Below, piece by piece: positions 1-64,000 of a stretch of DNA of 64,000 nt. The DNA is taken from the NCBI RefSeq assembly GCF_010614805.1, contig NZ_JAAFZC010000002.1:186001-250000 (forward strand). Direction: 5' to 3'. The DNA is from Pseudooceanicola aestuarii. Its GTDB lineage: Bacteria > Pseudomonadota > Alphaproteobacteria > Rhodobacterales > Rhodobacteraceae. Position 1 is the stretch's first letter; each line of letters starts with the position of its first letter. The notes beneath the pieces are model-generated. The model worked only from the letters and a program-made list of their open reading frames with translations. It searched no databases and was not told the origin of the DNA. Made by a program: the position numbers and the translations under genes.

Positions 1-19
1 CGAAAACGGATGGGACACC

Positions 20-679
20 ATGATCGAATTTCTGGGATGGCTGGCGGCGGCGCTGACGCTTCTGACCTTTGCGGTACGGCTGATGCTGCCGTTGCGGATC
101 GCCGCCGTGGCGGCCAGCACGGCATTTCTGGCCTATGGCTTGCTGGCCTCGATCGAACCGCTTTGGGCGCTCTATGCGCTGGTGCTGCCACTGAACCTGT
201 TCCGCCTGTGGCAGGTGATCGGCATCCGCCGCCGGTTTGCGCGCGCGCGGTCGGGCACGGCGGACAAGGATTGGCTGCGGGGTCTGGGCGTGTGGAAAAC
301 CCTGCCCAAGGGCGACGTGGTGTTCCGCAAGGGCGACCCGGCGGACAAGCTGTACCTGCTGGTCAGTGGTTCCGTCGAGATCGTGGAAATCGGCGCCATC
401 ATCCGCAAGGGCGAGATCTTCGGCGAAATCGGCTTTTTCACCTCGGCCCATGCCCGCACGCTGACGGCGCGCTGCGCCACCGAATGCAACGTCATCGCGG
501 TGGACGAGGCCGCGTTCCTGGCGATCCATTCGCAGGATCCCAGCTTTGGCGTGCATATCACCCGGCTGGTCGCCAGCCGCCTGCTGGACGGCATGGCCAC
601 CCGCCCCGACGCCTATATGCCACGCGACAGTGAACGCCGCCTACCGCCGCCGGATGGCGGAACACACACGCAATCGTGA
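20..679 (+). CDS. Membrane-anchored cyclic-nucleotide-binding-domain protein (Popeye-like layout)
   Basis: 219 residues. The first ~75 residues are hydrophobic and read as two to three membrane segments (about residues 4-22, 27-45, 48-68), followed by a short basic stretch (IRRRFARAR) and a cNMP-binding fold at about 95-200. The phosphate-binding-cassette-like stretch reads FGEIGFFT followed by ARTLTA, so the glycine, glutamate and arginine positions expected for nucleotide binding are present. There is no DNA-binding domain after the fold, so this is not a CRP/FNR regulator. A few membrane helices followed by a cytoplasmic cNMP domain is the layout of Popeye-domain and related bacterial proteins. 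The role is unknown; ligand sensing at the membrane is an inference. It lies 65 bp before the next gene on the same strand. ATG at 20 is chosen; the upstream context is cut by the window edge. Confidence 0.75.
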   Translation: MIEFLGWLAAALTLLTFAVRLMLPLRIAAVAASTAFLAYGLLASIEPLWALYALVLPLNLFRLWQVIGIRRRFARARSGTADKDWLRGLGVWKTLPKGDVVFRKGDPADKLYLLVSGSVEIVEIGAIIRKGEIFGEIGFFTSAHARTLTARCATECNVIAVDEAAFLAIHSQDPSFGVHITRLVASRLLDGMATRPDAYMPRDSERRLPPPDGGTHTQS

Positions 680-744
680 CGCCGGGACCGGCGATTCCGC
701 TGTCGAACCGGCCTATGATCTTGGGGAGTTGAGGAGGATCTTAC

Positions 745-1266
745 ATGTCCCGCACCCCCCTGAGATTGGCCTGCCTGGCCCTGTTATGCGTCCCGCAATT
801 CGCATATGCCCAATCCGCGCATTGCGGCCCCGGTGAACGCTGTGGCCAGCTTCTGGAAAACCGCACCGGCCCCGACGGGATCAACCGCCCGTCGATCGAA
901 CTGGGCAAAGGCGCCATCGACCGGCCCCATGCGGACCGTGATCGTGACCATGCTCGCGATCGTGATGACCGCGCAGACCAGCGCCATGACCGCAACCGGG
1001 ACTGGCATGACCGTCGCGACCGGCGGTACGACAACGGGCGGTGGGACATGGGCATTTTCGACCGCCCGCCTTATGACAACCGCTATCCCCGTGCCCATCG
1101 CGATGGCGGGGATATCCGGCTGATCCCGCTGACCCGCAATCAGGCGCGCAAACTGCCGCCGCTGCCCCGGCATCAGGGCTACTTCCGCACTGGCGAACAG
1201 GTGGTAAAGGTCGATCTGCGCAGCGGCAATATCCTGGCCGTGGTTGGCCGCTACGTCCGGCGCTGA
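745..1266 (+). CDS. Small secreted/periplasmic protein, RcnB-like, His/Asp/Arg-rich
   Basis: 173 residues. A typical signal peptide is seen (charged start, LACLALLCVPQFAYAQ, cleavage after AYA). The middle (about 60-100) is a low-complexity stretch of alternating Asp, Arg and His. The C-terminal part (about 120-173) has a short beta-rich segment ending VVGRYVRR. Secreted proteins with a D/R/H-rich middle and a short beta tail recall the RcnB family of periplasmic metal-homeostasis proteins, but the match is weak and metal binding is only suggested by the histidines. A strong GAGGAGG ribosome-binding site sits 9 bp before ATG 745. It converges on uvrA; the 75-bp gap shows no convincing terminator. 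Confidence 0.65.
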   Translation: MSRTPLRLACLALLCVPQFAYAQSAHCGPGERCGQLLENRTGPDGINRPSIELGKGAIDRPHADRDRDHARDRDDRADQRHDRNRDWHDRRDRRYDNGRWDMGIFDRPPYDNRYPRAHRDGGDIRLIPLTRNQARKLPPLPRHQGYFRTGEQVVKVDLRSGNILAVVGRYVRR

Positions 1267-1341
1267 CCTGTCCGCTGCTGACCTGGCAAAGACCTTTGCG
1301 CGGCACATGAAGAGTGTCGCGCAATCGTTTGACAAGTCTTC

Positions 1342-4203
1342 TTATTCTGCCGCCATACGGCGCGCTTCCAGGATTTCTTTCAGGTAGCGTCCGGTGTGGC
1401 TTTCGCCGCTCTCCGCGACGGTTTCCGGCGTACCTTCGGCCACGATCCGACCGCCGCCATCGCCGCCCTCGGGGCCGATGTCGATGATCCAGTCGGCGGT
1501 CTTGATCACATCCAGGTTGTGTTCGATCACCACCACGGAATTGCCCTGTTCCACCAATTCGTGCAGCACGTCCAGCAGCTTCTTCACATCCTCGAAATGC
1601 AGGCCCGTCGTCGGTTCATCCAGAACGTATAGCGTCCGCCCGGTGGAGCGTTTGGCCAGCTCCTTGGACAGCTTGACGCGCTGCGCCTCCCCGCCCGACA
1701 GGGTGGTGGCCTGCTGTCCGACCTTGATATAGCCCAGCCCCACGCGCATCAGCGCATCCATCTTTTCCCGGATGCTGGGCACGGCGGCAAAGAACTCCTG
1801 AGCGTCCTCCACAGTCATGTCCAGCACGTCGGCGATCGACTTGCCCTTGAACTTGATCTCCAGCGTCTCCCGGTTGTAGCGGGCGCCGTTGCAGGTCTCG
1901 CAAGTGACGTAGACGTCGGGGAGGAAATGCATCTCGATCTTGATGACGCCATCGCCCTGGCAGGCCTCGCAGCGCCCACCCTTGACGTTGAAGGAAAAGC
2001 GCCCGGGCTTGTACCCGCGGGCCTTGGCCTCCGGCAGGCCGGCAAACCAGTCGCGGATCGGGGTGAAGGCGCCGGTATAGGTGGCCGGGTTGGATCGGGG
2101 CGTACGCCCGATGGGGCGCTGGTCGATGTCGATCACCTTGTCCAGATGTTCCAGCCCCTTGATCGTCTCGCAGGGGGCCGGGGTCTGGCGCGCACCGTTC
2201 AGCCGCATGGAGGCGGTCTTGAACAAGGTCTCGATCGTCAGGGTGGATTTGCCCCCGCCCGACACGCCGGTCACGCAGAGGAACTTTCCCAGCGGGAAGT
2301 CTGCGGTGACGTCCTTCAGGTTGTTGCCCGTGGCTTTGACCACGCTCACGGCCTTGCCGTTACCCTCCCGCCGCGTGGCGGGCACCGCGATCTCCCGCGT
2401 GCCGGACAGGTATTGGCCGGTGACGGACACCGGATCGGCGGCGATTTCGGCCGGCGTGCCCTTGGCTACGACCTGACCGCCATGCACCCCGGCGCCGGGG
2501 CCGATGTCGAAGACGTAATCGGCCTCCCGGATCGCCTCTTCGTCATGTTCGACCACGATGACCGTATTGCCCTGATCGCGCAGATTCTTCAGCGTGGTCA
2601 GAAGGCGTCCGTTATCGCGCTGGTGCAGCCCGATGGAGGGTTCATCCAGAACATAAAGAACGCCCGTCAACCCACTGCCGATCTGCGAGGCAAGGCGGAT
2701 CCGCTGGCTTTCGCCGCCACTTAATGTTCCACTTGAACGTGACAGCGTAAGGTATTCCAATCCCACGTTATTCAGGAAACCCAGACGCTCCCGGATCTCC
2801 TTGAGGATGGCGCGGGCGATCTCGTTCTTCTGCGCGGTCAGATGCTCCGGCACGTTGGCGCACCATTCATGCGCCTCGCGGATCGACATCTGGACCACCT
2901 GCCCGACATGCTGCCCCGCAATCTTGACGGCCAGGGCCTCTTCGCGCAGGCGGTAGCCGCCGCAATGACCGCAGGGCCGGTTGTTCTGGTAGCGTTCGAA
3001 TTCCTCCCGCACCCAGGCGCTGTCGGTCTCGCGGTAGCGGCGCTCCATGTTGGGGATCACCCCCTCGAAGGGGCGCGTGACCTCGTAGACCCGCCCGCCC
3101 TCATCATAGCGGAACTTGATCTCCGTCTTGCCCGACCCGCGCAGAAAGACCTTTTGCACTTCGGCCGGCAGATCCCGCCAGGGGGTCGCGGCGTCAAAGC
3201 CGTAATGCCTGGCAATCGCCTCGATCGTTTGCAGGAAGTAGGGCGATTTCCCCTTGCGCCAGGGCGCGATGGCACCGTCCGCGACCTTCAGCGCCGCGTC
3301 CGGCACAACCAGCCGTTCGTCGAAGAACAATTCCACCCCCAGCCCGTCGCAATGCGGGCAGGCGCCGAAAGGCGCGTTGAAGGAGAACAGGCGCGGCTCG
3401 ATCTCCGGAATGGTGAAGCCGCTGACGGGACAGGCGAAATTCTCCGAAAAGGTGATCCGCTCCGGCTCTTCCCCCTCACGCGGGGCGGTTTCCAGGACGG
3501 CGATGCCATCGGCCAGATCCAATGCGGTGCGGAAACTGTCCGCCAGCCGCGTTTCCATGCCGTCGCGCACCACAATGCGGTCGACCACCACGTCGATGTC
3601 ATGGCGGAACTTCTTGTCCAGCTTCGGCGCGTCGTCCAGCTCGTGGAATTCGCCGTTGACCTTGACCCGTTGAAAGCCCTGCTTGCGCAACTCGACGAAT
3701 TCCTTGCGGTACTCGCCCTTGCGGTCGCGCACGATGGGGGCCAGCAGGTAGGCGCGGGTGCCCTCCTCCAGCGCCATGACACGATCCACCATGTCCTGCA
3801 CCTGCTGCGCCTCGATCGGCAGGCCGGTGGCGGGGCTGAACGGCGTACCGGCGCGGGCATAGAGCAGACGCATGTAGTCATAGATTTCCGTCACCGTCCC
3901 GACGGTGGAACGGGGGTTCTTTGACGTGGTCTTCTGTTCGATCGAAATGGCGGGCGACAGGCCGGAGATGTGATCGACATCGGGCTTTTCCATCATGTCG
4001 AGGAATTGCCGCGCATAGGCCGACAGGCTTTCGACATAGCGGCGCTGCCCCTCGGCATAGATCGTGTCGAAGGCGAGGGAGGATTTGCCCGAACCGGACA
4101 GCCCGGTGATCACCACCAGCTGGTCGCGGGGAATGTCCACGTCGATGGATTTGAGGTTATGCTCGCGCGCGCCGCGCACCTCGATATGTTTCAGCTCGGC
4201 CAT
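1342..4203 (-). CDS. uvrA: Excinuclease ABC subunit A (UvrA)
   Basis: 953 residues, the usual length for UvrA. It is the damage-recognition ATPase of nucleotide excision repair, acting as a dimer with UvrB in the cytoplasm. Both ABC ATPase halves are intact: Walker A motifs [13 protein letters not shown] (about residue 33) and [10 protein letters not shown] (about 650), signature motifs [12 protein letters not shown] and [12 protein letters not shown], and Walker [10 protein letters not shown] and LDEPTTGLH. Zinc-finger cysteine pairs are visible in [20 protein letters not shown] and CETCNG. The gene is a single transcription unit read away from a divergently spaced region that carries an SOS box at 4269-4283, so damage induction through LexA is likely. 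No odd residues were noticed. Confidence 0.98.
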
Positions 4204-4268
4204 GACGCCCCCCGGATGTGCTGGTTAACAGATAATGGATGGTGCCCGTCGATCCAATCCAAAAGTGA

Positions 4269-4283
4269 GAACGGATAGTGAAC
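4269..4283 (-). promoter_or_regulatory. Putative LexA (SOS) box of uvrA
   Basis: The plus strand reads GAACGGATAGTGAAC, so the minus strand that carries uvrA reads GTTC-N7-GTTC exactly. This direct repeat is the known LexA-binding consensus of alphaproteobacteria. It lies 66-80 bp upstream of the uvrA start codon, a position compatible with promoter overlap. The assignment combines the exact motif with an expected SOS gene directly downstream. Confidence 0.8.
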
Positions 4284-4369
4284 TTTTGCCCGAACCCCGG
4301 TGTCTGCCCCAGATAGGGGCGATGGCCGGATGTGCAAGGGCCGCCCCAAAGGACGGCCCGGTGATCGTA

Positions 4370-6580
4370 TCAGCTGCGCGGTTTGCGTTTCGGCGGTTCG
4401 GCCCCGCCGGCGCGCTTGGTCGGCGCCTTGAACCGCTTGGAGGTGTCGGTGGCATCGGCGCGGGGCTTGCCGCCCGGTTTGCCACCCGGTTTACCCGCGA
4501 ACTTTCCGCCCGGCTTGCCGCCCTTGCGGTCATCTCCGTCCTTCTTCCACGCGGGCTTGCCGCCCTTGCGATCGTCGCCATCCTTTTTCCACGCGGGCTT
4601 GCCGCCCTTGCGGTCATCTCCGTCCTTTTTCCACGCGGGCTTTGCGCCCTTGCGATCGTCGCCATCCCTTTTCCACGCTGGCTTTGCGCCCTTGCGGTCG
4701 TCACCATCCTTCTTCCAGGCGGGCTTGGCACCCTTGCGGTCATCACCACCCTTCTTCCACACCGGCTTGGTGCCACGGCGGTCGTCGTCCTCGCGGACGG
4801 CGGGCCGGGGTTTGTCCTTCCAGACAGGCTTGGCGCCCTCGCCTGCCGGGCGTGGGGCGGGTTTGGCGCGAGGTGCGGGGCGGTCTTCGGCGGGCGCATC
4901 GGGATCAAGATCGGCGCGCGGCACCCGGCCGGGGCGCGGGCCCTGCGGTTTGCCGCCGGGCTTGCCACCCGGACCGCCACGCCCGCGCGGGCCTGCGGGC
5001 CCCAGATCAGGAGCACTGTCCAGCGCGGTGGCGGTCACGCCGTCCTCCAGCTCTCCGCCGCCGCCGAGGGCGGAGAGGAAACCGGGCAAAGACGCTTCGG
5101 TCAGCTCCACAAAGGTTTCTGATTGACGCACGCGGATGGCACCGATGGAATCCTTCTCCAGACCGCCGGCGCGGCACAGCAGCGGCAGCAGCCAGCGCGC
5201 TTCTGCCCGGTCGTCATGGCCGACGGACAACGAGATCCAGCGCGCCGGGCCAAAGGGCGCGCGTTCGCGGACCGGTGCACGGGTGTCGGGATCGGCCAGT
5301 TCCTCGGGGGCGGAATGGCGCGCACGGAACAGACGCAGATAAGCGGCGGCGATCACGTCGGGTTTGTGCAGGTCCACCAGGCGGGCGGCGAAATCGGCCT
5401 CCGCCTCGGTGATTTCCTCGGACCAGACGGGATCGGACAACAGGCGTTCCTCGTCCCGGCGCAGAATTTCATCGGCATTGGGCGCGGTGGTCCATTCCGC
5501 CTGGATCTTGGCGAATTTCAGCAGCCGTTCCGCACGTTTGGTCACCTTGGGCGGCACGATCAGCGCCGAGATCCCCTTGCGCCCGGCGCGCCCGGTCCGG
5601 CCGGAGCGGTGCAGCAGCCCCTCCGGGTTGGAGGGCAGTTCGGCATGGATCACCAGTTCCAGGTTCGGCAGGTCGATGCCGCGCGCTGCCACATCGGTGG
5701 CCACGCAGACCCGTGCCCGCCCGTCCCGCATCGCCTGAAGCGCATGGGTCCGCTCCTGCTGGCTGAGTTCCCCGGACAGGCAGACGACCGAAAAACCGCG
5801 ATTGGCAAAGCGCGCGGTCAGCCGGTTCACGGCGGCGCGGGTGTTGGCAAAGACGATGGCATTCTGCGCTTCGTGATAGCGCAGGACGTTGATGATCGCG
5901 TTCTCGGCATCCTGCTGGGCAACGCGCAGCGCCTGATAGGTGATGTCGGCGTGCTGGCTGCGTTCGCTTACGGTACTGACGCGCACGGCATCCCGCTGGA
6001 ATTGCTGCGCCAGCTTGGCGATCATCGGCGGCACGGTGGCGGAGAACAGCAGCGTGCGGCGGGTTTCGGGGGCCGCGTCCAGCATGAATTCCAGGTCTTC
6101 GCGAAAGCCCAGGTCCAGCATCTCGTCGGCCTCGTCCAGCACGACGGCGCGCAGATCGCCCATTTCCAGCGATCCTCGGGTGATGTGGTCACGCAGACGG
6201 CCCGGCGTGCCGACGACAATATGTGCGCCCCGTTCAAGGGCGCGGCGTTCGTCGCGCGCATCCATGCCACCCACGCAGGAGGCGACGCGCGCCCCTGCCC
6301 CGGCATAGAGCCATTCCAGTTCCCGCGTGACCTGAAACGCCAGTTCCCGCGTCGGTGCCACGATCAGCGCCAGCGGCGCGGCGGCGCGGCCCAGCCTGCC
6401 GGCCTCGTCCAGCAGCGTGGGGCCGATGGCCAGGCCAAAGCCGACGGTCTTGCCCGATCCGGTCTGCGCCGAGACAAGAAGATCGGACTGGGCCAGTTCG
6501 GGATCGGTGACGGCCTCCTGCACGGGGGTCAGCGTCTCGTAACCACGCGCTGCAAGGGCATCGGACAGGGTCTGGATCAT
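4370..6580 (-). CDS. deaD: DEAD-box ATP-dependent RNA helicase (DeaD/CsdA type) with repeat tail
   Basis: 736 residues from the ATG at 6580 (MIQTLSDALAARGY). The helicase core has motif I AQTGSGKT, Ia PTRELA, Ib TPGR, II DEAD, III SAT and VI HRSGRTGRAG in order over about residues 1-370. A segment at about 430-545 (LPLLCRAGG to FVELTEAS) fits the DbpA/CsdA RNA-binding fold. The remaining ~170 residues are basic and Gly/Lys-rich, with six 14-residue repeats of the KPAWKKDGDDRKG type and a GGKPGGKP tail, typical of an unstructured RNA-binding extension. It unwinds RNA, probably in ribosome assembly or at low temperature. The frame stays open to 6982, but the extension is Pro/Arg-rich without helicase features, so 6580 is preferred. 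Confidence 0.9.
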   Translation of the reverse strand: MIQTLSDALAARGYETLTPVQEAVTDPELAQSDLLVSAQTGSGKTVGFGLAIGPTLLDEAGRLGRAAAPLALIVAPTRELAFQVTRELEWLYAGAGARVASCVGGMDARDERRALERGAHIVVGTPGRLRDHITRGSLEMGDLRAVVLDEADEMLDLGFREDLEFMLDAAPETRRTLLFSATVPPMIAKLAQQFQRDAVRVSTVSERSQHADITYQALRVAQQDAENAIINVLRYHEAQNAIVFANTRAAVNRLTARFANRGFSVVCLSGELSQQERTHALQAMRDGRARVCVATDVAARGIDLPNLELVIHAELPSNPEGLLHRSGRTGRAGRKGISALIVPPKVTKRAERLLKFAKIQAEWTTAPNADEILRRDEERLLSDPVWSEEITEAEADFAARLVDLHKPDVIAAAYLRLFRARHSAPEELADPDTRAPVRERAPFGPARWISLSVGHDDRAEARWLLPLLCRAGGLEKDSIGAIRVRQSETFVELTEASLPGFLSALGGGGELEDGVTATALDSAPDLGPAGPRGRGGPGGKPGGKPQGPRPGRVPRADLDPDAPAEDRPAPRAKPAPRPAGEGAKPVWKDKPRPAVREDDDRRGTKPVWKKGGDDRKGAKPAWKKDGDDRKGAKPAWKRDGDDRKGAKPAWKKDGDDRKGGKPAWKKDGDDRKGGKPAWKKDGDDRKGGKPGGKFAGKPGGKPGGKPRADATDTSKRFKAPTKRAGGAEPPKRKPRS
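4517..4768 (-). repeat. Six tandem 42-bp repeats in the helicase tail
   Basis: Six in-frame 42-bp units encode 14 residues each, of the form KPAWKKDGDDRKG plus Ala or Gly. The unit furthest from the C-terminus has Val for Ala and Gly for Asp. Units alternate at synonymous positions (ctccgtccttctt versus gccatccttttt on the plus strand), so pairs of units look duplicated together. Copy number is likely to differ between strains through slippage or recombination. Confidence 0.9.
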
Positions 6581-6944
6581 GGGGGGACCGTTCTGGGCTG
6601 TGACCGGCGCGTCACGCCCGCGCATCTGCGCAGGGGGCGGAGCCGCCGGTGGGGAAAACGGTGCAGTACCGCAGGTCGCAGGCAAAGTATACCGCCATTT
6701 GCGACATGGCTGACATTCGCTGACCGCCGGGTTGGCGCGGGACGCACATGTCCGGTGACGGGTCAGGGCGCACCAAGGAGGGCGTGGCGGTCGCGGGTGC
6801 GACGCCCCGCACCCGGCGTGCGCCTTACCTGCCCCTGCCCACTGGCCCCTGCCCCCGCCCACGAAAAAAGCCGGGCCCTGCCAGGCCCGGCTTCCGCCCC
6901 CCCTCAACAGCGGGGCCCCGGTTCGACGGGATTGCGGTACCCTA
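6581..6944. other. Intergenic region upstream of the helicase
   Basis: This 364-bp gap lies between the helicase start and the last gene of the sugar operon. It should hold the helicase promoter and a long leader. I see no coding gene; open frames here are Pro/Arg-rich and look like chance products of high GC. The only clear element is the terminator hairpin at 6864-6893. Confidence 0.6.
6864..6893 (-). terminator. Rho-independent terminator of the sugar ABC operon
   Basis: A 10-bp perfect stem (AAGCCGGGCC / GGCCCGGCTT) with a 6-nt loop is flanked on the plus strand by a run of A, which gives a U-run after the hairpin for minus-strand transcripts. It sits about 50 bp past the stop codon of the substrate-binding protein gene, the last gene of the operon. 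Confidence 0.88.
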
Positions 6945-7895
6945 TCAGAACGGGCTGTCGGGGTAGTAGTAGTCCTCGGCATTCTCGGGCGTGATCAGCA
7001 CCGAACCGATGGTGAAGGTGCCCGAAACAGGCGCGTTCGACGTCATGCCCACGGCGGTCATCTCGATCGCGGTGGCGATCATCGCGGGGGGATAGGTCAC
7101 GTCGGCGGGGATCATCTTGTCGCCATCCATGACCCGCTTGATCATCTCCTTCATGCCAGCACCGCCAAGCACGAATTGCACGTCGTCCCGACCCGCCGCG
7201 TCGATGGCGGCCAGAACGCCCACGGCCATGTCGTCATCCGAGGCCCAGACCGCGTCGATCTGCTCGTGCTTGGACAGGAAATCCTGCATCACGTTGAAGC
7301 TGTCATCGCGGTTCCAGTTGCCATGCTCCATGCCGATGACTTCGATGCCCGAACCCTCGATCGCGGCTTCGAACCCTTCGACCCGCATGTTGTCGATGGT
7401 GGTGGGGATGCCGCGCAGCACGACGATCTTGCCGCCATCGGGCATCATCTCGGCCATGTATTCGCCCGACACCCGGCCAAAGCCCGAATTGTCGCCGGCG
7501 ACATAGAGATCCTCGATCCCTTCCACCGACAGGCCGCGATCCACCACGGTGACCCAGGCGCCGCCTTCGGCAACGGCCTGCACCGGCGGGGTCAGCGGAT
7601 CGGATTCGAACGGCAGCACCACCAGCGCGTCGATATTGCGCGTGGCCACCATGTCCTCGATGTCGTTGACCTGCTTGCCCGCGTCGGACGCGGTGGCCAG
7701 CACGAAGTCGAGGTTCGGATAGACCTCTTCCAGCCGCTTCACGGTTTCCTGCGCGTGGTAGTTCATCCCCCCGGCCCAGCCATGGGTCGCGGCCGGGATC
7801 GACACGCCGATCACCTTGGTATCCTGTGCAAAGGACGCGGTGGCGCCCAGGGTCAGGGCCACGGACCCGGCGAGCAGGGTTTTCATGTATGACAT
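6945..7895 (-). CDS. Sugar ABC transporter, periplasmic substrate-binding protein (ribose type)
   Basis: 316 residues. A signal peptide is seen (MKTLLAGSVALTLGATASFAQ, cleavage near residue 24), then a periplasmic-binding-protein type 1 fold with the usual start KVIGVSIPAATHGW and the repeated Rossmann pattern (ALVVLPFESDP, GKIVVLRG, AVWASDDDMAVGVLAAI). It captures the sugar for the permease encoded 30 bp upstream. GGAGGAA lies 5-6 nt before ATG 7895, which decides for the longer of two nearby starts. It is last in a six-gene operon and is followed by a terminator. The substrate is not deducible from sequence alone; the family covers ribose, xylose, allose, inositol and related compounds. Confidence 0.93.
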   Translation of the reverse strand: MSYMKTLLAGSVALTLGATASFAQDTKVIGVSIPAATHGWAGGMNYHAQETVKRLEEVYPNLDFVLATASDAGKQVNDIEDMVATRNIDALVVLPFESDPLTPPVQAVAEGGAWVTVVDRGLSVEGIEDLYVAGDNSGFGRVSGEYMAEMMPDGGKIVVLRGIPTTIDNMRVEGFEAAIEGSGIEVIGMEHGNWNRDDSFNVMQDFLSKHEQIDAVWASDDDMAVGVLAAIDAAGRDDVQFVLGGAGMKEMIKRVMDGDKMIPADVTYPPAMIATAIEMTAVGMTSNAPVSGTFTIGSVLITPENAEDYYYPDSPF

Positions 7896-7925
7896 TTTCG
7901 TTCCTCCCAGTATTGCGGCGGGGCC

Positions 7926-8927
7926 TCAGCCCTTCGCCTTTGCTTCGCGCTGCAAGATGACAGCGAGAATGATGATGACCCCCTGAATCGCCCCGTTCAG
8001 ATAGGGGGAGACGAGATCGGTCAAATTCAGGATATTGTCGATCAATGACAGGATCAGTACACCGATCACCGTGCCCCAGACGCGGCCGAACCCGCCCTGC
8101 AACACCGTGCCGCCGATGATCACCGCGGCGATCGCCTCCAGCTCCCACAGCACGCCGGTGGAGGCGGAGGCAGAGCCAAGGCGCGGCACGTACATGATCG
8201 TCGCCACACCAACCAGGACGCCCAGCATCGCATAGGTCAGCAGACGGGTGCGGTTCACGTTCACGTTGGAATAATGCGCCACATGTTCGTTGGATCCGGT
8301 CGCCGCGCAATGGCGGCCGAACCGCGAGCGGCTCATGAAGATTTCACCGATGATCACCACCAGCGCAAAGACGATGATCGGCCAGGAGATCCCCAGGATG
8401 CCGTCGAAATAGACCGGGCGATAGAACGTCCGCAGCCCGAAATCGAGGCTGAGCGTCCCGCCATCGGCCAGCCAGGTGACAAGGCTGCGATAGATCCCCA
8501 TGGTGCCCAGCGTGACGATGAAGGCCTCGATCCCCAGCGTGGTGATCAGAAACCCGTTCAGCAGCCCGGCGAGCACCCCCGCCACCAGCGCGGTCAGCAT
8601 CCCCAGCAGGATGATCGGCACGCCCACGCCCAGCGTCGGCAGCGCCGCGTTCATCACCAGGATCATCAGCCCGGCGATGAAGGCCGCCATGGAGCCGACG
8701 GACAGATCCAGCCCGCCGGCCGTGATGACAAAGGTCATGCCCACGGCAATGATGCCGATGAAGGCGGATCGCGCCAGCACGTTGGTGATATTGCCCGCAC
8801 CCAGGAAATTGGGGTTCAGCAGCGCCCCGATCAGGATCAGGATCGCCAGCGCCAGAATGGGGCCGATGACGCTCATAGAGGGGATGCGAAACCCTGTCTT
8901 GTCGGTGATTGCGGTGTCGCTTGCCAT
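7926..8927 (-). CDS. Sugar ABC transporter permease (RbsC-like)
   Basis: 333 residues with about eight to ten hydrophobic segments across the length. The family signature AGGLDLSVGSMAAF (about residues 70-83) and GRHCAATGSNEHVAHYSNVN, close to the GxxxYAxGxNxxAA pattern of branched-sugar permeases, are visible. It forms the membrane channel of the transporter with the ATPase encoded upstream. Its start codon overlaps the stop codon of the ATPase gene (TGATG), indicating translational coupling. The gene order ATPase, permease, binding protein matches ribose-type systems, although RbsD and RbsK homologues are absent. Confidence 0.94.
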   Translation of the reverse strand: MASDTAITDKTGFRIPSMSVIGPILALAILILIGALLNPNFLGAGNITNVLARSAFIGIIAVGMTFVITAGGLDLSVGSMAAFIAGLMILVMNAALPTLGVGVPIILLGMLTALVAGVLAGLLNGFLITTLGIEAFIVTLGTMGIYRSLVTWLADGGTLSLDFGLRTFYRPVYFDGILGISWPIIVFALVVIIGEIFMSRSRFGRHCAATGSNEHVAHYSNVNVNRTRLLTYAMLGVLVGVATIMYVPRLGSASASTGVLWELEAIAAVIIGGTVLQGGFGRVWGTVIGVLILSLIDNILNLTDLVSPYLNGAIQGVIIILAVILQREAKAKG

Positions 8928-10438
8928 CAGGCCACCCTTTCGTTGTTGTCTGCGCCCACGCCCATGGCCAGACGCACGATGGCGTCTTCGTTGACCTCGT
9001 CCCCCGACAGGATGCCCGCCACACGGCCCAGCCGCATGACCATCACCCGGTCCGCCAGGCCGATCACCTCCTGCATCTCCGAAGAGATGACGATGATCGC
9101 GTGGCCCTGATCCGCGAGATTGCGGAGAAACGCGTAAATCTGTTGTTTCGTGCCGATGTCGATGCCGCGTGTCGGTTCATCCACGATCAGCAGCTTCGGT
9201 TCGGATTCCATCACCTTGGCCAGCAGCAACTTCTGCTGATTGCCGCCCGACAGGTTGCCGACCTGCACGTCGCGGCGTCCGGCGCGGATGTCGAATTCCC
9301 CGATTGCCGCGTCCAGCGCGCGATCCTCGGCCGCCCGGTCGATGAAAAAGCCATAGCGTTGCAGGCTTTGCAGGGTCAGGTTGACCCGCATTCCCTTGTC
9401 CAGCAGCAGGCCGCGCAGCTTCCGGTCCTCCGTAAGGTAGCACAGCCCGTGTCGCAGGGCGTCACCGGGGCGGCGGATGGTGACGGGCTGGCCCGCGATC
9501 TCCACGGCGGTGGCGCTGGCCGGGCGCAGGCCGCACAGCCCCTCCATCGTTTCCGTCCGTCCGGCGCCGATCAGACCGGCCAGGCCCAGGATCTCCCCAC
9601 GGTGAAGATCGAAACTGATCCCTTCGGCATATCCCGGCACGTCCAGCCCCTGCACCCGCAGCATCACATCCGCGCCCACCGGCGCCGGTTTGTCAGGATA
9701 CAGGTCCGAGACGTCGCGCCCCACCATGGCGGTGGCCATCTGATCCTCGCTGATGGCATCGGCCGGCCCGTCATGGACCACCGCGCCATCGCGCATGACG
9801 GTCACGCGGTCGGCAATCGCGGCCACCTCTCCCAGCTTGTGCGAGGTAAACAGAACGGCGGTCCCGGCCTCTTTCAATTTCTGCACCTGTTCGAACAGGA
9901 TGCGCGTTTCCTCGTTCGTCAGAACGGCGGTGGGTTCGTCCATCACCAGCACCCGCGCGTTGCGCGACAGGGCCTTGGCGATTTCCACCATCTGCTTGTC
10001 CGAATTCGACAGGCGAGAGACGGGTGTATCGGGATGGGCCGTACATTTGACCCATCCCAGATATTCCCGCGTGCGCCGCCGCATCTCTGTCTTGTCCAGC
10101 AGGAACCCGCGCCGCAGCTCCCGCCCGAGGAAGATGTTCTGTTCTACCGTCAACTGTTCGGCGAGGTTGAATTCCTGATGGATCATGACGATCCCGGCGG
10201 CCTCCCCCTCCTCCAGCGCGCCAAAGGTGACCTCCTCCCCGTCCAGCAGGATGCGCCCGCCGCTGGCGACCTGATACCCGGCGAGGATCTTCATCGTGGT
10301 CGACTTGCCGGCCCCGTTCTCTCCGATCAGGGCCAGCACCTGCCCGGCGTGCAATTCGATATCCACACCGTGCAGCACCTCGATCGGGCCGAAACTCTTG
10401 CGCACATCGCGCAGGGCCAGAACGGGCGCTCCGGTCAT
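8927..10438 (-). CDS. Sugar ABC transporter ATP-binding protein (RbsA/XylG-like)
   Basis: 503 residues from the ATG at 10438, which overlaps the TGA of the preceding dehydrogenase gene (ATGA). Two ABC domains are seen. The first has Walker A GENGAGKST (about residue 37), signature RLSNSDKQMVEIAKALS and Walker B VLVMDEPTAVL. The second half has a degenerate Walker A (GLIGAGRTE), then NLSGGNQQKLLLAK and LLIVDEPTRGIDIGTK. This asymmetric pair is typical of monosaccharide importers such as RbsA, XylG and MglA. It energises uptake through the permease next to it. The frame allows a start four codons earlier, but the coupled ATG is favoured. Confidence 0.95.
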   Translation of the reverse strand: MTGAPVLALRDVRKSFGPIEVLHGVDIELHAGQVLALIGENGAGKSTTMKILAGYQVASGGRILLDGEEVTFGALEEGEAAGIVMIHQEFNLAEQLTVEQNIFLGRELRRGFLLDKTEMRRRTREYLGWVKCTAHPDTPVSRLSNSDKQMVEIAKALSRNARVLVMDEPTAVLTNEETRILFEQVQKLKEAGTAVLFTSHKLGEVAAIADRVTVMRDGAVVHDGPADAISEDQMATAMVGRDVSDLYPDKPAPVGADVMLRVQGLDVPGYAEGISFDLHRGEILGLAGLIGAGRTETMEGLCGLRPASATAVEIAGQPVTIRRPGDALRHGLCYLTEDRKLRGLLLDKGMRVNLTLQSLQRYGFFIDRAAEDRALDAAIGEFDIRAGRRDVQVGNLSGGNQQKLLLAKVMESEPKLLIVDEPTRGIDIGTKQQIYAFLRNLADQGHAIIVISSEMQEVIGLADRVMVMRLGRVAGILSGDEVNEDAIVRLAMGVGADNNERVA

Positions 10439-11577
10439 AGGGCCACCCATGCGGCGTTCTGCTGCGAAGAGGCGACGCAGGCCCGGATGAAGGCCATGCC
10501 GGCCACCCCCTCGGTGATGCCCGGCAGCACCCCCATGGCGTCGTCTCGTGCCGTGCCCGATTGCACGGCGCGGATCGCATCTGCCGCCTCGGTATAGATA
10601 TTGGCAAAGCCCTCAAGATATCCTTCGGGATGGCCGCCGGGTATGCGGCTGACGGCATTGGCGGGATCGGTGGCACCCGCACCCATGCGGCGGATCAGGC
10701 GCGGCGGTTCGCCATGCGGCGTGAACCACAGGTAATTGGGATCCTCCTGCTTCCACTCCAGACCACCCTTTTCACCGTAGATGCGCAGCTTCAGCCCGTT
10801 CTCGTTGCCCGGCGCCACTTGCGAACACCACAGCATCCCGCGCGCGCCGCCGTCGAACCGCAGCATCACATGAGCATTGTCATCCAGCGTCCGCCCGGCA
10901 CCAAAGCTGTGCAGATCGGCGGCCAGTTCGGCCCCCCGCAGGCCCGAGACGAAGCAGGCCAGGTTATAGGCATGGGTGCCGATGTCACCCACCGACCCAC
11001 CTGCGCCCGACCGGGCCGGATCCGTGCGCCATTCGGCCTGTTTCACGCCCTCGTTCTCAAGCGTGTCGGTCAGCCAGTCCTGCGGATATTCCGCCTGCAC
11101 CAGCCGGACCTGCCCGATCTCTCCGGCTGCGATCATCGCGCGGGCCTGCCGCATCATCGGGTAGCCGGTGTAATTATGGGTCAGGATGAACAATGCGTCC
11201 GAGCTGGCCACCGCCTGTTCCATCGCCTGCGCATCCTCTGCCGTGGCGGTCAGCGGCTTGTCGCAGATCACGTGAATGCCGTGGTCCAGAAACGCCTTGG
11301 CGGCGGGGTAATGCACGTGGTTGGGGGTGACGATGCTGACCGCCTCCACCCCGTCGGGGCGGGCGGCCTCTGCCGCCGCCATCTCGGCGAAATCGCCGTA
11401 GCAGCGCGCCGGATCCAGCCCCAGGGCGGCGCCGCTGGCGCGGGATTTCTCGGCAGTGGAGGACAGCGCCCCCGCCACCAGCTCATAGCGGTCGTCGATG
11501 CGGCTGGCGATGCGATGCACCCCGCCGATGAAGGCGTCGTTGCCGCCGCCGATCATGCCCAATCTGATCCTGCTCAT
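10435..11577 (-). CDS. Gfo/Idh/MocA-family NAD(P)-dependent dehydrogenase
   Basis: 380 residues. The N-terminal Rossmann segment reads LGMIGGGNDAFIGGVH, and the family nicotinamide-site motif appears as CDKPLT (about 107-112), with Asp in place of the commoner Glu of EKP. The region GGSVGDIGTHAYNLACFVSG carries the GxHxxD/N-like catalytic segment. Members oxidise or reduce sugars, inositols and their derivatives. Being sandwiched between an isomerase/epimerase and a sugar importer, it probably acts on the imported compound in the cytoplasm. Start and stop codons both overlap the neighbouring genes by 4 nt. Confidence 0.92.
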   Translation of the reverse strand: MSRIRLGMIGGGNDAFIGGVHRIASRIDDRYELVAGALSSTAEKSRASGAALGLDPARCYGDFAEMAAAEAARPDGVEAVSIVTPNHVHYPAAKAFLDHGIHVICDKPLTATAEDAQAMEQAVASSDALFILTHNYTGYPMMRQARAMIAAGEIGQVRLVQAEYPQDWLTDTLENEGVKQAEWRTDPARSGAGGSVGDIGTHAYNLACFVSGLRGAELAADLHSFGAGRTLDDNAHVMLRFDGGARGMLWCSQVAPGNENGLKLRIYGEKGGLEWKQEDPNYLWFTPHGEPPRLIRRMGAGATDPANAVSRIPGGHPEGYLEGFANIYTEAADAIRAVQSGTARDDAMGVLPGITEGVAGMAFIRACVASSQQNAAWVAL

Positions 11578-12632
11578 TGCGCGATCCCCAGCATCTTGCG
11601 GTTGGCCGCGTCATCCGCCCCGCCATCGGCGAAATCGTCAAAGGCATGGGGGGTGACGCGGATGATGTGATCCTTGACGAATTGCGCGCCTTCGCGGGCG
11701 CCGTCCTCGGGGTGTTTCAGGGCGCATTCCCATTCCACCACGGCCCAGCCGTCGAAATCATTAGCCGCCATCTTGGCAAAGATCGCCTTGAAATCGACCT
11801 GGCCATCGCCAAGCGACCGGAAGCGCCCGGCGCGGTTCACCCAGGATTGGTAGCCGCCGTAGACGCCCTGCCGACCCGTCGGGTTGAATTCTGCATCCTT
11901 GACGTGGAACATCTTGATCCGGTCCTTGTAGATGTCGATATTCTCAAGGTAATCAAGGCATTGCAGAACATAGTGACTGGGGTCATACAGCATGTTGCAA
12001 CGTGCATGCCCGTCCAGCTTGTCCAGGAACATCTCGAAGCTGATGCCATCGTGCAGATCCTCCATCGGGTGGATCTCGTAGCAGACGTCAACGCCCATTT
12101 CCTCCGCATGGTCCAGGATCGGGCGCCAACGGCGGGCCAACTCCTCGAACGCCATGTCCACCATGCCTTCGGGACGCTGCGGGAAGGGGTAGATGAAGGG
12201 CCAGGCCAGGCTGCCGGAAAAGGTCACATGCTGGTTCAGGCCCAGGTTGCGGGTGGCGGTGATCGCCTTGGTCACCTGCTCCACCGCCCAGGCGGTACGC
12301 GCCTCGGGCTTGCCCTGCACCTCGGGCGCGGCAAAGCCGTCGACCCAGGCGTCATGGGCCGGGTGAACGGCGATCAGCTGGCCCAGGATATGGGTGGACA
12401 GGTCGGTGACCTCCACGCCGTTCTCGCGGGCCTGACCGGCCCAATCCTGCGCATAGGTTTTGGAACTGGCCAGCTGGTCCAGATCCACCAGCCGGCTTTC
12501 CCAGACCGGCACCTGCACGCCCAGGTAGCCGCAATCGGCGGCCCATTTGGTGATCCCGTCCCAGCTGTCGAACGGCGCGGTATCCCCGGCGAATTGCGCC
12601 AGGAACAGGCCGGGGCCCTTGATGGTCTTCAT
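11574..12632 (-). CDS. Sugar phosphate isomerase/epimerase-like TIM-barrel protein
   Basis: 352 residues of the xylose-isomerase-like TIM-barrel superfamily. The divalent-metal ligands can be read in order: Glu in CYEIHPMED, Asp in MLYDPSHY, His in MFHVKDAEF and Glu in AVVEWECALKHP. Related proteins include IolE, tagatose epimerases and hydroxypyruvate isomerases, so the exact reaction stays open. Genes pairing this family with a Gfo/Idh/MocA dehydrogenase commonly act on inositols or rare sugars. The start overlaps the end of the lacI-type gene (ATGA) and the end overlaps the dehydrogenase, so the regulator and enzymes are made from one message. Confidence 0.9.
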   Translation of the reverse strand: MKTIKGPGLFLAQFAGDTAPFDSWDGITKWAADCGYLGVQVPVWESRLVDLDQLASSKTYAQDWAGQARENGVEVTDLSTHILGQLIAVHPAHDAWVDGFAAPEVQGKPEARTAWAVEQVTKAITATRNLGLNQHVTFSGSLAWPFIYPFPQRPEGMVDMAFEELARRWRPILDHAEEMGVDVCYEIHPMEDLHDGISFEMFLDKLDGHARCNMLYDPSHYVLQCLDYLENIDIYKDRIKMFHVKDAEFNPTGRQGVYGGYQSWVNRAGRFRSLGDGQVDFKAIFAKMAANDFDGWAVVEWECALKHPEDGAREGAQFVKDHIIRVTPHAFDDFADGGADDAANRKMLGIAQ

Positions 12633-13711
12633 GATCCTCTCCCTCTGGTCGCTTCCGCCCCGGCGGTCTCGTCCTCGGGGGGAAGGTTTTCGGCAACGTA
12701 GATGGCCGGCACGATCGGTGCCGGGGTCAGCGGTGGCAGGCGGTCGGCGAACTGGCGCAGATGCGCCAGGGCCAGGGCGATTTCCTCGTCCGGGCGCTGG
12801 TCGATGATGACATCCACCAGCCCGCGCCGCGCCGCGCGGCGGGTATGTTCGACCGCTTCGTGCAGCACCACGATCGGGCGGCGACGGCCCTGCGGCGGGT
12901 CCTCCAGCACGCGGAACAGACCGCTGTTGCCGCCCCCCACGCTGTAGATCGCGGTGATCGCGGGATCGCGGGCCAGCACGTCGATCAGCATCGGCTCCAC
13001 CAGGTCGGGCCGGTCGCGGCCCTGCAATTCGGGCGCCACGGCGATCTCGGGATACAGTTCCGCCATCGCGGCTTTCAGCCCTTCCAGCCGTTCGGCATGG
13101 TCGCGCGCGGTCAGCGCCCCGATGATCGGCAGGATGCGCCCGGCCCGGCCGCCATGGGTCAGCCCGATGACCCGTCCGGCGGTGCGCCCGGCGACTTGGT
13201 TGTCGATGCCGACATAGGCGTCACGCGCCGCATGGCCCAGGTCCGAGACCAGGGTGACCACAGCGACGCCGCTGTCACGCAGGGCCTGGCTGGCGGCGGT
13301 AACGCGGCTGTCTTCGCTGCCGACCATGACGATGCCGTCGGGCTTTTCCTCGCCCAGCCGGGCCAGGCAATCGGTCAGCGCCTCGGGGTCGAAGGCCTCC
13401 ACCGTTTCGAGGCGCAGGGCCACGCGGTCGGCGGTCAGGCGCTCCCGTTCGCGGGCAAGCAACTCGCGCACCCGGCGGAAGAAGGCGTTGGTGCCACCGG
13501 GGATGATCGCGACAAAGCGGTAAGTGCGCTGCTGCGACAGGTTGGCGGCGGCGACATTGCGCAGGTAGCCCAGCGTATCGACCGCCGCGCGCACACGGGC
13601 GGCGGATTTCTCCGCCACGCCGCCGCGGTTGTTCACCACGCGGTCGGCGGTGGCATAGCTTACCCCGGCGTGGCGTGCCACGTCGGACAGCGTCGGCATC
13701 CGCTTGTCCAT
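12629..13711 (-). CDS. LacI-family transcriptional regulator of the sugar operon
   Basis: 360 residues. The N-terminal helix-turn-helix TLSDVARHAGVSYATADRVV and hinge region are followed by a periplasmic-binding-protein-like effector domain (about 65-345) with FVAIIPGGTNAFF and VGIDNQVAGRTAGRVI. It should repress its own operon until the transported sugar or a metabolite binds. A GGGAGGAG ribosome-binding site is 4 nt before ATG 13711, which is preferred over an in-frame start seven codons earlier. Two palindromes 37 and 58 bp upstream of the start are its probable binding sites, so regulation would be autogenous and cover all six genes. Confidence 0.93.
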   Translation of the reverse strand: MDKRMPTLSDVARHAGVSYATADRVVNNRGGVAEKSAARVRAAVDTLGYLRNVAAANLSQQRTYRFVAIIPGGTNAFFRRVRELLARERERLTADRVALRLETVEAFDPEALTDCLARLGEEKPDGIVMVGSEDSRVTAASQALRDSGVAVVTLVSDLGHAARDAYVGIDNQVAGRTAGRVIGLTHGGRAGRILPIIGALTARDHAERLEGLKAAMAELYPEIAVAPELQGRDRPDLVEPMLIDVLARDPAITAIYSVGGGNSGLFRVLEDPPQGRRRPIVVLHEAVEHTRRAARRGLVDVIIDQRPDEEIALALAHLRQFADRLPPLTPAPIVPAIYVAENLPPEDETAGAEATRGRGS

Positions 13712-13747
13712 GAATCTCCTCCCGCCGAGCAACCTAGTCCGCAGTCC

Positions 13748-13763
13748 TGATAGACGTCAATCA
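13748..13763. promoter_or_regulatory. Putative LacI-family operator, copy 1
   Basis: TGATAGACGTCAATCA is a 16-bp pseudo-palindrome centred on a CpG, as expected for LacI-family operators. It differs from a perfect palindrome at one position. It lies directly upstream of the LacI-type gene and 21 bp centre to centre from a second copy. Confidence 0.75.
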
Positions 13764-13768
13764 TTTCT

Positions 13769-13784
13769 TGATCGACGTCTATCA
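13769..13784. promoter_or_regulatory. Putative LacI-family operator, copy 2
   Basis: TGATCGACGTCTATCA is the reverse complement of copy 1 with one mismatch, so the two sites form a larger inverted pair. The 21-bp centre spacing, two helical turns, puts both on the same face of the DNA. This suits cooperative binding or a tetramer. Confidence 0.75.
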
Positions 13785-13901
13785 TTTCAATCCGCCTGCC
13801 CCATACGCAAGTCCGCGCCGCGTCGATTTTCCCGAAGAACGCGCCATGCTGATCCACGCGCCGCACGGACGGATCAGCGCCCTCAGGCCGGGCGGTGTGA
13901 C

Positions 13902-15695
13902 CTATCCTTCCGGCAGGTGGGTCAGCACCAGCCGTGACCCCTGCGGCCCGGTCGCGATGGCGATTTCCGCCACCTGCGGACGGGTTTCCAGCGCCGGATC
14001 GCCACCGCCTTGCAGGTTGCGCGCCAACCGGGGAAAGGAGCTGGCCGCCACGTGCAACCGCAGCCGGTGCCCGGCCGGAACGCGATAGGCGATGTCCCGC
14101 AGCGCCACGCGGGCCGTCACCGGTCGGCCCGGCGTCAGCAGCGCGGGCACCGGCCCGTCGCGGTAGCGCAGGCGCAACGCGCCCTCCTGGATGGTGATCG
14201 ACCGGCCCTGGGCATCCACATCCGTCAGGCGCAGTACCAGGTCGGCATCGGGGGCCGTGACGCTGACGCGCAGATCGGCGTGGATCGGCCCGGCCAGGGT
14301 CAGCGGCGCGCGCAGCGGGGCGCTATCGAAAATCAGCAGATCCTCGCGCCCCTCGATCGCACGCTGGTCCAGCGGCCCGGCGCGCATTTGCGGATCGCCG
14401 GTACAACAGATGGCCCCGCCCAAGCTGGGGACCGGATCGGCAGGGTCGGCGGCAAAGCGCTGCTCCCCCCGCGTTTCGGGCGGCTGTTGGACCAACCCCC
14501 GGTGACCGAGAAACAGCACCGCCTCGCGGGTGGCGGCAGGCGGCCAGGTTTCGGCCGCGCGCCAGCGGTCGGCCCCCAGCAGGTAGTAAAGCACCGGCGG
14601 CAGATCCGGCACCGGGCCGCCCCGCAGCCTGTGCTCCATCACCGCGAGGAAAATCGCGTCCATGTCCCGGTCCTGCGCCGGATCCAGGGCCGTGTCGCCC
14701 ACGGCACCGCGCGCGAAGGGTTCGGAGGTCTCGCAATGCAGGCCCGGGCCAATGATCACCTGCCCCGGCGCGCCGGTGGCCCGCATATGCGCCGCCAGGG
14801 CCAACGTCTCCCGTGCGCCGTCATACCAATTGTCATGCAGCACGAAGGGCGTGGCAAAGCGGTCCTCGTCCGTGACATAGCCCATCCGCGCCCAGAATTG
14901 CCGATCCTCGAACCGGGTGGTGAAGGCCTCGAAATCGGTGGGATCGGGGCGCTGGCTGGCCACCGCGTCGCGCAGCGGCAGATGCGCCAGGCCCTGCGGC
15001 AGGTCCAGCGGCGGCGCGGCCATGTGTTGCCCGTCCTTGCCGCCGAATTGCGCGAACCAGCCAAAGCCGGTGGACAGGGCAAAGATCCCGCCCTCGTAGG
15101 CGCCGAAATAGCCGTGGTTGCCGCCCAGCGATCCGATCGCGCCACCCGCCCCCATGGGGATCATCGCGCGATGCGCCGGATGGCGGGCGCGGGCCAGCAT
15201 CAGCTGGCTTTCCCCCAGGGCCGAACATCCGATGGTTCCGACTTGACCGTCGGACCAGCCCTGCGCCGCGATCCAGTCCAGCGTGGCCGCGCCGTCGTCC
15301 TGGGCATGGGGCCAGGGGGCAAAGGTGCCGCCGCTGGCATGACGGCCGCGCATGTCCTGCACAGCCACCCCGTAGCCCTCCGGCAGGAACAGCCGGATCC
15401 AGCGCCGGACCTCGCCGTAGCCGCGCTTGCCATAGGGCAGCCGGATCAGGATCGTGGGCACTGGCCCTCCGCGAACGGGCAGATAGAGATCCGTGGCCAG
15501 CGGCGTGCCGTCACGGGCCGCGATCATGACCTGCTGCCGGGTGTCCAGCCCGGGCAGGTCGGCAACGAACCGGCGATGCTCCCACGCGGCCTTGCCGGTG
15601 CGGGCGATGTCTTTCAGCGCCGCGCGCTGCCACCATCCCGCCGCGCCCGCCAGCAGCATCGCACCCCCCAGCACGACCATCAACGCCCGACCCAT
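13902..15695 (-). CDS. CocE/NonD-family (S15-like) hydrolase with N-terminal membrane anchor
   Basis: 597 residues. A hydrophobic N-terminus (about 3-21) followed by Lys/Arg suggests a signal anchor or signal peptide. The alpha/beta-hydrolase part has the nucleophile segment GTIGCSALGES (Ser in GCSALG where family members have GxSYxG), a HDNWYD acidic segment and GPGLHCE for the histidine. The C-terminal ~200 residues form the jelly-roll of the X-Pro dipeptidyl-peptidase C-terminal domain (RLRLHVAASSFPRLARN). The family hydrolyses esters and acyl-peptides, for example CocE and glutaryl-7-ACA acylase. It lies between the sugar operon and the NRPS locus. A role in processing or detoxifying the NRPS product is possible but unproven. 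Confidence 0.85.
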   Translation of the reverse strand: MGRALMVVLGGAMLLAGAAGWWQRAALKDIARTGKAAWEHRRFVADLPGLDTRQQVMIAARDGTPLATDLYLPVRGGPVPTILIRLPYGKRGYGEVRRWIRLFLPEGYGVAVQDMRGRHASGGTFAPWPHAQDDGAATLDWIAAQGWSDGQVGTIGCSALGESQLMLARARHPAHRAMIPMGAGGAIGSLGGNHGYFGAYEGGIFALSTGFGWFAQFGGKDGQHMAAPPLDLPQGLAHLPLRDAVASQRPDPTDFEAFTTRFEDRQFWARMGYVTDEDRFATPFVLHDNWYDGARETLALAAHMRATGAPGQVIIGPGLHCETSEPFARGAVGDTALDPAQDRDMDAIFLAVMEHRLRGGPVPDLPPVLYYLLGADRWRAAETWPPAATREAVLFLGHRGLVQQPPETRGEQRFAADPADPVPSLGGAICCTGDPQMRAGPLDQRAIEGREDLLIFDSAPLRAPLTLAGPIHADLRVSVTAPDADLVLRLTDVDAQGRSITIQEGALRLRYRDGPVPALLTPGRPVTARVALRDIAYRVPAGHRLRLHVAASSFPRLARNLQGGGDPALETRPQVAEIAIATGPQGSRLVLTHLPEG

Positions 15696-15763
15696 GCGGC
15701 GCCTCCCCCTCTCGACCCCGGTGGGCCGTCTCGGCTAGACTTTCGCCACAGGGAAGGACAACC

Positions 15764-16495
15764 ATGCACCCCGCCATCGACCTGCACATCTGGCGCCTGA
15801 GCGATCCCGCGGCGGACGTGGCCCTGTCTGCCCATCTGGAGGCGCAGGAAATCGCCCGTGCCGCCCGCTTCGTGCGACCGCAACATGCCCGGGCCCACCG
15901 TATCGCGCGCGGCGGGCTGCGGTTGCGGCTGGCGGAATGGATGGGACAGGCGCCCGCCACCCTGCGCTTTGACATCGGCCCCAGCGGAAAGCCGGCGCTG
16001 CCGGGCGGTCCCTTCTTCAACCTGTCGCATTCGGGCGATCTTGCCTGCCTTGCCATCCATCGCGACCTGGAACTGGGCCTGGACATCGAACAGCACCGCC
16101 CCGTCGAGCGTGGCGTCGCGGAACGGGCGTTCTCCGCCACGGAACGGGCGGCGCTGGACGCCCTGCCCGCCGCGCAATGGATGGCCGGGTTCTTCAATGG
16201 CTGGACCCGCAAGGAAGCTGTGGTCAAGGCAACGGGCGCCGGGCTGTCGATGCGGCTGGAGGCCTTTGACGTGACCCTCGCCCCCGGCACCCCGGCGCGC
16301 CTGACACGAATGGACACCACAGACGGTCCGGCGCAGGCCTGGCAACTGGCGGCATTTGCCCTGGCGCCGGACATTCCCGCCGCGCTGGCCCTGCGCGCGC
16401 CCGTCCTGCCCCCTCTGCGCCTGAAGGAGGCGCCGCCCGGGCTGCTGCCGGAGCTGCCCGATCATTCCGCGACAGGCGGGCGCGGATCGGACTGA
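15764..16495 (+). CDS. 4'-phosphopantetheinyl transferase (Sfp type)
   Basis: 243 residues, the normal Sfp size. The family motifs are present: GPSGKPAL with FFNLSHSGD (about 73-92), LGLDIEQH with the magnesium-binding Asp and Glu (about 104-111), and FFNGWTRKEAVVKATGAGL (about 144-162) with the catalytic W-x-x-KEA-x-x-K. It transfers the phosphopantetheine arm of CoA to carrier-protein serines, and four such sites are encoded by the two synthase genes next to it. It is convergent with the second synthase and overlaps its 3' end by 34 bp. AAGGA precedes ATG 15764. An acyl-carrier-protein synthase of fatty acid metabolism is excluded by length and motifs. Confidence 0.95.
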   Translation: MHPAIDLHIWRLSDPAADVALSAHLEAQEIARAARFVRPQHARAHRIARGGLRLRLAEWMGQAPATLRFDIGPSGKPALPGGPFFNLSHSGDLACLAIHRDLELGLDIEQHRPVERGVAERAFSATERAALDALPAAQWMAGFFNGWTRKEAVVKATGAGLSMRLEAFDVTLAPGTPARLTRMDTTDGPAQAWQLAAFALAPDIPAALALRAPVLPPLRLKEAPPGLLPELPDHSATGGRGSD

Positions 16496-19386
16496 CCCCG
16501 GGCGGGGCGGGGCTGTGCGGTTCGCGGGGGGGCGAATTGGGGTGGCATCGCCCCCTCGCCCAGGAATTCAGCCATGTGACGGGCCATATCCTCGACCCCG
16601 TCGCGGCGCCCGCCATGGACCGACACGCGCGGCAGGTGCACCGTCTGCAACAATTCCGGCGACAGCAGCCTATCCCAGCCGATGGAGGGCGCATAGTTGC
16701 GTCCCTGCGGCGTGATGTCGGTGACAACATGCAGCACCGGAAAATCCACCGGACCGGGACGATAGACGTCGCGCAGCCGCGAAATCGCGGAGACAAAGAG
16801 TTCCTCGTCACGCTCCATGTCGGTCTTTCGCACGGCATCCAGCAGCCCCAGCCGGGCCAGCGCCCAGGGCAGACCGGTGGCGCGGATCATGCGGAACCGG
16901 CCGAGAAAGGCGGTCAGGCTCATCTCGCCGCGGCGCAGGGCGCGCAGAGCGTTGCGCAGGGCCTGCACCCGATCGCCCCAGCGGGTCAGGAAGGTGCCGC
17001 GCAGACCGTCGGTATAGGCGGGTTCCCACACGTCCTTCATAACCACGGCGCGGATCTCCGCCCCCTGGGCATGAAGCAGGCGCGCCGCCTCCAGCGCGAG
17101 GTTGCCATGCACGCAATTGCCGTACAGCAGATAAGGCCCGTCGGGCTGCGCCTTGCGGATCAGGGCGGCGCAATCGGCGGCGACGTCCTCGAACCGCTTG
17201 GCCGTCAGGTCGATGCCCCGATCCCGGTCGAAGATGCGGATGCAGCGCGCCGGACGCCGCACCCCGCCGGCATTCGACAGCGCCAAAGCGGTGGCAAAGT
17301 TGTTCACCGCGATCAGCGGCTGGCCGGTGCCGTCCTCGCGCAGGGTCATCAGGCGCCAGTCCGGGCCGTCCTCTGCCCCCGTCTCCAGCGCCGCGCGGGT
17401 GCGTCTTACCAGATCGGCCAGCGCGGCCAGCGTGGCGTGTTCATAGAATTGCGTCACGTCCAGCGTGATCGACCAACGCGCACGCAACCGGGCCAGCTGG
17501 CGCAGCACCAGCACCGAATGCCCGCCGAGGTCAAAGAAATTGTCCCCCGGTTGCGGTGCGGGATGGTTCAGGATCTCTGCCCAGTCGGCGGCAAGCGCCT
17601 GCATCACCGCATCGGGGGCTGGTGCCGCCAGCGCTCCCTGTCCGGTATCGACGCTTCCTCCCGCCTCGCCCCCCCGCAGCACCTCGGCGCCCCGGCCCGG
17701 CGCTGCTGCAAGTCCCTCCTGCGGCGGCGGGAGCAGCAACGCGCGATCCGGCAGGCCATCGTTGCCCAGCGGTAGGGCGCCCAGCAGGGACAGGCCCGTC
17801 AGTTCCGTCAGCGCGGGGTGGCCGGCCAGCGCGGCGGTGATGCGGCGCGGCAGATCCTCCAGCGGCACGGCGCCCGTCGCCCCCGGCACGACGAAGCCGA
17901 ACAGCCCCGTCCCTGCCGGCACCACCACCGCCTGCCCGACCAGCGCACAGGACATCAGCGCCTGTTCGGCCGCGCCGATGCGCGCGTCTTCGGCCGCGTC
18001 CCTCCGGGCCAGGACGGGCGGCAGCGGCAGCTCCGACAGTCGCGCCTTCGGGTCGCGGAACAGCAGTTCGAAGGCCTGCGCCATCATGCCGATCAGCGCC
18101 TCCGCCGTTTCTGGCCGGTAGAGGGCGGTGGCATATTCCACGGTCACCTGCCACCCCGAGGGGCGCCCCATCACCGCCAGGTCCAGATCGTGGATCGCCC
18201 CCGGCGTATGCGACGGCGAGGAGACGAATTCGACGCCGCCGAAGGTACCGCCCTGCATGAACACGTCCTGAAGGTTGAAATTCACCCCCGCCAGCGGCAG
18301 CCGCGCGGGATCACGCGGCGGGTTCACCGCGCCGACGATCCGGTCAAAGGGCAGATCCTGATGGATCAGCGCGCCTTCGACGACTTCAGCGGCGGTGCTG
18401 ACGTGATCGGCCAGCGTGGCCTCGTCCGTGGTGGGCAGGCGCAGGACCAGCGTGTTGATGAACACCCCGATGAGCGGCTCCAGCTCCAGTTCGGTACGGC
18501 CGGCGACCTGCGTGGTGATGCGTGCCTCCGCCCCACCCTGAAGTCGGTGCAGGCAGGCGGCAAACAGCGCCACGCCCAGGGTGAACCGCGACACACCCAT
18601 GGCCCGTGCCGTGGCCTTCAGCCGGGGGCCAAAATCCTGCGGCAGGTCCAGCGACACCTGCGCCACCCCGGTCTGCCGTCGCGCCGGGCGGGGCAGATCG
18701 GGGCGCAGCTCGTAGGGGGTGCCCCGGCCCAGCTGCGCCCGCCAATAGGCGATATCCTCTTGCGCGGTGTCGGTGGCCAGAAGCTCGGCCTGCCACAGGG
18801 CGAAATCGCCGTAATGCAGCGCCAGCGGCGGCAGCTCGGGCGTGGCACCCTGGCTGAGCGCGGCAAAGGCGGCGCCGACCTCCGCGCCCAGCACCCGGAT
18901 CGACCAGCCGTCGAAACAGATATGATGCGCCACCAGCACAAGGATCGCGCGGTCGCCCGACAGCCGGATCAACGTCGCCCGCAGGTGCCCCGCCTGTCCC
19001 AGGTCAAAGGGCCGGGCCGCGACCTGCCGGGCGATGTCCTCGATCCGGGCGGCATGGCCGGGTGCGGGCACGGCGCGCAGGTCGACGACGTCCAGCCGGA
19101 ACGGCGCGTGTTCAAGCACCTGTGCCAGCGGCGTCTCCCCGCGTTCCAGGTAGCGGCTGCGCAGCACCTCGTGGCGGTCGATGACATGGGTGATGGCGTT
19201 TTCCAGCGCCGCGCAGGACAGCGCGCCGCGCAGTTCCCACCGCACCGCGACGTTGAGAGAGGGATCACCGGGCGCGACCCGGTCCAGGAACCAGAAGCGG
19301 CGCTGGTTGGCCGACAGGGGCACCTCTGCCGTGACGCGAGCGCGGGCTTCGGGGTCGGGGGCGGAGTGGCGGGGATCTCCGGTCAT
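16462..19386 (-). CDS. NRPS termination protein: C, adenylation-domain stub, PCP, Cys-type thioesterase
   Basis: 974 residues from ATG 19386, coupled to the upstream synthase by ATGA. Domains in order: condensation (about 10-440) with the catalytic HHICFDGWS (His154-155); a stub at about 460-550 that looks like only the C-terminal subdomain of an adenylation domain, ending LPLGNDGLPDRALL, where the usual NGKxDRKAL lysine is lost; PCP (about 585-660) with DLGGHSV, carrier Ser624; thioesterase (about 690-950). In the thioesterase the nucleophile elbow reads YGNCVHG, so Cys758 replaces serine; Asp785 and His924 complete a plausible triad. The Cys-Asp spacing of 27 equals the Ser-Asp spacing in the surfactin thioesterase. 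With no adenylation core, PCP loading must come from elsewhere or is not needed. Frames upstream of 19386 are inside the first synthase. Confidence 0.93.
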   Translation of the reverse strand: MTGDPRHSAPDPEARARVTAEVPLSANQRRFWFLDRVAPGDPSLNVAVRWELRGALSCAALENAITHVIDRHEVLRSRYLERGETPLAQVLEHAPFRLDVVDLRAVPAPGHAARIEDIARQVAARPFDLGQAGHLRATLIRLSGDRAILVLVAHHICFDGWSIRVLGAEVGAAFAALSQGATPELPPLALHYGDFALWQAELLATDTAQEDIAYWRAQLGRGTPYELRPDLPRPARRQTGVAQVSLDLPQDFGPRLKATARAMGVSRFTLGVALFAACLHRLQGGAEARITTQVAGRTELELEPLIGVFINTLVLRLPTTDEATLADHVSTAAEVVEGALIHQDLPFDRIVGAVNPPRDPARLPLAGVNFNLQDVFMQGGTFGGVEFVSSPSHTPGAIHDLDLAVMGRPSGWQVTVEYATALYRPETAEALIGMMAQAFELLFRDPKARLSELPLPPVLARRDAAEDARIGAAEQALMSCALVGQAVVVPAGTGLFGFVVPGATGAVPLEDLPRRITAALAGHPALTELTGLSLLGALPLGNDGLPDRALLLPPPQEGLAAAPGRGAEVLRGGEAGGSVDTGQGALAAPAPDAVMQALAADWAEILNHPAPQPGDNFFDLGGHSVLVLRQLARLRARWSITLDVTQFYEHATLAALADLVRRTRAALETGAEDGPDWRLMTLREDGTGQPLIAVNNFATALALSNAGGVRRPARCIRIFDRDRGIDLTAKRFEDVAADCAALIRKAQPDGPYLLYGNCVHGNLALEAARLLHAQGAEIRAVVMKDVWEPAYTDGLRGTFLTRWGDRVQALRNALRALRRGEMSLTAFLGRFRMIRATGLPWALARLGLLDAVRKTDMERDEELFVSAISRLRDVYRPGPVDFPVLHVVTDITPQGRNYAPSIGWDRLLSPELLQTVHLPRVSVHGGRRDGVEDMARHMAEFLGEGAMPPQFAPPRTAQPRPARGQSDPRPPVAE

Positions 19387-22300
19387 GATACGGCCCTCCT
19401 GCCGATGCTGCCCAGGGGCGGGCGCCGTGCGCCATGGCGATACTCCGCCAGCGCGGGCCGCGTCCGGATCTGTGGCCCGGCCCCGGACGTGGGCTGCGTC
19501 CTGCGGGCGTCGTGAAAGACGGCCAGACTGCGCACGTCGGAATGGGTCAGCATGTCGCGCGCATCCAGGTCCAGCCCGTCCTGCAACATGCGGGCGGCGA
19601 TGCGAAAGATCGCCAGGCTGTCGGCGCCCAGGGCGAACAGCGGCGTGGTCACGCTGACCTCTGGCAGGTCCAGCCCGGCGGCCCAATGCGCGGCGATGCG
19701 CTGTTCGGTCGGTGTGGCCGGCAGGATGGCGGTTCCCTGCGGAGCGGCGGCGTCACCGGGTGTGGCGGTCCGGCCCTCCACGCCTCCGCCCCTGGCCGGG
19801 GCGGCAGGCTGCGGGGCGGCGGGGCGGCTTTCCTCAGGGTCGGGCAACGCCTTGCGGTCCAGCTTTCCGTTGCCGGTCTGTGGCAGTGCCTCCAGCGTGA
19901 CCCAACTGCGCGGGATCATGTAATCGGGCAGGTCGGTCGCCAGATCACGGGCCAGCGCGGCGGGGTCCGCCACCTGCCCCGGCTCGGTCACCAGCCAGGC
20001 CGTCAGCCGTGCATCCCCCGTGCCCAGACGGCGCAGGTCCACCGCCGCCTGGGCAATGCCGGGCTGGGCGCGCAGGCGGGTTTCGATCTCTCCCAGCTCG
20101 ATGCGAAAGCCGCGCAGCTTGACCTGGGTGTCGATGCGACCCAGCACCGTGATCTCTCCTGCCGGGGTCAGGCGCGCCAGGTCGCCCGTCGCATAAAGGC
20201 GGCGGGCCACCCCGCCGATCGTCACCTCGCGAAACGCCCGGTCGGTCAGGTCGGGCCGGTTGAAATAACCCTGTGCCAAGCCTGCACCGCCGATGTTCAG
20301 CTCTCCGGTCTGGCCGGGCAGGACGGGCTGGCCGACAGGGTCGAGGATCAGCAGATCGGTATTGGCAATCGGCCCGCCCACGGTGATCTCCGCCCCCGGT
20401 TCGATCCGGCGCAGGGCGGACCAGATCGTCGTTTCTGTCGGGCCGTACATGTTCCACAACTCGGCCCCCTGCCGGGTCAGCCGATCGGCCAGGTCACGCG
20501 CCAGCGGTTCCCCCCCGCAGAGCATCCGCAGTCCGGCACGCGGTGTGAAGCCCGCGGTCAGCACCATGTCCCACAGGGTCGGCGTGGCCTGCATCATGGT
20601 GATGTCGCCCTGCCCCAGCCTGTCCGCCAGGCGAAAGGCATCCACGACATCCTCCGTCGGGGCGATGACCAGCCCGGCGCCGGTGATCAGCGGCAGAAAC
20701 AGCTCCAGCACCGCGATGTCGAACATCGCCGTGGTCACCGCCAGCAGCCGGTCCTGCGGGCCCATGCCGGGCGTCCCGGCCATGGAGGTCAGGAAATTCA
20801 CCACCGCGCCATGTGGCACCGCGACCCCCTTGGGCGTGCCGGTGGAGCCGGAGGTGAAGATGACATAGGCCGTGTCCCGCGGCGTGGTGGTGATCGGCGC
20901 GGGGCTGTCGCCCGGCGCGGCATCCCCCGCCAGGATCACCGGGGTCTCCCCGGCAAAGGGCGCCGTCGCGGGCGTGTCGGTCAGGATCGCGGCGACCTGC
21001 GCGGTATCGCAGATCATTCGCAGCCGGGCCTGCGGCTGGCGCGGGTCCAGCGGCACATAGGCCTGCCCCGCCTTGAGCACCGCCAGCAGCCCCACCAGCA
21101 TCCCCGCACCGCGCGGCAGGCAGACCGCGACGCGCTGGCCCTGATCCGGCACGCTGCGCTGGATCAGCGCCGCCAGCGCGTCGCTGCGCGCCGCCAGCTC
21201 GGCATGGGTTAGATCGTCGTCCACCGCCGATACCGCCAGCGCATCGGGCGCCAGCGCGGCCCCACGCGCCACCAGGTCGGGCAGCGTGGCGCTGCGGTCG
21301 TAGTCCGTGGGCGTGGCGCACAGCATGGCGCGGTCCAGCGCCTTTGCCGGCAGCAGCGGCAGGGTCGCAACCGGCTGATCGGGCTGGCGCGCGATCTCTG
21401 CCAGGATGGTCTCATAGGCCCGGCACCAGCCCTCGACCGTTGCGCCATCCAGCAGCGCGGCATTGTAATGCGCGTCGATCCGCAGACCCTGCGCGGTTTC
21501 ACACAGATTGAAGAACAGGTCGAAATTCACCGCCTGTTTCGCATTGGGCCGGAATTCGGCCTGCACGCCCGGCATGCCGGTGACGGCGCCGTCCTTCTCA
21601 AGGTTGAACTCGATTTCCGTCAGCGGCAGGCGATCCATCCGGCGCGGCAGGCGCAAGGCCTCCACGATGGTGCCAAAGGTCGTGTCCTGGTGATCGAAGG
21701 CCTGCATCAGCGCCTCGCGCGCCGTGGCCAGGTGGCTGGCGACGCGGGCCTTGGCCGCCAGCGGCGCGCGGATCGGCAGGAAATTCACGCAATGACCGAC
21801 CAGATCGGGGCGCTCCATCTGCTGCTGGGCTGCCGTGGGCACGCCCAGCACGATGTCCCGCGCGCCGGTCAGGCGGTGCACCAGCATCTGCATCGCGGCA
21901 AAGGTCGTGGCGAACAGGGTACAGCCCTGCGCGCCGCCCGCACGTTTGACCGCGCGCGACAGCTCGGCCGGGATCTCGTGAAAGACGGTGCCGCCCTCGA
22001 ACCGGCGCGGATCGGGGCGCGGCCGGTCGGTCGGCAGATCGGGCAGCGGCGCGGGGTCGCGGTGCAGCGCGACCCAATGGTCCAGCGCCTGCGCCGCCTG
22101 CCCTCCGGTTCCTGCCGCCTGCGTCGGCGCAAGGCTCCGGGCATGGGCGGCAAAGGAGGGTGCCGGCAGCAGATCCACCGCCTGCCCCGCCACCGCCGCC
22201 GCATAAAGCGCGGCAAGATCGTCCAGCAGCACCCCGAAGGACCAGCCATCCACCGCGATGTGATGCGCGGTCAGAACCAGCGCATGCCGTTCGGGCGCCA

Positions 22301-25300
22301 GCGCGACCAGCTGCAACCGCAGCGGCGGCGCCGCCGTCAGGTCGAAGGGCACGGCACCGTCCTGTGCGATCAACGCCGCCAGCGCGGCGGCGGGGTCTTC
22401 CGCGTCGGACAGGTCCAGCCGGTTCAGCGGGCAATCCGGCTCTTCCACGGTGAAATATTCGCCGCTGCGGGCAAATCGCAGGCGCAGCGCCTCGTGCCGC
22501 GCCACCAGCCCATGCAGCGCCGTTGTCAGCGCGGCGGTGTCCAGAGACCCGTCCAGCCACAGCGTACCGCTTTCGTTGAAGGCCGCCGCCGACAGCCCGC
22601 CCATCTGATGCGCCATCCAGATCTCGCGCTGGCCGGGCGTCAGGGGGATTGGGTCGGTGAAGGCAGAGGCGGACCCGCGCGTGACCTCGTTCGCGGTGCC
22701 TGTTTCGGGGTCGTTCAGACGCAGATCGTTCAGGATCCCCACCGACAGCAACTGGTCCAGCGCCGTCTCGAAGGCCGCAGCCACGCGGTCGCATTCGGCG
22801 GTCCCGTGCCGCGTGGTCAGAAAGGCGCAGAACCCGTCCATCACATGTACCCCCTGCATCCGCATCAACGGAAACAGCAGGGAGGCGCGGGGGTCGTGAT
22901 CGGTGACATTGATGACGAACCAGCTGGAATAGCTCTCGATCAGGTCCGGCAGGCCGCGTGTGGTCATGATCCCGCCCAGCCGCGCCGCCAGCGAAGCACA
23001 GCGCGCCGCCGCCCCCTGCCACAGCGCGTCGCCATGGGCCTCCATATGATCCAGCGTTGCGTCCACGGCGGCCAGAACCAGGGGATGGCGCACGAATGTG
23101 CCGGCAAAGAAGGTCGGCACCGCCTCTGGCCGGCTGTCATCACCAAAGGACCAGTCGCCCCCGTCCAGCGCATCCATCCAGCGCGCATCGCCGGCCAGTA
23201 CGCCGATGGGCATGCCGCCGCCCACGACCTTGCCATAGGTGGCCATGTCGCCCTGGATATCCCAGATCCCCTGCATGCCACGCGGACCGGTGCGAAACCC
23301 GGTGACGACTTCGTCCATGATCAGGGCGGCGCCGGCCTCGCGGGTGATCTGGCGCAGGGTCCGCACGAATTCCTCTGGCCGGTGGGCGGGATGGCGGCTT
23401 TGGACCGGTTCGACGATGACGCCTGCGACCTCCGCCGCATGGGCGCGCATCCACGCCAGCGCGTCGTCACTGCCGTAGCGCAGCACCACCATGTTGGTCA
23501 GCCCCGAACGCGGGATCCCCGGCGCGATGGGCAGCGCATCGGGGGCGTCGCCACGGGCGCGCCCCTTGACCAGAACTTCGTCAAACTGGCCGTGATAATC
23601 CCGGTCGAACACCACGATCTTCTCCCGGCCGGTCACGGTGCGGGCCAGGCGCATGGCGGCCATCACCGCCTCCGAGCCGGTGTTGCAGAAGGTGACGCGC
23701 TGGTGGCCCGTGGCGCGGGCGAATTTCTCGGCCACCGGCCCGGCCAGATCCGATTGCGGGCCGATGGGAAAGCCGCGCGCCATCTGGCGGGTCACCGCTT
23801 CGGTCACGAAATCCGGCGAATGGCCAAAAGCCGTCTGGCCAAAGCCGTTTACCAGATCGACGAAATCATTGCCGTCAGGATCGTGCAGCCAGGCACCATG
23901 AGCGCGTTCGGCGACGATGGGAAAGGTCAGCTCCTTCCAGTCCGCGCGGAACCCGGCGGCGGTGCGCGGATCGGCCAGGGTGGCGCGGTGCCGCGCGGTC
24001 GCGGCCTTGGAGGCCGGGTGCTTCGCGCTGTAGCGTGCCGCCAGGTCGCGGGCGAATGCGCGCTGCGCCGCAGTCAGGGTTCCGCCGGTGACCGAGGGGC
24101 CGCGACCGGTGCGAAAGGCGGTGGGTTCGGCCACGGGCGCCTCGGACGCGGGCGCTTCTGCCAGGGGCGCAGGGCCGGCGGCGGGGGCGTCTGTGGCGGC
24201 CTCTGCCGGGGCGGATGGCTGCGGCACAGTCCCAGCCGGGGCGTCCGGCAAGGTTGCTGACGCGATCGCGCCGGCACCGGACCGGGGTTGGCCCAACGCC
24301 TGCAATTGCTGGGCAAACACCGCCTGCATGGTCTGCAATTGCGCCTGCATCACGCCAGCGGCACCGGGCAACCCGGCCATTGCCGTAGCCTCCGCCATGG
24401 CCATGGGTGTGGATTGGCCCGCAGGCGTCTGTGGCGAAACGGGCGCCGGCGCGGCGGGCTGTGCCGCCACGGCCGGAGCGGCGGGCGGCATGGCGGTTGG
24501 CGCGGCGGTCGGGGTCGCCGGCGCGGCCGGACTGGCCTCCGGCTCCGCTGGCATTTCCGCATCGAGATGCGCGGCCAGCGTGCGCAGGCTGGACAGGTCC
24601 GACAACAGCCGCCGGAACCCGATCGTCACGCCGAAATCGCGCGCCAGGGCTTGGCTGACCTGCCCCATGAACAGGCTGTCGAACCCCAGTTCCAGGAACG
24701 GCACATCGGCCTCTTGCGCGGAAATCTCCTCTCCCGACAGATCGGCAAGGCAGGTGGCCAGCACCGGGATCAGGCGATCCTTGCGCGGCAGGTCTGTCGC
24801 TGCTGGCGGGGCGGTCTGCGAAACAGCCTGCGCGGAGCCTTGCGAGGTCTCGGCCGGGTTGATCATGGCGGGGCGCTCCTGTGTCGGGATGGCGGGCGGC
24901 GGTGCGATATCGGCGGGCGGGGCGGCCCCGCCCTCGGGTGGATCGACCCAGTGCCGCCGCCGCTGGAACGGATAGGCCGGCAGCGTCGTCACCCGCCCCT
25001 GCGCGGCGCCCCATTGGTCCCAGTCCAGCGGCAGACCCGCAGACCAGAGGTCAGATGCCGCGACAGCCATCGAGATGTCATCGGAAACCGATCGGGCATG
25101 ATCCGGCAACGAATGAAAAAGTCCTCGATGACTGCCACGGCGCAAGATCTGCCCGGCCAGGGTGGTCAGGATCCGTCCCGGACCCGCCTCCACCAGCACC
25201 GGCGATCTTGTTTCGCTTCCCTCGGCGCGCTCGGCGCCATCGGGGGAGTTCGGACAGGCCGCCGTCAAGGCAGCCCGGAAATTCACACAGGCCCTTGCCT

Positions 25301-28300
25301 GCCGCGCCCAATAATCGGGGGATTGCGCCTGTTCCGCCGTCAGAACGGCGCCCGTGACGGTAGAGATGATCCGCCGGTCGGGGGCGCGCAGCGTCATCCC
25401 CGCCGCCAACGCGCGCAGCGGATCGATCACCGGATCCATCATCGCGGAATGGAACGCATGCGAGGTCTGCAACGGCTGCGTCGCGATCCCCGCCCCCGCC
25501 AGCCGCGCGGCCAGTGCCGCGATCGGCCCCTCGGGGCCGGCGACGACCTGTAATTCAGGCGCGTTTCGCGCGGCGATCTCCAGCCCGTCCAGATGCGGGG
25601 CCAGGGTGTCTTCGCTGGCGCGAACCGAAAGCATCGCTCCGGCGGGCTGATCCATCATCAGCTGCCCGCGCGCGGCGATCAGGGTCAGCGCATCCTCGAA
25701 GCGCAGGACATTGGCCAGCGCGGCGGCGGTGAATTCGCCCACCGAATGGCCGATCATGACATCGGGGCGCACCCCGCGCGCCTCCCACAGCCGGGCCAGG
25801 GCATATTCGGTCAGGAACAAGGCCGGTTGCGTCAGCCGCGTCCGGGTCAGGGCGCGCGCCGCATCGGCATCACCCAGGCCCCGGCCCAGCAGCAGCGGGC
25901 GCAGATCCTCGCCCAATGTCGGTTCCAGCAGGGCGGCGCCCTTGTCGATCCAGTGGCGGTATTCCGGCGCGCTGTCATATAGCCCGGCGCCCATGCCGGG
26001 ATATTGCGCGCCCTGGCCGGGAAAGAGAAAGATCACCTCAGGCGCGTCCGTCGTCCTGCGCGGGGGGGCCGTCTGGGCGCGCAGGGCGGCGGCGGCCTCC
26101 GCCCGGGTGCGGGCGACCACGGCGGCGCGCCAGCCGAACTGGCGCCGCCCCCGTTGCAGGGTGCGCGCGACATCGACCAGCGGCGCGGGGTCGGACATCG
26201 GCAGGGGCATGGGCTCGGGCTTGGGCATGGGCTTGGGATCAGGCTGCCTGGCATCCGGCACTGGCGGTGAAACCTCCGGCCCCGGTCGCGGCGGATCGTC
26301 CAGCTGATCAGCCAGGCGCTGCGCCATCGCGTGTAGCGCCTCGGGAGTGGCGGCGGACAGGGGCAGGATCTGCGGTGCGTCCCCCTGCGGCTCCACCATC
26401 GCGGCGCGGCCCTCCTGCACGACGGGGCCCAATTCCGGAGCGGGGCCCGCCTGCTCCATCACCAGATGCGCATTGGTGCCGCCCACCCCGAAAGAGGACA
26501 CGCCCGCCCGCCGCAGCCCCGTCTGCGGCCAGCCCTCAGGTGCCTGCGGCACACGGAACCCGGTGCCCTCCAGCGTGATCCGGGGGTTCAGCGCGGTGAA
26601 ATGCGGCACCGGCGGCACGATGCCGCGCTGCAAGACCAGCGCCGTCTTGATCACGCCGACCACACCGGCGGCGGCATCCAGATGACCCAGGTTGCCCTTG
26701 ACCGATCCCAGGGCGCAGGGGGTGGTGGCGCCGTCAAAGGCCGCACGCAGCCCCGCGATCTCCACCGGGTCTCCCAGCGGGGTGGCGGTGCCGTGGCATT
26801 CGACATGGCCGATCTGCGACGGCGCCACCCCGGCATCGGCCAGCGCGCGGCGGATCGCCGCCGCCTGCCCGGCACCGGAGGGCGCGGTATAGGACATCTT
26901 GTCCGCGCCGTCGTTGTTCAGCCCGGCGCCCCGGATCACCGCGTGGATGCGGTCACCCGCCGCCTGCGCGTCCTCCAGCCGTTTCAACACCACGATCCCG
27001 GCGCCGTGACCAAAGACCGTGCCGCCGGCCTGCGCGTCGAACGGTCGGCACAGCCCATCGGGCGAAGCCATGCCCCCCGCCTGGTGAAGATAACCGCGCT
27101 TTTGCGGAAAGGTGATCGACACGCCCCCGGCCAGCGCGGCGTCCACCGCACCTGCCCGCAGCGCCATCACCGCCTGTGCAATCGCCACAAGCGAGGTCGA
27201 GCAGGCCGTATTCACCGACACCGCCGCCCCGGTCAGCCCCAGACGATAGGCGGTGCGGGTGGCGATACCGTCGCTGTCATTGCCGGAAAGCAGCGTGTAA
27301 TCCAGCTGGAAACCGCTGGTGAAGGCGCGCAGGGCCGCCCGGTCGGGCAGCAGGTTCTCCAGCAGGTAAGTCGACATGGAGGCCCCGGCATAGACCCCCA
27401 CCGCGCCGGCGAAACGCTGTGGGTCCAGCCCGGCATCGTCCAGTGCATGCTGCGCGATCTCCAGGAAGATCCGGCCCTGGGGATCCGTCTGTGCCGCCTC
27501 ACGCGGGCGCATCCCAAAGAACGGCGCGTCGAACTGATCGACATCGGGCAGGATCGACCGGGCCGGCACGTAATCGGGCCGGGCACGGGTGGCGGGATCG
27601 GCGCTGTCCTCGGCCTCGGCCGGGTCAAAGCGGGTGATCACGCTGCGCCCCTCCTGCAAGACATCCCAAAGCTGGGTCAGGTCCGCCACCCCGGGCAGTC
27701 GCGCGGCCATGCCGACAATGGCAATGGCGCCGCTGGCAGGGGGATGGGACCGGTCGGCGCTGGTGACGGCGGGCACTGGCGCCTCTGCGGGGGGGGCGGC
27801 GGCCGCGGTCGGAAGGCGCGCCAGCACGCCGGCCAGATCGCCGAGGCGCGGCGTGTCGAACAGGGTGGCGATGTCGAAGCGCCGAGCCAGGTCACGCTCC
27901 ATCAGGGCGTGGACCTCAATCAATTGCAGCGAGGTACCGCCAAGGTCAAAGAACGTCTGCCCCGGCGCGGGCGGTGCGCCGCCCAGCACGCTCTGCCAGA
28001 TCGCGGCGATGGTGGGGATCAGGTCGCGGGCGGTCTCTGTCCGGGTCGCCGCGTGTTCGGCGCGGGCAGGCTCAGGGGCGATGCTCTCTGCCAGGATGCT
28101 CTCTGTCGCGGCAGTTTCTGTCTGGCCAATCCGGGTTTCGGTACCCGCGTCACCTGGGCTCCGGGGTTCGGCACTCCCCGCAGCGGCGCGCGCAACGGCG
28201 CGGCCTGCCCTGCCGGGCACCTCGGCATCGGAGCTGTCCGGTCCGGCTGTGCCATCCGCCATTGTCGCGCCCTGCGCCAGCCGGGCGCGCAGGGCCTTGC

Positions 28301-29837
28301 GGTCGACCTTGCCCGCGCGGGTCAGCGGAAGGCTGGGCAACAGTTCGATCCGGCGCGGCATCACAGCCTCCGAGATCCGCCCGGCGGCGGCGGCGCGCAG
28401 ATCGGCGATGCGGGCCTCCGCCGGCATGTCTTCGGCGGCGGTGTGCACCACGACAAAGGCGGCAAGGCGCCGGGCCGTGCCGGCTCCCTCGACCTCTACC
28501 GCCGCATCGGCGATGCCGGGCAGATTGCGCAAGGTCGCCTCCACCCCGTCCAGCTCCACCCGCCGACCTGCAAGTTTCACCTGCCGATCCGACCGCCCCC
28601 GGAACAGAAGCGCACCGTCCGGCCCCGGCACGGCAAGATCTCCGGTCAGGTACAGCCGCCGCGCCCCCTCCCCCGTCCGGCCCGGCCGGGGATCGGCGAT
28701 GAAGGCCGCCGCCGTCAGGTCGTCACGGCCGAAATAACCCTGCGCAAGGCCGCTGCCGCCGATGGCGATCTGCCCGCCCTGCCCATCCGGCACGGGGGCC
28801 AGGTCGTCGCCCAGCAGCACCGCCTCTTCCCCCGGCAGGGGCTGGCCGATGGGAATGTCCCCGGTGGCCAGATCGTCGGGGGTGACCTGGTGCCAAAGGC
28901 TTTGCGCGCAGGTTTCCGTGGGGCCGTAGACGTTCAGCAATCGCAGATCCGGGTATCGGGCCAGCAGCCTGCGGGCATGGGGTACCGACATCACATCCCC
29001 CCCCGCCAGCGACAGGCGCAGGCTGGCAAAGGCGTCGATCTGGTGGTCGATCATCAGGTGGTGCAACCCGGCATACCAGCTGGCCACCGTCACCCGGTGC
29101 CCGGTCATGACACGCGCCACGTCGTCCAGACCAGGCAGGGCCTGCGGTACCACCGCCACCGCAGCGCCGGACAGCAGCGGCACCATGATGTCATAGAGCG
29201 ACCCGTCACAGGCGATCGTCGCCGCATGAAGCGCCACATCCCCGGGCGTCATCGCGATCTGCGGCTGCCCGGCCATGGCGGTCAGGGCGCGCTGCGGCAG
29301 CACCACCCCCTTGGGCCGTCCCGACGTGCCGGAGGTATAGAGGATACAGGCGGCATCGCCCGCCTGTACATGCGGCCAATAGGCGCCATCGGGGGCTGGC
29401 GCCGCCTGTCCCAGCACCTGTACCGGCCCCTGCGCCGGCTCTTGCCAGCCGGTCAGGACGCCCGCCTGCGGCGCCAGCTCCGGTGTGGCCAGAAGGGCGG
29501 CGGGGTTGACGTCGTCGGTGATGTCATGCAGATGCTCGGGTGCGAAACCGGGGTCCAGCGGGACATAGGCCGCACCCAGCCGCAAGCAGGCCAGCATGGC
29601 GACGATCGCTTCGACCCCGCGCCCGGCCAGGATCGCCACACGCGCGCCGCGCCCGATCCCGGCGCGGTGCAAGGCGAAGGCCTCGGCTTCGGCGCGGGTG
29701 GCGAGGCTGGCGTAGTCGATCACCTGCGCCGCGCACAGCAACGCAGGTGCCCGAGGCGCGGCCGCGACATGCGTGGCCAGCCGGGCGAACACGCCCTCCG
29801 GCATCGCTGCTGCGTCCTTTTGCGCCCGTGCCTGCAT
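19383..29837 (-). CDS. Hybrid NRPS-PKS megasynthase with aminotransferase domain
   Basis: 3484 residues. Domains: adenylation A1 (about 15-515; LYTSGTSGRPKG, NVYGPTE, AGKVDRKAL); PCP (Ser636 in DLGGTSL); ketosynthase (about 700-1125; Cys879, His1015, His1052); acyltransferase (about 1265-1570; Ser1365 in GHSVGE, and HAFHS, the malonyl-type signature); ACP (Ser1721 in LGFDSL); an Ala/Pro-rich linker (about 1760-1925); class III PLP aminotransferase (about 1925-2370; Lys2203 in TYGKVVGGG); condensation (about 2390-2830; HHIAVDGWS); adenylation A2 (about 2845-3330; pocket residues read D-I-L-Q-L-G-M-I-W, the known glycine code); PCP (Ser3407 in LGADSL); basic C-terminal tail. KS-AT-ACP-aminotransferase-C is the order used by mycosubtilin/iturin synthases to make beta-amino acyl chains. 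No ketoreductase is present. AGGGAGGG lies 9 nt before ATG 29837; the frame stays open upstream to 30044. Confidence 0.95.
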   Translation of the reverse strand: MQARAQKDAAAMPEGVFARLATHVAAAPRAPALLCAAQVIDYASLATRAEAEAFALHRAGIGRGARVAILAGRGVEAIVAMLACLRLGAAYVPLDPGFAPEHLHDITDDVNPAALLATPELAPQAGVLTGWQEPAQGPVQVLGQAAPAPDGAYWPHVQAGDAACILYTSGTSGRPKGVVLPQRALTAMAGQPQIAMTPGDVALHAATIACDGSLYDIMVPLLSGAAVAVVPQALPGLDDVARVMTGHRVTVASWYAGLHHLMIDHQIDAFASLRLSLAGGDVMSVPHARRLLARYPDLRLLNVYGPTETCAQSLWHQVTPDDLATGDIPIGQPLPGEEAVLLGDDLAPVPDGQGGQIAIGGSGLAQGYFGRDDLTAAAFIADPRPGRTGEGARRLYLTGDLAVPGPDGALLFRGRSDRQVKLAGRRVELDGVEATLRNLPGIADAAVEVEGAGTARRLAAFVVVHTAAEDMPAEARIADLRAAAAGRISEAVMPRRIELLPSLPLTRAGKVDRKALRARLAQGATMADGTAGPDSSDAEVPGRAGRAVARAAAGSAEPRSPGDAGTETRIGQTETAATESILAESIAPEPARAEHAATRTETARDLIPTIAAIWQSVLGGAPPAPGQTFFDLGGTSLQLIEVHALMERDLARRFDIATLFDTPRLGDLAGVLARLPTAAAAPPAEAPVPAVTSADRSHPPASGAIAIVGMAARLPGVADLTQLWDVLQEGRSVITRFDPAEAEDSADPATRARPDYVPARSILPDVDQFDAPFFGMRPREAAQTDPQGRIFLEIAQHALDDAGLDPQRFAGAVGVYAGASMSTYLLENLLPDRAALRAFTSGFQLDYTLLSGNDSDGIATRTAYRLGLTGAAVSVNTACSTSLVAIAQAVMALRAGAVDAALAGGVSITFPQKRGYLHQAGGMASPDGLCRPFDAQAGGTVFGHGAGIVVLKRLEDAQAAGDRIHAVIRGAGLNNDGADKMSYTAPSGAGQAAAIRRALADAGVAPSQIGHVECHGTATPLGDPVEIAGLRAAFDGATTPCALGSVKGNLGHLDAAAGVVGVIKTALVLQRGIVPPVPHFTALNPRITLEGTGFRVPQAPEGWPQTGLRRAGVSSFGVGGTNAHLVMEQAGPAPELGPVVQEGRAAMVEPQGDAPQILPLSAATPEALHAMAQRLADQLDDPPRPGPEVSPPVPDARQPDPKPMPKPEPMPLPMSDPAPLVDVARTLQRGRRQFGWRAAVVARTRAEAAAALRAQTAPPRRTTDAPEVIFLFPGQGAQYPGMGAGLYDSAPEYRHWIDKGAALLEPTLGEDLRPLLLGRGLGDADAARALTRTRLTQPALFLTEYALARLWEARGVRPDVMIGHSVGEFTAAALANVLRFEDALTLIAARGQLMMDQPAGAMLSVRASEDTLAPHLDGLEIAARNAPELQVVAGPEGPIAALAARLAGAGIATQPLQTSHAFHSAMMDPVIDPLRALAAGMTLRAPDRRIISTVTGAVLTAEQAQSPDYWARQARACVNFRAALTAACPNSPDGAERAEGSETRSPVLVEAGPGRILTTLAGQILRRGSHRGLFHSLPDHARSVSDDISMAVAASDLWSAGLPLDWDQWGAAQGRVTTLPAYPFQRRRHWVDPPEGGAAPPADIAPPPAIPTQERPAMINPAETSQGSAQAVSQTAPPAATDLPRKDRLIPVLATCLADLSGEEISAQEADVPFLELGFDSLFMGQVSQALARDFGVTIGFRRLLSDLSSLRTLAAHLDAEMPAEPEASPAAPATPTAAPTAMPPAAPAVAAQPAAPAPVSPQTPAGQSTPMAMAEATAMAGLPGAAGVMQAQLQTMQAVFAQQLQALGQPRSGAGAIASATLPDAPAGTVPQPSAPAEAATDAPAAGPAPLAEAPASEAPVAEPTAFRTGRGPSVTGGTLTAAQRAFARDLAARYSAKHPASKAATARHRATLADPRTAAGFRADWKELTFPIVAERAHGAWLHDPDGNDFVDLVNGFGQTAFGHSPDFVTEAVTRQMARGFPIGPQSDLAGPVAEKFARATGHQRVTFCNTGSEAVMAAMRLARTVTGREKIVVFDRDYHGQFDEVLVKGRARGDAPDALPIAPGIPRSGLTNMVVLRYGSDDALAWMRAHAAEVAGVIVEPVQSRHPAHRPEEFVRTLRQITREAGAALIMDEVVTGFRTGPRGMQGIWDIQGDMATYGKVVGGGMPIGVLAGDARWMDALDGGDWSFGDDSRPEAVPTFFAGTFVRHPLVLAAVDATLDHMEAHGDALWQGAAARCASLAARLGGIMTTRGLPDLIESYSSWFVINVTDHDPRASLLFPLMRMQGVHVMDGFCAFLTTRHGTAECDRVAAAFETALDQLLSVGILNDLRLNDPETGTANEVTRGSASAFTDPIPLTPGQREIWMAHQMGGLSAAAFNESGTLWLDGSLDTAALTTALHGLVARHEALRLRFARSGEYFTVEEPDCPLNRLDLSDAEDPAAALAALIAQDGAVPFDLTAAPPLRLQLVALAPERHALVLTAHHIAVDGWSFGVLLDDLAALYAAAVAGQAVDLLPAPSFAAHARSLAPTQAAGTGGQAAQALDHWVALHRDPAPLPDLPTDRPRPDPRRFEGGTVFHEIPAELSRAVKRAGGAQGCTLFATTFAAMQMLVHRLTGARDIVLGVPTAAQQQMERPDLVGHCVNFLPIRAPLAAKARVASHLATAREALMQAFDHQDTTFGTIVEALRLPRRMDRLPLTEIEFNLEKDGAVTGMPGVQAEFRPNAKQAVNFDLFFNLCETAQGLRIDAHYNAALLDGATVEGWCRAYETILAEIARQPDQPVATLPLLPAKALDRAMLCATPTDYDRSATLPDLVARGAALAPDALAVSAVDDDLTHAELAARSDALAALIQRSVPDQGQRVAVCLPRGAGMLVGLLAVLKAGQAYVPLDPRQPQARLRMICDTAQVAAILTDTPATAPFAGETPVILAGDAAPGDSPAPITTTPRDTAYVIFTSGSTGTPKGVAVPHGAVVNFLTSMAGTPGMGPQDRLLAVTTAMFDIAVLELFLPLITGAGLVIAPTEDVVDAFRLADRLGQGDITMMQATPTLWDMVLTAGFTPRAGLRMLCGGEPLARDLADRLTRQGAELWNMYGPTETTIWSALRRIEPGAEITVGGPIANTDLLILDPVGQPVLPGQTGELNIGGAGLAQGYFNRPDLTDRAFREVTIGGVARRLYATGDLARLTPAGEITVLGRIDTQVKLRGFRIELGEIETRLRAQPGIAQAAVDLRRLGTGDARLTAWLVTEPGQVADPAALARDLATDLPDYMIPRSWVTLEALPQTGNGKLDRKALPDPEESRPAAPQPAAPARGGGVEGRTATPGDAAAPQGTAILPATPTEQRIAAHWAAGLDLPEVSVTTPLFALGADSLAIFRIAARMLQDGLDLDARDMLTHSDVRSLAVFHDARRTQPTSGAGPQIRTRPALAEYRHGARRPPLGSIGRRAVS

Positions 29838-30233
29838 GGCCGGTGCCCTCCCTGAACTGCGCGCCGTCGAATCGCAGATGCGGGCCGCCTGCGGCCGGTC
29901 CTGCGGATGGGACATCGGTCCCCGCAACCGGACCACCCCTGATCCTCTGGTTGCCGACGCTGCGATCGCGCCCCCGGTGAAGACATGTCTGTAAACCGCA
30001 GGCAGGGTCAAAGCCCGCGGCAGGGCGAGGCGGGCGAGATCCACCTAACCATCTGACCAACCAAAACTTTATGGAAATCTTCGAGAGGACACAGCCACCG
30101 GAACGGGCCGCGATTGTCGCGCATTCACGAACAGCCCGCCCGGTTTTCCGGGATTGGATCGTGCCACACGCCAAGCGGGTGTTCGAAACGGCTGCCGGGC
30201 CGGATGGGGATCGCGCGTGATTCGCGCGGGCTT
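29838..30233. other. Leader and promoter region of the NRPS-PKS operon
   Basis: This 396-bp gap separates the synthase start from the 3' end of the polysaccharide genes. It has an AT-richer pocket at about 30045-30085, unlike its surroundings. A weak -35-like TTGACC on the minus strand lies at 30006-30011, without a good -10. A CCCGG-TTTT-CCGGG hairpin at 30139-30152 could end minus-strand transcripts of the methyltransferase gene, but it has no U-run. I see no coding gene or recognised operator. Confidence 0.45.
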
Positions 30234-31016
30234 TCAGTCGCGGTGCAGCAGATAGCCCCGGCTGTAGCTGCGCCCGGTCCAGGGATGGGTGGGGATGACG
30301 TGCCCCAGCTCGGGGATATCCCATTGATCGGCCAGCCGGTAGCCGGTCGCCGCCAGCTCCGCCTGCCAGTCGCGGGCGCCGCGAATCCGGTAGGGCACGC
30401 GCTGTGTCCCGATCCGCTCCAGCGTGACCAGCGTGGGCCCGTCGCGCAGGGCGACCTTGTTCAGGATCAGGTGACGCGGTGGCGCCGTCAGCTGGCCCAG
30501 CAGCTCCGGCAGGGGCCGGTCGAGATATTGCAGCAGCCCGGAGGCCAACAGCACATCCGCTCTCCCTGCCTGCGCCGGATCGGTGCAGAATTCCAGCGCC
30601 GCAGGAAGCGCGCCCGCCGCCTGCATCCGCCGGGCATGGGCGACGATGGCGGGCAGATCCTGCACCGTCCAGCGCACGCCGCCCAGATCCAGCAGGTCGG
30701 CAAAGGCAATGTACTTGGTCCCCAGGTGCCCGCCTGCGTCGATCAGCCTGCCATCGCGCGGCAGCAGCCGGTCCAGCCAGAACAGTACCGGGTAATCCCA
30801 GGGCGCGCGCTGGCACATCTCCGCAAAGGAGACATCGGCGATGCCGGCGCTGTCATAGCCCGCGCGGTGATCCGCCGGCAGCGCGGCCAGGGCGGCGGCA
30901 CGGTCCGGCCAGGCGCCGCGAAACCGGGAGTGACGCCCGGCGGCAGCCCGCAGGTGGACCAGCCCGACCCCGGCCAGCATCCGGGCCAGGCGCAGCGGCG
31001 AACGCGGAAAGCTCAT
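30234..31016 (-). CDS. TIGR04325-type putative methyltransferase
   Basis: 260 residues from ATG 31016, coupled by ATGA to the flippase gene before it. A SAM-binding-like Rossmann segment is seen at RLIDAGGHLGTKYIAFADLL, followed by VQDLPAIVAHARR and DVLLASGLLQYLD, the pattern of the TIGR04325 family found in polysaccharide and methyltransferase clusters. The C-terminal half has LILNKVALRDGPTLVTLERI and ends in a conserved-looking aromatic stretch. It probably modifies a surface glycan or its carrier; the chemistry is unproven. It ends about 400 bp from the synthase start on the same strand, so read-through into the synthase operon is conceivable. Confidence 0.8.
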   Translation of the reverse strand: MSFPRSPLRLARMLAGVGLVHLRAAAGRHSRFRGAWPDRAAALAALPADHRAGYDSAGIADVSFAEMCQRAPWDYPVLFWLDRLLPRDGRLIDAGGHLGTKYIAFADLLDLGGVRWTVQDLPAIVAHARRMQAAGALPAALEFCTDPAQAGRADVLLASGLLQYLDRPLPELLGQLTAPPRHLILNKVALRDGPTLVTLERIGTQRVPYRIRGARDWQAELAATGYRLADQWDIPELGHVIPTHPWTGRSYSRGYLLHRD

Positions 31017-32548
31017 GGTGTCTCCGCCCTCCAACTGGCGAGAAGCCCGCGCAGGAACCGGCGGTCCAGCAGCACCAGCAGCCCCAGATACCCTGACAAC
31101 GCCACGATCCCGAAGCCGAAGGCCCGCAGCAAGGGCGGCAGCTCCAACGGCGCACAGATCCAGTGCAGTGCCGGGTAGATCCCCGCTGCGATCACCAGCG
31201 GCCCCAGCGGCCGCCGCGCGGCGCGCCAGATCGCCGGCCAATCCGCCCCGGCGTGGCGCATGTGCAACCGGATCGTCGCCGCCAGGATCGCCGCCGAAAT
31301 CGCCACCTGCCCCCAGGCCACCGCCCGCAGCCCGAATTGCGCCGACACCAGCGTCAGCCCGGTGGAAATCACGAAGACCACGGCGGTGAAGCGCGCCAGC
31401 TGTCCGGCCTTGCCCGACAGCGACATCAGCGGTTCGGTCACCAGGCCGGGCACGGTCAGGATCCGCGCGATCGCCAGGATCGCGACCAGCGGCGCCGCCG
31501 GCAACCATTCGGCGCTGAGCAGCCCGCCCACCAGGTCCTCGGCGGCCACGATCAGCCAGACCAGCATCGGCCCCGCCACCGCAAACAGCATTTGCATGTA
31601 GCGGGCCAGCGCTCCGGTCATGCGCGCCTGCCCCTCCTCGGGTGTGGCGACCTGAGCGCCGGCGCCGTCGCGGGCCTGGCGCAGGCGGGTCCAGGCGAGC
31701 AGCTGACCGGGCACCATGATGACCTCGGCCACCGCGCTGACCAGCCGTTCGGCGGCGCGGAAATAGCCCACCGCCGCCGGTCCAAGGAAGGCGCCCACGA
31801 TGAACACCGCCGCATAAAGGCGGGTGAATATCAGCATCCGACTGGCGAAGATGCGGATGGAGAACGCCCACAGGTCTTTGAACTGCGCCAGCGCCATGCC
31901 CGGCATCGGCGCCATTCGCGTCACCCGGAAGCTGAGGACCAGTTGCACCACCTGCGCCGCCAGCCGCCCGTAAACCAGCGAGAACACCCCGTGCCCCTGC
32001 AACAGGGTTCCAAGGGCGACGACCAGGCCCGCCGCCTCGGCTCCGATCTCGCACAGGGCGGAGGATTTGAGCCGGTCGAGCCAGGTCATCACCCCCTTCT
32101 GCGCGGCACAGACCGTGGCAAGCCAGACCCACAAAGCGAACAACGACATCAGCAAAACCGTGTCGCCGGTCAGGCCGAACAGCCCGGCGAGCTGCGCCCC
32201 CGCCAGCCCGGCCAACGCGAAGATCAGCCCGGACAGGATGGCGACAAAGACCACCTGGCGCGGCACGAGGGCATCGCCGTTCCACGACATGATATAGGGC
32301 GCCCAGCCGACTTCGGCGGCACGCAGCAGCAGGATCGCACAGGCGGAGACCAGGGCGAAGATGCCGAACTCCTCTGGCCCCAGCAGGCGCGCGGCGACAA
32401 CGAAAATGGTGAACTGACTGACCTGCGCGCCGATCCGTTCCGCCATCGTCACCGCGCCGTCGCCCAGCGTCTTGCGCGTCGTGCCAACCGCTGGCGGCGC
32501 GGCGAGTCCCGGATCTGGGGGGGAGACGGGAGAAGGGAGGTCAGCCAT
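31013..32548 (-). CDS. Wzx-like polysaccharide flippase / lipopolysaccharide biosynthesis membrane protein
   Basis: 511 residues with about twelve to fourteen hydrophobic segments and a cytoplasmic N-terminal tail of ~30 residues. The start of the membrane part, with RIGAQVSQFTIFVVAARLLGPEEFG, fits the MOP superfamily of polysaccharide exporters (Wzx/RfbX), including the ARLLGPEEFG-type motif after the first helix. It would move lipid-linked oligosaccharide across the inner membrane. It is divergent from the priming sugar transferase and coupled to the methyltransferase. Export of the NRPS product is an alternative suggested only by position. Confidence 0.87.
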   Translation of the reverse strand: MADLPSPVSPPDPGLAAPPAVGTTRKTLGDGAVTMAERIGAQVSQFTIFVVAARLLGPEEFGIFALVSACAILLLRAAEVGWAPYIMSWNGDALVPRQVVFVAILSGLIFALAGLAGAQLAGLFGLTGDTVLLMSLFALWVWLATVCAAQKGVMTWLDRLKSSALCEIGAEAAGLVVALGTLLQGHGVFSLVYGRLAAQVVQLVLSFRVTRMAPMPGMALAQFKDLWAFSIRIFASRMLIFTRLYAAVFIVGAFLGPAAVGYFRAAERLVSAVAEVIMVPGQLLAWTRLRQARDGAGAQVATPEEGQARMTGALARYMQMLFAVAGPMLVWLIVAAEDLVGGLLSAEWLPAAPLVAILAIARILTVPGLVTEPLMSLSGKAGQLARFTAVVFVISTGLTLVSAQFGLRAVAWGQVAISAAILAATIRLHMRHAGADWPAIWRAARRPLGPLVIAAGIYPALHWICAPLELPPLLRAFGFGIVALSGYLGLLVLLDRRFLRGLLASWRAETP

Positions 32549-32873
32549 TGGACTGCGGGCGGATCATGGGCGGGATCTTCCTGACGTTGGGCAGGGCCTC
32601 TATTGCGGCAATCGGTCGGTTTGGCGACCTGAAGATGGCGCAATTCCGGCAATATGGGGCCATAATTCCGGTCATGTTTCGCAATTCGAAACACTGTGTT
32701 TCCGGCCACCCTCCCACGCCCCTGCCCCGCCTGGCGATGCCAGTCCGCCGTTTCCGGATCGCGAACGCTGTGTTCCACAGCCTGACCCACGGAAGTGCCG
32801 CGAAGCCGTTACAAAGAGGACAGGCATGATTCGGCACTGACCAGGGACGGAGCCTTTGCGGCTCTGGCAGTGT
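32549..32873. promoter_or_regulatory. Divergent promoter region of the polysaccharide genes, rich in dyads
   Basis: This gap separates the flippase and sugar-transferase genes and is less GC-rich than its surroundings. AATTCCGG occurs twice at 32642 and 32664, 22 bp apart. GTTTCG-CAATT-CGAAAC (32676-32692) overlaps GAAACAC-T-GTGTTTC (32688-32702), giving a chain of three GAAAC/GTTTC half-sites. A third dyad, GCTGTG-TTC-CACAGC, lies at 32767-32781. Such a layout suggests binding by one or more dimeric regulators; none is identified. Confidence 0.55.
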
Positions 32874-33587
32874 ATGACACAAATATCGACGACCAACCTG
32901 GCGGGTCAATTCTCCGGCGGGTTGCGTCTTGCAGACTTCTCCACCCCGGCGGAACGCGCATCTCGCGACCGGGCGCATGGCCCCTGGGCCAAGGCGCTGT
33001 TCGATCGGGCCTTTGCCGCCGTGGCACTGATCCTGGCACTGCCGATCATGGCGGCGGTGGCGGCGGTGCTGCTGGTCACCGATGGCCGGCCGCTGGTCTA
33101 TGGGCACCGGCGCATCGGGCGGGATGGCACGTCTTTTGTCTGCTGGAAATTCCGGACCATGGTCGTCGATGCCGATGCCCGGCTGGAGGAGGCCCTGGCC
33201 TCCAGCCCCGAGATGCGCGCCGAATGGGAAGCCCGGCGCAAGTTGACCAACGACCCCCGCCTGAACGCCGTCGGTGCCCTGCTGCGGCGCACCAGCCTGG
33301 ACGAGCTGCCGCAGTTCTGGAACGTGCTGCGCGGTGACATGGCGATGGTCGGGCCGCGCCCGATCACCCGCTCGGAACTGGCCTATTACGGGCTCTACGT
33401 CACCGATTACACCTCGGTTCGTCCGGGGCTGACGGGGGCGTGGCAGATCGGAGGGCGCAGCGATACCAGCTATGCGGCGCGGGTGGCGATGGATGTGAAA
33501 TACGTGCGCGGCTATACCTTTATGGGCGATCTGGTGATCATCCTGCGCACCGTGCGGGCCGTGGCCGGCATGATCGGTGCACGGTAG
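32874..33587 (+). CDS. Priming sugar (undecaprenyl-phosphate) transferase, ExoY/WcaJ type
   Basis: 237 residues. An N-terminal hydrophobic helix (about 38-62) is followed by the bacterial sugar-transferase domain: GRDGTSFVCWKFRTM, RLNAVGALLRRTSLDELPQ, NVLRGDMAMVGPRP and SVRPGLTGAWQ, all diagnostic. It moves a sugar phosphate to undecaprenyl phosphate and so starts repeat-unit synthesis at the inner membrane. An ATG at 32874 is used; a TTG at 32856 in the same frame is an alternative, and neither has a strong ribosome-binding site. It is followed after 9 bp by a glycosyltransferase gene. Confidence 0.92.
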   Translation: MTQISTTNLAGQFSGGLRLADFSTPAERASRDRAHGPWAKALFDRAFAAVALILALPIMAAVAAVLLVTDGRPLVYGHRRIGRDGTSFVCWKFRTMVVDADARLEEALASSPEMRAEWEARRKLTNDPRLNAVGALLRRTSLDELPQFWNVLRGDMAMVGPRPITRSELAYYGLYVTDYTSVRPGLTGAWQIGGRSDTSYAARVAMDVKYVRGYTFMGDLVIILRTVRAVAGMIGAR

Positions 33588-33596
33588 GCGGGCGCG

Positions 33597-34646
33597 ATGT
33601 TGCATCACCCCCTCTCCCCGCTGGGCGCGGATGCGGCGGCGGCCCCCCGCGCGCCGGAGCATGGCCGCGTCGCCGATGGCGCAGATGGTCGGGCCGGGTC
33701 TGCGAACCACCCCCGTGCCATGATCGGCGACCCGCGCCCCCTGTCCGCCGCCGTGCTGGAACGTCTGCCGGCCGCGCCGGTGGTGATCGCCATCGCCTCC
33801 ACCGGGCGGGCGCCGGTGTTGCGGCGCACGCTGGATCACCTGGCCGCGCGGCCCAATCTGCCCGACCTTGTCCTGACCGCGGTGGCCAGCGCCGCTGACC
33901 TGGCCGGCATCCCCACGGAGGGCTGGCCCTTTCCGCTGGACCTGCGGATCACCGCCAAGGGATCGTGCAGTCAGCGCAACGCGCTGCTGGACGTGGCGCC
34001 CGAGGACGCCCTGCTTCTGTTTCTCGACGATGATTTCCTCATCGGCGACACCTATATCCCGGCGCTGCGCCGGCTGTTCGCCCGGCATTCCGACATCGCG
34101 CTGGTCACTGGCCATGTGGTCGCCGACGGCATTCTGGGCCCCGGGTTCGACCATGACACCGGCGCACGCCTGCTGGCCAATGCCGACCCGGTGCTGGACC
34201 CGCTGAGCGAGGTCTACAATGGCTACGGCTGCAACATGGCGCTGCGCGCCATCACTGCCCGCCGCGCCGGAATCCGCTTTGACGAGGCGCTGCCGCGCTA
34301 CGGCTGGCTGGAGGATGTGGATTTCTCTCGGCGCCTGGCCGGCCATGGCCGGATCATGCGCAATCCCGAGATGCGGGGCGTGCACCTGGGGACCAAGTCC
34401 GGGCGCTCGCGCGGCGACCTGCTGGGCTATTCGCAGGTTGCCAATCCGATCTACCTGCTGCGCAAGGGCACGTTGACGCGGCGCCGGGCGCTACGGATGC
34501 TGCTGCGCAATTGCATGGGCAACCTGCTGCACCTGCCGCTGCGCGATCCGCTGGTGGATCGGCGCGGACGGGTGGCGGGCAATTCCATGGCCCTGCGCGA
34601 CCTGCTGCGCGGGCGACTTTCCCCGGATCGGATCCTGACACTGTGA
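33597..34646 (+). CDS. Glycosyltransferase family 2-like protein
   Basis: 349 residues. A GT-A fold begins at about residue 60 (PVVIAIASTGRAPVLRRTLDHL), with the nucleotide-sugar and metal site LLFLDDDFLI (about 140-149) and an acidic LEDVDFSRRL further on, where the catalytic base is expected. The first ~40 residues are Ala/Gly-rich and unlike the family, so a start at the ATG at 33720 is possible. It would add a sugar to the lipid-linked intermediate made by the preceding transferase. Its stop overlaps the next gene's GTG start (GTGA). Confidence 0.85.
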   Translation: MLHHPLSPLGADAAAAPRAPEHGRVADGADGRAGSANHPRAMIGDPRPLSAAVLERLPAAPVVIAIASTGRAPVLRRTLDHLAARPNLPDLVLTAVASAADLAGIPTEGWPFPLDLRITAKGSCSQRNALLDVAPEDALLLFLDDDFLIGDTYIPALRRLFARHSDIALVTGHVVADGILGPGFDHDTGARLLANADPVLDPLSEVYNGYGCNMALRAITARRAGIRFDEALPRYGWLEDVDFSRRLAGHGRIMRNPEMRGVHLGTKSGRSRGDLLGYSQVANPIYLLRKGTLTRRRALRMLLRNCMGNLLHLPLRDPLVDRRGRVAGNSMALRDLLRGRLSPDRILTL

Positions 34647-35941
34647 CCCTTGTTCCCCGTACCTTTGAAGATGCCGAACCCGCCGTGCGGCTGAAGATCG
34701 TGATCCTGAACGACAGCGGCACCGCGCGCGGCGGCGCCACCGGGTTGGCCTTGCGGCAAGCCCGGCTGATGCGGGCGCGCGGACATGACGTGACCTTCAT
34801 CAGCGGCGACAGCCAATGCGATCCCGACCTGACAGCGCATGGCGTGGCCACCCTGTCGCTGGGGGGGGCGCTGCTGCTGGACGACAACCGGATGCGCGCG
34901 ATGCGGAACGGGCTGTACAACCACGCCGCCGCGCGGCGGCTGCGGGCCTTTATCGCGATGAACGACACGCCGCGCACGTTGTATCATCTGCATGGCTGGT
35001 CGCGGATCCTGTCGCCCTCGGTTTTCGATGCGTTGCGGCCGGTGGCGCGGCGCAGCTTTCTGCATGCGCATGATTTCTTTCTCGCCTGCCCGAATGGGGT
35101 CTATTTCGATTATGGCCGGAACAAGGTCTGCACCCGCACACCGCTGTCCGGCGCCTGCATGGCAGCCCGCTGCGACAAGCGGAACATGGCGCAGAAAGGC
35201 TGGCGGCTGTTGCGGCAGGCCAGCCTGCGCCGCGCGTTTGCCCCGGCGGCGGCGGACGGCCCCGACTGGGCCGGGGTGATGATGGTGCATCCCGCGATGG
35301 CAGAGGGGCTGACCCGTGCCGGCATCCCCGCCGAATTGCTGCGAGAGGCGCGCAACCCCGCCGCCCCCTATACCGACCTGCGCATCCGGGCCGAAGACAA
35401 TGGCACCTGCTGCTATATCGGCCAGAACATCCCCGGCAAGGGGGTCGCCATGCTGTGCGAGGCGGCCCGCCGCGCCGGTGTGCCGTTGAAGGTCATCGGC
35501 GATCCCGGCGCCCGGCCCGAACTGGTCCGCGCCTACCCCGAGGTCCGATTCACCGGCTGGGTGGAGCCTGACAATATCGGCGATCACCTTCAGGACGTCC
35601 GCGCCCTGGTGATGCCATCGCGGTTCACCGAACCCTTCGGGCTGGTCGCGGCGGAGGCTTCACTGTCGGGACTGCCGGTCATCGTCTCGGACACCGCCAT
35701 GCTGGCCGGCGAGGTCGAGAGCGCGGGCCTGGGCCTGCGGGCCGATGCCACCGATCCCGACGCGCTCGCGCGCAGCCTGCGCCGGATGGTCCGGATGCCC
35801 GCCGCCCAGGTCCGGGCGATAAGCCTGCGCGGATATGACCGGAGCGCCCCCCTGGCCCAGCCCGAAGGCGCGTGGATCGACGCCATGTTGAACCACTACC
35901 GCCGGACATTGCTGATGCAGGGCGCCGCCGTCCCCGCCTGA
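34643..35941 (+). CDS. Glycosyltransferase family 4-like protein
   Basis: 432 residues from the GTG at 34643, which overlaps the preceding stop codon. The N-terminal half begins with KIVILNDSGTARGGATGLALR, the GT-B acceptor-side pattern. The C-terminal half has the donor-binding segment CCYIGQNIPGKGVAMLCEAA and the family motif MPSRFTEPFGLVAAEASLSG with its EX7E-type glutamates (about residues 332-341). It should add a sugar to the growing glycan at the cytoplasmic face. The start is chosen by coupling; frames open further upstream lie within the preceding gene. Confidence 0.88.
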   Translation: MTLVPRTFEDAEPAVRLKIVILNDSGTARGGATGLALRQARLMRARGHDVTFISGDSQCDPDLTAHGVATLSLGGALLLDDNRMRAMRNGLYNHAAARRLRAFIAMNDTPRTLYHLHGWSRILSPSVFDALRPVARRSFLHAHDFFLACPNGVYFDYGRNKVCTRTPLSGACMAARCDKRNMAQKGWRLLRQASLRRAFAPAAADGPDWAGVMMVHPAMAEGLTRAGIPAELLREARNPAAPYTDLRIRAEDNGTCCYIGQNIPGKGVAMLCEAARRAGVPLKVIGDPGARPELVRAYPEVRFTGWVEPDNIGDHLQDVRALVMPSRFTEPFGLVAAEASLSGLPVIVSDTAMLAGEVESAGLGLRADATDPDALARSLRRMVRMPAAQVRAISLRGYDRSAPLAQPEGAWIDAMLNHYRRTLLMQGAAVPA

Positions 35942-36520
35942 GCCGGACGTGCGCCGATCTACGGGCGTGGGAGCGCCCGCGCGGGCGCGCCCTCGGGGCA
36001 TGTATCCAGGCGGCGCTCGAAATGCCCGCGACACGCTGCGTGACCGGCCTGCCCTTGCCTGCGGAACGCGGTTCCGGACCGGCGCGAATTTCCGCCAACC
36101 GTGGTCAACTGGCACCAAATTGGATCTTTCCGGCACCGTAAAACCCTGTAAAAGCCCGGATCGCGCCATCACCGGAACATCCCCCGGCGCCACCCTGTTG
36201 GTGCTGCAACAGAGAGTGAACGCGAACGAAAAGGCCACGCCAATGACCCAACAGAACCAGCAGTGTCAATCCCGCCCATCCGCCTCCGAGCGCCCCGATG
36301 CGCCCTGCAATCAGGCCCATCCGCACCACCCCCCGGGCAATCGACCGAAGCCGCGTTACATGACCCCCTGCGAGAAGCACAAGCCGCCCCTGATGCGGGA
36401 CACACCGCGCAAACCTGTCAGCTACAGCGACTTCGCCTCAATCTGACCACCTGCGCCGCCGCCGTGTATAGCGATCCGGCACCTGCGGGAACCAGCGGGC
36501 CACAGCGGCGTTGCATCTGC
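35942..36520. other. Long intergenic region after the glycosyltransferases
   Basis: This 579-bp gap has no recognised gene. A perfect 16-bp GC palindrome, GCGCCCGC/GCGGGCGC at 35973-35988, lies just past the glycosyltransferase stop and may act as a transcription stop without a U-run. Short open frames on both strands at about 36105-36446 lack family resemblance and a convincing ribosome-binding site. The second half, close to the DUF4112 start, presumably holds that gene's promoter. Confidence 0.5.
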
Positions 36521-36982
36521 ATGACAGACATCGCCTCGCCCCCTGCCCCCCATACCGGACGCCCCGCCCTGACAGGACGCCGCGTCAGGTCAACCTCCGC
36601 CAGCCCCGCGATCAGCCCCGATGCCCGTGCCGACGCGGCCCGGATCGGCCAGCGACTGGATCGGCTGGACCGCATCGCACGGCGTATGGACGGGGCGTTT
36701 CGGCTGCCGCTGACCCGCATCCGTTTTGGCTGGGATTCCGTGCTGGGCCTGGTGCCCGGCATCGGCGACACGTTGACCCTGGCGCCCGCCGGCTGGATCC
36801 TGCTTGAAGCGCATCGTCTGGGCCTGCCGCGCCGCAGCCTGCTGCGGATAGCGGCCAATGTCGGGCTGGATTGGGCCGTGGGTTCCATCCCGCTGATCGG
36901 CGATCTGTTCGACGTCGGGTTCAAGGCCAATCGCCGCAACGCCGCCTTGGTCCGCGCCCATTTCACCCATCCCGCCGAATGA
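36521..36982 (+). CDS. DUF4112 domain protein
   Basis: 153 residues from ATG 36521. After a ~40-residue polar N-terminus, the DUF4112 segment reads DSVLGLVPGIGDTLTLAPAG, then a hydrophobic helix and VGSIPLIGDLFDVGFKANRRN, the second family motif. The hydrophobic stretches suggest membrane association. The function of the family is unknown. It stands alone between two long non-coding stretches. The frame is open further upstream, but the extension has no DUF4112 features. Confidence 0.85.
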   Translation: MTDIASPPAPHTGRPALTGRRVRSTSASPAISPDARADAARIGQRLDRLDRIARRMDGAFRLPLTRIRFGWDSVLGLVPGIGDTLTLAPAGWILLEAHRLGLPRRSLLRIAANVGLDWAVGSIPLIGDLFDVGFKANRRNAALVRAHFTHPAE

Positions 36983-37039
36983 GGCTGCGCCGTTCAGCGC
37001 CGGTGCGGGCCGGTGAACGGCCCGCGACGGAACCGGGGC

Positions 37040-37555
37040 CTAACCGATCCGCCGGATGAAATGATCGGTCCAGATGTCGGACCGCTCGGCCACGCGCTGG
37101 AATCCGGCCTTTTGCAGCACCCGGGCAGAGGCGGGATTGTCCCGCCCGACACCGGCGCGCAGCGTCACCGGCCCCGCCTCCGAAAGGCCGCTCACCAACC
37201 CGCTGACCAGCTCCGTGGCCAGGCCCTGCCCCCAATGGCGCTGCCCCAGCAGATAGCCCAGGTGCAGCCCCCTTGCCCGGTCCCCGGCCAACAGAACCAG
37301 CCCGGCCAGAGCATCGTCCCGCGCCGAGTCCCGGCACAGTACCAGCATCACCCGGCATTCCTCCGCCCGCGCGGCGATCCAGCCGGAGACATCCACCCCC
37401 TGCAATGCCAGCGACGGTGGCAGCGGCGCCAGCACCTGCGGTGTCAGGAGGGGTGTCAGCGCCGCCACCAGCCAGGCGCGGCGGGCGGGATCGGCCAGCA
37501 CCGGCGCCCAGTCGCGCATGTTCAGACGTGGCGTGGTGATCGCAGGTAAATGCAT
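37040..37555 (-). CDS. GNAT-family N-acetyltransferase
   Basis: 171 residues from ATG 37555, preceded by GGAGG at 5 nt spacing. It starts with ITTPRLNMRDW, as RimJ/RimL-type acetyltransferases do. The acetyl-CoA-binding loop reads LLGQRHWGQGLATELVSGLV (about 98-117) and is followed by NPASARVLQKAGFQ, the conserved end of the fold. It transfers an acetyl group from acetyl-CoA to an amine; the substrate is unknown. A terminator hairpin separates it from ndk upstream. Confidence 0.88.
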   Translation of the reverse strand: MHLPAITTPRLNMRDWAPVLADPARRAWLVAALTPLLTPQVLAPLPPSLALQGVDVSGWIAARAEECRVMLVLCRDSARDDALAGLVLLAGDRARGLHLGYLLGQRHWGQGLATELVSGLVSGLSEAGPVTLRAGVGRDNPASARVLQKAGFQRVAERSDIWTDHFIRRIG

Positions 37556-37590
37556 GTGCCCCTCCGTGCCGGGTGCGCCGCCGCAACGCA

Positions 37591-37620
37591 AAAGGGCCGC
37601 CCCTACAGGACGGCCCTTTC
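37591..37620 (-). terminator. Terminator between ndk and the acetyltransferase gene
   Basis: AAAGGGCCG and CGGCCCTTT form a 9-bp stem around a ~11-nt loop, with short A and T runs on both sides. It lies about 22 bp past the ndk stop codon, so ending the ndk message is the likely role. Confidence 0.75.
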
Positions 37621-37641
37621 CACTTTCGCGAACCGGATGGC

Positions 37642-38064
37642 TTAGCCGACCAGTTCCAGACCGGAGAAGAAATACGCGATCTCCACAGCCGCGGTTTCCG
37701 GTGCGTCGGAGCCGTGGACGGAGTTTTCGCCCACGCTCTCGGCGAATTCGGCACGGATCGTACCGGCATCCGCATCGGCGGGGTTGGTCGCGCCCATGAC
37801 TTCGCGGTTCTTCGCGATGGCGCCTTCGCCTTCGAGGACCTGAACGACGACCGGGCCGGATGCCATGAAGTCACGCAGTTCACCGAAGAAGGGGCGCTCC
37901 TTGTGCACTTCGTAGAAGACGCCGGCTTGTTCCGGGGTCAGCTGGATGCGCTTTTGCGCGATGATGCGCAGGCCGGCGTCCTCGAACTTGGCGTTGATCT
38001 TGCCGGTCAGGTTCCGCTTGGTCGCGTCGGGTTTGATGATGGAGAGCGTGCGTTCGGTGGCCAT
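37642..38064 (-). CDS. ndk: Nucleoside diphosphate kinase
   Basis: 140 residues, the standard size. It begins [21 protein letters not shown] and has the phosphohistidine segment [16 protein letters not shown], with the active-site His at about 117. It passes phosphate from ATP to other nucleoside diphosphates through that histidine and balances nucleotide pools in the cytoplasm. The frame is open upstream to 38190, but homology and the usual start fix ATG 38064. It is followed by a terminator and appears monocistronic. Confidence 0.97.
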
Positions 38065-38262
38065 GGGTCCAACTTTCTTTTGCGGCGGCGCCCGGAACCG
38101 TCTCCGGGGCCAATGAAATCGGCGCCCGCCTAGCATGGGACGCCGGGTTTGAAAAGCCTGCTTGGCCCTGTGGGGACGCGCGCGCGACATTGGCCGGCCG
38201 CCCGCGCGACACCGGCGCGATGACTACTTCCGCCCCGGTGAAGGCTCTGTTAGGTGGCGCAT

Positions 38263-40125
38263 ATGCTCAGGATCGAAGACATCTCCTATTCCGTGGCCGG
38301 CCGCCCCCTGCTGGAACAGGCCTCCGCCACCATTCCCACCGGCCACAAGGTCGGCATCGTCGGCCGCAACGGCACCGGCAAGACCACGTTGTTCCGCCTG
38401 ATCCGGGGGGAGCTGGCGCTGGAAGGCGGCGCCATCTCCCTGCCGTCGCGCGCCCGCATCGGCGGTGTCGCGCAGGAGGTGCCGGGTAACGAGGTCTCCT
38501 TGATCGATACCGTGCTGGCCGCCGATACCGAACGTGCCGAGCTGCTGGCCGAGGCGGAGACGACAGAAGATCCCACCCGCATCGCCGAGGTGCAGACCCG
38601 CCTGGCCGATATCGATGCCTGGTCCGCGGAGGGCCGCGCCAGCACCATCCTGAAGGGGCTGGGATTTGACGACGAACAACAGCGGATGCCCTGTTCGGCC
38701 TTCTCCGGCGGGTGGCGGATGCGCGTGGCGCTGGCCGCTGTCCTGTTCGCCGCACCCGACCTGCTGCTGCTGGACGAGCCTACGAACTATCTGGACCTGG
38801 AGGGCGCGCTGTGGCTGGAAAGCTACCTGACCTCCTATCCCCACACGGTTCTGGTGATCTCCCACGACCGGGGGCTGCTGAACCGGGCGGTGGGCGCGAT
38901 CCTGCACCTGGAGGACCGCAAGCTGACGCTGTACCAGGGCAATTACGACACCTTCGCCGAAACCCGCGCCGCCCGGCTGGCCGTGGCGGAGGCGGAGGCG
39001 CGCAAGCAGGACGCCCGGCGTGCGCATCTGCAAAGCTACGTGGATCGCTTCCGCTACAAGGCGGACAAGGCCCGGCAGGCGCAATCGCGACTGAAGGCAA
39101 TCGCCCGGCTGAAACCGATCACCCGCCCGCAGGAGGCGGCGCTGCGCCGCTTTACCTTCCCGGAACCCGAAGAACTGTCCCCGCCCATCCTGCGGATCGA
39201 GGGCGGGCAGGTCGGATATGACGGGCAGCCGGTGCTGACCCGGCTGGACCTGCGCATCGATCAGGACGACCGGATCGCCCTGCTGGGCCGCAACGGCGAG
39301 GGAAAATCCACCCTGTCCAAGCTGCTGGCCGACCGGCTGGCGCCACTTTCGGGCAAGGTCACCCGGTCATCGCGGCTGAGGGTGGGGTATTTCGCCCAGC
39401 ACCAGGTGGACGAGCTGCATACCGACGAAACACCCCTGGACCACCTGCGCCGCCTGCGCCCGGAGGAGGCCCCGGCCAGGCTGCGCGCCCGGCTGGGGGG
39501 CTTCGGCATCGGGGCGGAACAGGCCGATACGCTGGTGGGTCAGCTGTCCGGCGGGCAGAAGGCGCGGCTGTCGCTGATGCTGGCCACTCTGGACGCGCCG
39601 CACCTGCTGATCCTGGACGAACCGACCAACCACCTGGACATCGAAAGCCGCGAGGCGCTGGTGGAGGCGCTGACCGATTATACCGGCGCGGTGATCCTTG
39701 TCAGCCACGACATGCACCTGCTGAGCCTCGTCGCCGACCGGCTGTGGCTGGTCAAGGACGGGCGCGTCGCGCCGTTCGAGGGCGACCTGGAGGAATACCG
39801 CCAGCACCTGCTGGCCCCGGCGCGCGCCGAAAAGAAGGACCAGAAGGCCCGGGCAGAGGCCGAGAAGCCGCGCCGCCGCCCCTCACGGGACGAGATCCTT
39901 GCCCTGCGCTCGGAGGTTCGAAAATGCGAGGACCGGGTCAAGAAACTGTCCGAAATGGGCGACCGACTGTCGTCCAAGCTGGCAGATCCGGCGCTTTACG
40001 AAGATGCGCGGGTGGGGGAATTGCAGGTCTGGAACCGCAAATACGCCGAATTGCGCGAGGCCATGGAGAAGGCCGAAGCCCTGTGGATGACCGCGTTGGA
40101 AAAGCTGGAGACGGCCGAGGCCTGA
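38263..40125 (+). CDS. ABC-F family ATPase (Uup/YheS-like)
   Basis: 620 residues. Two ABC domains lie on one soluble chain without membrane segments: Walker A GRNGTGKTT and GRNGEGKST, signatures FSGGWRMR and LSGGQKAR, Walker B LLLLDEPTNYLD and LLILDEPTNHLD. Between them lies the basic P-site-tRNA-interaction linker (YVDRFRYKADKARQAQSRLK). The C-terminal ~80 residues, from DEILALRSEVRKCEDR, look like a coiled coil. ABC-F proteins act on the ribosome, not in transport. ATG 38263 is chosen because AGGTGG sits 5 nt before it; a GTG three codons earlier is possible. It is single-gene and divergent from ndk. Confidence 0.92.
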   Translation: MLRIEDISYSVAGRPLLEQASATIPTGHKVGIVGRNGTGKTTLFRLIRGELALEGGAISLPSRARIGGVAQEVPGNEVSLIDTVLAADTERAELLAEAETTEDPTRIAEVQTRLADIDAWSAEGRASTILKGLGFDDEQQRMPCSAFSGGWRMRVALAAVLFAAPDLLLLDEPTNYLDLEGALWLESYLTSYPHTVLVISHDRGLLNRAVGAILHLEDRKLTLYQGNYDTFAETRAARLAVAEAEARKQDARRAHLQSYVDRFRYKADKARQAQSRLKAIARLKPITRPQEAALRRFTFPEPEELSPPILRIEGGQVGYDGQPVLTRLDLRIDQDDRIALLGRNGEGKSTLSKLLADRLAPLSGKVTRSSRLRVGYFAQHQVDELHTDETPLDHLRRLRPEEAPARLRARLGGFGIGAEQADTLVGQLSGGQKARLSLMLATLDAPHLLILDEPTNHLDIESREALVEALTDYTGAVILVSHDMHLLSLVADRLWLVKDGRVAPFEGDLEEYRQHLLAPARAEKKDQKARAEAEKPRRRPSRDEILALRSEVRKCEDRVKKLSEMGDRLSSKLADPALYEDARVGELQVWNRKYAELREAMEKAEALWMTALEKLETAEA

Positions 40126-40369
40126 CCGGCCCCGGCAGCCCGTCGCCGCGGCCCCGTCCGGCGGCGCCTCACCTGCAAATCTGTCCGGGACAAGGGCGCG
40201 GTTTGCGCGGCCCGTCCGGCCAGCGCGCGCACCGTCCCCTCCGGCGGGCGCGGGCGCCGCTGCCCGCCCCTGCCCGGTCCCGCGCGGCCCCACAGGACCG
40301 CTGCCCCCATGCCCCGGCTTGGACGCGAAAACGCTTTCCCCGGCGGGCGGGACATGTTCCTAATGCCGC

Positions 40370-40990
40370 ATGGATACCGCGTTTCTACTGCCCGCCTTCG
40401 TCACGTTGTTCGTGATCATCGACCCGATCGGGCTGACCCCGCTTTTTGCCGCGCTGACACAGGGTGCGGATGCGCGGCACCGGCGCGGTGTGGCGATCCG
40501 GGCCTGCGGTCTGGGTTTTGGCGTTCTGGCGCTGTTCACATTGTTCGGCGAACAGGTGCTGAACCTGATCGGAATTTCCATGCCCGCCTTCCGCATCGCG
40601 GGTGGCATCCTGCTGTTCCTGATCGCGCTGGACATGCTGTTCGAACGCCGCGCCAAGCGGCGGGAGGACAAGTCCGAAGACCCCGAGGCCCTGCCCGACC
40701 CCTCGGCCTTCCCGCTGGCGATCCCGCTGATCGCCGGGCCGGGTGCCATCGCGACGGTGATCCTGTTGGCCGGACAGCAATCCGGCCTGCCGGGTTTGCT
40801 GGCGGTGCTGGGCGTCACGGCGGCGGTGCTGTTGCTGGTCTTTGCCCTGTTCCTGACCGCCGGCTGGCTGGAGCGTGGCCTGGGCAAGACCGGGATCAAC
40901 GTGGTCACCCGGATCCTGGGCATGTTGCTGGCGGCGCTTTCGGTGCAATTCGTGCTGGACGGGCTGCGGAATTTCGGGCTGGGCGGCTGA
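40370..40990 (+). CDS. MarC-family integral membrane protein
   Basis: 206 residues with about six membrane helices. The N-terminal FVTLFVIIDPIGLTPLFAAL is typical of MarC/UPF0056, as are RIAGGILLFLIALDML and the central PLAIPLIAGPGAIATVI. The family's function is not settled; the early link to antibiotic resistance has not held up. A hydrophilic loop rich in Lys, Glu and Asp separates the two three-helix halves. It starts 31 bp before the aspartic protease gene on the same strand, so the two may be co-transcribed. Confidence 0.92.
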   Translation: MDTAFLLPAFVTLFVIIDPIGLTPLFAALTQGADARHRRGVAIRACGLGFGVLALFTLFGEQVLNLIGISMPAFRIAGGILLFLIALDMLFERRAKRREDKSEDPEALPDPSAFPLAIPLIAGPGAIATVILLAGQQSGLPGLLAVLGVTAAVLLLVFALFLTAGWLERGLGKTGINVVTRILGMLLAALSVQFVLDGLRNFGLGG

Positions 40991-41021
40991 CAGGGGGGCG
41001 GGCAGCGCCTATATCTTCATC

Positions 41022-41603
41022 ATGAGCGGGAATGATTTCGGACAGCTGGCCTATCTCGTGCTGCTGTTGGTGGTGGTCGGGACCTATTTTCTGGTTTCGA
41101 ACCGGCGCCAACTGGGCAGCCTGGCCCGTCACGCGGTGCTGTGGGCGCTGATCTTTGTCGGCATGGTGGCGGCGGTGGGCATGTGGGGCAACATCCGCCA
41201 GACCCTGATGCCGCAGCAAAGCGTGATCCAGGGCGGCGCGGTGATCGAACTGCCCCGGCAGGCGGATGGCCATTACTACGCCCGGCTGAACGTGAACGGC
41301 ACCGACATCACCTTCATGGTGGATACCGGTGCCTCCGACGTGGTGCTGACCGGCGACGCCGCCCGCGCCGCCGGGATCGATACCGACCGGCTGGTGTTTT
41401 CCGGCACGGCGGCCACGGCCAACGGATCGGTGCGCACGGCGGCGGTGACGCTCGACAATGTGTCCCTTGGCCCGGTTGAGGATTTCGACCTGCGCGCCAT
41501 GGTGAACGAGGGCAACATGCGGATGCCCCTGCTGGGCATGACCTATCTGGACCGCTTCTCCCGGATCGAAATTGCGGATGGCGCCCTGCGGCTGACCCGC
41601 TGA
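41022..41603 (+). CDS. Membrane-anchored clan AA aspartic protease (TIGR02281 type)
   Basis: 193 residues from ATG 41022. Two N-terminal hydrophobic segments (about 8-25 and 37-56) are followed by a single retropepsin-like domain. The active-site motif is FMVDTGASDVVL (Asp at about 107), and the later MPLLGMTYLDRFSRIEI matches the flap and C-terminal strand of the family. One domain is half of a pepsin-type enzyme, so a dimer is needed for catalysis. It is probably exposed to the periplasm. The substrate is unknown. Confidence 0.9.
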   Translation: MSGNDFGQLAYLVLLLVVVGTYFLVSNRRQLGSLARHAVLWALIFVGMVAAVGMWGNIRQTLMPQQSVIQGGAVIELPRQADGHYYARLNVNGTDITFMVDTGASDVVLTGDAARAAGIDTDRLVFSGTAATANGSVRTAAVTLDNVSLGPVEDFDLRAMVNEGNMRMPLLGMTYLDRFSRIEIADGALRLTR

Positions 41604-41745
41604 GCGCCCGATACCGCCGTTTTGCGGAACGCCCGACGGGCGGGCCTACCGCCGCGCCCGAGAGCCCGCGCACCGGACTCGTCACCCGGCCCGATCCGAC
41701 GATCCTTCAGACCCGTTGCAGCAGCCCCTCACAGCGGCGCACGGA

Positions 41746-43173
41746 TCACGACGAGGCGTCGATCTCTGCGCCCTCATCCTCGTCCACATGCGCCACGCGG
41801 TTGCCGGAGCGCGAGGTGGTGACCACGTTCAGCGACTTCAGCTTGCGGTGCAGGGCGCTGCGTTCCATCCCGACGAATTGCGCGGTTTTGGAGATATTGC
41901 CGCCAAAGCGGTTGATCTGCGTCAGCAGATATTCCCGTTCGAACGCCTCTCGCGCCTCCCGCAGGGGCAGCGTCGCGACAGAGCCGGAGATGACCACACG
42001 CCCGTCGCCATCCACCGGCTTTTCCTCCTCGCTCGGGACTTCGCGGGCGTCGATATCGCCGGTCCCCTCGCCCAGGATCAGGATACGTTCGATCACGTTG
42101 CGCAGCTGACGCACATTGCCGGGCCAGACCATCGTCTGCATCAGCGCCGCCGCCTCTTCGGACAGCGCGCGCAGGGGCAGGCCCTGGGATTTGTGCAGCC
42201 CTTCGATGAAATGTTCGGCCAACAGGGGAATGTCCTCCCGCCGGTCCTCCAGTGAGGGCACGGCGATCGGCACCACGTTCAGCCGGTGATAGAGTTCCTG
42301 CCGGAAGCGCCCCGCTTCGATCTCTGCCTCCAGATTGCGCGCGGAGGAGGAAATCACCCGCAGATCCACACGCACCTTGTCCGCACCGCCAACCCGCAGG
42401 AACTGCTGATCGACCAGCACGCGCAGGATCTTGGACTGGGTGCCCAGCGGCATATCCGCGACTTCGTCGAAATAGATCACGCCGCCATGGGCCTGTTCCA
42501 GAAGGCCGGGTTCGATCCCACGTTCTCCGCTTTCGCGGCCGAACAGCACGTCTTCCATCCGGTCGGGGTCGATCTGGGCACAGTTCACGGTGACGAACGG
42601 CGCATCGGCACGCGCCGAATTTGCATGCACAAACCGCGCCGCGACCTCCTTGCCCGAGCCGGAAGGCCCCGACAACATCACCCGGCCGTTGGATTTCGTC
42701 ACCTTGTCCAACTGGCTGACCAGCGTGCGGAACGCACCCGAGGCGCCGATCATCTCGGCCGCCTGAACCTCCCGCCTTTTCAGCTGATTGTTCTCCCGCC
42801 GCAGACGGCTGGTTTCCATGGCGCGGCGGATAACGACCAGCAGCTGATCGATATTGAACGGCTTTTCGATAAAGTCATAGGCGCCCTGCTTGATCGCGGC
42901 GACCGCGATCTCGACATTGCCATGGCCCGAAATGATCACCACCGGTACGTCGGGATTGTTGCGCTTTACATGTTTGAGGATGTCGATCCCGTCCATTCGG
43001 CTGTCCTTCAGCCAGATGTCCAGGATCATCAGGCCGGGCGCCTCGCTGTTGAGATGCCCCAGACAATCGTCGGAATTTCCGGCCAGCCGGGTGGTAAAGC
43101 CCTCGTCCTCCAGAATGTCCGAAATCAATTCGCGGATATCGCGTTCGTCATCAACAATAAGAATGTCGCTCAT
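41746..43173 (-). CDS. ntrX: Nitrogen-assimilation response regulator NtrX
   Basis: 475 residues from ATG 43173, with GAGG 6 nt before it and 9 bp after the ntrY stop. Receiver domain (1-120) with phospho-acceptor Asp in LMILDIWLKDS; AAA+ domain (about 140-380) with Walker A GPSGSGKEV and Walker B GVIYFDEVAD; Fis-type helix-turn-helix at the end (NISKTAQFVGMERSALHRKL). The stretch where sigma-54 activators carry GAFTGA reads LFGRESGERGIEPG, so the sigma-54 contact loop is missing. It is the partner of NtrY encoded just upstream and controls nitrogen and, in several alphaproteobacteria, redox or envelope genes. Confidence 0.96.
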   Translation of the reverse strand: MSDILIVDDERDIRELISDILEDEGFTTRLAGNSDDCLGHLNSEAPGLMILDIWLKDSRMDGIDILKHVKRNNPDVPVVIISGHGNVEIAVAAIKQGAYDFIEKPFNIDQLLVVIRRAMETSRLRRENNQLKRREVQAAEMIGASGAFRTLVSQLDKVTKSNGRVMLSGPSGSGKEVAARFVHANSARADAPFVTVNCAQIDPDRMEDVLFGRESGERGIEPGLLEQAHGGVIYFDEVADMPLGTQSKILRVLVDQQFLRVGGADKVRVDLRVISSSARNLEAEIEAGRFRQELYHRLNVVPIAVPSLEDRREDIPLLAEHFIEGLHKSQGLPLRALSEEAAALMQTMVWPGNVRQLRNVIERILILGEGTGDIDAREVPSEEEKPVDGDGRVVISGSVATLPLREAREAFEREYLLTQINRFGGNISKTAQFVGMERSALHRKLKSLNVVTTSRSGNRVAHVDEDEGAEIDASS

Positions 43174-43181
43174 TACCGTCC

Positions 43182-45434
43182 TCATTTTTCCTTGTCCGGC
43201 GTGGCGTCCGGCTTCAACGGAAGCCGGATCACCGCCATGGCGCCGGAATGTGCGGCCCCGTCGAACCGGGGTGCGTCGTCCAGGATCAGGCTGCCGCCAT
43301 GTTCCTCGACGATCTTCTTCACGATGGGCAGGCCCAGGCCGGTGCCCTTGTCGCGGGTGGTCACGTAGGGTTCGAACAGCCGGGCGCGGTCCTCCGGCAG
43401 GCCGACGCCATTGTCGGCGATACGGATTTCGGCCTGACCGCTGGCCGCATCGGCCCGCAAGCTGACGCGGATCTGCGGGGCGTAGCCGTCCGGCGCGCCC
43501 TTTTCACGCAGGGTCTGGGTGGCTTCGCCGGCGTTCTTGATCAGGTTGGTCAGCGCCTGCATGATCATTGTCGCATCCAGTTCGGCGGGCACGGCGCTAT
43601 CGGGAATATCGGTGGCAAAGGCCACGTCGGGCTGACCGCTTTCCTGCAAGGTCACCGCGCGGCCCAGCAGATCGGCGATATCCTCGTCGCGGGGTTCGGG
43701 TTGCGGCATCCGCGCGAATTTGGAGAATTCATCGACAATACGGCGCAGATCGTCTGTCTGGCGGATGATCACATCCGTCAGGCTTTCCAGCGCGGCCTCC
43801 TGTTCCGCGTCCAGATGGCGACCGAACTTGCGGCGAATCCGTTCGGACGACAGCTTGATCGGGGTCAGCGGGTTCTTGATCTCATGCGCGATGCGGCGTG
43901 CCACGTCACCCCAGGCGGCCATGCGCTGCGCCGCGACCAGATCGGTGACATCGTCAAAGGCCACGACGTAGCCCTCGCGCCGTCCTTCGGCGTTGCGGCG
44001 GGTGGACATGCGCACCAGCAGGTTCTCCATCCGGCCATTGCGCGAGACCTTGACCTCGTCCTGCACGACCTCCCCCGGCCCGGCGCGCAGCTGTTCATAA
44101 AGCGCGCCGAATTCCGGCACCGCGACGGCCAGCGCCATGTCCTGCTTTTCCTCGTGCCAGTCCAGCAACCGTTCGGCGGAGCGGTTGACGAAGGTCACCC
44201 GCCCCTTCGCATCCAGCCCGACCACCCCGGAGGTGACCGAACTGAGCACCGAATCGAACAGCCGCCGGCGCTGTTCGATCTGCCGGGTATTGGTCAGCAG
44301 GGTGTCGCGCTGTTGCTTCAGCTGTCGGGTCATCTGGTTGAAATAGCGGGACAACAGGGCGATCTCGTCGTCGCCTTCCTCTTCGTAGACACTGGTATTC
44401 AGATCGCCCTCACCGACCCGTTGCGCCGCGCCGGTCAGCCGCCCCACAGGCCGCGACAGCCGTTCCGCGAACCACAGGCCCAGCCAGACGGCGGCAAGGA
44501 TCAGGATGACCGCGAAGCCCAGGTACAACAGCCCGAATTCAAACAGCACCCGGCCGCGTTCGCTTTCCAGTTGCTGGTACAGGCGCACCGTTTCCTGCGT
44601 GTCGTCCAGCAGGTTCAGGATCTGGCCATCGACCTCCCGGGACACATACAGCAGCCGATCGGGAAACCGGTCCAGCGCCACCAGGGCACGGAATTCATTG
44701 TTGTCCCAATCCTCGATGATCAGCAGGCCCTCGGCCTCGGCCTGCACCATTTGCGCGGGCTGCGGCTGTTCGAAATCGAACAGGTAGGACCGCTCCCCCC
44801 GCGCCCGGATCTCTCCTGCGCCGTCGATGACAAAGGCCTCTTTCAACCCGCGCTGGATCTGCGCCTGCCCGGAGGTCAGAACCTGGCGCAGCTCCGCATC
44901 CCCGATGAAGAACTGCGCATCGCGGGTGCTGTCCAGAAGATCGGCCAGCGCATTGGCGTCGTCGCGCAGATCCTGCCGGTGCTCGTCCTCATAGGCCCGC
45001 GCGGCAGAAAGGGAGGCGCCAACCACTTGCCGCACCCTGTCGGAAAACCAGCCCTCCAGCCCGATGTTGATGGTCAACGCGGCAAAGATCGCCACGGTGA
45101 CCGTAGGGATCAGCGCCATCAGCGCAAATACCCCGGTCAGCCGCAGATGCAGCCGTGACCCGGCCGATTGCGCCCGCCGCGCCGCGATCATCCGCGCCAC
45201 CCGTTGCAACACCAGCGCCGCGACGACCAGCACGTAGACCAGATCCGCCAGCAGGACGAGGCGCAGCGATTGCGCCGCCGCCCCCTGGTCCAGCGGCCCC
45301 AGAACGAGGAAGGTCGCAAAGGCCAGCGAGGGGCCCAGGATCACCAGCCCGAGGGTAGCGAAATTCTGGAAACGGCGTTGCCGCCGCAACCGCACCAGCC
45401 GATTCCAGCTTGGCTGTCGTGCCCGCGTTGCCAC
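43182..45434 (-). CDS. ntrY: Nitrogen-regulation sensor histidine kinase NtrY
   Basis: 750 residues from a GTG at 45434. Membrane segments lie at about 25-45, 60-80, 100-122 and 300-320 and frame a periplasmic sensor of ~180 residues. These are followed by HAMP (PVGRLTGAAQRVGEGDL), PAS (LFDSVLSSVTSGVVGLD), the H box IAHEIKNPLTPIKLSSERIR and the ATPase N/G boxes (LIKNAGEAT, DNGVGLPED, GTGLGLPIVKKI). It phosphorylates NtrX. A second GTG at 45518 would add 28 residues; the shorter start follows an AGGGG stretch. It sits between ntrC and ntrX in the conserved order. Confidence 0.94.
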   Translation of the reverse strand: MATRARQPSWNRLVRLRRQRRFQNFATLGLVILGPSLAFATFLVLGPLDQGAAAQSLRLVLLADLVYVLVVAALVLQRVARMIAARRAQSAGSRLHLRLTGVFALMALIPTVTVAIFAALTINIGLEGWFSDRVRQVVGASLSAARAYEDEHRQDLRDDANALADLLDSTRDAQFFIGDAELRQVLTSGQAQIQRGLKEAFVIDGAGEIRARGERSYLFDFEQPQPAQMVQAEAEGLLIIEDWDNNEFRALVALDRFPDRLLYVSREVDGQILNLLDDTQETVRLYQQLESERGRVLFEFGLLYLGFAVILILAAVWLGLWFAERLSRPVGRLTGAAQRVGEGDLNTSVYEEEGDDEIALLSRYFNQMTRQLKQQRDTLLTNTRQIEQRRRLFDSVLSSVTSGVVGLDAKGRVTFVNRSAERLLDWHEEKQDMALAVAVPEFGALYEQLRAGPGEVVQDEVKVSRNGRMENLLVRMSTRRNAEGRREGYVVAFDDVTDLVAAQRMAAWGDVARRIAHEIKNPLTPIKLSSERIRRKFGRHLDAEQEAALESLTDVIIRQTDDLRRIVDEFSKFARMPQPEPRDEDIADLLGRAVTLQESGQPDVAFATDIPDSAVPAELDATMIMQALTNLIKNAGEATQTLREKGAPDGYAPQIRVSLRADAASGQAEIRIADNGVGLPEDRARLFEPYVTTRDKGTGLGLPIVKKIVEEHGGSLILDDAPRFDGAAHSGAMAVIRLPLKPDATPDKEK

Positions 45435-45533
45435 AAGTTGCCCCTGTCTGATGCGGCGCCCCCAGGCGCCTACTGCTACATGTAGTGGCTCTACCGGGGG
45501 CTGACGCCCATCGGCCACTCTTCTGTGGCAGTT

Positions 45534-46901
45534 TTACATCAACTTGCGGCGGCGTGTCACGCGAATATCGAGATCCGTGATCTTCTTGCGCAGGGTATTG
45601 CGGTTGATTCCCAGCAGATCGGCGCATTTCGCCTGGTTTCCGCCCGTCGCCTCCAACGCGATCTCGATCAACGGCTGTTCCACCTCCCGCAGGATCCGCG
45701 CATAGAGACCGGGCGGAGGCAACATGTTGCCGTGCAAATCGAAATGGCGGCGCAAATGACGCGCGACCGAGCCTGAGAGCTTCTCTCCGTCGCTTTGGCC
45801 CAGCACCGGTTCGGTCGCGGGTTGATTGCCCAGCACGCTTTCCACCTCGGCGCGTGTCATCTCGTCGGTGCGGGCGGTCAGCGCCAGACGGCGAATGGCG
45901 TTTTCCAGCTGGCGCACGTTGCCGGGCCAGGAATAGGTGCGCATCATCTCCTTCGCCTCGTCCGAGAACCAGCGCTTGGGCGCGCCCTCGCGCTCTGCCC
46001 GGCCCAGGAAATGTTCGACCAGCAGCGGGATATCGTCCACCCGTTCGCGCAGCGGCGGCACCTGGATCGTGGCGCCGGACAGGCGGTAGAACAGATCCTG
46101 CCGCAACCGCCCCTCTTCCATCGCGCGGTTCAGATCCCCCTGCGAGGTCGCCATGAACCGAGGCAGGGAATCCGCCGGCCCGTCCATCATGCGCACGATG
46201 CGGGCTTGCACCTCGGCGTCGATATCGGCGATTTCGTCAAAAAGAATGGTGCCGCCCTTGGCCCGCGCCAGAACCCGCGCCGGACCTTCGAGATCTTGCA
46301 GATCCCCGGCGCTGACGGCGACGAAAGGCAGCGTCCGCCGGTCGGAGAAATCGTGAATGGCCTTGGCGATCAGGCTTTTGCCGGTACCGCTTTCGCCCGC
46401 GATCAGCACCGGCAGATCGGTGTTCATCACCCGTGCCACCAACCGGTAAAGCGCCTGCATCGCTGCCGTGCGCCCGACCAGCGGCAGGTCGTCAGGCCGA
46501 TCGTTTTCCTCGGGCCGGGGGGCCTGCGGCGCGCGGCGCCGGGCATCCAGCGCGCGGGCGGTGCGTTTCATCAGGTCGGGCAGGTCGAAGGGCTTGGGCA
46601 GGTAATCATAGGCCTCGGCCTCGGCCGCCTGGATGGCGGTCATGATGGTGTTCTGCGCCGAGATCACGATCACCGGCAAGCCGGGCCGGTCCTGCGAAAT
46701 CTTGGGCAGCATCTCCAGCCCGTTGCCATCGGGCATCATCACGTCCGAGATCACGACATCGCCCTTCCCCTCGCCGATCCAGCGCATCAGCGTGGTCAGG
46801 GAAGAGGTCGCATGTACCTTGCAGCCCGCCCGCGTCAGGGCCTGCGTCAGCACCGTGCGGATCGTGCGGTCATCATCCGCCACCAGAATCGTGCCGTCCA
46901 T
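45534..46901 (-). CDS. ntrC: Nitrogen regulator NtrC, GAFTGA-less Rhodobacter type
   Basis: 455 residues. Receiver (1-120) with Asp in [15 protein letters not shown]+ domain (about 145-370) with Walker [10 protein letters not shown] and Walker [11 protein letters not shown]; Fis helix-turn-helix at the end ([20 protein letters not shown]). Between the two Walker motifs the text goes from [20 protein letters not shown] straight to KGGTILF, so the whole GAFTGA loop is absent. In Rhodobacter capsulatus such an NtrC activates the housekeeping RNA polymerase, not the sigma-54 form; the same is likely here. It is encoded 6 bp after ntrB and should control nitrogen genes such as the amt gene at 52.5 kb. 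Confidence 0.97.
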
Positions 46902-46907
46902 GCGGGA

Positions 46908-48082
46908 TTACTCCTTTTCGTTGTCCACGGGCGAAGGCTTCGCCGGCTTCTTGTCCTTGGGCGCCATCGGCAGGGAGATGCGGAATTTCGTCCGCCCCGG
47001 AACCGAGGTGACGGAAATCCAGCCGTCATGGTCCGAGATGATCTTGCTGACCAGCGCCAGCCCCAGACCGGTGCCGTTCTCCCGCCCCGAGACGAAGGGA
47101 TCGAAGATGTCGCCCTTGATCTCCTCCGGCAGGCCGGGGCCGTCGTCCTCCACCTCGATCTGAAGCGGCAGGGACTTGCCCTGCCCGTCCGACCGGCGCA
47201 GGCGGAAACTGTGTTCGAAATAGGTGTGCAGGCGAATACGGCCCCCATCCTTGCCCGCCGCTTCTGCCGCGTTCTTCAGCAGGTTCAGCACAACCTGCAA
47301 CAGCTGGTCCGGGTCGCCCTGCGCCAGCGGCAGGGAGGGGTCGTAATCCTCCACGATCTTCATGGAGGCGCCAAAACCCAGCAGCGCAGAGCGCCGCGCC
47401 CGGTCCAGCACGTCATGCAGGTTCACCGGCTTCAGGTCGGGCAGGGTCAGGTTGCCGAATTGCTCCACCTGTTCCAGCAGCTTCACGATGCGGCGGCTTT
47501 CGGCGACGATCAGGTCGGTCAGTTCCAGATCCTCCCCCGACAGGCCCATGGACAGCAATTGCGCCGCCCCGGTGATGCCCGCCAGCGGGTTCTTGATCTC
47601 GTGGGCCAGCATCTCGGCCATGCCGATGGCGGATTTCGCGGCGGATTTGACCGAATGGTCCTGCGTCATCCGCCCGGCCAGTTCACGCGGCGAAATCAGG
47701 AACAGCATATGCCCCGGATGATCCAGCAGCGGTGCGATCTGCAAGTTGCAATGCAGCGGCGCGCGTTCGCCGGTGCCGACATCGACATCATTGACGAACA
47801 GGGGCGAGGCCGTGTCGCGCGCCCGGACAAAGGCGTCCTCCAACGGGCTGTCGATCATCACCCGTTCCCAGACCCGCTGCCCGCGGATCGACTTGGCAGA
47901 GGTGTTCAGGAACCCCTCGGCGGCGGCGTTGATCGTCAATATCGAATCCTCGGGATCCAGCACCAGCGCCGGTACCGGCAGCGACGACCAGAGCGCGGTA
48001 TCCTCGACCGCCGCGATCACCGCGTCCTGTCGCGCGGCAGAGGTGCGGCCGGGGCGCGGGGTGGCGGGGTCTTGCGGGGCGC

Positions 48083-48086
<4 letters not shown>
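46908..48086 (-). CDS. ntrB: Nitrogen-regulation sensor kinase NtrB
   Basis: 392 residues from ATG 48086, overlapping the dusB stop by ATGA. A PAS-like N-terminal sensor (about 25-130, SLPVPALVLDPEDSILTIN) is followed by H box AEMLAHEIKNPLAGITGAAQ, N box LLKNAAEAAG, G1 DDGPGLPEE and G2 GTGLGLALV. There are no membrane segments, so it is cytoplasmic. It phosphorylates or dephosphorylates NtrC under control of PII proteins. A frame reading upstream to 48527 lies inside dusB and is not used. Confidence 0.97.
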
Positions 48087-49078
<992 letters not shown>

Positions 49079-49304
49079 GCTTAATCCTTGTGCAGTGACT
49101 TCTGGCTAGACGATAACCCTGCCCGCGACAACGAAACCGGCCCGAATACGGCCCAAAAGGCGGCCACGCCGCAAGGTCAACGCCCAAAAAATAGGCACCA
49201 CACCCGTTGCGGCCAACCGTTGCCCTTGCCGGGCCGGCATCATATCCCTGACGGGTCCGGCGACGAAGCTCCGCCGGCAGGGGGCACAATGGCGGTCACA
49301 TGAC

Positions 49305-50504
49305 ATGAATGATGCAGCGATCATAGTGGCGGCGGGCCGGGGCCTGCGCGCCGGAGGCGACCTGCCCAAGCAATGGCAGCCCCTGGCCGGCCGGCGCGTG
49401 GCCGACTGGACGCTGGCGGCGATCCTTGAGGCCGGGCTGTCGCCCGTGGTGCTGGTACTGCATCCCGATGACATGGAAATGCCGGGCCTGCCGGCAGCCG
49501 TCGAACGGGTGGCCGGAGGAGCAACGCGCGGCGCCTCGGTCCGGGCAGGGCTGGCGGCGCTGGCGGGTCGCGGGGTCGACCGGGTGCTGATCCATGACGT
49601 GGCCCGCCCCTGCGTGGACCGGGCAGTGATCGACGCGGTGCGCGCCGCGCTGAACGATGCGCCTGCCGCCGCTCCCGGCCTGCCGGTGACCGACGCGCTG
49701 TGGCAGGGCAGTGACAGGCCGGATGCCGGCGACAACATCACCGGCTGCCACGTCACCGCGATCCGCGCCCGCGACGGGCTGTTCCGCGCCCAGACCCCGC
49801 AGGGGTTCCACCTGGCGGCGATCACCGCAGCGCATCAGGCCGCTGCCGCCCGGGCGGACGCGGCGGCGGATGACGTCGCGGTGGCCCTTGCGGCGGGGCT
49901 GGATATTGCCATCACCCCCGGCAACGAAGACAATCTGAAGATCACCTGGCCCGGCGATCACGCCCGGGCCGAGGCGATCCTGCGGCGAAAGGAAACACAG
50001 ATGGATGTCCGGCTGGGCAACGGGTTTGACGTGCATGCCTTCTGCGAGGGCGATCACGTCGTGCTGTGCGGCGTGCATGTGCCGCACGGACGCGGGCTGA
50101 CGGGGCATTCCGATGCCGATGTCGGCCTGCATGCGATCACCGACGCGATCTACGGCGCGCTGGCGGATGGCGATATCGGGCAGCATTTCCCGCCCTCCGA
50201 TCCGCAGTGGAAGGGCGCGGCCAGCGACATCTTCCTGCGTCATGCGGCCCGCCGCGCGGCGGAGCGCGGCTATGCGATCGCCAATGTCGATTGCACCCTG
50301 ATCTGCGAGGCGCCCAGGATCGGCCCCCATGCGGGCGCGATGCGCGCCGTTGTCGCCGCCTGCCTGGACATCGACGTCAGCCGCGTCTCCGTCAAGGCGA
50401 CAACCACCGAACAGCTGGGCTTTGCCGGGCGCAGGGAAGGGATCGCCGCCCTGGCCACCGCGACGCTGATCGCCGCGCCGCACAGGCCGGAGGACAGAGC
50501 ATGA
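49305..50504 (+). CDS. ispDF: Bifunctional IspD-IspF enzyme of the MEP isoprenoid pathway
   Basis: 399 residues. Residues 1-225 are IspD (2-C-methylerythritol 4-phosphate cytidylyltransferase) with [22 protein letters not shown] and HDVARPCVD. From residue 233 follows IspF (2,4-cyclodiphosphate synthase) with [23 protein letters not shown] and the zinc-binding Asp-x-His. The middle enzyme IspE is not adjacent. IspDF fusions are typical of alphaproteobacteria. An ATG at 50001 preceded by AAAGGA could allow separate IspF translation, which is speculative. The stop overlaps the pgpA start. Confidence 0.97.
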
Positions 50505-50995
50505 AGCTTTCCGCGATGATCGCCACGCTGGGCGGTGTCGGGCATATCCAGCCCGCGTCGGGCACCTGGGGGTCGCTGGCGGCGCTGCCGTTGGCCTGGG
50601 TGCTGCATGTGCTGGGCGGACCTGCGCTGCTGGCCCTGGGGATCGCGCTGTTCTACGGGCTGGGCCATTGGGCCACAGCGCAGGAGACGCGCGGCCAGGC
50701 CGATCACGACCCGTCGGAAATCGTGGTGGACGAGTTGGTCGGCCAATGGATCGCCTTCTTCCCGGTCTCCTTCGGGGCGTCCTATGCGGGGGCGGATCTG
50801 ACCGCGCTCTGGCCCGGCTGGATCGTGGCCTTCGGTGCCTTCCGCGCCTTTGACATCCTGAAACCAGGCCCGGTCGGCTGGGCGGATCGCAAGCACGGTC
50901 CCACCGGTGTCATGCTGGACGACGTGATCGCAGGGGTTCTGGCGGCGCTGGTGGTGGTCGCGCTGGCGGCGCTGTTCCATATCTTCCTGATGTAG
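50501..50995 (+). CDS. pgpA: Phosphatidylglycerophosphatase A
   Basis: 164 residues from ATG 50501, coupled to ispDF (ATGA). [20 protein letters not shown] at the start, then [14 protein letters not shown] and [16 protein letters not shown] are PgpA family motifs; about four hydrophobic segments are present. It removes the phosphate from phosphatidylglycerophosphate to give phosphatidylglycerol in the inner membrane. The coupled isoprenoid/phospholipid gene pair is common in this group. Confidence 0.95.
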
Positions 50996-51048
50996 CCAGT
51001 TCCCCCCGCCCGGACCAAATCCAAACCACGGCCTGGACCTTGCGGAGC

Positions 51049-51060
51049 GGGGGGGGGGGG
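51049..51060. repeat. Homopolymer run of 12 G
   Basis: Twelve consecutive G on the plus strand lie between the convergent pgpA and hypothetical genes, 8 bp past the latter's stop codon. Such tracts slip during replication and are also prone to sequencing error, so the exact length is uncertain. Confidence 0.9.
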
Positions 51061-51068
51061 AGGGACGG

Positions 51069-51572
51069 TCAGGCCGTCAGATCCAGCTCGGCACGGGGCC
51101 GATCGTTCGCGGCCTCGGCCTGCAACAGCGCCGATCCGTCGCCGGCTGCGGCATAGCTGCGCGCAGCAGGTGCGGCGATGGCATCCACCAGACGCGCGGC
51201 TTGCAGGGCGCGCTGCGTCGCCTCCGCCTGCGCGCGGGCGGACAGGTCGGCGGTGGGCCGGGCCTCTTCATTCGCGCGGGCCTGAACGGCGGCAAAGGAC
51301 GGTGCCGCGTCGTCCTGGGCCTGCGGCGCCGCGGCAGCTGAGGCGGACGCTGCGGGTGCCTGTGTCGCGTCTGGCATGACCTCTGCCACCACGGCCTCTG
51401 CCACCACGCCCTTTGCGGCCATTGTCACGGCATCCGCGGTCAGAGCGTCGGCCACGGGCGCCGGAGACGCCTGCGGTCCGGTCTCGGGCGTGGTCTCCTC
51501 GGCGCGGTCCCGGCGGCCCAGTCCAAGGGATTGGAACAGGGTGCCACCCCCCGATCCGAACAAAGATATCAT
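51069..51572 (-). CDS. Hypothetical Ala-rich protein
   Basis: 167 residues from ATG 51572, with AAAGGAG 5 nt before it, a strong signal that this is a real gene. After a short start, MISLFGSGGGTLFQSLGLG, the protein is Ala/Glu/Gln-rich throughout (helical, possibly coiled coil at about 95-130) and lacks membrane segments, cysteines or recognised motifs. The function is unknown. A run of 12 G on the plus strand lies just past its stop. Composition alone could mimic coding in this GC-rich genome, so the call rests on the ribosome-binding site and the uninterrupted frame. Confidence 0.55.
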   Translation of the reverse strand: MISLFGSGGGTLFQSLGLGRRDRAEETTPETGPQASPAPVADALTADAVTMAAKGVVAEAVVAEVMPDATQAPAASASAAAAPQAQDDAAPSFAAVQARANEEARPTADLSARAQAEATQRALQAARLVDAIAAPAARSYAAAGDGSALLQAEAANDRPRAELDLTA

Positions 51573-51719
51573 ATGCGCTCCTTTCGATAATCCCAGCGAT
51601 AGATGGCGAAAAGTCGCATCAAAAGCGGGTCGAAATGCGGCCGCCACGGGGTCAATGCGCGGCAACCGCCGCGCTGCGGCTCGTCTTTGGCCCTTGCGGA
51701 CCGGGGCAGGCCTCCCCCC

Positions 51720-51770
51720 TCCTTCGGGCGCCAAATACCGCTGCGCGAAGCGCATCGCCCGGAACGGGCG
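51720..51770 (+). repeat. Dispersed intergenic repeat, copy 1
   Basis: A 51-bp element starting TCCTTCGGGCG and ending ACGGGCG matches a second copy at 56941-56991 at 46 of 51 positions. It contains a CGCCCG-GAA-CGGGCG hairpin and an earlier CGGGCG that could pair with the same arm. It lies about 100 bp before the cinA start, outside any gene. Confidence 0.8.
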
Positions 51771-51869
51771 CCGATACCCCGCGCCCCTTGGCGCCCCGTC
51801 TGACTTGGGGCACAACGGGTGCACCAAAGCCCCGCCCTGCAACCGCTCCACGACCGAAGGACCAACACC

Positions 51870-52370
51870 ATGACGTTCAGCGCCGACACCACCGCCCAAG
51901 CCGAACGGCTTCTCGACCTGTGCACCGCATCAGGGCTGACCATCGCCACCGCAGAAAGCTGCACCGGCGGGCTGATCGCGGCGGCGCTGACGGCGGTACC
52001 GGGGTCCTCGGCGGTGGTGTTGGGCGGCATCGTCTCCTATGCCAATTCGGCCAAGCGCGACCTGCTGGCCGTTCCGGCGGCGGATATCGACCGCCACGGC
52101 GCTGTGTCCGAACCGGTGGTCCGGGCCATGGCGCGCGGGGCGCAGGCGGCCCTGGGGGCGGACCTGGCTGTTGCCGTCTCTGGCGTGGCCGGGCCTGGCG
52201 GCACCGCGACCAAACCCGAAGGCCGGGTCTGTTTCGCCGTGGTGCGCGGCGCCGATCACCTGCGGGTCGAAACGGTTGATTTCGGCCCCCTGGGCCGGGA
52301 CGCGGTGCGCGCGGCTACCTGTGATCATGCCTTGGCGCTGCTGACAGAGGCAGCACAGAGCCGCCCATAA
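51870..52370 (+). CDS. pncC: CinA C-terminal-domain amidase (nicotinamide-nucleotide amidohydrolase, PncC)
   Basis: 166 residues, which is the CinA C-terminal domain alone. The motifs [36 protein letters not shown] and [19 protein letters not shown] are diagnostic. It removes the amide from nicotinamide mononucleotide, feeding NAD salvage. The DNA-uptake-related N-terminal domain of full CinA is missing, as in many proteobacteria. ATG 51870 is used; the open frame upstream shows no homology. It is followed by a probable terminator. Confidence 0.95.
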
Positions 52371-52405
52371 AACCGGCATTCGCACAATTTTTGCGGTGAA
52401 AATAC

Positions 52406-52432
52406 GGGCGATTTGCGAAACGCCCCCTTTTT
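52406..52432 (+). terminator. Probable terminator after cinA/pncC
   Basis: GGGCG-A-TTT-GCG-AAA-CGCCC folds into an eight-pair hairpin with one bulged A and is followed by CC and five T. It lies 36 bp past the cinA stop codon and before the amt ribosome-binding site. Confidence 0.65.
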
Positions 52433-52516
52433 CACCCCGCCCGCGCGCCTTCGCCCTTTTCTTCACCGTCCCGCGTTCGCCATCTGCCCCCCACATCGAA
52501 ACGGGAGGGAACACCG

Positions 52517-53695
52517 ATGAACGCAGCCGATACCGCATGGATCATCACCGCCACGGCGCTGGTCCTGTTCATGACCTTGCCGGGGCTGGCGCTGTTCTAC
52601 GGTGGGCTGGTGCGGTCGCGCAATGTGCTCAGCGTGTTCATGCAATGCTATTCCATCGCCTGCGCAATGAGCGTGGCCTGGTTCGCCCTGGGCTATTCCA
52701 TCGCCTTTGGCGAGGGCGGCGCGCTGTGGGGCGGGCTGGGCAAGGCCTTCCTGTCCGGGGTCACCGTGGACAGTCTGGCGGGCTCCCTGCCGGAAGTGCT
52801 GTTCTTTGCCTTCCAGATGACGTTCGCCATCATCACCCCCGCGCTGATCGTCGGCGCCTATGTGGAGCGGGCGAATTTCGCCTGGGTGGTGCTGTTCTCC
52901 ACCCTGTGGATGCTGATCTGCTATGCGCCGGTGGTGCATTGGATCTGGGGCGGCGGGATGCTGGCGGATGGCGGGATCTTTGGTGAGATTGGCGTGCGCG
53001 ATTTCGCAGGCGGCATCGTGGTGCATGAAACCGCCGGGCTGGCCGCGCTGGTGATCGCCGTATTGCTGGGCCGGCGCCGCGACGCGTCCAAGCCGCCGCA
53101 CAATCCGGGCTACGTGATGATCGGTGCCGCGATGCTGTGGGTGGGCTGGTTCGGGTTCAACGGCGGCTCGCAGCTGGCCGCCGACGGAGGCGCCGCCATG
53201 GCGGTGACCGTCACCCATATCTCCGCCGCGACGGCCTCCCTGTCCTGGGCAATCTGGGAACGGATGAAACACGGCAAGGCCTCCCTGGTCGGCATCGTGA
53301 CCGGGACCATCGCGGGCCTGGCCTCCATCACGCCGGCCTCGGGCTTCGTCGGCCCGGCAGAGGCGCTGATCATCGGCGCCATCGCCGGGGTGCTGTGCCA
53401 GGAGGCCGTGACATTGATTCGCAATCGCATCCGCATCGACGACACGCTGGATGTCTTTGCGGTGCACGGCGTCGGCGGGATTTTCGGCACGGTCATGATC
53501 GCCGTCTTCGGCGCCGGAACATGGGCTGCGCAGCTGGGCGGGCTGGCCGTGGTGGGGGTGTTCACCCTTGTGATGACCTGGGCGCTGGTAAAGCTGGTGT
53601 CGCTGCTGGTGCCGCTGCGCGTCGACCAGGAGACGGAAGTCAACGGCCTCGACCTCGCCCAGCATGGAGAGCGGGCCTACGACCACGTTTCCTGA
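52517..53695 (+). CDS. amt: Ammonium transporter
   Basis: 392 residues with about eleven membrane helices. FYGGLVRSRNVLS, the helix with DFAGGIVVHETAGLAAL (first conserved His of the pore) and DDTLDVFAVHGVGGIFG (second His) are Amt/MEP/Rh signatures. No cleavable signal peptide is obvious. It moves ammonium into the cell, and expression is expected to be under the NtrBC system encoded nearby. No glnK gene lies next to it, which is unusual because glnK-amt pairs are the rule. GGGAGGG precedes ATG 52517. Confidence 0.96.
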   Translation: MNAADTAWIITATALVLFMTLPGLALFYGGLVRSRNVLSVFMQCYSIACAMSVAWFALGYSIAFGEGGALWGGLGKAFLSGVTVDSLAGSLPEVLFFAFQMTFAIITPALIVGAYVERANFAWVVLFSTLWMLICYAPVVHWIWGGGMLADGGIFGEIGVRDFAGGIVVHETAGLAALVIAVLLGRRRDASKPPHNPGYVMIGAAMLWVGWFGFNGGSQLAADGGAAMAVTVTHISAATASLSWAIWERMKHGKASLVGIVTGTIAGLASITPASGFVGPAEALIIGAIAGVLCQEAVTLIRNRIRIDDTLDVFAVHGVGGIFGTVMIAVFGAGTWAAQLGGLAVVGVFTLVMTWALVKLVSLLVPLRVDQETEVNGLDLAQHGERAYDHVS

Positions 53696-53812
53696 CGCGG
53701 CCCAGAACTCAATGTCCGATACTGAGCGGGCCCTTACCTGGCTGTGGGCCCTCTCCTGGCTGGATCCTGAGCTGACGGGCATCGCTGACGGACCCACACG
53801 GCGGCCCATCGA

Positions 53813-53837
53813 CGGGGCCGCCGTTTACACGGCCCCG
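53813..53837. terminator. Possible bidirectional terminator between amt and the COQ10-like gene
   Basis: CGGGGCCG and CGGCCCCG form an 8-bp stem with a 9-nt loop in the gap between two convergent genes. There is no U-run on either side, so intrinsic termination is uncertain. Confidence 0.4.
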
Positions 53838-53855
53838 ACGCTGCCCTGCACCGGA

Positions 53856-54299
53856 TCAGGCGTAAAGCGCGCGGGCGCGATCCTCGAAGGCGCGCACGAT
53901 CCGCTGCATCGCCTCGTTGAAGACCACGCCGATCAATCGCTGCAACATGGCGTTGCGGAATTCGAAATCGACGAAGAAATCGACCTCGCAGCCGCCGTCC
54001 ACATCGCGAAACCCCCAGGTGGAGCGCATGTGGCGAAATGGCCCGTCCAGGTATTCGGTGTCGATCTTCCGCGTTTCGGGCCACAGGGTCACGCGGCTGC
54101 CGAATCGCTCCCGGAACACCTTGAAAGAGATGACAAGGTCGGCCTCCATCACGCTGTGATCGCCCAGATCCTCCTGCGACCGGATGCGCGCGGCGGCGCA
54201 CCAGGGCAGGAATTCGGGATAGGATCCCACATCCGCGACGAGGTCATACATCTGCTGCGCGCTATACGGCAGGCTCCGGGTTTCGGAATGGATCGGCAT
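53856..54299 (-). CDS. COQ10/RatA-like START-domain protein
   Basis: 147 residues covering one SRPBCC (START-like) fold. [30 protein letters not shown] is split by the typical conserved pattern of the family, followed by [13 protein letters not shown] and [22 protein letters not shown] near the end. Alphaproteobacterial members are annotated either as coenzyme-Q-binding COQ10-like proteins or as RatA; the sequence cannot separate these. A lipid/quinone-binding role is the more likely one in this group. It is divergent from hpt with a 71-bp gap. Confidence 0.9.
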
Positions 54300-54370
54300 G
54301 TGGCTCCTTGGGGCGTTTCCCTGCGCCTTGCGATGTCGTAGAAGCGGGCGGCAAAATCAAGGGGATCTCC

Positions 54371-54910
54371 ATGTCTCAAGCATCTTATGTCATCGACGAG
54401 TTGATCTCGGCCAAGTCGATTGCCGCCCGGATCGAGGATCTGTGCCGCCGCATCCGGCATGATTTCCCCGCCGACGAGAAGATCGTCGTGGTGGGCCTGC
54501 TGCGCGGCTCCTTCGTGTTCATCGCCGACCTGGTGCGCGAGCTGGGCGACCGCGACGTGGAGGTCGATTTCCTGGAGGCCTCCTCCTATGGCAACGCCAT
54601 GGAAAGCAGCCGGGAGGTCCGTATCCTCAAGGATCTGCGCGGCGAAATCGCCGGGCGCAACGTGCTGGTGGTGGAAGATATCGTGGACACCGGTCACACG
54701 CTGAACCATGTCATCCACATGCTGACGGCGCGCCAGCCCAAGAAGCTGAAAACCATTGCACTGCTGGACAAACCCACCCGCAGGGAAGTCGATTTCCGGG
54801 CCGATTGGACCGGGTTCGAGATCCCCGACGAATTCGTCGTCGGCTACGGCATCGACTACGCCCAGCACCATCGCAACCTGCCGTTCATCGGCAAGGTCAG
54901 GTTCACCTGA
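54371..54910 (+). CDS. hpt: Hypoxanthine phosphoribosyltransferase
   Basis: 179 residues. The PRPP-binding motif [14 protein letters not shown] (about residues 97-110), the flexible loop SSYGN and the [13 protein letters not shown] stretch near the C-terminus are family markers. It converts hypoxanthine, and often guanine, to the nucleotide in purine salvage. ATG 54371 is chosen by family length. Its stop overlaps the start of a small membrane-protein gene (TGATG). Confidence 0.95.
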
Positions 54911-55080
54911 TGGATCCGACCCGCTGGCTGCTGCGCGCCTCCCGCTGGGCACGAAATCCCCCTTCGGAGAAACGCGTACTGCTGGTGCTGGGCATCATCC
55001 TGGCCTGCCTTGCGATCTGGGGGCTGGAACAGCTGGTAGGCTTTCCCGACTGGCTGGCCCCCAACAGCCTGCGCCACTGA
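54910..55080 (+). CDS. Small single-pass membrane protein coupled to hpt
   Basis: 56 residues. The start codon overlaps the hpt stop by one base. A basic N-terminus (RWLLRASRWARNPPSEKR) is followed by one hydrophobic helix (VLLVLGIILACLAIWGLEQL) and a short tail, so it should sit in the inner membrane with the N-terminus inside. No family is recognised. Conservation of the overlap in relatives would be the test of its reality. Confidence 0.65.
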   Translation: MDPTRWLLRASRWARNPPSEKRVLLVLGIILACLAIWGLEQLVGFPDWLAPNSLRH

Positions 55081-55233
55081 CCGGGGGTCATCCGCAGGCC
55101 AAACCGGCGCGAATCGCCACGCCGGGCCACCGGGTGCCCGGCGCCGGAAAATCCTCCGCTTCACAGAAGTGTCAGAGACGGCGGTGCAAACCTTTGGTAC
55201 CGTGATCTGCAATGTCCTTTCACGGAGAACACC

Positions 55234-55707
55234 ATGAAAACCATCGTCGCCGCCGCAGCTCTTGCCGGATTGACCTTCGCCAGCGCCGCCCAGGCCGCCA
55301 GCCACATGGACCGCGCCACCGCCGGCGCCATCAAGGCTCGTCAGGGACTGATGCAGATGTATGCCATGAACCTCGGCATTCTGGGCGCCATGGCCAAGGA
55401 AGAGGTCGCATTCGACCCCGCCGTGGCCAGTCGTGCCGCCTCCGATCTGCATGCGCTCTCGGATATCGATCAGACCGGCCTCTGGGTCGAGGGATCGGGC
55501 AATGACGCGCTGGGCGACGCCACCCGCGCCCTGCCCGCGATCTGGGAAAACCCCGAGGATTTCGACGCCGCGATTGCCGCCATGACGGAGGCCGCCTCCG
55601 ACATGCAGGCCGCCGCCGGACAGGATCTGGCCACGCTTCAGGGCGCGATGCGTGGCATCGGTGGAGCCTGCGGTGCCTGCCACAAGGAGTTCCGCCAGTC
55701 GAACTGA
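55234..55707 (+). CDS. Cytochrome c' (class II c-type cytochrome)
   Basis: 157 residues. The signal peptide MKTIVAAAALAGLTFASAAQA is followed by a helical protein with the heme-binding CGACH close to the C-terminus (residues about 147-151), the hallmark of the four-helix-bundle class II cytochromes. There is one heme site only. These periplasmic proteins bind NO and other gases. A diheme cytochrome gene follows on the same strand 257 bp later. A ribosome-binding site (GGAG) is 7 nt before ATG 55234. Confidence 0.92.
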   Translation: MKTIVAAAALAGLTFASAAQAASHMDRATAGAIKARQGLMQMYAMNLGILGAMAKEEVAFDPAVASRAASDLHALSDIDQTGLWVEGSGNDALGDATRALPAIWENPEDFDAAIAAMTEAASDMQAAAGQDLATLQGAMRGIGGACGACHKEFRQSN

Positions 55708-55964
55708 CGGTCCGGATCGGACCGGGGACGGGGCCGGCGCTACATGCAGCCCCGCCCCGGCCCAGACCCCCTGGCCCCGGTGCCGCCTTTCAGCTCCGGG
55801 TGTCGGGCCGCCGCCCCGAGATGCGCCCCCGGCCTCCGCATCGGGGCACCGCCCGGCCTGACCGCCGCCCTCCACCATATCCACGGTCGGACGCTCCCGC
55901 CTGATCCACGCCCTCACCCTCTGGACCGACACCGCTCCAGTCCGCCCCCGCCCAAGGACGCGCC

Positions 55965-56852
55965 ATGTATACCCTTCTCCGCCTGCTGGCTTTCGTGATC
56001 GTGGCGGGACTTGCCACCGCCTGGTTCCTGACCCGCCCTGACCGGTTGCCCGACACCGCGCTGGATGGTGTCACCGGAGATGCCACCCGCGGAGAGCAGG
56101 TGTTCTATGCCGGCGGCTGCGCCTCCTGCCACGCCGCCCCAGGCGCCCAGGACGCGGCCAAGCTGGTGTTGGCGGGTGGCCGGGCCTTCGCCTCCGACTT
56201 CGGCACCTTCTACGCGCCCAACATCTCACCCTCCGCGCAGGGGATCGGCGATTGGACGGCGATGGATCTGGCCAATGCGATGATCCGCGGTGTCTCCCCC
56301 TCCGGCGCGCATTACTATCCGGCGTTTCCCTATACCTCCTATGCCCGCGCAACGCCGCAGGACGTGGCCGATCTCCACGCCTTCCTCACCACCCTACCGG
56401 CAAGCGACAACCAGGCCCCGCCGCACGAGGTCGGGTTCCCGTTCAATATCCGCCGTGCTCTGGGTGGCTGGAAGCTGTTGTTTCTGAAAGACGATTGGGT
56501 ACTGACAGACCCGGCTGACGATCAGGTCGCGCGCGGCCGCTACCTGGTGGAGGCACTGGGCCATTGCGCCGAATGCCACACCGCGCGCAACGCGCTGGGC
56601 GGGGTGGACCGCACCGCCTGGCTGGGCGGCGCGCCCAACCCTTCGGGCGAGGGACGGATCCCCAACATCACCCCCGCCGGGCTGGACTGGTCCGCAGGCG
56701 ACATCGCGGAATATCTCAGCAGCGGCTTCACTCCGGAATTCGACGTGGCCGGCGGCGAAATGGCCGATGTCATCGCCAATACCGCACAGCTGACCGACGC
56801 GGATCGCGCCGCCATCGCCGCCTACCTCAAGGCCGTGCCACCCGTCCCCTGA
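55965..56852 (+). CDS. Diheme cytochrome c, membrane-anchored
   Basis: 295 residues. An N-terminal hydrophobic helix (about 3-22) without a clear cleavage site suggests a membrane anchor. Two heme c motifs, CASCH (about residue 52) and CAECH (about 203), lie in two class I cytochrome domains. Methionine ligands are expected in the later part of each domain. The layout resembles the cytochrome subunits of periplasmic dehydrogenases (alcohol, gluconate), but no dehydrogenase gene is adjacent. It probably passes electrons in the periplasm; the donor and acceptor are unknown. Confidence 0.9.
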   Translation: MYTLLRLLAFVIVAGLATAWFLTRPDRLPDTALDGVTGDATRGEQVFYAGGCASCHAAPGAQDAAKLVLAGGRAFASDFGTFYAPNISPSAQGIGDWTAMDLANAMIRGVSPSGAHYYPAFPYTSYARATPQDVADLHAFLTTLPASDNQAPPHEVGFPFNIRRALGGWKLLFLKDDWVLTDPADDQVARGRYLVEALGHCAECHTARNALGGVDRTAWLGGAPNPSGEGRIPNITPAGLDWSAGDIAEYLSSGFTPEFDVAGGEMADVIANTAQLTDADRAAIAAYLKAVPPVP

Positions 56853-56940
56853 CAGGCCGGGGGCGGCCGCCATCCAGCGCCCGCCCCGTCAATCCTGATC
56901 CTTCGAAACTGGTGTTCGCATCTTTCGTACGACGCCTGTG

Positions 56941-56991
56941 TCCTTCGGGCGACAAATACCGCCGCGCGGCGCGCATCGCCCGGCACGGGCG
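56941..56991 (+). repeat. Dispersed intergenic repeat, copy 2
   Basis: The second copy of the 51-bp element at 51720-51770, 46 of 51 identical, in the same orientation. It keeps the CGCCCG-GCA-CGGGCG hairpin. It lies between the convergent diheme cytochrome and lipA genes. Confidence 0.8.
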
Positions 56992-57028
56992 ATCCCGGTG
57001 CCGGACCGCCGTCACAGGGCCTGGCCGA

Positions 57029-57982
57029 TCAGCCGTTGCCCAGCCGTTTCAACCGGGCCGCGCGCAGACGGGCGAAATCGTCGCCTGCGTGATAACTGGA
57101 CCGGGTCAGCGGCGTGGCGGAGACCATCAGGAATCCCTTGCCATAGGCGGCTTTCTCATAGGCGGCGAATTCATCGGGATGCACGAACCGCGCCACGGCG
57201 TGGTGTTTCGGCGTTGGTTGCAGATATTGCCCGATGGTCAGGAAATCGACATCCGCCGCACGCATGTCATCCATCACCTGCACCACCGCTTGCCGGTCCT
57301 CACCCAGCCCGGCCATGATCCCGGACTTGGTAAAGATCTCCGGGTCCAGCTCCTTCACCCGTTGCAGCAGGCGCAGGGAGTGGAAGTAGCGCGCGCCGGG
57401 CCGCACCTCCGGGTAGAGGCCGGGCACGGTTTCAAGGTTGTGATTGAACACGTCCGGTTTCGCCGCGACCACCATTTCCAGCGCGCTGTCGTCACAGCGG
57501 ATGAAATCCGGGGTCAGGATCTCGATCGTGGTGCCCGGCGACCGGTGGCGGATGGCGCGGATCGTCTGGGCGAAATGCTCTGCCCCGCCGTCCTCGATAT
57601 CGTCGCGATCGACGGAGGTGACGACCACATGGTTCAACCCCAGTTTCTTCACCGCCTCGGCGACGCGCCCCGGCTCGAACACGTCCAGCGCCTCGGGCGG
57701 CTTGCCGGTGGCGATATTGCAGAAGGTGCAGGCGCGGGTGCAAACGTCGCCCATGATCATCATGGTGGCGTGGCCCTGGCTCCAGCATTCGCCGACATTG
57801 GGGCACCCGGCCTCTTCGCAGACGGTGACCAGCTTGTTGTCGCGCATGATGCGGCGGGTTTCGGCATAGGCCGCGCCGGAGGGCGCCTTGACCCGGATCC
57901 AATCCGGTTTCTTGGGCTGGGCGTTGTCGGGGCGGCGCGCCTTCTCGGGGTGACGCTGTTCCGGGATCTTGAGATCGCGCAT
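57029..57982 (-). CDS. lipA: Lipoyl synthase
   Basis: 317 residues from ATG 57982, with GAGGAGG 7-8 nt upstream. The auxiliary cluster cysteines are seen in [12 protein letters not shown], the radical-SAM motif in CTRACTFC, and the C-terminal SSYHAGD carries the conserved serine of LipA. It inserts two sulfur atoms into protein-bound octanoyl chains, completing lipoate on 2-oxoacid dehydrogenases. The frame reads on upstream to 58087 without homology. It is divergent from the peroxiredoxin gene. Confidence 0.97.
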
Positions 57983-58152
57983 CTTGCTACTCCTCCTCGG
58001 GTGCCGGACGTTCTGTGCCAGCCCCGGGTGCCTGTCTGACTGGCAGATAGCATATCGCGGGACCAACCAAACCGCCATGGGGTGCATGACCGGTCTGCAA
58101 AAGGTGGGACGCTGGACGATGCAGACGCAGCATTACCGTGCAATCCCCGTGC

Positions 58153-58171
58153 TTTGATCTGACATATCAAA
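58153..58171. promoter_or_regulatory. Inverted repeat upstream of the peroxiredoxin gene
   Basis: TTTGAT-N7-ATCAAA is a perfect 6-bp inverted repeat in the divergent gap between lipA and the peroxiredoxin gene, 108 bp before the latter's start. The half-sites resemble those of FNR/CRP-type boxes (TTGAT), but the spacer is three bases longer than the FNR consensus. It could be an operator; no regulator is assigned. Confidence 0.4.
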
Positions 58172-58278
58172 AACTTGCCCCAACGCCTCCGCCCAATGCA
58201 GATGCAGAAAAACGGTTGCACGCGCGGTCGCCCTTGGGGAAAAGGAGGACAAATTCACACTCAACGCAGGAGATGGCC

Positions 58279-58827
58279 ATGCAGACCGGCGCCAAGCTTC
58301 CCAAAGTCACCTTTCACACCCGCGTCCGCGACGAGAGCATCGGCGGCAGCAACCCGTTCCGCTGGGAGGACAAGGCCACGGCGGATTACTTCGACGGCAA
58401 GCGGGTGATCCTGTTCTCCCTGCCCGGCGCCTTCACGCCGACCTGCTCCACCTACCAGCTGCCGGGGTTCGAAGAGAACTTCGCCCGCTTCCAGGAGCTG
58501 GGCGTGGACGAGATCTACTGCATGTCGGTCAACGACAGCTTTGTCATGAACCAATGGGCCAAGGCGCAGAACATCAGCAATGTGAAGGTGATCCCCGACG
58601 GCTCCGGCGAGTTCACCCGCCGCGTCGGCATGCTGGTGCGCAAGGACAACCTGGGCTTTGGCCTGCGGTCCTGGCGCTATGCCGCGGTGATCGACAACGG
58701 CACGGTCGAGGCCTGGTTCGAAGAGCCGGGGATCGCCGACAACCACGGCGAAGACCCCTATGGCCAATCCAGCCCCGAGACGCTGCTGGCCTATCTGGAA
58801 GAAGCCCGCAAGGAAGCGGCGGCCTGA
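58279..58827 (+). CDS. Prx5-type peroxiredoxin
   Basis: 182 residues. The peroxidatic cysteine lies in SLPGAFTPTCSTYQLPG (about residue 56), the Prx5-subfamily signature, and the aromatic DSFVMNQWA follows. It reduces peroxides in the cytoplasm, with glutathione or glutaredoxin as the usual reductant for this subfamily; no glutaredoxin domain is fused. ATG 58279 is chosen because AGGAG ends 6 nt before it, while an ATG two codons earlier is too close. A good terminator follows. With oxyR and katA 4 kb away, the end of the window is rich in peroxide defence. Confidence 0.93.
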   Translation: MQTGAKLPKVTFHTRVRDESIGGSNPFRWEDKATADYFDGKRVILFSLPGAFTPTCSTYQLPGFEENFARFQELGVDEIYCMSVNDSFVMNQWAKAQNISNVKVIPDGSGEFTRRVGMLVRKDNLGFGLRSWRYAAVIDNGTVEAWFEEPGIADNHGEDPYGQSSPETLLAYLEEARKEAAA

Positions 58828-58916
58828 TCTGGCTGCCGTTTCGCCGGGGCGAAAGTCCGGCCGCCTTCCGAGCGCGGCGCGATCAACTTTCCCCCGGCGG
58901 TTGCGGATGATGAAGC

Positions 58917-58949
58917 AGGGCGCGCGCACCGCGAGGGCGCGCCCTTTTT
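58917..58949 (+). terminator. Rho-independent terminator of the peroxiredoxin gene
   Basis: A 9-bp stem (AGGGCGCGC / GCGCGCCCT) with an 11-nt loop is followed directly by TTTTT. It lies 90 bp past the stop codon. In the other direction it faces the end of the cydAB operon and may also stop that transcript. Confidence 0.85.
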
Positions 58950-59017
58950 GCGTTCCGGGTCCGGTTTCGCTCGGGGGCGTGGCAGGGGCCTTGTCGCGGG
59001 AACACGCGCCGGGCGGC

Positions 59018-59110
59018 TTACATGATCGCGGTGCGGATCAGCAGGGCCAGCAGGCCCACGGCGGCGACGCCACCGCACCAGAGCAGGACAAACCAGAAGA
59101 GGCGTTTCAT
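59018..59110 (-). CDS. DUF2474 small membrane protein (CydX-like) of the oxidase operon
   Basis: 30 residues (MKRLFWFVLLW to LLIRTAIM), one hydrophobic helix after a basic start. It begins 13 bp after the cydB stop codon on the same strand. Single-helix proteins of 30-40 residues encoded directly after cydB are known oxidase accessory subunits (CydX, DUF2474 family), and this composition and position match the DUF2474 type found with cyanide-insensitive oxidases. There is no obvious ribosome-binding site, so coupled translation is likely. Confidence 0.75.
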   Translation of the reverse strand: MKRLFWFVLLWCGGVAAVGLLALLIRTAIM

Positions 59111-59123
59111 GGCGCGCGACGGG

Positions 59124-60128
59124 TCAATGATACCCCTCCCCCGGTTCGATCTTGCCGCGAAACACCCAATAGGCATAGGCGGTATAGGCCAGGATCGTGG
59201 GCACCAGCACCAACGCCCCCGCCAGCAGGAACCAGAGCGAGGATTCCGGTGCAGCCGTCTCGATTATGGTCAGGGAGGGCGGCACGATATAGGGGAAGAA
59301 GCTGATCCCCAGCCCGATGAAACACAGCACGAACAGGCCAAGCGCCGCGACGAAGGGCAAGGCGTCCCGGTCGCGGCGCATGCCGTGAAAGAACAGCGCC
59401 GCCACGCCCAGGATCGCCGCCGGCACCCAGAGGGTGAAAAAGACATTGGGCCGGTCGAACCAGCGGTCCAGATAGGCCGGGTTCAGGAATGGCGTGGCCA
59501 GCGACACCAGCCCGACCAGCACCAGCGTCCCGCCCCCCGCGACCCAGGCCATGGCGCGCGCCCGGTCGCGCAGGTCGCCGGTGGTCTTCATCACCAGCCA
59601 GCAGGCCCCCAGCAGCGCATAGGCCCAGATCAGCGCCACCGCCGTCAGCCCGCTGAACGGCGTCAGCCAATCCCAGTTGCCGCCCGCATATTGCCGGTTC
59701 TCCACCTCGATCCCCTGCACCAGCGCGCCCAGGATGATCCCCTGCGACAGCGCCGCCATCAGCGATCCGCCAAAGAAGGACAGATCCCAGATCCAGCGCC
59801 CGCGCGTGGCGCGCCAGCGGAATTCGAAGGCCACGCCGCGAAACACCAGCGCCAGCAGCATGGCGATCACCGCCGGGTACAGCGCCGGCATCACCACCGC
59901 ATAGGCCAGCGGAAAGACAGCGAACAACCCGCCGCCGCCCAGCACCAGCCAGGTTTCGTTGCCGTCCCAGACCGGCGCGACGGTGTTCATCGCGGTGTCG
60001 CGTTCCTCCCCCCGGCGCAGCAGCGGGTAGAGGATGCCGATGCCCAGGTCGAAGCCGTCCAGCACCACGTAGGCGAGGATGGCAAAGGCGATCAGCGCGG
60101 CCCAGATATGCGCGAGTTCGAACCACAT
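59124..60128 (-). CDS. cydB: Cytochrome bd-type quinol oxidase subunit II
   Basis: 334 residues with about eight to nine membrane helices. YVVLDGFDLGIGILYPLL (about 20-37) and the segment PVWDGNETWLVLGGGGLFAVFP are hallmark CydB motifs. Together with CydA it forms the quinol oxidase that reduces oxygen with high affinity and poor cyanide sensitivity. It starts 3 bp after cydA ends, so the two are co-translated, and a 30-residue DUF2474 gene follows. Confidence 0.96.
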   Translation of the reverse strand: MWFELAHIWAALIAFAILAYVVLDGFDLGIGILYPLLRRGEERDTAMNTVAPVWDGNETWLVLGGGGLFAVFPLAYAVVMPALYPAVIAMLLALVFRGVAFEFRWRATRGRWIWDLSFFGGSLMAALSQGIILGALVQGIEVENRQYAGGNWDWLTPFSGLTAVALIWAYALLGACWLVMKTTGDLRDRARAMAWVAGGGTLVLVGLVSLATPFLNPAYLDRWFDRPNVFFTLWVPAAILGVAALFFHGMRRDRDALPFVAALGLFVLCFIGLGISFFPYIVPPSLTIIETAAPESSLWFLLAGALVLVPTILAYTAYAYWVFRGKIEPGEGYH

Positions 60129-60131
60129 GGA

Positions 60132-61541
60132 TCAGGTCTCCCCTTGCGGATGACGGCCCCGGACGGTGCCGGGGGTGATGCCTTCGGCCCGGGTGGGGCC
60201 CATGTCCGGCTCTGGATTGCCGCCTTCGGGCGGTTTGGACATCAGGCGCAGGATATAGAAGGTTCCGGCGCCGAACACCGCGAAATAGACCAGGACAAAG
60301 GCGGTGAGCGAGGCCGACACAGCCTCCAGCCGCAGGGGGGAGACGCTGTCGGCGGTCAGTAGCTCACCGTAGACGGTCCAGGGCTGGCGGCCGACCTCCG
60401 TCGTGATCCAGCCCGCCAGCACCGCCACAAATCCCGCAGGCCCCATGGCCATCGACGCGCGCCACAGCCAGGGCGCCTGCCAGATCCGCCCACGCGCCCA
60501 GGCGACCACGCCCCAGATCCCCAGTCCCAGCATGGCGAACCCCAGGCCGACCATCACTCGGAAGGACCAGAAGACGATTTCCGCCGGGGGCCGCTGATCC
60601 TCCGGGAAATCCTTCAGCCCGGGCAAGGGAGAGGTCAGATCATGGGTCAGGATCAGCGACGACAGGTTCGGGATCTCGATCACGTTGCGGATCTCGGCCG
60701 CGTCATCGTCGGGAATGCCGAACAGGATCAGGGGGGCGCCGCCCTCGGGGTGGCCGTCGTAATGGCCCTCCATCGCGGCGACCTTGGCGGGCTGATGCGT
60801 CAGCGTGTTCAGCCCGTGCTGATCACCGGCCAGAATCTGAAGCGGCGCGACCACCACCAGCATCCCCATCGCCATGACGAACATGCGCCGTGCGGCCGGA
60901 TCCGCACGGTCGCGCAGCAGGTGCCAGCCGCCGACCCCGGCAACCACCAGCGCGGTGGTCAGATAGGCCGCCAACACCATATGCACCAACCGATAGGGAA
61001 AGGAGGGGTTGAAGACGATCGCCCACCAATCCAGCGGGATGAACTGCCCCGCTTCGTTCACGCCATGGCCCTGCGGCGTCTGCATCCAGGAATTCACCGA
61101 CAGGATCCAGAAGGCCGACCCCAATGTGCCAATGGCCACCATGAAAGTGGCCAGGAAATGCAACTTCGGCCCCACCTTGGACCGGCCGAACAGCATCACC
61201 CCCAGAAACCCGGCCTCAAGAAAGAAGGCCGACAGGACTTCGTATCCCATAAGCGGGCCCAGCACCGGCCCGGTCTTGTCGGAGAAGACGGACCAATTGG
61301 TGCCGAATTGATAGGACATGGTGATGCCCGACACGACGCCCATGCCGAAGGCCACCGCGAAGATGATTTTCCAATAGTCGAACAGGCGCAGGTAGACCTC
61401 GCGCCCCGTGACAAGATGCAGCCCGTTCAGCACCGCCAGATAGGAGGCCAGGCCGATGGAAAAGGCCGGGAAGATGATATGGAACGAAACGGTAAAGGCG
61501 AACTGGATCCGGGCCAGTTCCAGTGCAGTGGCGTCAAACAT
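60132..61541 (-). CDS. cydA: Cytochrome bd-type quinol oxidase subunit I, cyanide-insensitive type
   Basis: 469 residues with about nine helices. FSFHIIFPAFSIG-type heme-ligand His (about residue 20), YRLVHMVLAAYL with the second His, and GWITTEVGRQPWTVYG on the quinol side are diagnostic. The Q-loop region is short, as in the CioA subgroup, not the long-loop E. coli CydA. The enzyme spans the inner membrane. GGAGG lies 6 nt before ATG 61541. A nested palindrome 22-39 bp upstream may be an operator. Confidence 0.96.
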   Translation of the reverse strand: MFDATALELARIQFAFTVSFHIIFPAFSIGLASYLAVLNGLHLVTGREVYLRLFDYWKIIFAVAFGMGVVSGITMSYQFGTNWSVFSDKTGPVLGPLMGYEVLSAFFLEAGFLGVMLFGRSKVGPKLHFLATFMVAIGTLGSAFWILSVNSWMQTPQGHGVNEAGQFIPLDWWAIVFNPSFPYRLVHMVLAAYLTTALVVAGVGGWHLLRDRADPAARRMFVMAMGMLVVVAPLQILAGDQHGLNTLTHQPAKVAAMEGHYDGHPEGGAPLILFGIPDDDAAEIRNVIEIPNLSSLILTHDLTSPLPGLKDFPEDQRPPAEIVFWSFRVMVGLGFAMLGLGIWGVVAWARGRIWQAPWLWRASMAMGPAGFVAVLAGWITTEVGRQPWTVYGELLTADSVSPLRLEAVSASLTAFVLVYFAVFGAGTFYILRLMSKPPEGGNPEPDMGPTRAEGITPGTVRGRHPQGET

Positions 61542-61562
61542 CCCAAACCTCCGGCAAAGGGG

Positions 61563-61580
61563 TACCTGCCTTGCAAGGTA
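61563..61580. promoter_or_regulatory. Nested dyad upstream of cydA
   Basis: TACCT-N8-AGGTA encloses part of a perfect 10-bp palindrome, CCTTGCAAGG (61569-61578). It lies just upstream of the cydA ribosome-binding site, where a repressor could act. The motif matches no consensus that I can name. Confidence 0.45.
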
Positions 61581-61811
61581 TCGCGGCGGCGTCGAAGTCC
61601 AAGGCCCGGCGCGGGGAGTGCGATCTTTTGGCGCGGAACCGCGGGACGGGCCGAGGGGTATCAGGGAAGGCAGTCGATGAGGCGCCCTGCCCGACCTGTC
61701 GCAGCCTGCGCCCCGTCATCCGCGCGTCACCCCGATGCCACCCCCTGTGGATTTCCCCAAGCGCCACCCGGTGCCACCCCCCAATACCGCCGGCCCGGCG
61801 CGGTCACCCGG

Positions 61812-62735
61812 TCAGGCAGGCTGCGCGCGCACCGCACGCGTGATCTCGGCCCCGGTTTCGGCCAGCAGGGTGCCCAGGGTGTGAAACCACCCGTCATCGG
61901 GACTGGAGGCGCGGCGCACCAGGCCGATGGTGCGGCTGGGTTCCGGCGTGGCAAAGCGGTGCATCGCCAGCCCCTGCCCCTCGACCCCGGCGGCAAGCTC
62001 GGGCATCAGGGTCAGGCCGAACCCCGCCGCCACCAGCCGCGACAATGTCGCCAGCGACGAGGCGCCCATGTTGATCAGCGCATGTTCCCGGCCGCGCCCG
62101 CAGACCGCCAGCGCCTGGTCGGTCAGGCAATGGCCGTCCTCCAACAGCATCAGTGGCGTGCGACCCAGATCCTCGGGCGTCAGGTTGCGGGCGGCGGGGT
62201 CCATCGCCTGCAACCGCGCAGGCGATCCGGCCAGCAGGAACCGATCCTCGAACAGCGGCAATTCCACCAGACCCGGCGCATCTGCCGGCAAGGCGATCAC
62301 CGCCGCGTCCAGACGCCCGGCAAAGAGGTCGTCCAGCAGGCGCGCGGTCTTTGCCTCCTCCACCTGGACATTCAGGCCGATGTCGCGCGCACGGATCGCG
62401 GCCAGCGCACCGGGCAGCAGGTAGGGCGCGACCGTCGGGATCAATCCCAACCGCAGGTCACCGGCCAATCCGCCCTTCCACCGCGCCATATCCTGCATCA
62501 CCTGCATCTCCGCCAGCACCTTGTCCGTTTGCGCCAGCACCGTCCGGCCAAAGGCGGTCAGCACCACCCGGCGCGGTCCACGTTCGACCAGCGCAGCGCC
62601 CAGCGTCGTCTCCAATTCGCGAATCTGGACGGAAAGCGCGGGTTGGGACACATGCACCGCCTCGGCCGCGCGGCCGAAATGGGCGTGTTTGGCGAGAGCC
62701 TTGAAATAGCTCAGCTGACGGAGGGTGATATTCAT
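61812..62735 (-). CDS. oxyR: Hydrogen peroxide-inducible regulator OxyR
   Basis: 307 residues from ATG 62735. The LysR-type helix-turn-helix [20 protein letters not shown] is at the N-terminus. The redox cysteines lie in [14 protein letters not shown], spaced nine residues apart exactly like Cys199 and Cys208 of the E. coli protein, so peroxide-driven disulfide switching is expected. It is divergent from the catalase gene with a 94-bp gap, the classic layout in which OxyR controls katA from the shared region. Family ambiguity with other LysR regulators is excluded by the cysteine pair. Confidence 0.95.
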
Positions 62736-62829
62736 AACCAAAACCTATCACAAGGCGAACAATCTGCAATTGGACCTTATTAGAACTGTTCTAGATACTC
62801 TCCACAGAAACCGACGACAGGAGGGACCG
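62736..62829. promoter_or_regulatory. Shared oxyR-katA promoter region
   Basis: This 94-bp divergent gap is AT-richer than its surroundings. For katA a weak promoter, TTGGAC (62770-62775) and GATACT (62794-62799) with an 18-bp spacer, is visible. OxyR should bind here given the gene pair, but the four ATAG-type half-sites of the consensus could not be placed with confidence. Confidence 0.5.
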
Positions 62830-64000
62830 ATGTCCAGGAAATTGACCACCAGCGCCGGCGCGCCAATGCCCACCAACGAACACAGCCTCAGCGCCGGGCC
62901 GCGCGGTCCGCTGCTGATGCAGGATTACCAGCTGATCGAAAAGCTGGCCCATCAGAACCGCGAACGCATCCCCGAACGCGCCGTCCACGCCAAGGGCTGG
63001 GGTGCCTTCGGCACTTTCACCGTGACCCATGACATCACGAAATACACCAAGGCGGCGATCTTCTCCGAGGTCGGCAAGAAGACAGAGGTCCTGTCGCGCT
63101 GGTCCACCGTGGCGGGCGAATTGGGCGCGGCCGACACCGAACGGGACGTGCGCGGCTTTTCCTTGAAATTCTACACCGAAGAAGGCAATTGGGATCTGGT
63201 CGGCAACAACACCCCGATCTTCTTTGTTCGCGACCCCTACAAGTTCCCCGATTTCATCCGCACCCAGAAACGCCACCCGGTGACCAACCTTCGTTCGCCG
63301 GAAGCGATGTTCGACTTCTGGGCGGCACAACCCGAATCGGTGCATCAGGTCACGATCCTGATGTCCGATCGCGGCATCCCGCAGAACCCGGCCCGGATGA
63401 ACGGCTACGGCTCTCATACCTTCAGCTTCTGGAATGATGCCGGCGAACGCTACTGGATCAAATTCCACTTCAAGACCCAGCAGGGCCATGCGCATTTCAC
63501 CAATGAAGAGGCGGAAACGCTGATCGGCAAGACCCGTGAAAGCTATCAGGAAGACCTGTTCAACATGATCGAAGAGGGGCAACACCCCAAATGGACCATG
63601 TTCATTCAGGTCATGAACGAGGAAGACGCCGCCAACCAGCCGTTCAACCCGTTCGACCTGACCAAGGTCTGGCCGCATGGCGATTTTCCCCTGATCGAGG
63701 TCGGAGAGCTGGAATTCAACCGCAATCCCGACAATTACTTCATCTACGTCGAGAACGCGGCCTATTCGCCGTCCAACATCGTGCCCGGCATCTCCTTCAG
63801 CCCGGACAAGATGTTGCAGGCGCGGGTCTTTTCCTATGCGGATGCGCATCGCTACCGGCTGGGCACCCATTACGAGCAGCTGCCCGCCAACGTCGCCAAG
63901 GCGGCCGAGGTGCATTTCTATCACAAGGACGGCGGCATGCGGTTCTTCCCGCAGCAGACCGGCCACCCGGACGCCTATTACGAACCGAACCAATACGAGG
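62830..64000 (+). CDS. katA: Monofunctional heme catalase (3' end outside window)
   Basis: 390 residues are visible and the frame is open at the window edge, so about 90-100 residues of a normal small-subunit catalase are missing. The distal His lies in [12 protein letters not shown] (about 53), and Asn in [20 protein letters not shown]. The proximal heme segment [14 protein letters not shown] carries the ligand tyrosine. It breaks down hydrogen peroxide in the cytoplasm. GGAGGGA precedes ATG 62830 by 4-5 nt. It is divergent from oxyR, so peroxide induction is expected. Confidence 0.96.

Follow-up and report, generated by a model that had tools for sequence, protein, structure and literature searches.

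Background

In MycA, one of the closest described counterparts of the line considered here, the domains follow the order KS-AT-ACP-AMT-C. The microcystin synthase McyE and its relatives also have a PKS module whose in-line aminotransferase (AMT) feeds a condensation (C) domain, as here, and they differ from the present line in their longer chain and macrocyclic product. We know of no link to exopolysaccharide (EPS) genes for McyE-type lines.

The present line occupies two genes of the window, by which the whole 64-kb stretch of DNA under analysis is meant. In the initial annotation it was framed as a natural-product line. Its anatomy as described there is confirmed; the line does not stand in isolation, however, but is tied to EPS genes. 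This link to EPS loci, which is held with high confidence, is the main new point beyond that annotation. A literature search, judged by title or by the start of the abstract, returned no paper on the gene set.

Gene layout and domain anatomy

An ORF check of the 64-kb window finds both genes open at the places and on the strand given below. They overlap by four bases, and their starts at 29837 (gene 1) and 19386 (gene 2) are backed by codon use.

19383..29837, minus: gene 1, 3484 aa, A1-T-KS-AT-T-AMT-C1-A2-T
28266..29798, minus: A1, starter adenylation domain, code DGYSLGVAQK (approximate boundaries)
27825..28013, minus: T1 carrier, GGTSL
26598..27728, minus: KS, Cys in TACSTS
25125..26033, minus: AT, GHSVGE and HAFHS (malonyl type)
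24645..24860, minus: T2 carrier, GFDSL
22845..24059, minus: AMT, class III aminotransferase, nearest to mycosubtilin MycA
21345..22649, minus: C1, HHIAVDG
19818..21263, minus: A2, glycine-type code DILQLGMIWK
19500..19682, minus: T3 carrier, GADSL
16462..19386, minus: gene 2, 974 aa, C2-(A remnant)-T-TE
18016..19329, minus: C2, HHICFDG in the window
17677..17964, minus: A domain remnant with no active core, read from the sequence
17407..17598, minus: T4 carrier, GGHS
16567..17319, minus: thioesterase (TE) with Cys nucleophile, GNCVHG, Cys758 at 17113-17115

The ATG at 29837 is the preferred candidate for the start of gene 1 over the GTG at 30044, because it is preceded by an SD-like site, AGGGAGGG. 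In Pfam, gene 1 matches AMP-binding (two stretches), PP-binding (three), the N and C parts of ketoacyl-synt, Acyl_transf_1, Aminotran_3 and Condensation, and gene 2 matches Condensation, PP-binding and Thioesterase. In NCBIfam, TIGR01733 (amino acid adenylation) matches two stretches of gene 1. The order A-T-KS-AT-T-AMT-C-A-T is derived from the Pfam stretches together with the motif positions, and these bear out the domain order that had been claimed for both genes. No KR, DH or ER family is matched in either gene at E 0.001 (Pfam), which agrees with the claimed absence of a ketoreductase, and the malonyl-type HAFHS motif is present in the AT as described. What had been called an A stub in gene 2 is, in our own reading, a remnant of the small A subdomain, with about 95 residues between C and T and the terminal Lys missing. 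In a rhizobial gene 2 (locus L106) only about 50 residues lie between the C and T matches, and this copy is therefore taken to have no A remnant. The same domain arrangement is seen in relatives, so that it is not a chance reading.

Active sites, substrate codes and predicted intermediate of gene 1

The domain alignments comprise 88 copies, namely the window, the best 80 of 212 loci and seven plasmid loci; the totals vary between domains, since some of the 88 copies do not have every domain. The active sites of gene 1 are retained in copies spanning three orders. The KS Cys is found in 83 of 84 aligned copies (one gap) and both KS His in all 84, while in the AT the Ser is retained in 84 of 86 copies, the other two being gaps, and the His of HAFH in all 86. 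The PLP lysine of the AMT and the second His of C1 are each present in 88/88 aligned copies, and the first His of C1 in 86.

The two adenylation domains show distinct patterns. The glycine code of A2 occurs in 85 of 87 copies (a set that includes the best 80 of 212 loci), the remaining two being L067, which is truncated, and the outlier L111. A1, in a set of 74 copies that likewise includes the best 80 of 212 loci, exhibits 42 different codes, and its key position is Asp in all 74. We take this Asp to denote an alpha-amino acid and the A2 code to denote glycine, the code positions being likewise assumed. The A1 codes DALWLGGTFK (the 11 Paraburkholderia copies) and DAFWLGGTFK (L071) are presumably valine-like, and the window code DGYSLGVAQK matches no substrate code known to us. 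Because of the Asp at the key position in every copy, an amino acid rather than a fatty acid is supported as the predicted starter.

In comparison with PDB, the AMT is by far closest to MycA (E 1e-104; best non-MycA entry, 1.6e-51), in line with the earlier suggestion of transamination as in mycosubtilin. A beta,gamma-diaminoacyl-glycine intermediate is the best reading of the domain logic and is probable, since a MycA-like AMT is combined with a glycine code in A2 and an amino-acid-type code in A1. The earlier proposal had the starter extended by one malonyl unit, transaminated and joined to glycine. A malonyl AT, an amino-acid starter and a glycine-type A2 are backed by sequence, and the beta,gamma-diamino unit is what we infer from domain order.

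In Rhizobium and Loktanella, A1-T is a stand-alone protein. In one other relative a TAG lies within the C domain frame of gene 1 (G006:C36:117065-118369), and may be a sequencing error or a sign of decay.

EPS genes around the line in the window

The genes on either side of the line are as follows.

13902..15695, minus: CocE/NonD (S15) family hydrolase; the N-terminal part resembles a membrane or signal segment
15764..16495, plus: 4'-phosphopantetheinyl transferase (PPTase), convergent with gene 2
30234..31034, minus: methyltransferase, TIGR04325 family
31013..32452, minus: Wzx-type polysaccharide flippase, PF13440; ORF open to 32548
32922..33587, plus: initiating polyprenyl-phosphate sugar transferase, PF02397
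33597..34646, plus: glycosyltransferase, GT2-like (weak Pfam match; distant HpsN-like match)
34643..35941, plus: glycosyltransferase, GT4-like

The PPTase, the flippase, the sugar transferase and the glycosyltransferases belong with the line, and the feature is larger than first noted. The CocE/NonD hydrolase adjoins the line in 12 of the 56 long loci described below. In the window its gene is abutted by an operon on the minus strand (6945-13732) with a LacI-type regulator, an IolE-like protein, a Gfo/Idh dehydrogenase and a sugar ABC transporter. Several relatives have a glycosyltransferase and Wzc after CocE in place of this sugar operon, and the EPS locus may therefore break near 13.7-13.9 kb of the window. 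Farther along, at 41746-50504, are NtrB/NtrC- and NtrY/NtrX-like kinase/regulator pairs, DusB and an IspD-IspF fusion, which are ordinary for the group.

A probable second half of the EPS locus

After the line, Jannaschia has the PPTase, a glycosyltransferase, Wzc, a Wzy-like gene, a glycosidase-like gene, two small genes and a pyruvyl transferase; the Wzy-like and glycosidase labels are assigned here to genes annotated as hypothetical. In the genome of the window, pyruvyl transferase, glycosidase-like, Wzy-like, Wzc and glycosyltransferase genes are found at C2:503086-511537, and these five have the order and relative strands seen beside the Jannaschia line. They lie on the same contig as the window locus (C2:199902-221941), about 281 kb beyond it. 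The pyruvyl transferase, the co-polymerase and the glycosyltransferase are confirmed by Pfam, the Wzc/Wzz co-polymerase at C2:508219 with PF02706 and GNVR. The membrane-type protein at C2:506284 (60% to the Jannaschia gene) has no Pfam match, and two of its homologues have no NCBIfam match; its Wzy label is assigned here.

Because the genes in Jannaschia order are found about 281 kb away, the EPS locus appears to be split in this genome, with the line having stayed with the flippase half. A Wza-type exporter is annotated near the line in relatives. Neither the window locus nor the second half has a Wza gene; the two PF02563 matches of this genome are on contigs C1 and C7.

Strength of the association with EPS loci

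An EPS gene lies beside the line in 53 of the 56 alphaproteobacterial loci of at least 20 kb among the best 80 of 212 loci, the genes counted being flippase, sugar transferase, Wzc, Wza and pyruvyl or glycosyl transferase. No EPS gene by a stricter list is found in the other three long loci (L054, L060 and L099). A core EPS count gives 51/56, and leans in Rhizobiales on a membrane protein labelled Wzy; when this protein is left out, a flippase, sugar transferase, Wzc or Wza is found in 36/56 (2/19 in Rhizobiales). The flippase itself is seen in 27/56. Outside the 56 are 13 alphaproteobacterial loci shorter than 20 kb and 11 Paraburkholderia loci. The loci were grouped by record taxon and place on the tree, some MAGs being named just Alphaproteobacteria or Proteobacteria.

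In the controls, an EPS gene was found in none of 18 other NRPS loci and in one of 15 arbitrary stretches from the family of the window. The 18 NRPS loci were hand-picked, represent 10 genomes and have a smaller mean length (15.5 kb vs 21.2 kb); they include one AMT-bearing locus, L144, which is also counted among the distant AMT lines below. The 15 stretches are those obtained from 20 positions fixed by hand, and one is just 4 kb long.

The EPS queries were drawn from loci of the family itself, which biases the counts in favour of a link, and for this reason a test with PF02397, which is free of this bias, was added. A search of 394 same-family genomes (393 genera) for the AMT gives a match with E no worse than 1e-60 in 21. 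The AMT identity is at least 59% in 13 of them, which were used for the test, and 43-52% in the remaining eight. Of the 11 testable genomes, all except G346 (10 of 11) have a PF02397 match no farther than 20 kb from the AMT, where about 2.8% is expected for each under a chance model that assumes an even spread. Two genomes in which the AMT contig is below 6 kb (G091 and G139) and two below-cut-off G182 matches were left out. In the stretches around the distant AMT lines (L144 and L149-L156; just 3.7 kb for G022) no EPS label is found nearby, and the eight distant lines look like other pathways.

The plasmid loci of Rhodobacter, Jannaschia, Loktanella and two Rhizobium strains have the line among annotated EPS genes (Wzx, sugar transferase, Wzc, Wza or pyruvyl transferase, in various sets). 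The queried EPS genes are absent in the 11 Paraburkholderia loci; in the one inspected, glycosyltransferases, an SGNH-type protein and an acyltransferase surround the line.

A chance or passenger origin of the link was considered and rejected on the other-NRPS, arbitrary-stretch and PF02397 controls.

Two further features of the rhizobial surroundings may be recorded. Some 9-12 kb upstream of the line, L110 carries curli-like csg genes (905-3165), which point to a matrix role. A PF24793 (GINT1_N) protein is encoded in L106 at 25123-26784 (Pfam was applied to L106 alone), and proteins of this type recur by tblastn in 27/56 loci, including 17/19 in Rhizobiales.

Gene 2 and its unusual sites

The thioesterase nucleophile of gene 2 is Cys in all 77 aligned copies and lies within the pattern G-x-C-x-x-G; downstream of it, a Gly-Trp pair is invariant among the same 77. 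A conserved Asp follows the Cys by 27 columns in 75/77 aligned copies, a placement that suggests position I and not the position after strand 7. The TE His is at its usual column in 47/77 aligned copies, and the window copy is not among these. The predicted T-TE structure (mean pLDDT 89.5) matches NRPS thioesterases as a model: AB3403 and EntF rank first in Foldseek, and an EntF fragment and NocB in VIA-align. In sequence, the best match of the T-TE part is AB3403.

In the condensation domain C2, 15/77 aligned copies, including the window, have the second His of the HHxxxDG motif, and it is replaced in 62 (Gln in 37, Asn in 11, Ser in 11 and Tyr in three). Mapped on the AMT tree, this position must have changed state at least 18 times when absence of gene 2 is scored as an extra state, and the Gln and His states account for at least seven changes each by well supported branches. 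Such repeated change offers a possible natural series for probing the role of this His.

In view of the invariant TE Cys, the loss of the C2 His, the variable TE His and the T4 carrier, which is absent from the alignment in 11/11 Paraburkholderia gene 2 copies, gene 2 more probably serves release or transfer than ordinary elongation. The opposite possibility is that C2 is normal and that an A domain, be it A1, A2 or some other, charges T4 in trans, to give a tri-unit product, EPS-bound or free. Since the window C2 has a complete HHxxxDG, as do 15/77 aligned copies in all, ordinary condensation on T4 is conceivable; the T4 Ser is retained in 66 copies outside Paraburkholderia, and A1-T, being a separate protein in Rhizobium and Loktanella, could act in trans. 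Moreover, loss of the second His of a C domain need not always abolish condensation. This product is nevertheless rather unlikely, considering that the second His is lost in 62/77 in C2 while its C1 equivalent is kept in 88/88, that the C2 changes are scattered over the tree, and that 11 Paraburkholderia copies have no T4.

Parts of gene 2 show decay, as seen in the A remnant, in a C2 His that was lost repeatedly and in a TE His out of place. It may be supposed that the whole line is decaying, or that it came into the EPS locus by chance or as a recent passenger. This is highly improbable, as the active sites of gene 1 are kept across three orders and the EPS link recurs far above chance.

Gene 2 is not found in L051, L054, L063, L064 and L066, each with at least 14.7 kb of locus sequence. 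It may thus be lacking in some loci, whose lines would be released otherwise or by a distant gene.

Proposed role in EPS decoration

The position of the line within an EPS gene set suggests decoration of a polysaccharide rather than a free natural product. In the proposed scheme, A1 would load an alpha-amino acid onto T1, and KS-AT-T2 would add one malonyl unit to give a beta-keto-gamma-amino thioester, the ketone of which the AMT would convert to an amine. C1 would then couple this beta,gamma-diaminoacyl chain to the glycine that A2 places on T3. Gene 2, having no A domain of its own, would take over the acyl chain via T4 and the TE cysteine and pass it to a sugar amine or hydroxyl, most simply on the cytoplasmic lipid-linked repeat unit. 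The decorated unit would be flipped by Wzx, and polymerised and exported by way of the polymerase-like and Wzc genes of the other half of the locus. Pyruvylation of a lipid-linked repeat unit in the cytoplasm, as described in the available part of PMC6801904, is a precedent for decoration before export.

That the line is dedicated to EPS, with the whole scheme correct in outline, is somewhat favoured; for the acyl transfer to the polysaccharide taken by itself, the chances are about even. A more tentative extension, which we would sooner doubt than accept, is that Rhodobacterales and Rhizobiales share an EPS class with a serotype-like A1 residue and a fixed glycine, zwitterionic together with pyruvyl ketals, in which gene 2 is a new sugar acyltransferase.

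A rival to decoration is a free secreted molecule (a signal, a metal binder or a protease inhibitor), coregulated with EPS and acting in the matrix, with the TE releasing the product. The beta,gamma-diamino unit can be likened to statine-type inhibitors, a terminal TE is present, and the hydrolase adjoining the line in 12/56 long loci could process a peptide. Against it, no exporter, whether MFS, ABC or other, is found repeatedly among the five annotated records, whereas a flippase is annotated in three of the five and seen in 27/56 long loci. The nucleophile, Cys in 77/77, also belongs to the rarer type of TE, Cys being less common than Ser according to the available part of PMC11298585. On balance a free product is unlikely.

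If EPS decoration is true, thiotemplated lines serve the surface polysaccharide machinery as well as free natural products, the orphan NRPS-PKS family is explained, and cationic or zwitterionic EPS is predicted in marine and rhizosphere bacteria. It would also provide a natural case of a thioesterase acylating a glycan. The orphan line is made testable, in that the polysaccharide, and not culture extracts, is the place to look.

Comparison with known systems

The gene set as a whole resembles Wzx/Wzy EPS loci such as that of succinoglycan (exo), with which it shares a flippase, an initiating sugar transferase, a co-polymerase and a pyruvyl transferase. It differs from the exo locus in its NRPS-PKS line, to which, as far as we know, nothing in exo corresponds.

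Among thioesterases, AB3403 is the best match of the window T-TE part in both sequence and Foldseek. ObiF1 and SulM have a nucleophilic Cys (PMC11298585, in its available part), like the window TE. In ObiF1 and SulM the Asp lies after strand 7, where the conserved Asp here probably takes the other position, and these two enzymes close four-membered rings; the window TE has no Gln-Cys-Asn motif. The Pks13 thioesterase domain involves an acyl chain and a sugar other than those considered here; the available passages of PMC5509550 do not state sugar transfer.

The mycosubtilin and iturin synthases (MycA and ItuA) remain the nearest relatives of the line in the order KS-AT-ACP-AMT-C, in the beta-amino acyl intermediate and in a homologous AMT (PDB match E 1e-104). 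The present line differs from them in its predicted starter, an amino acid selected by an A domain with the key Asp and not a fatty acid, in glycine as the second unit, and in its residence in EPS loci rather than in lipopeptide clusters.
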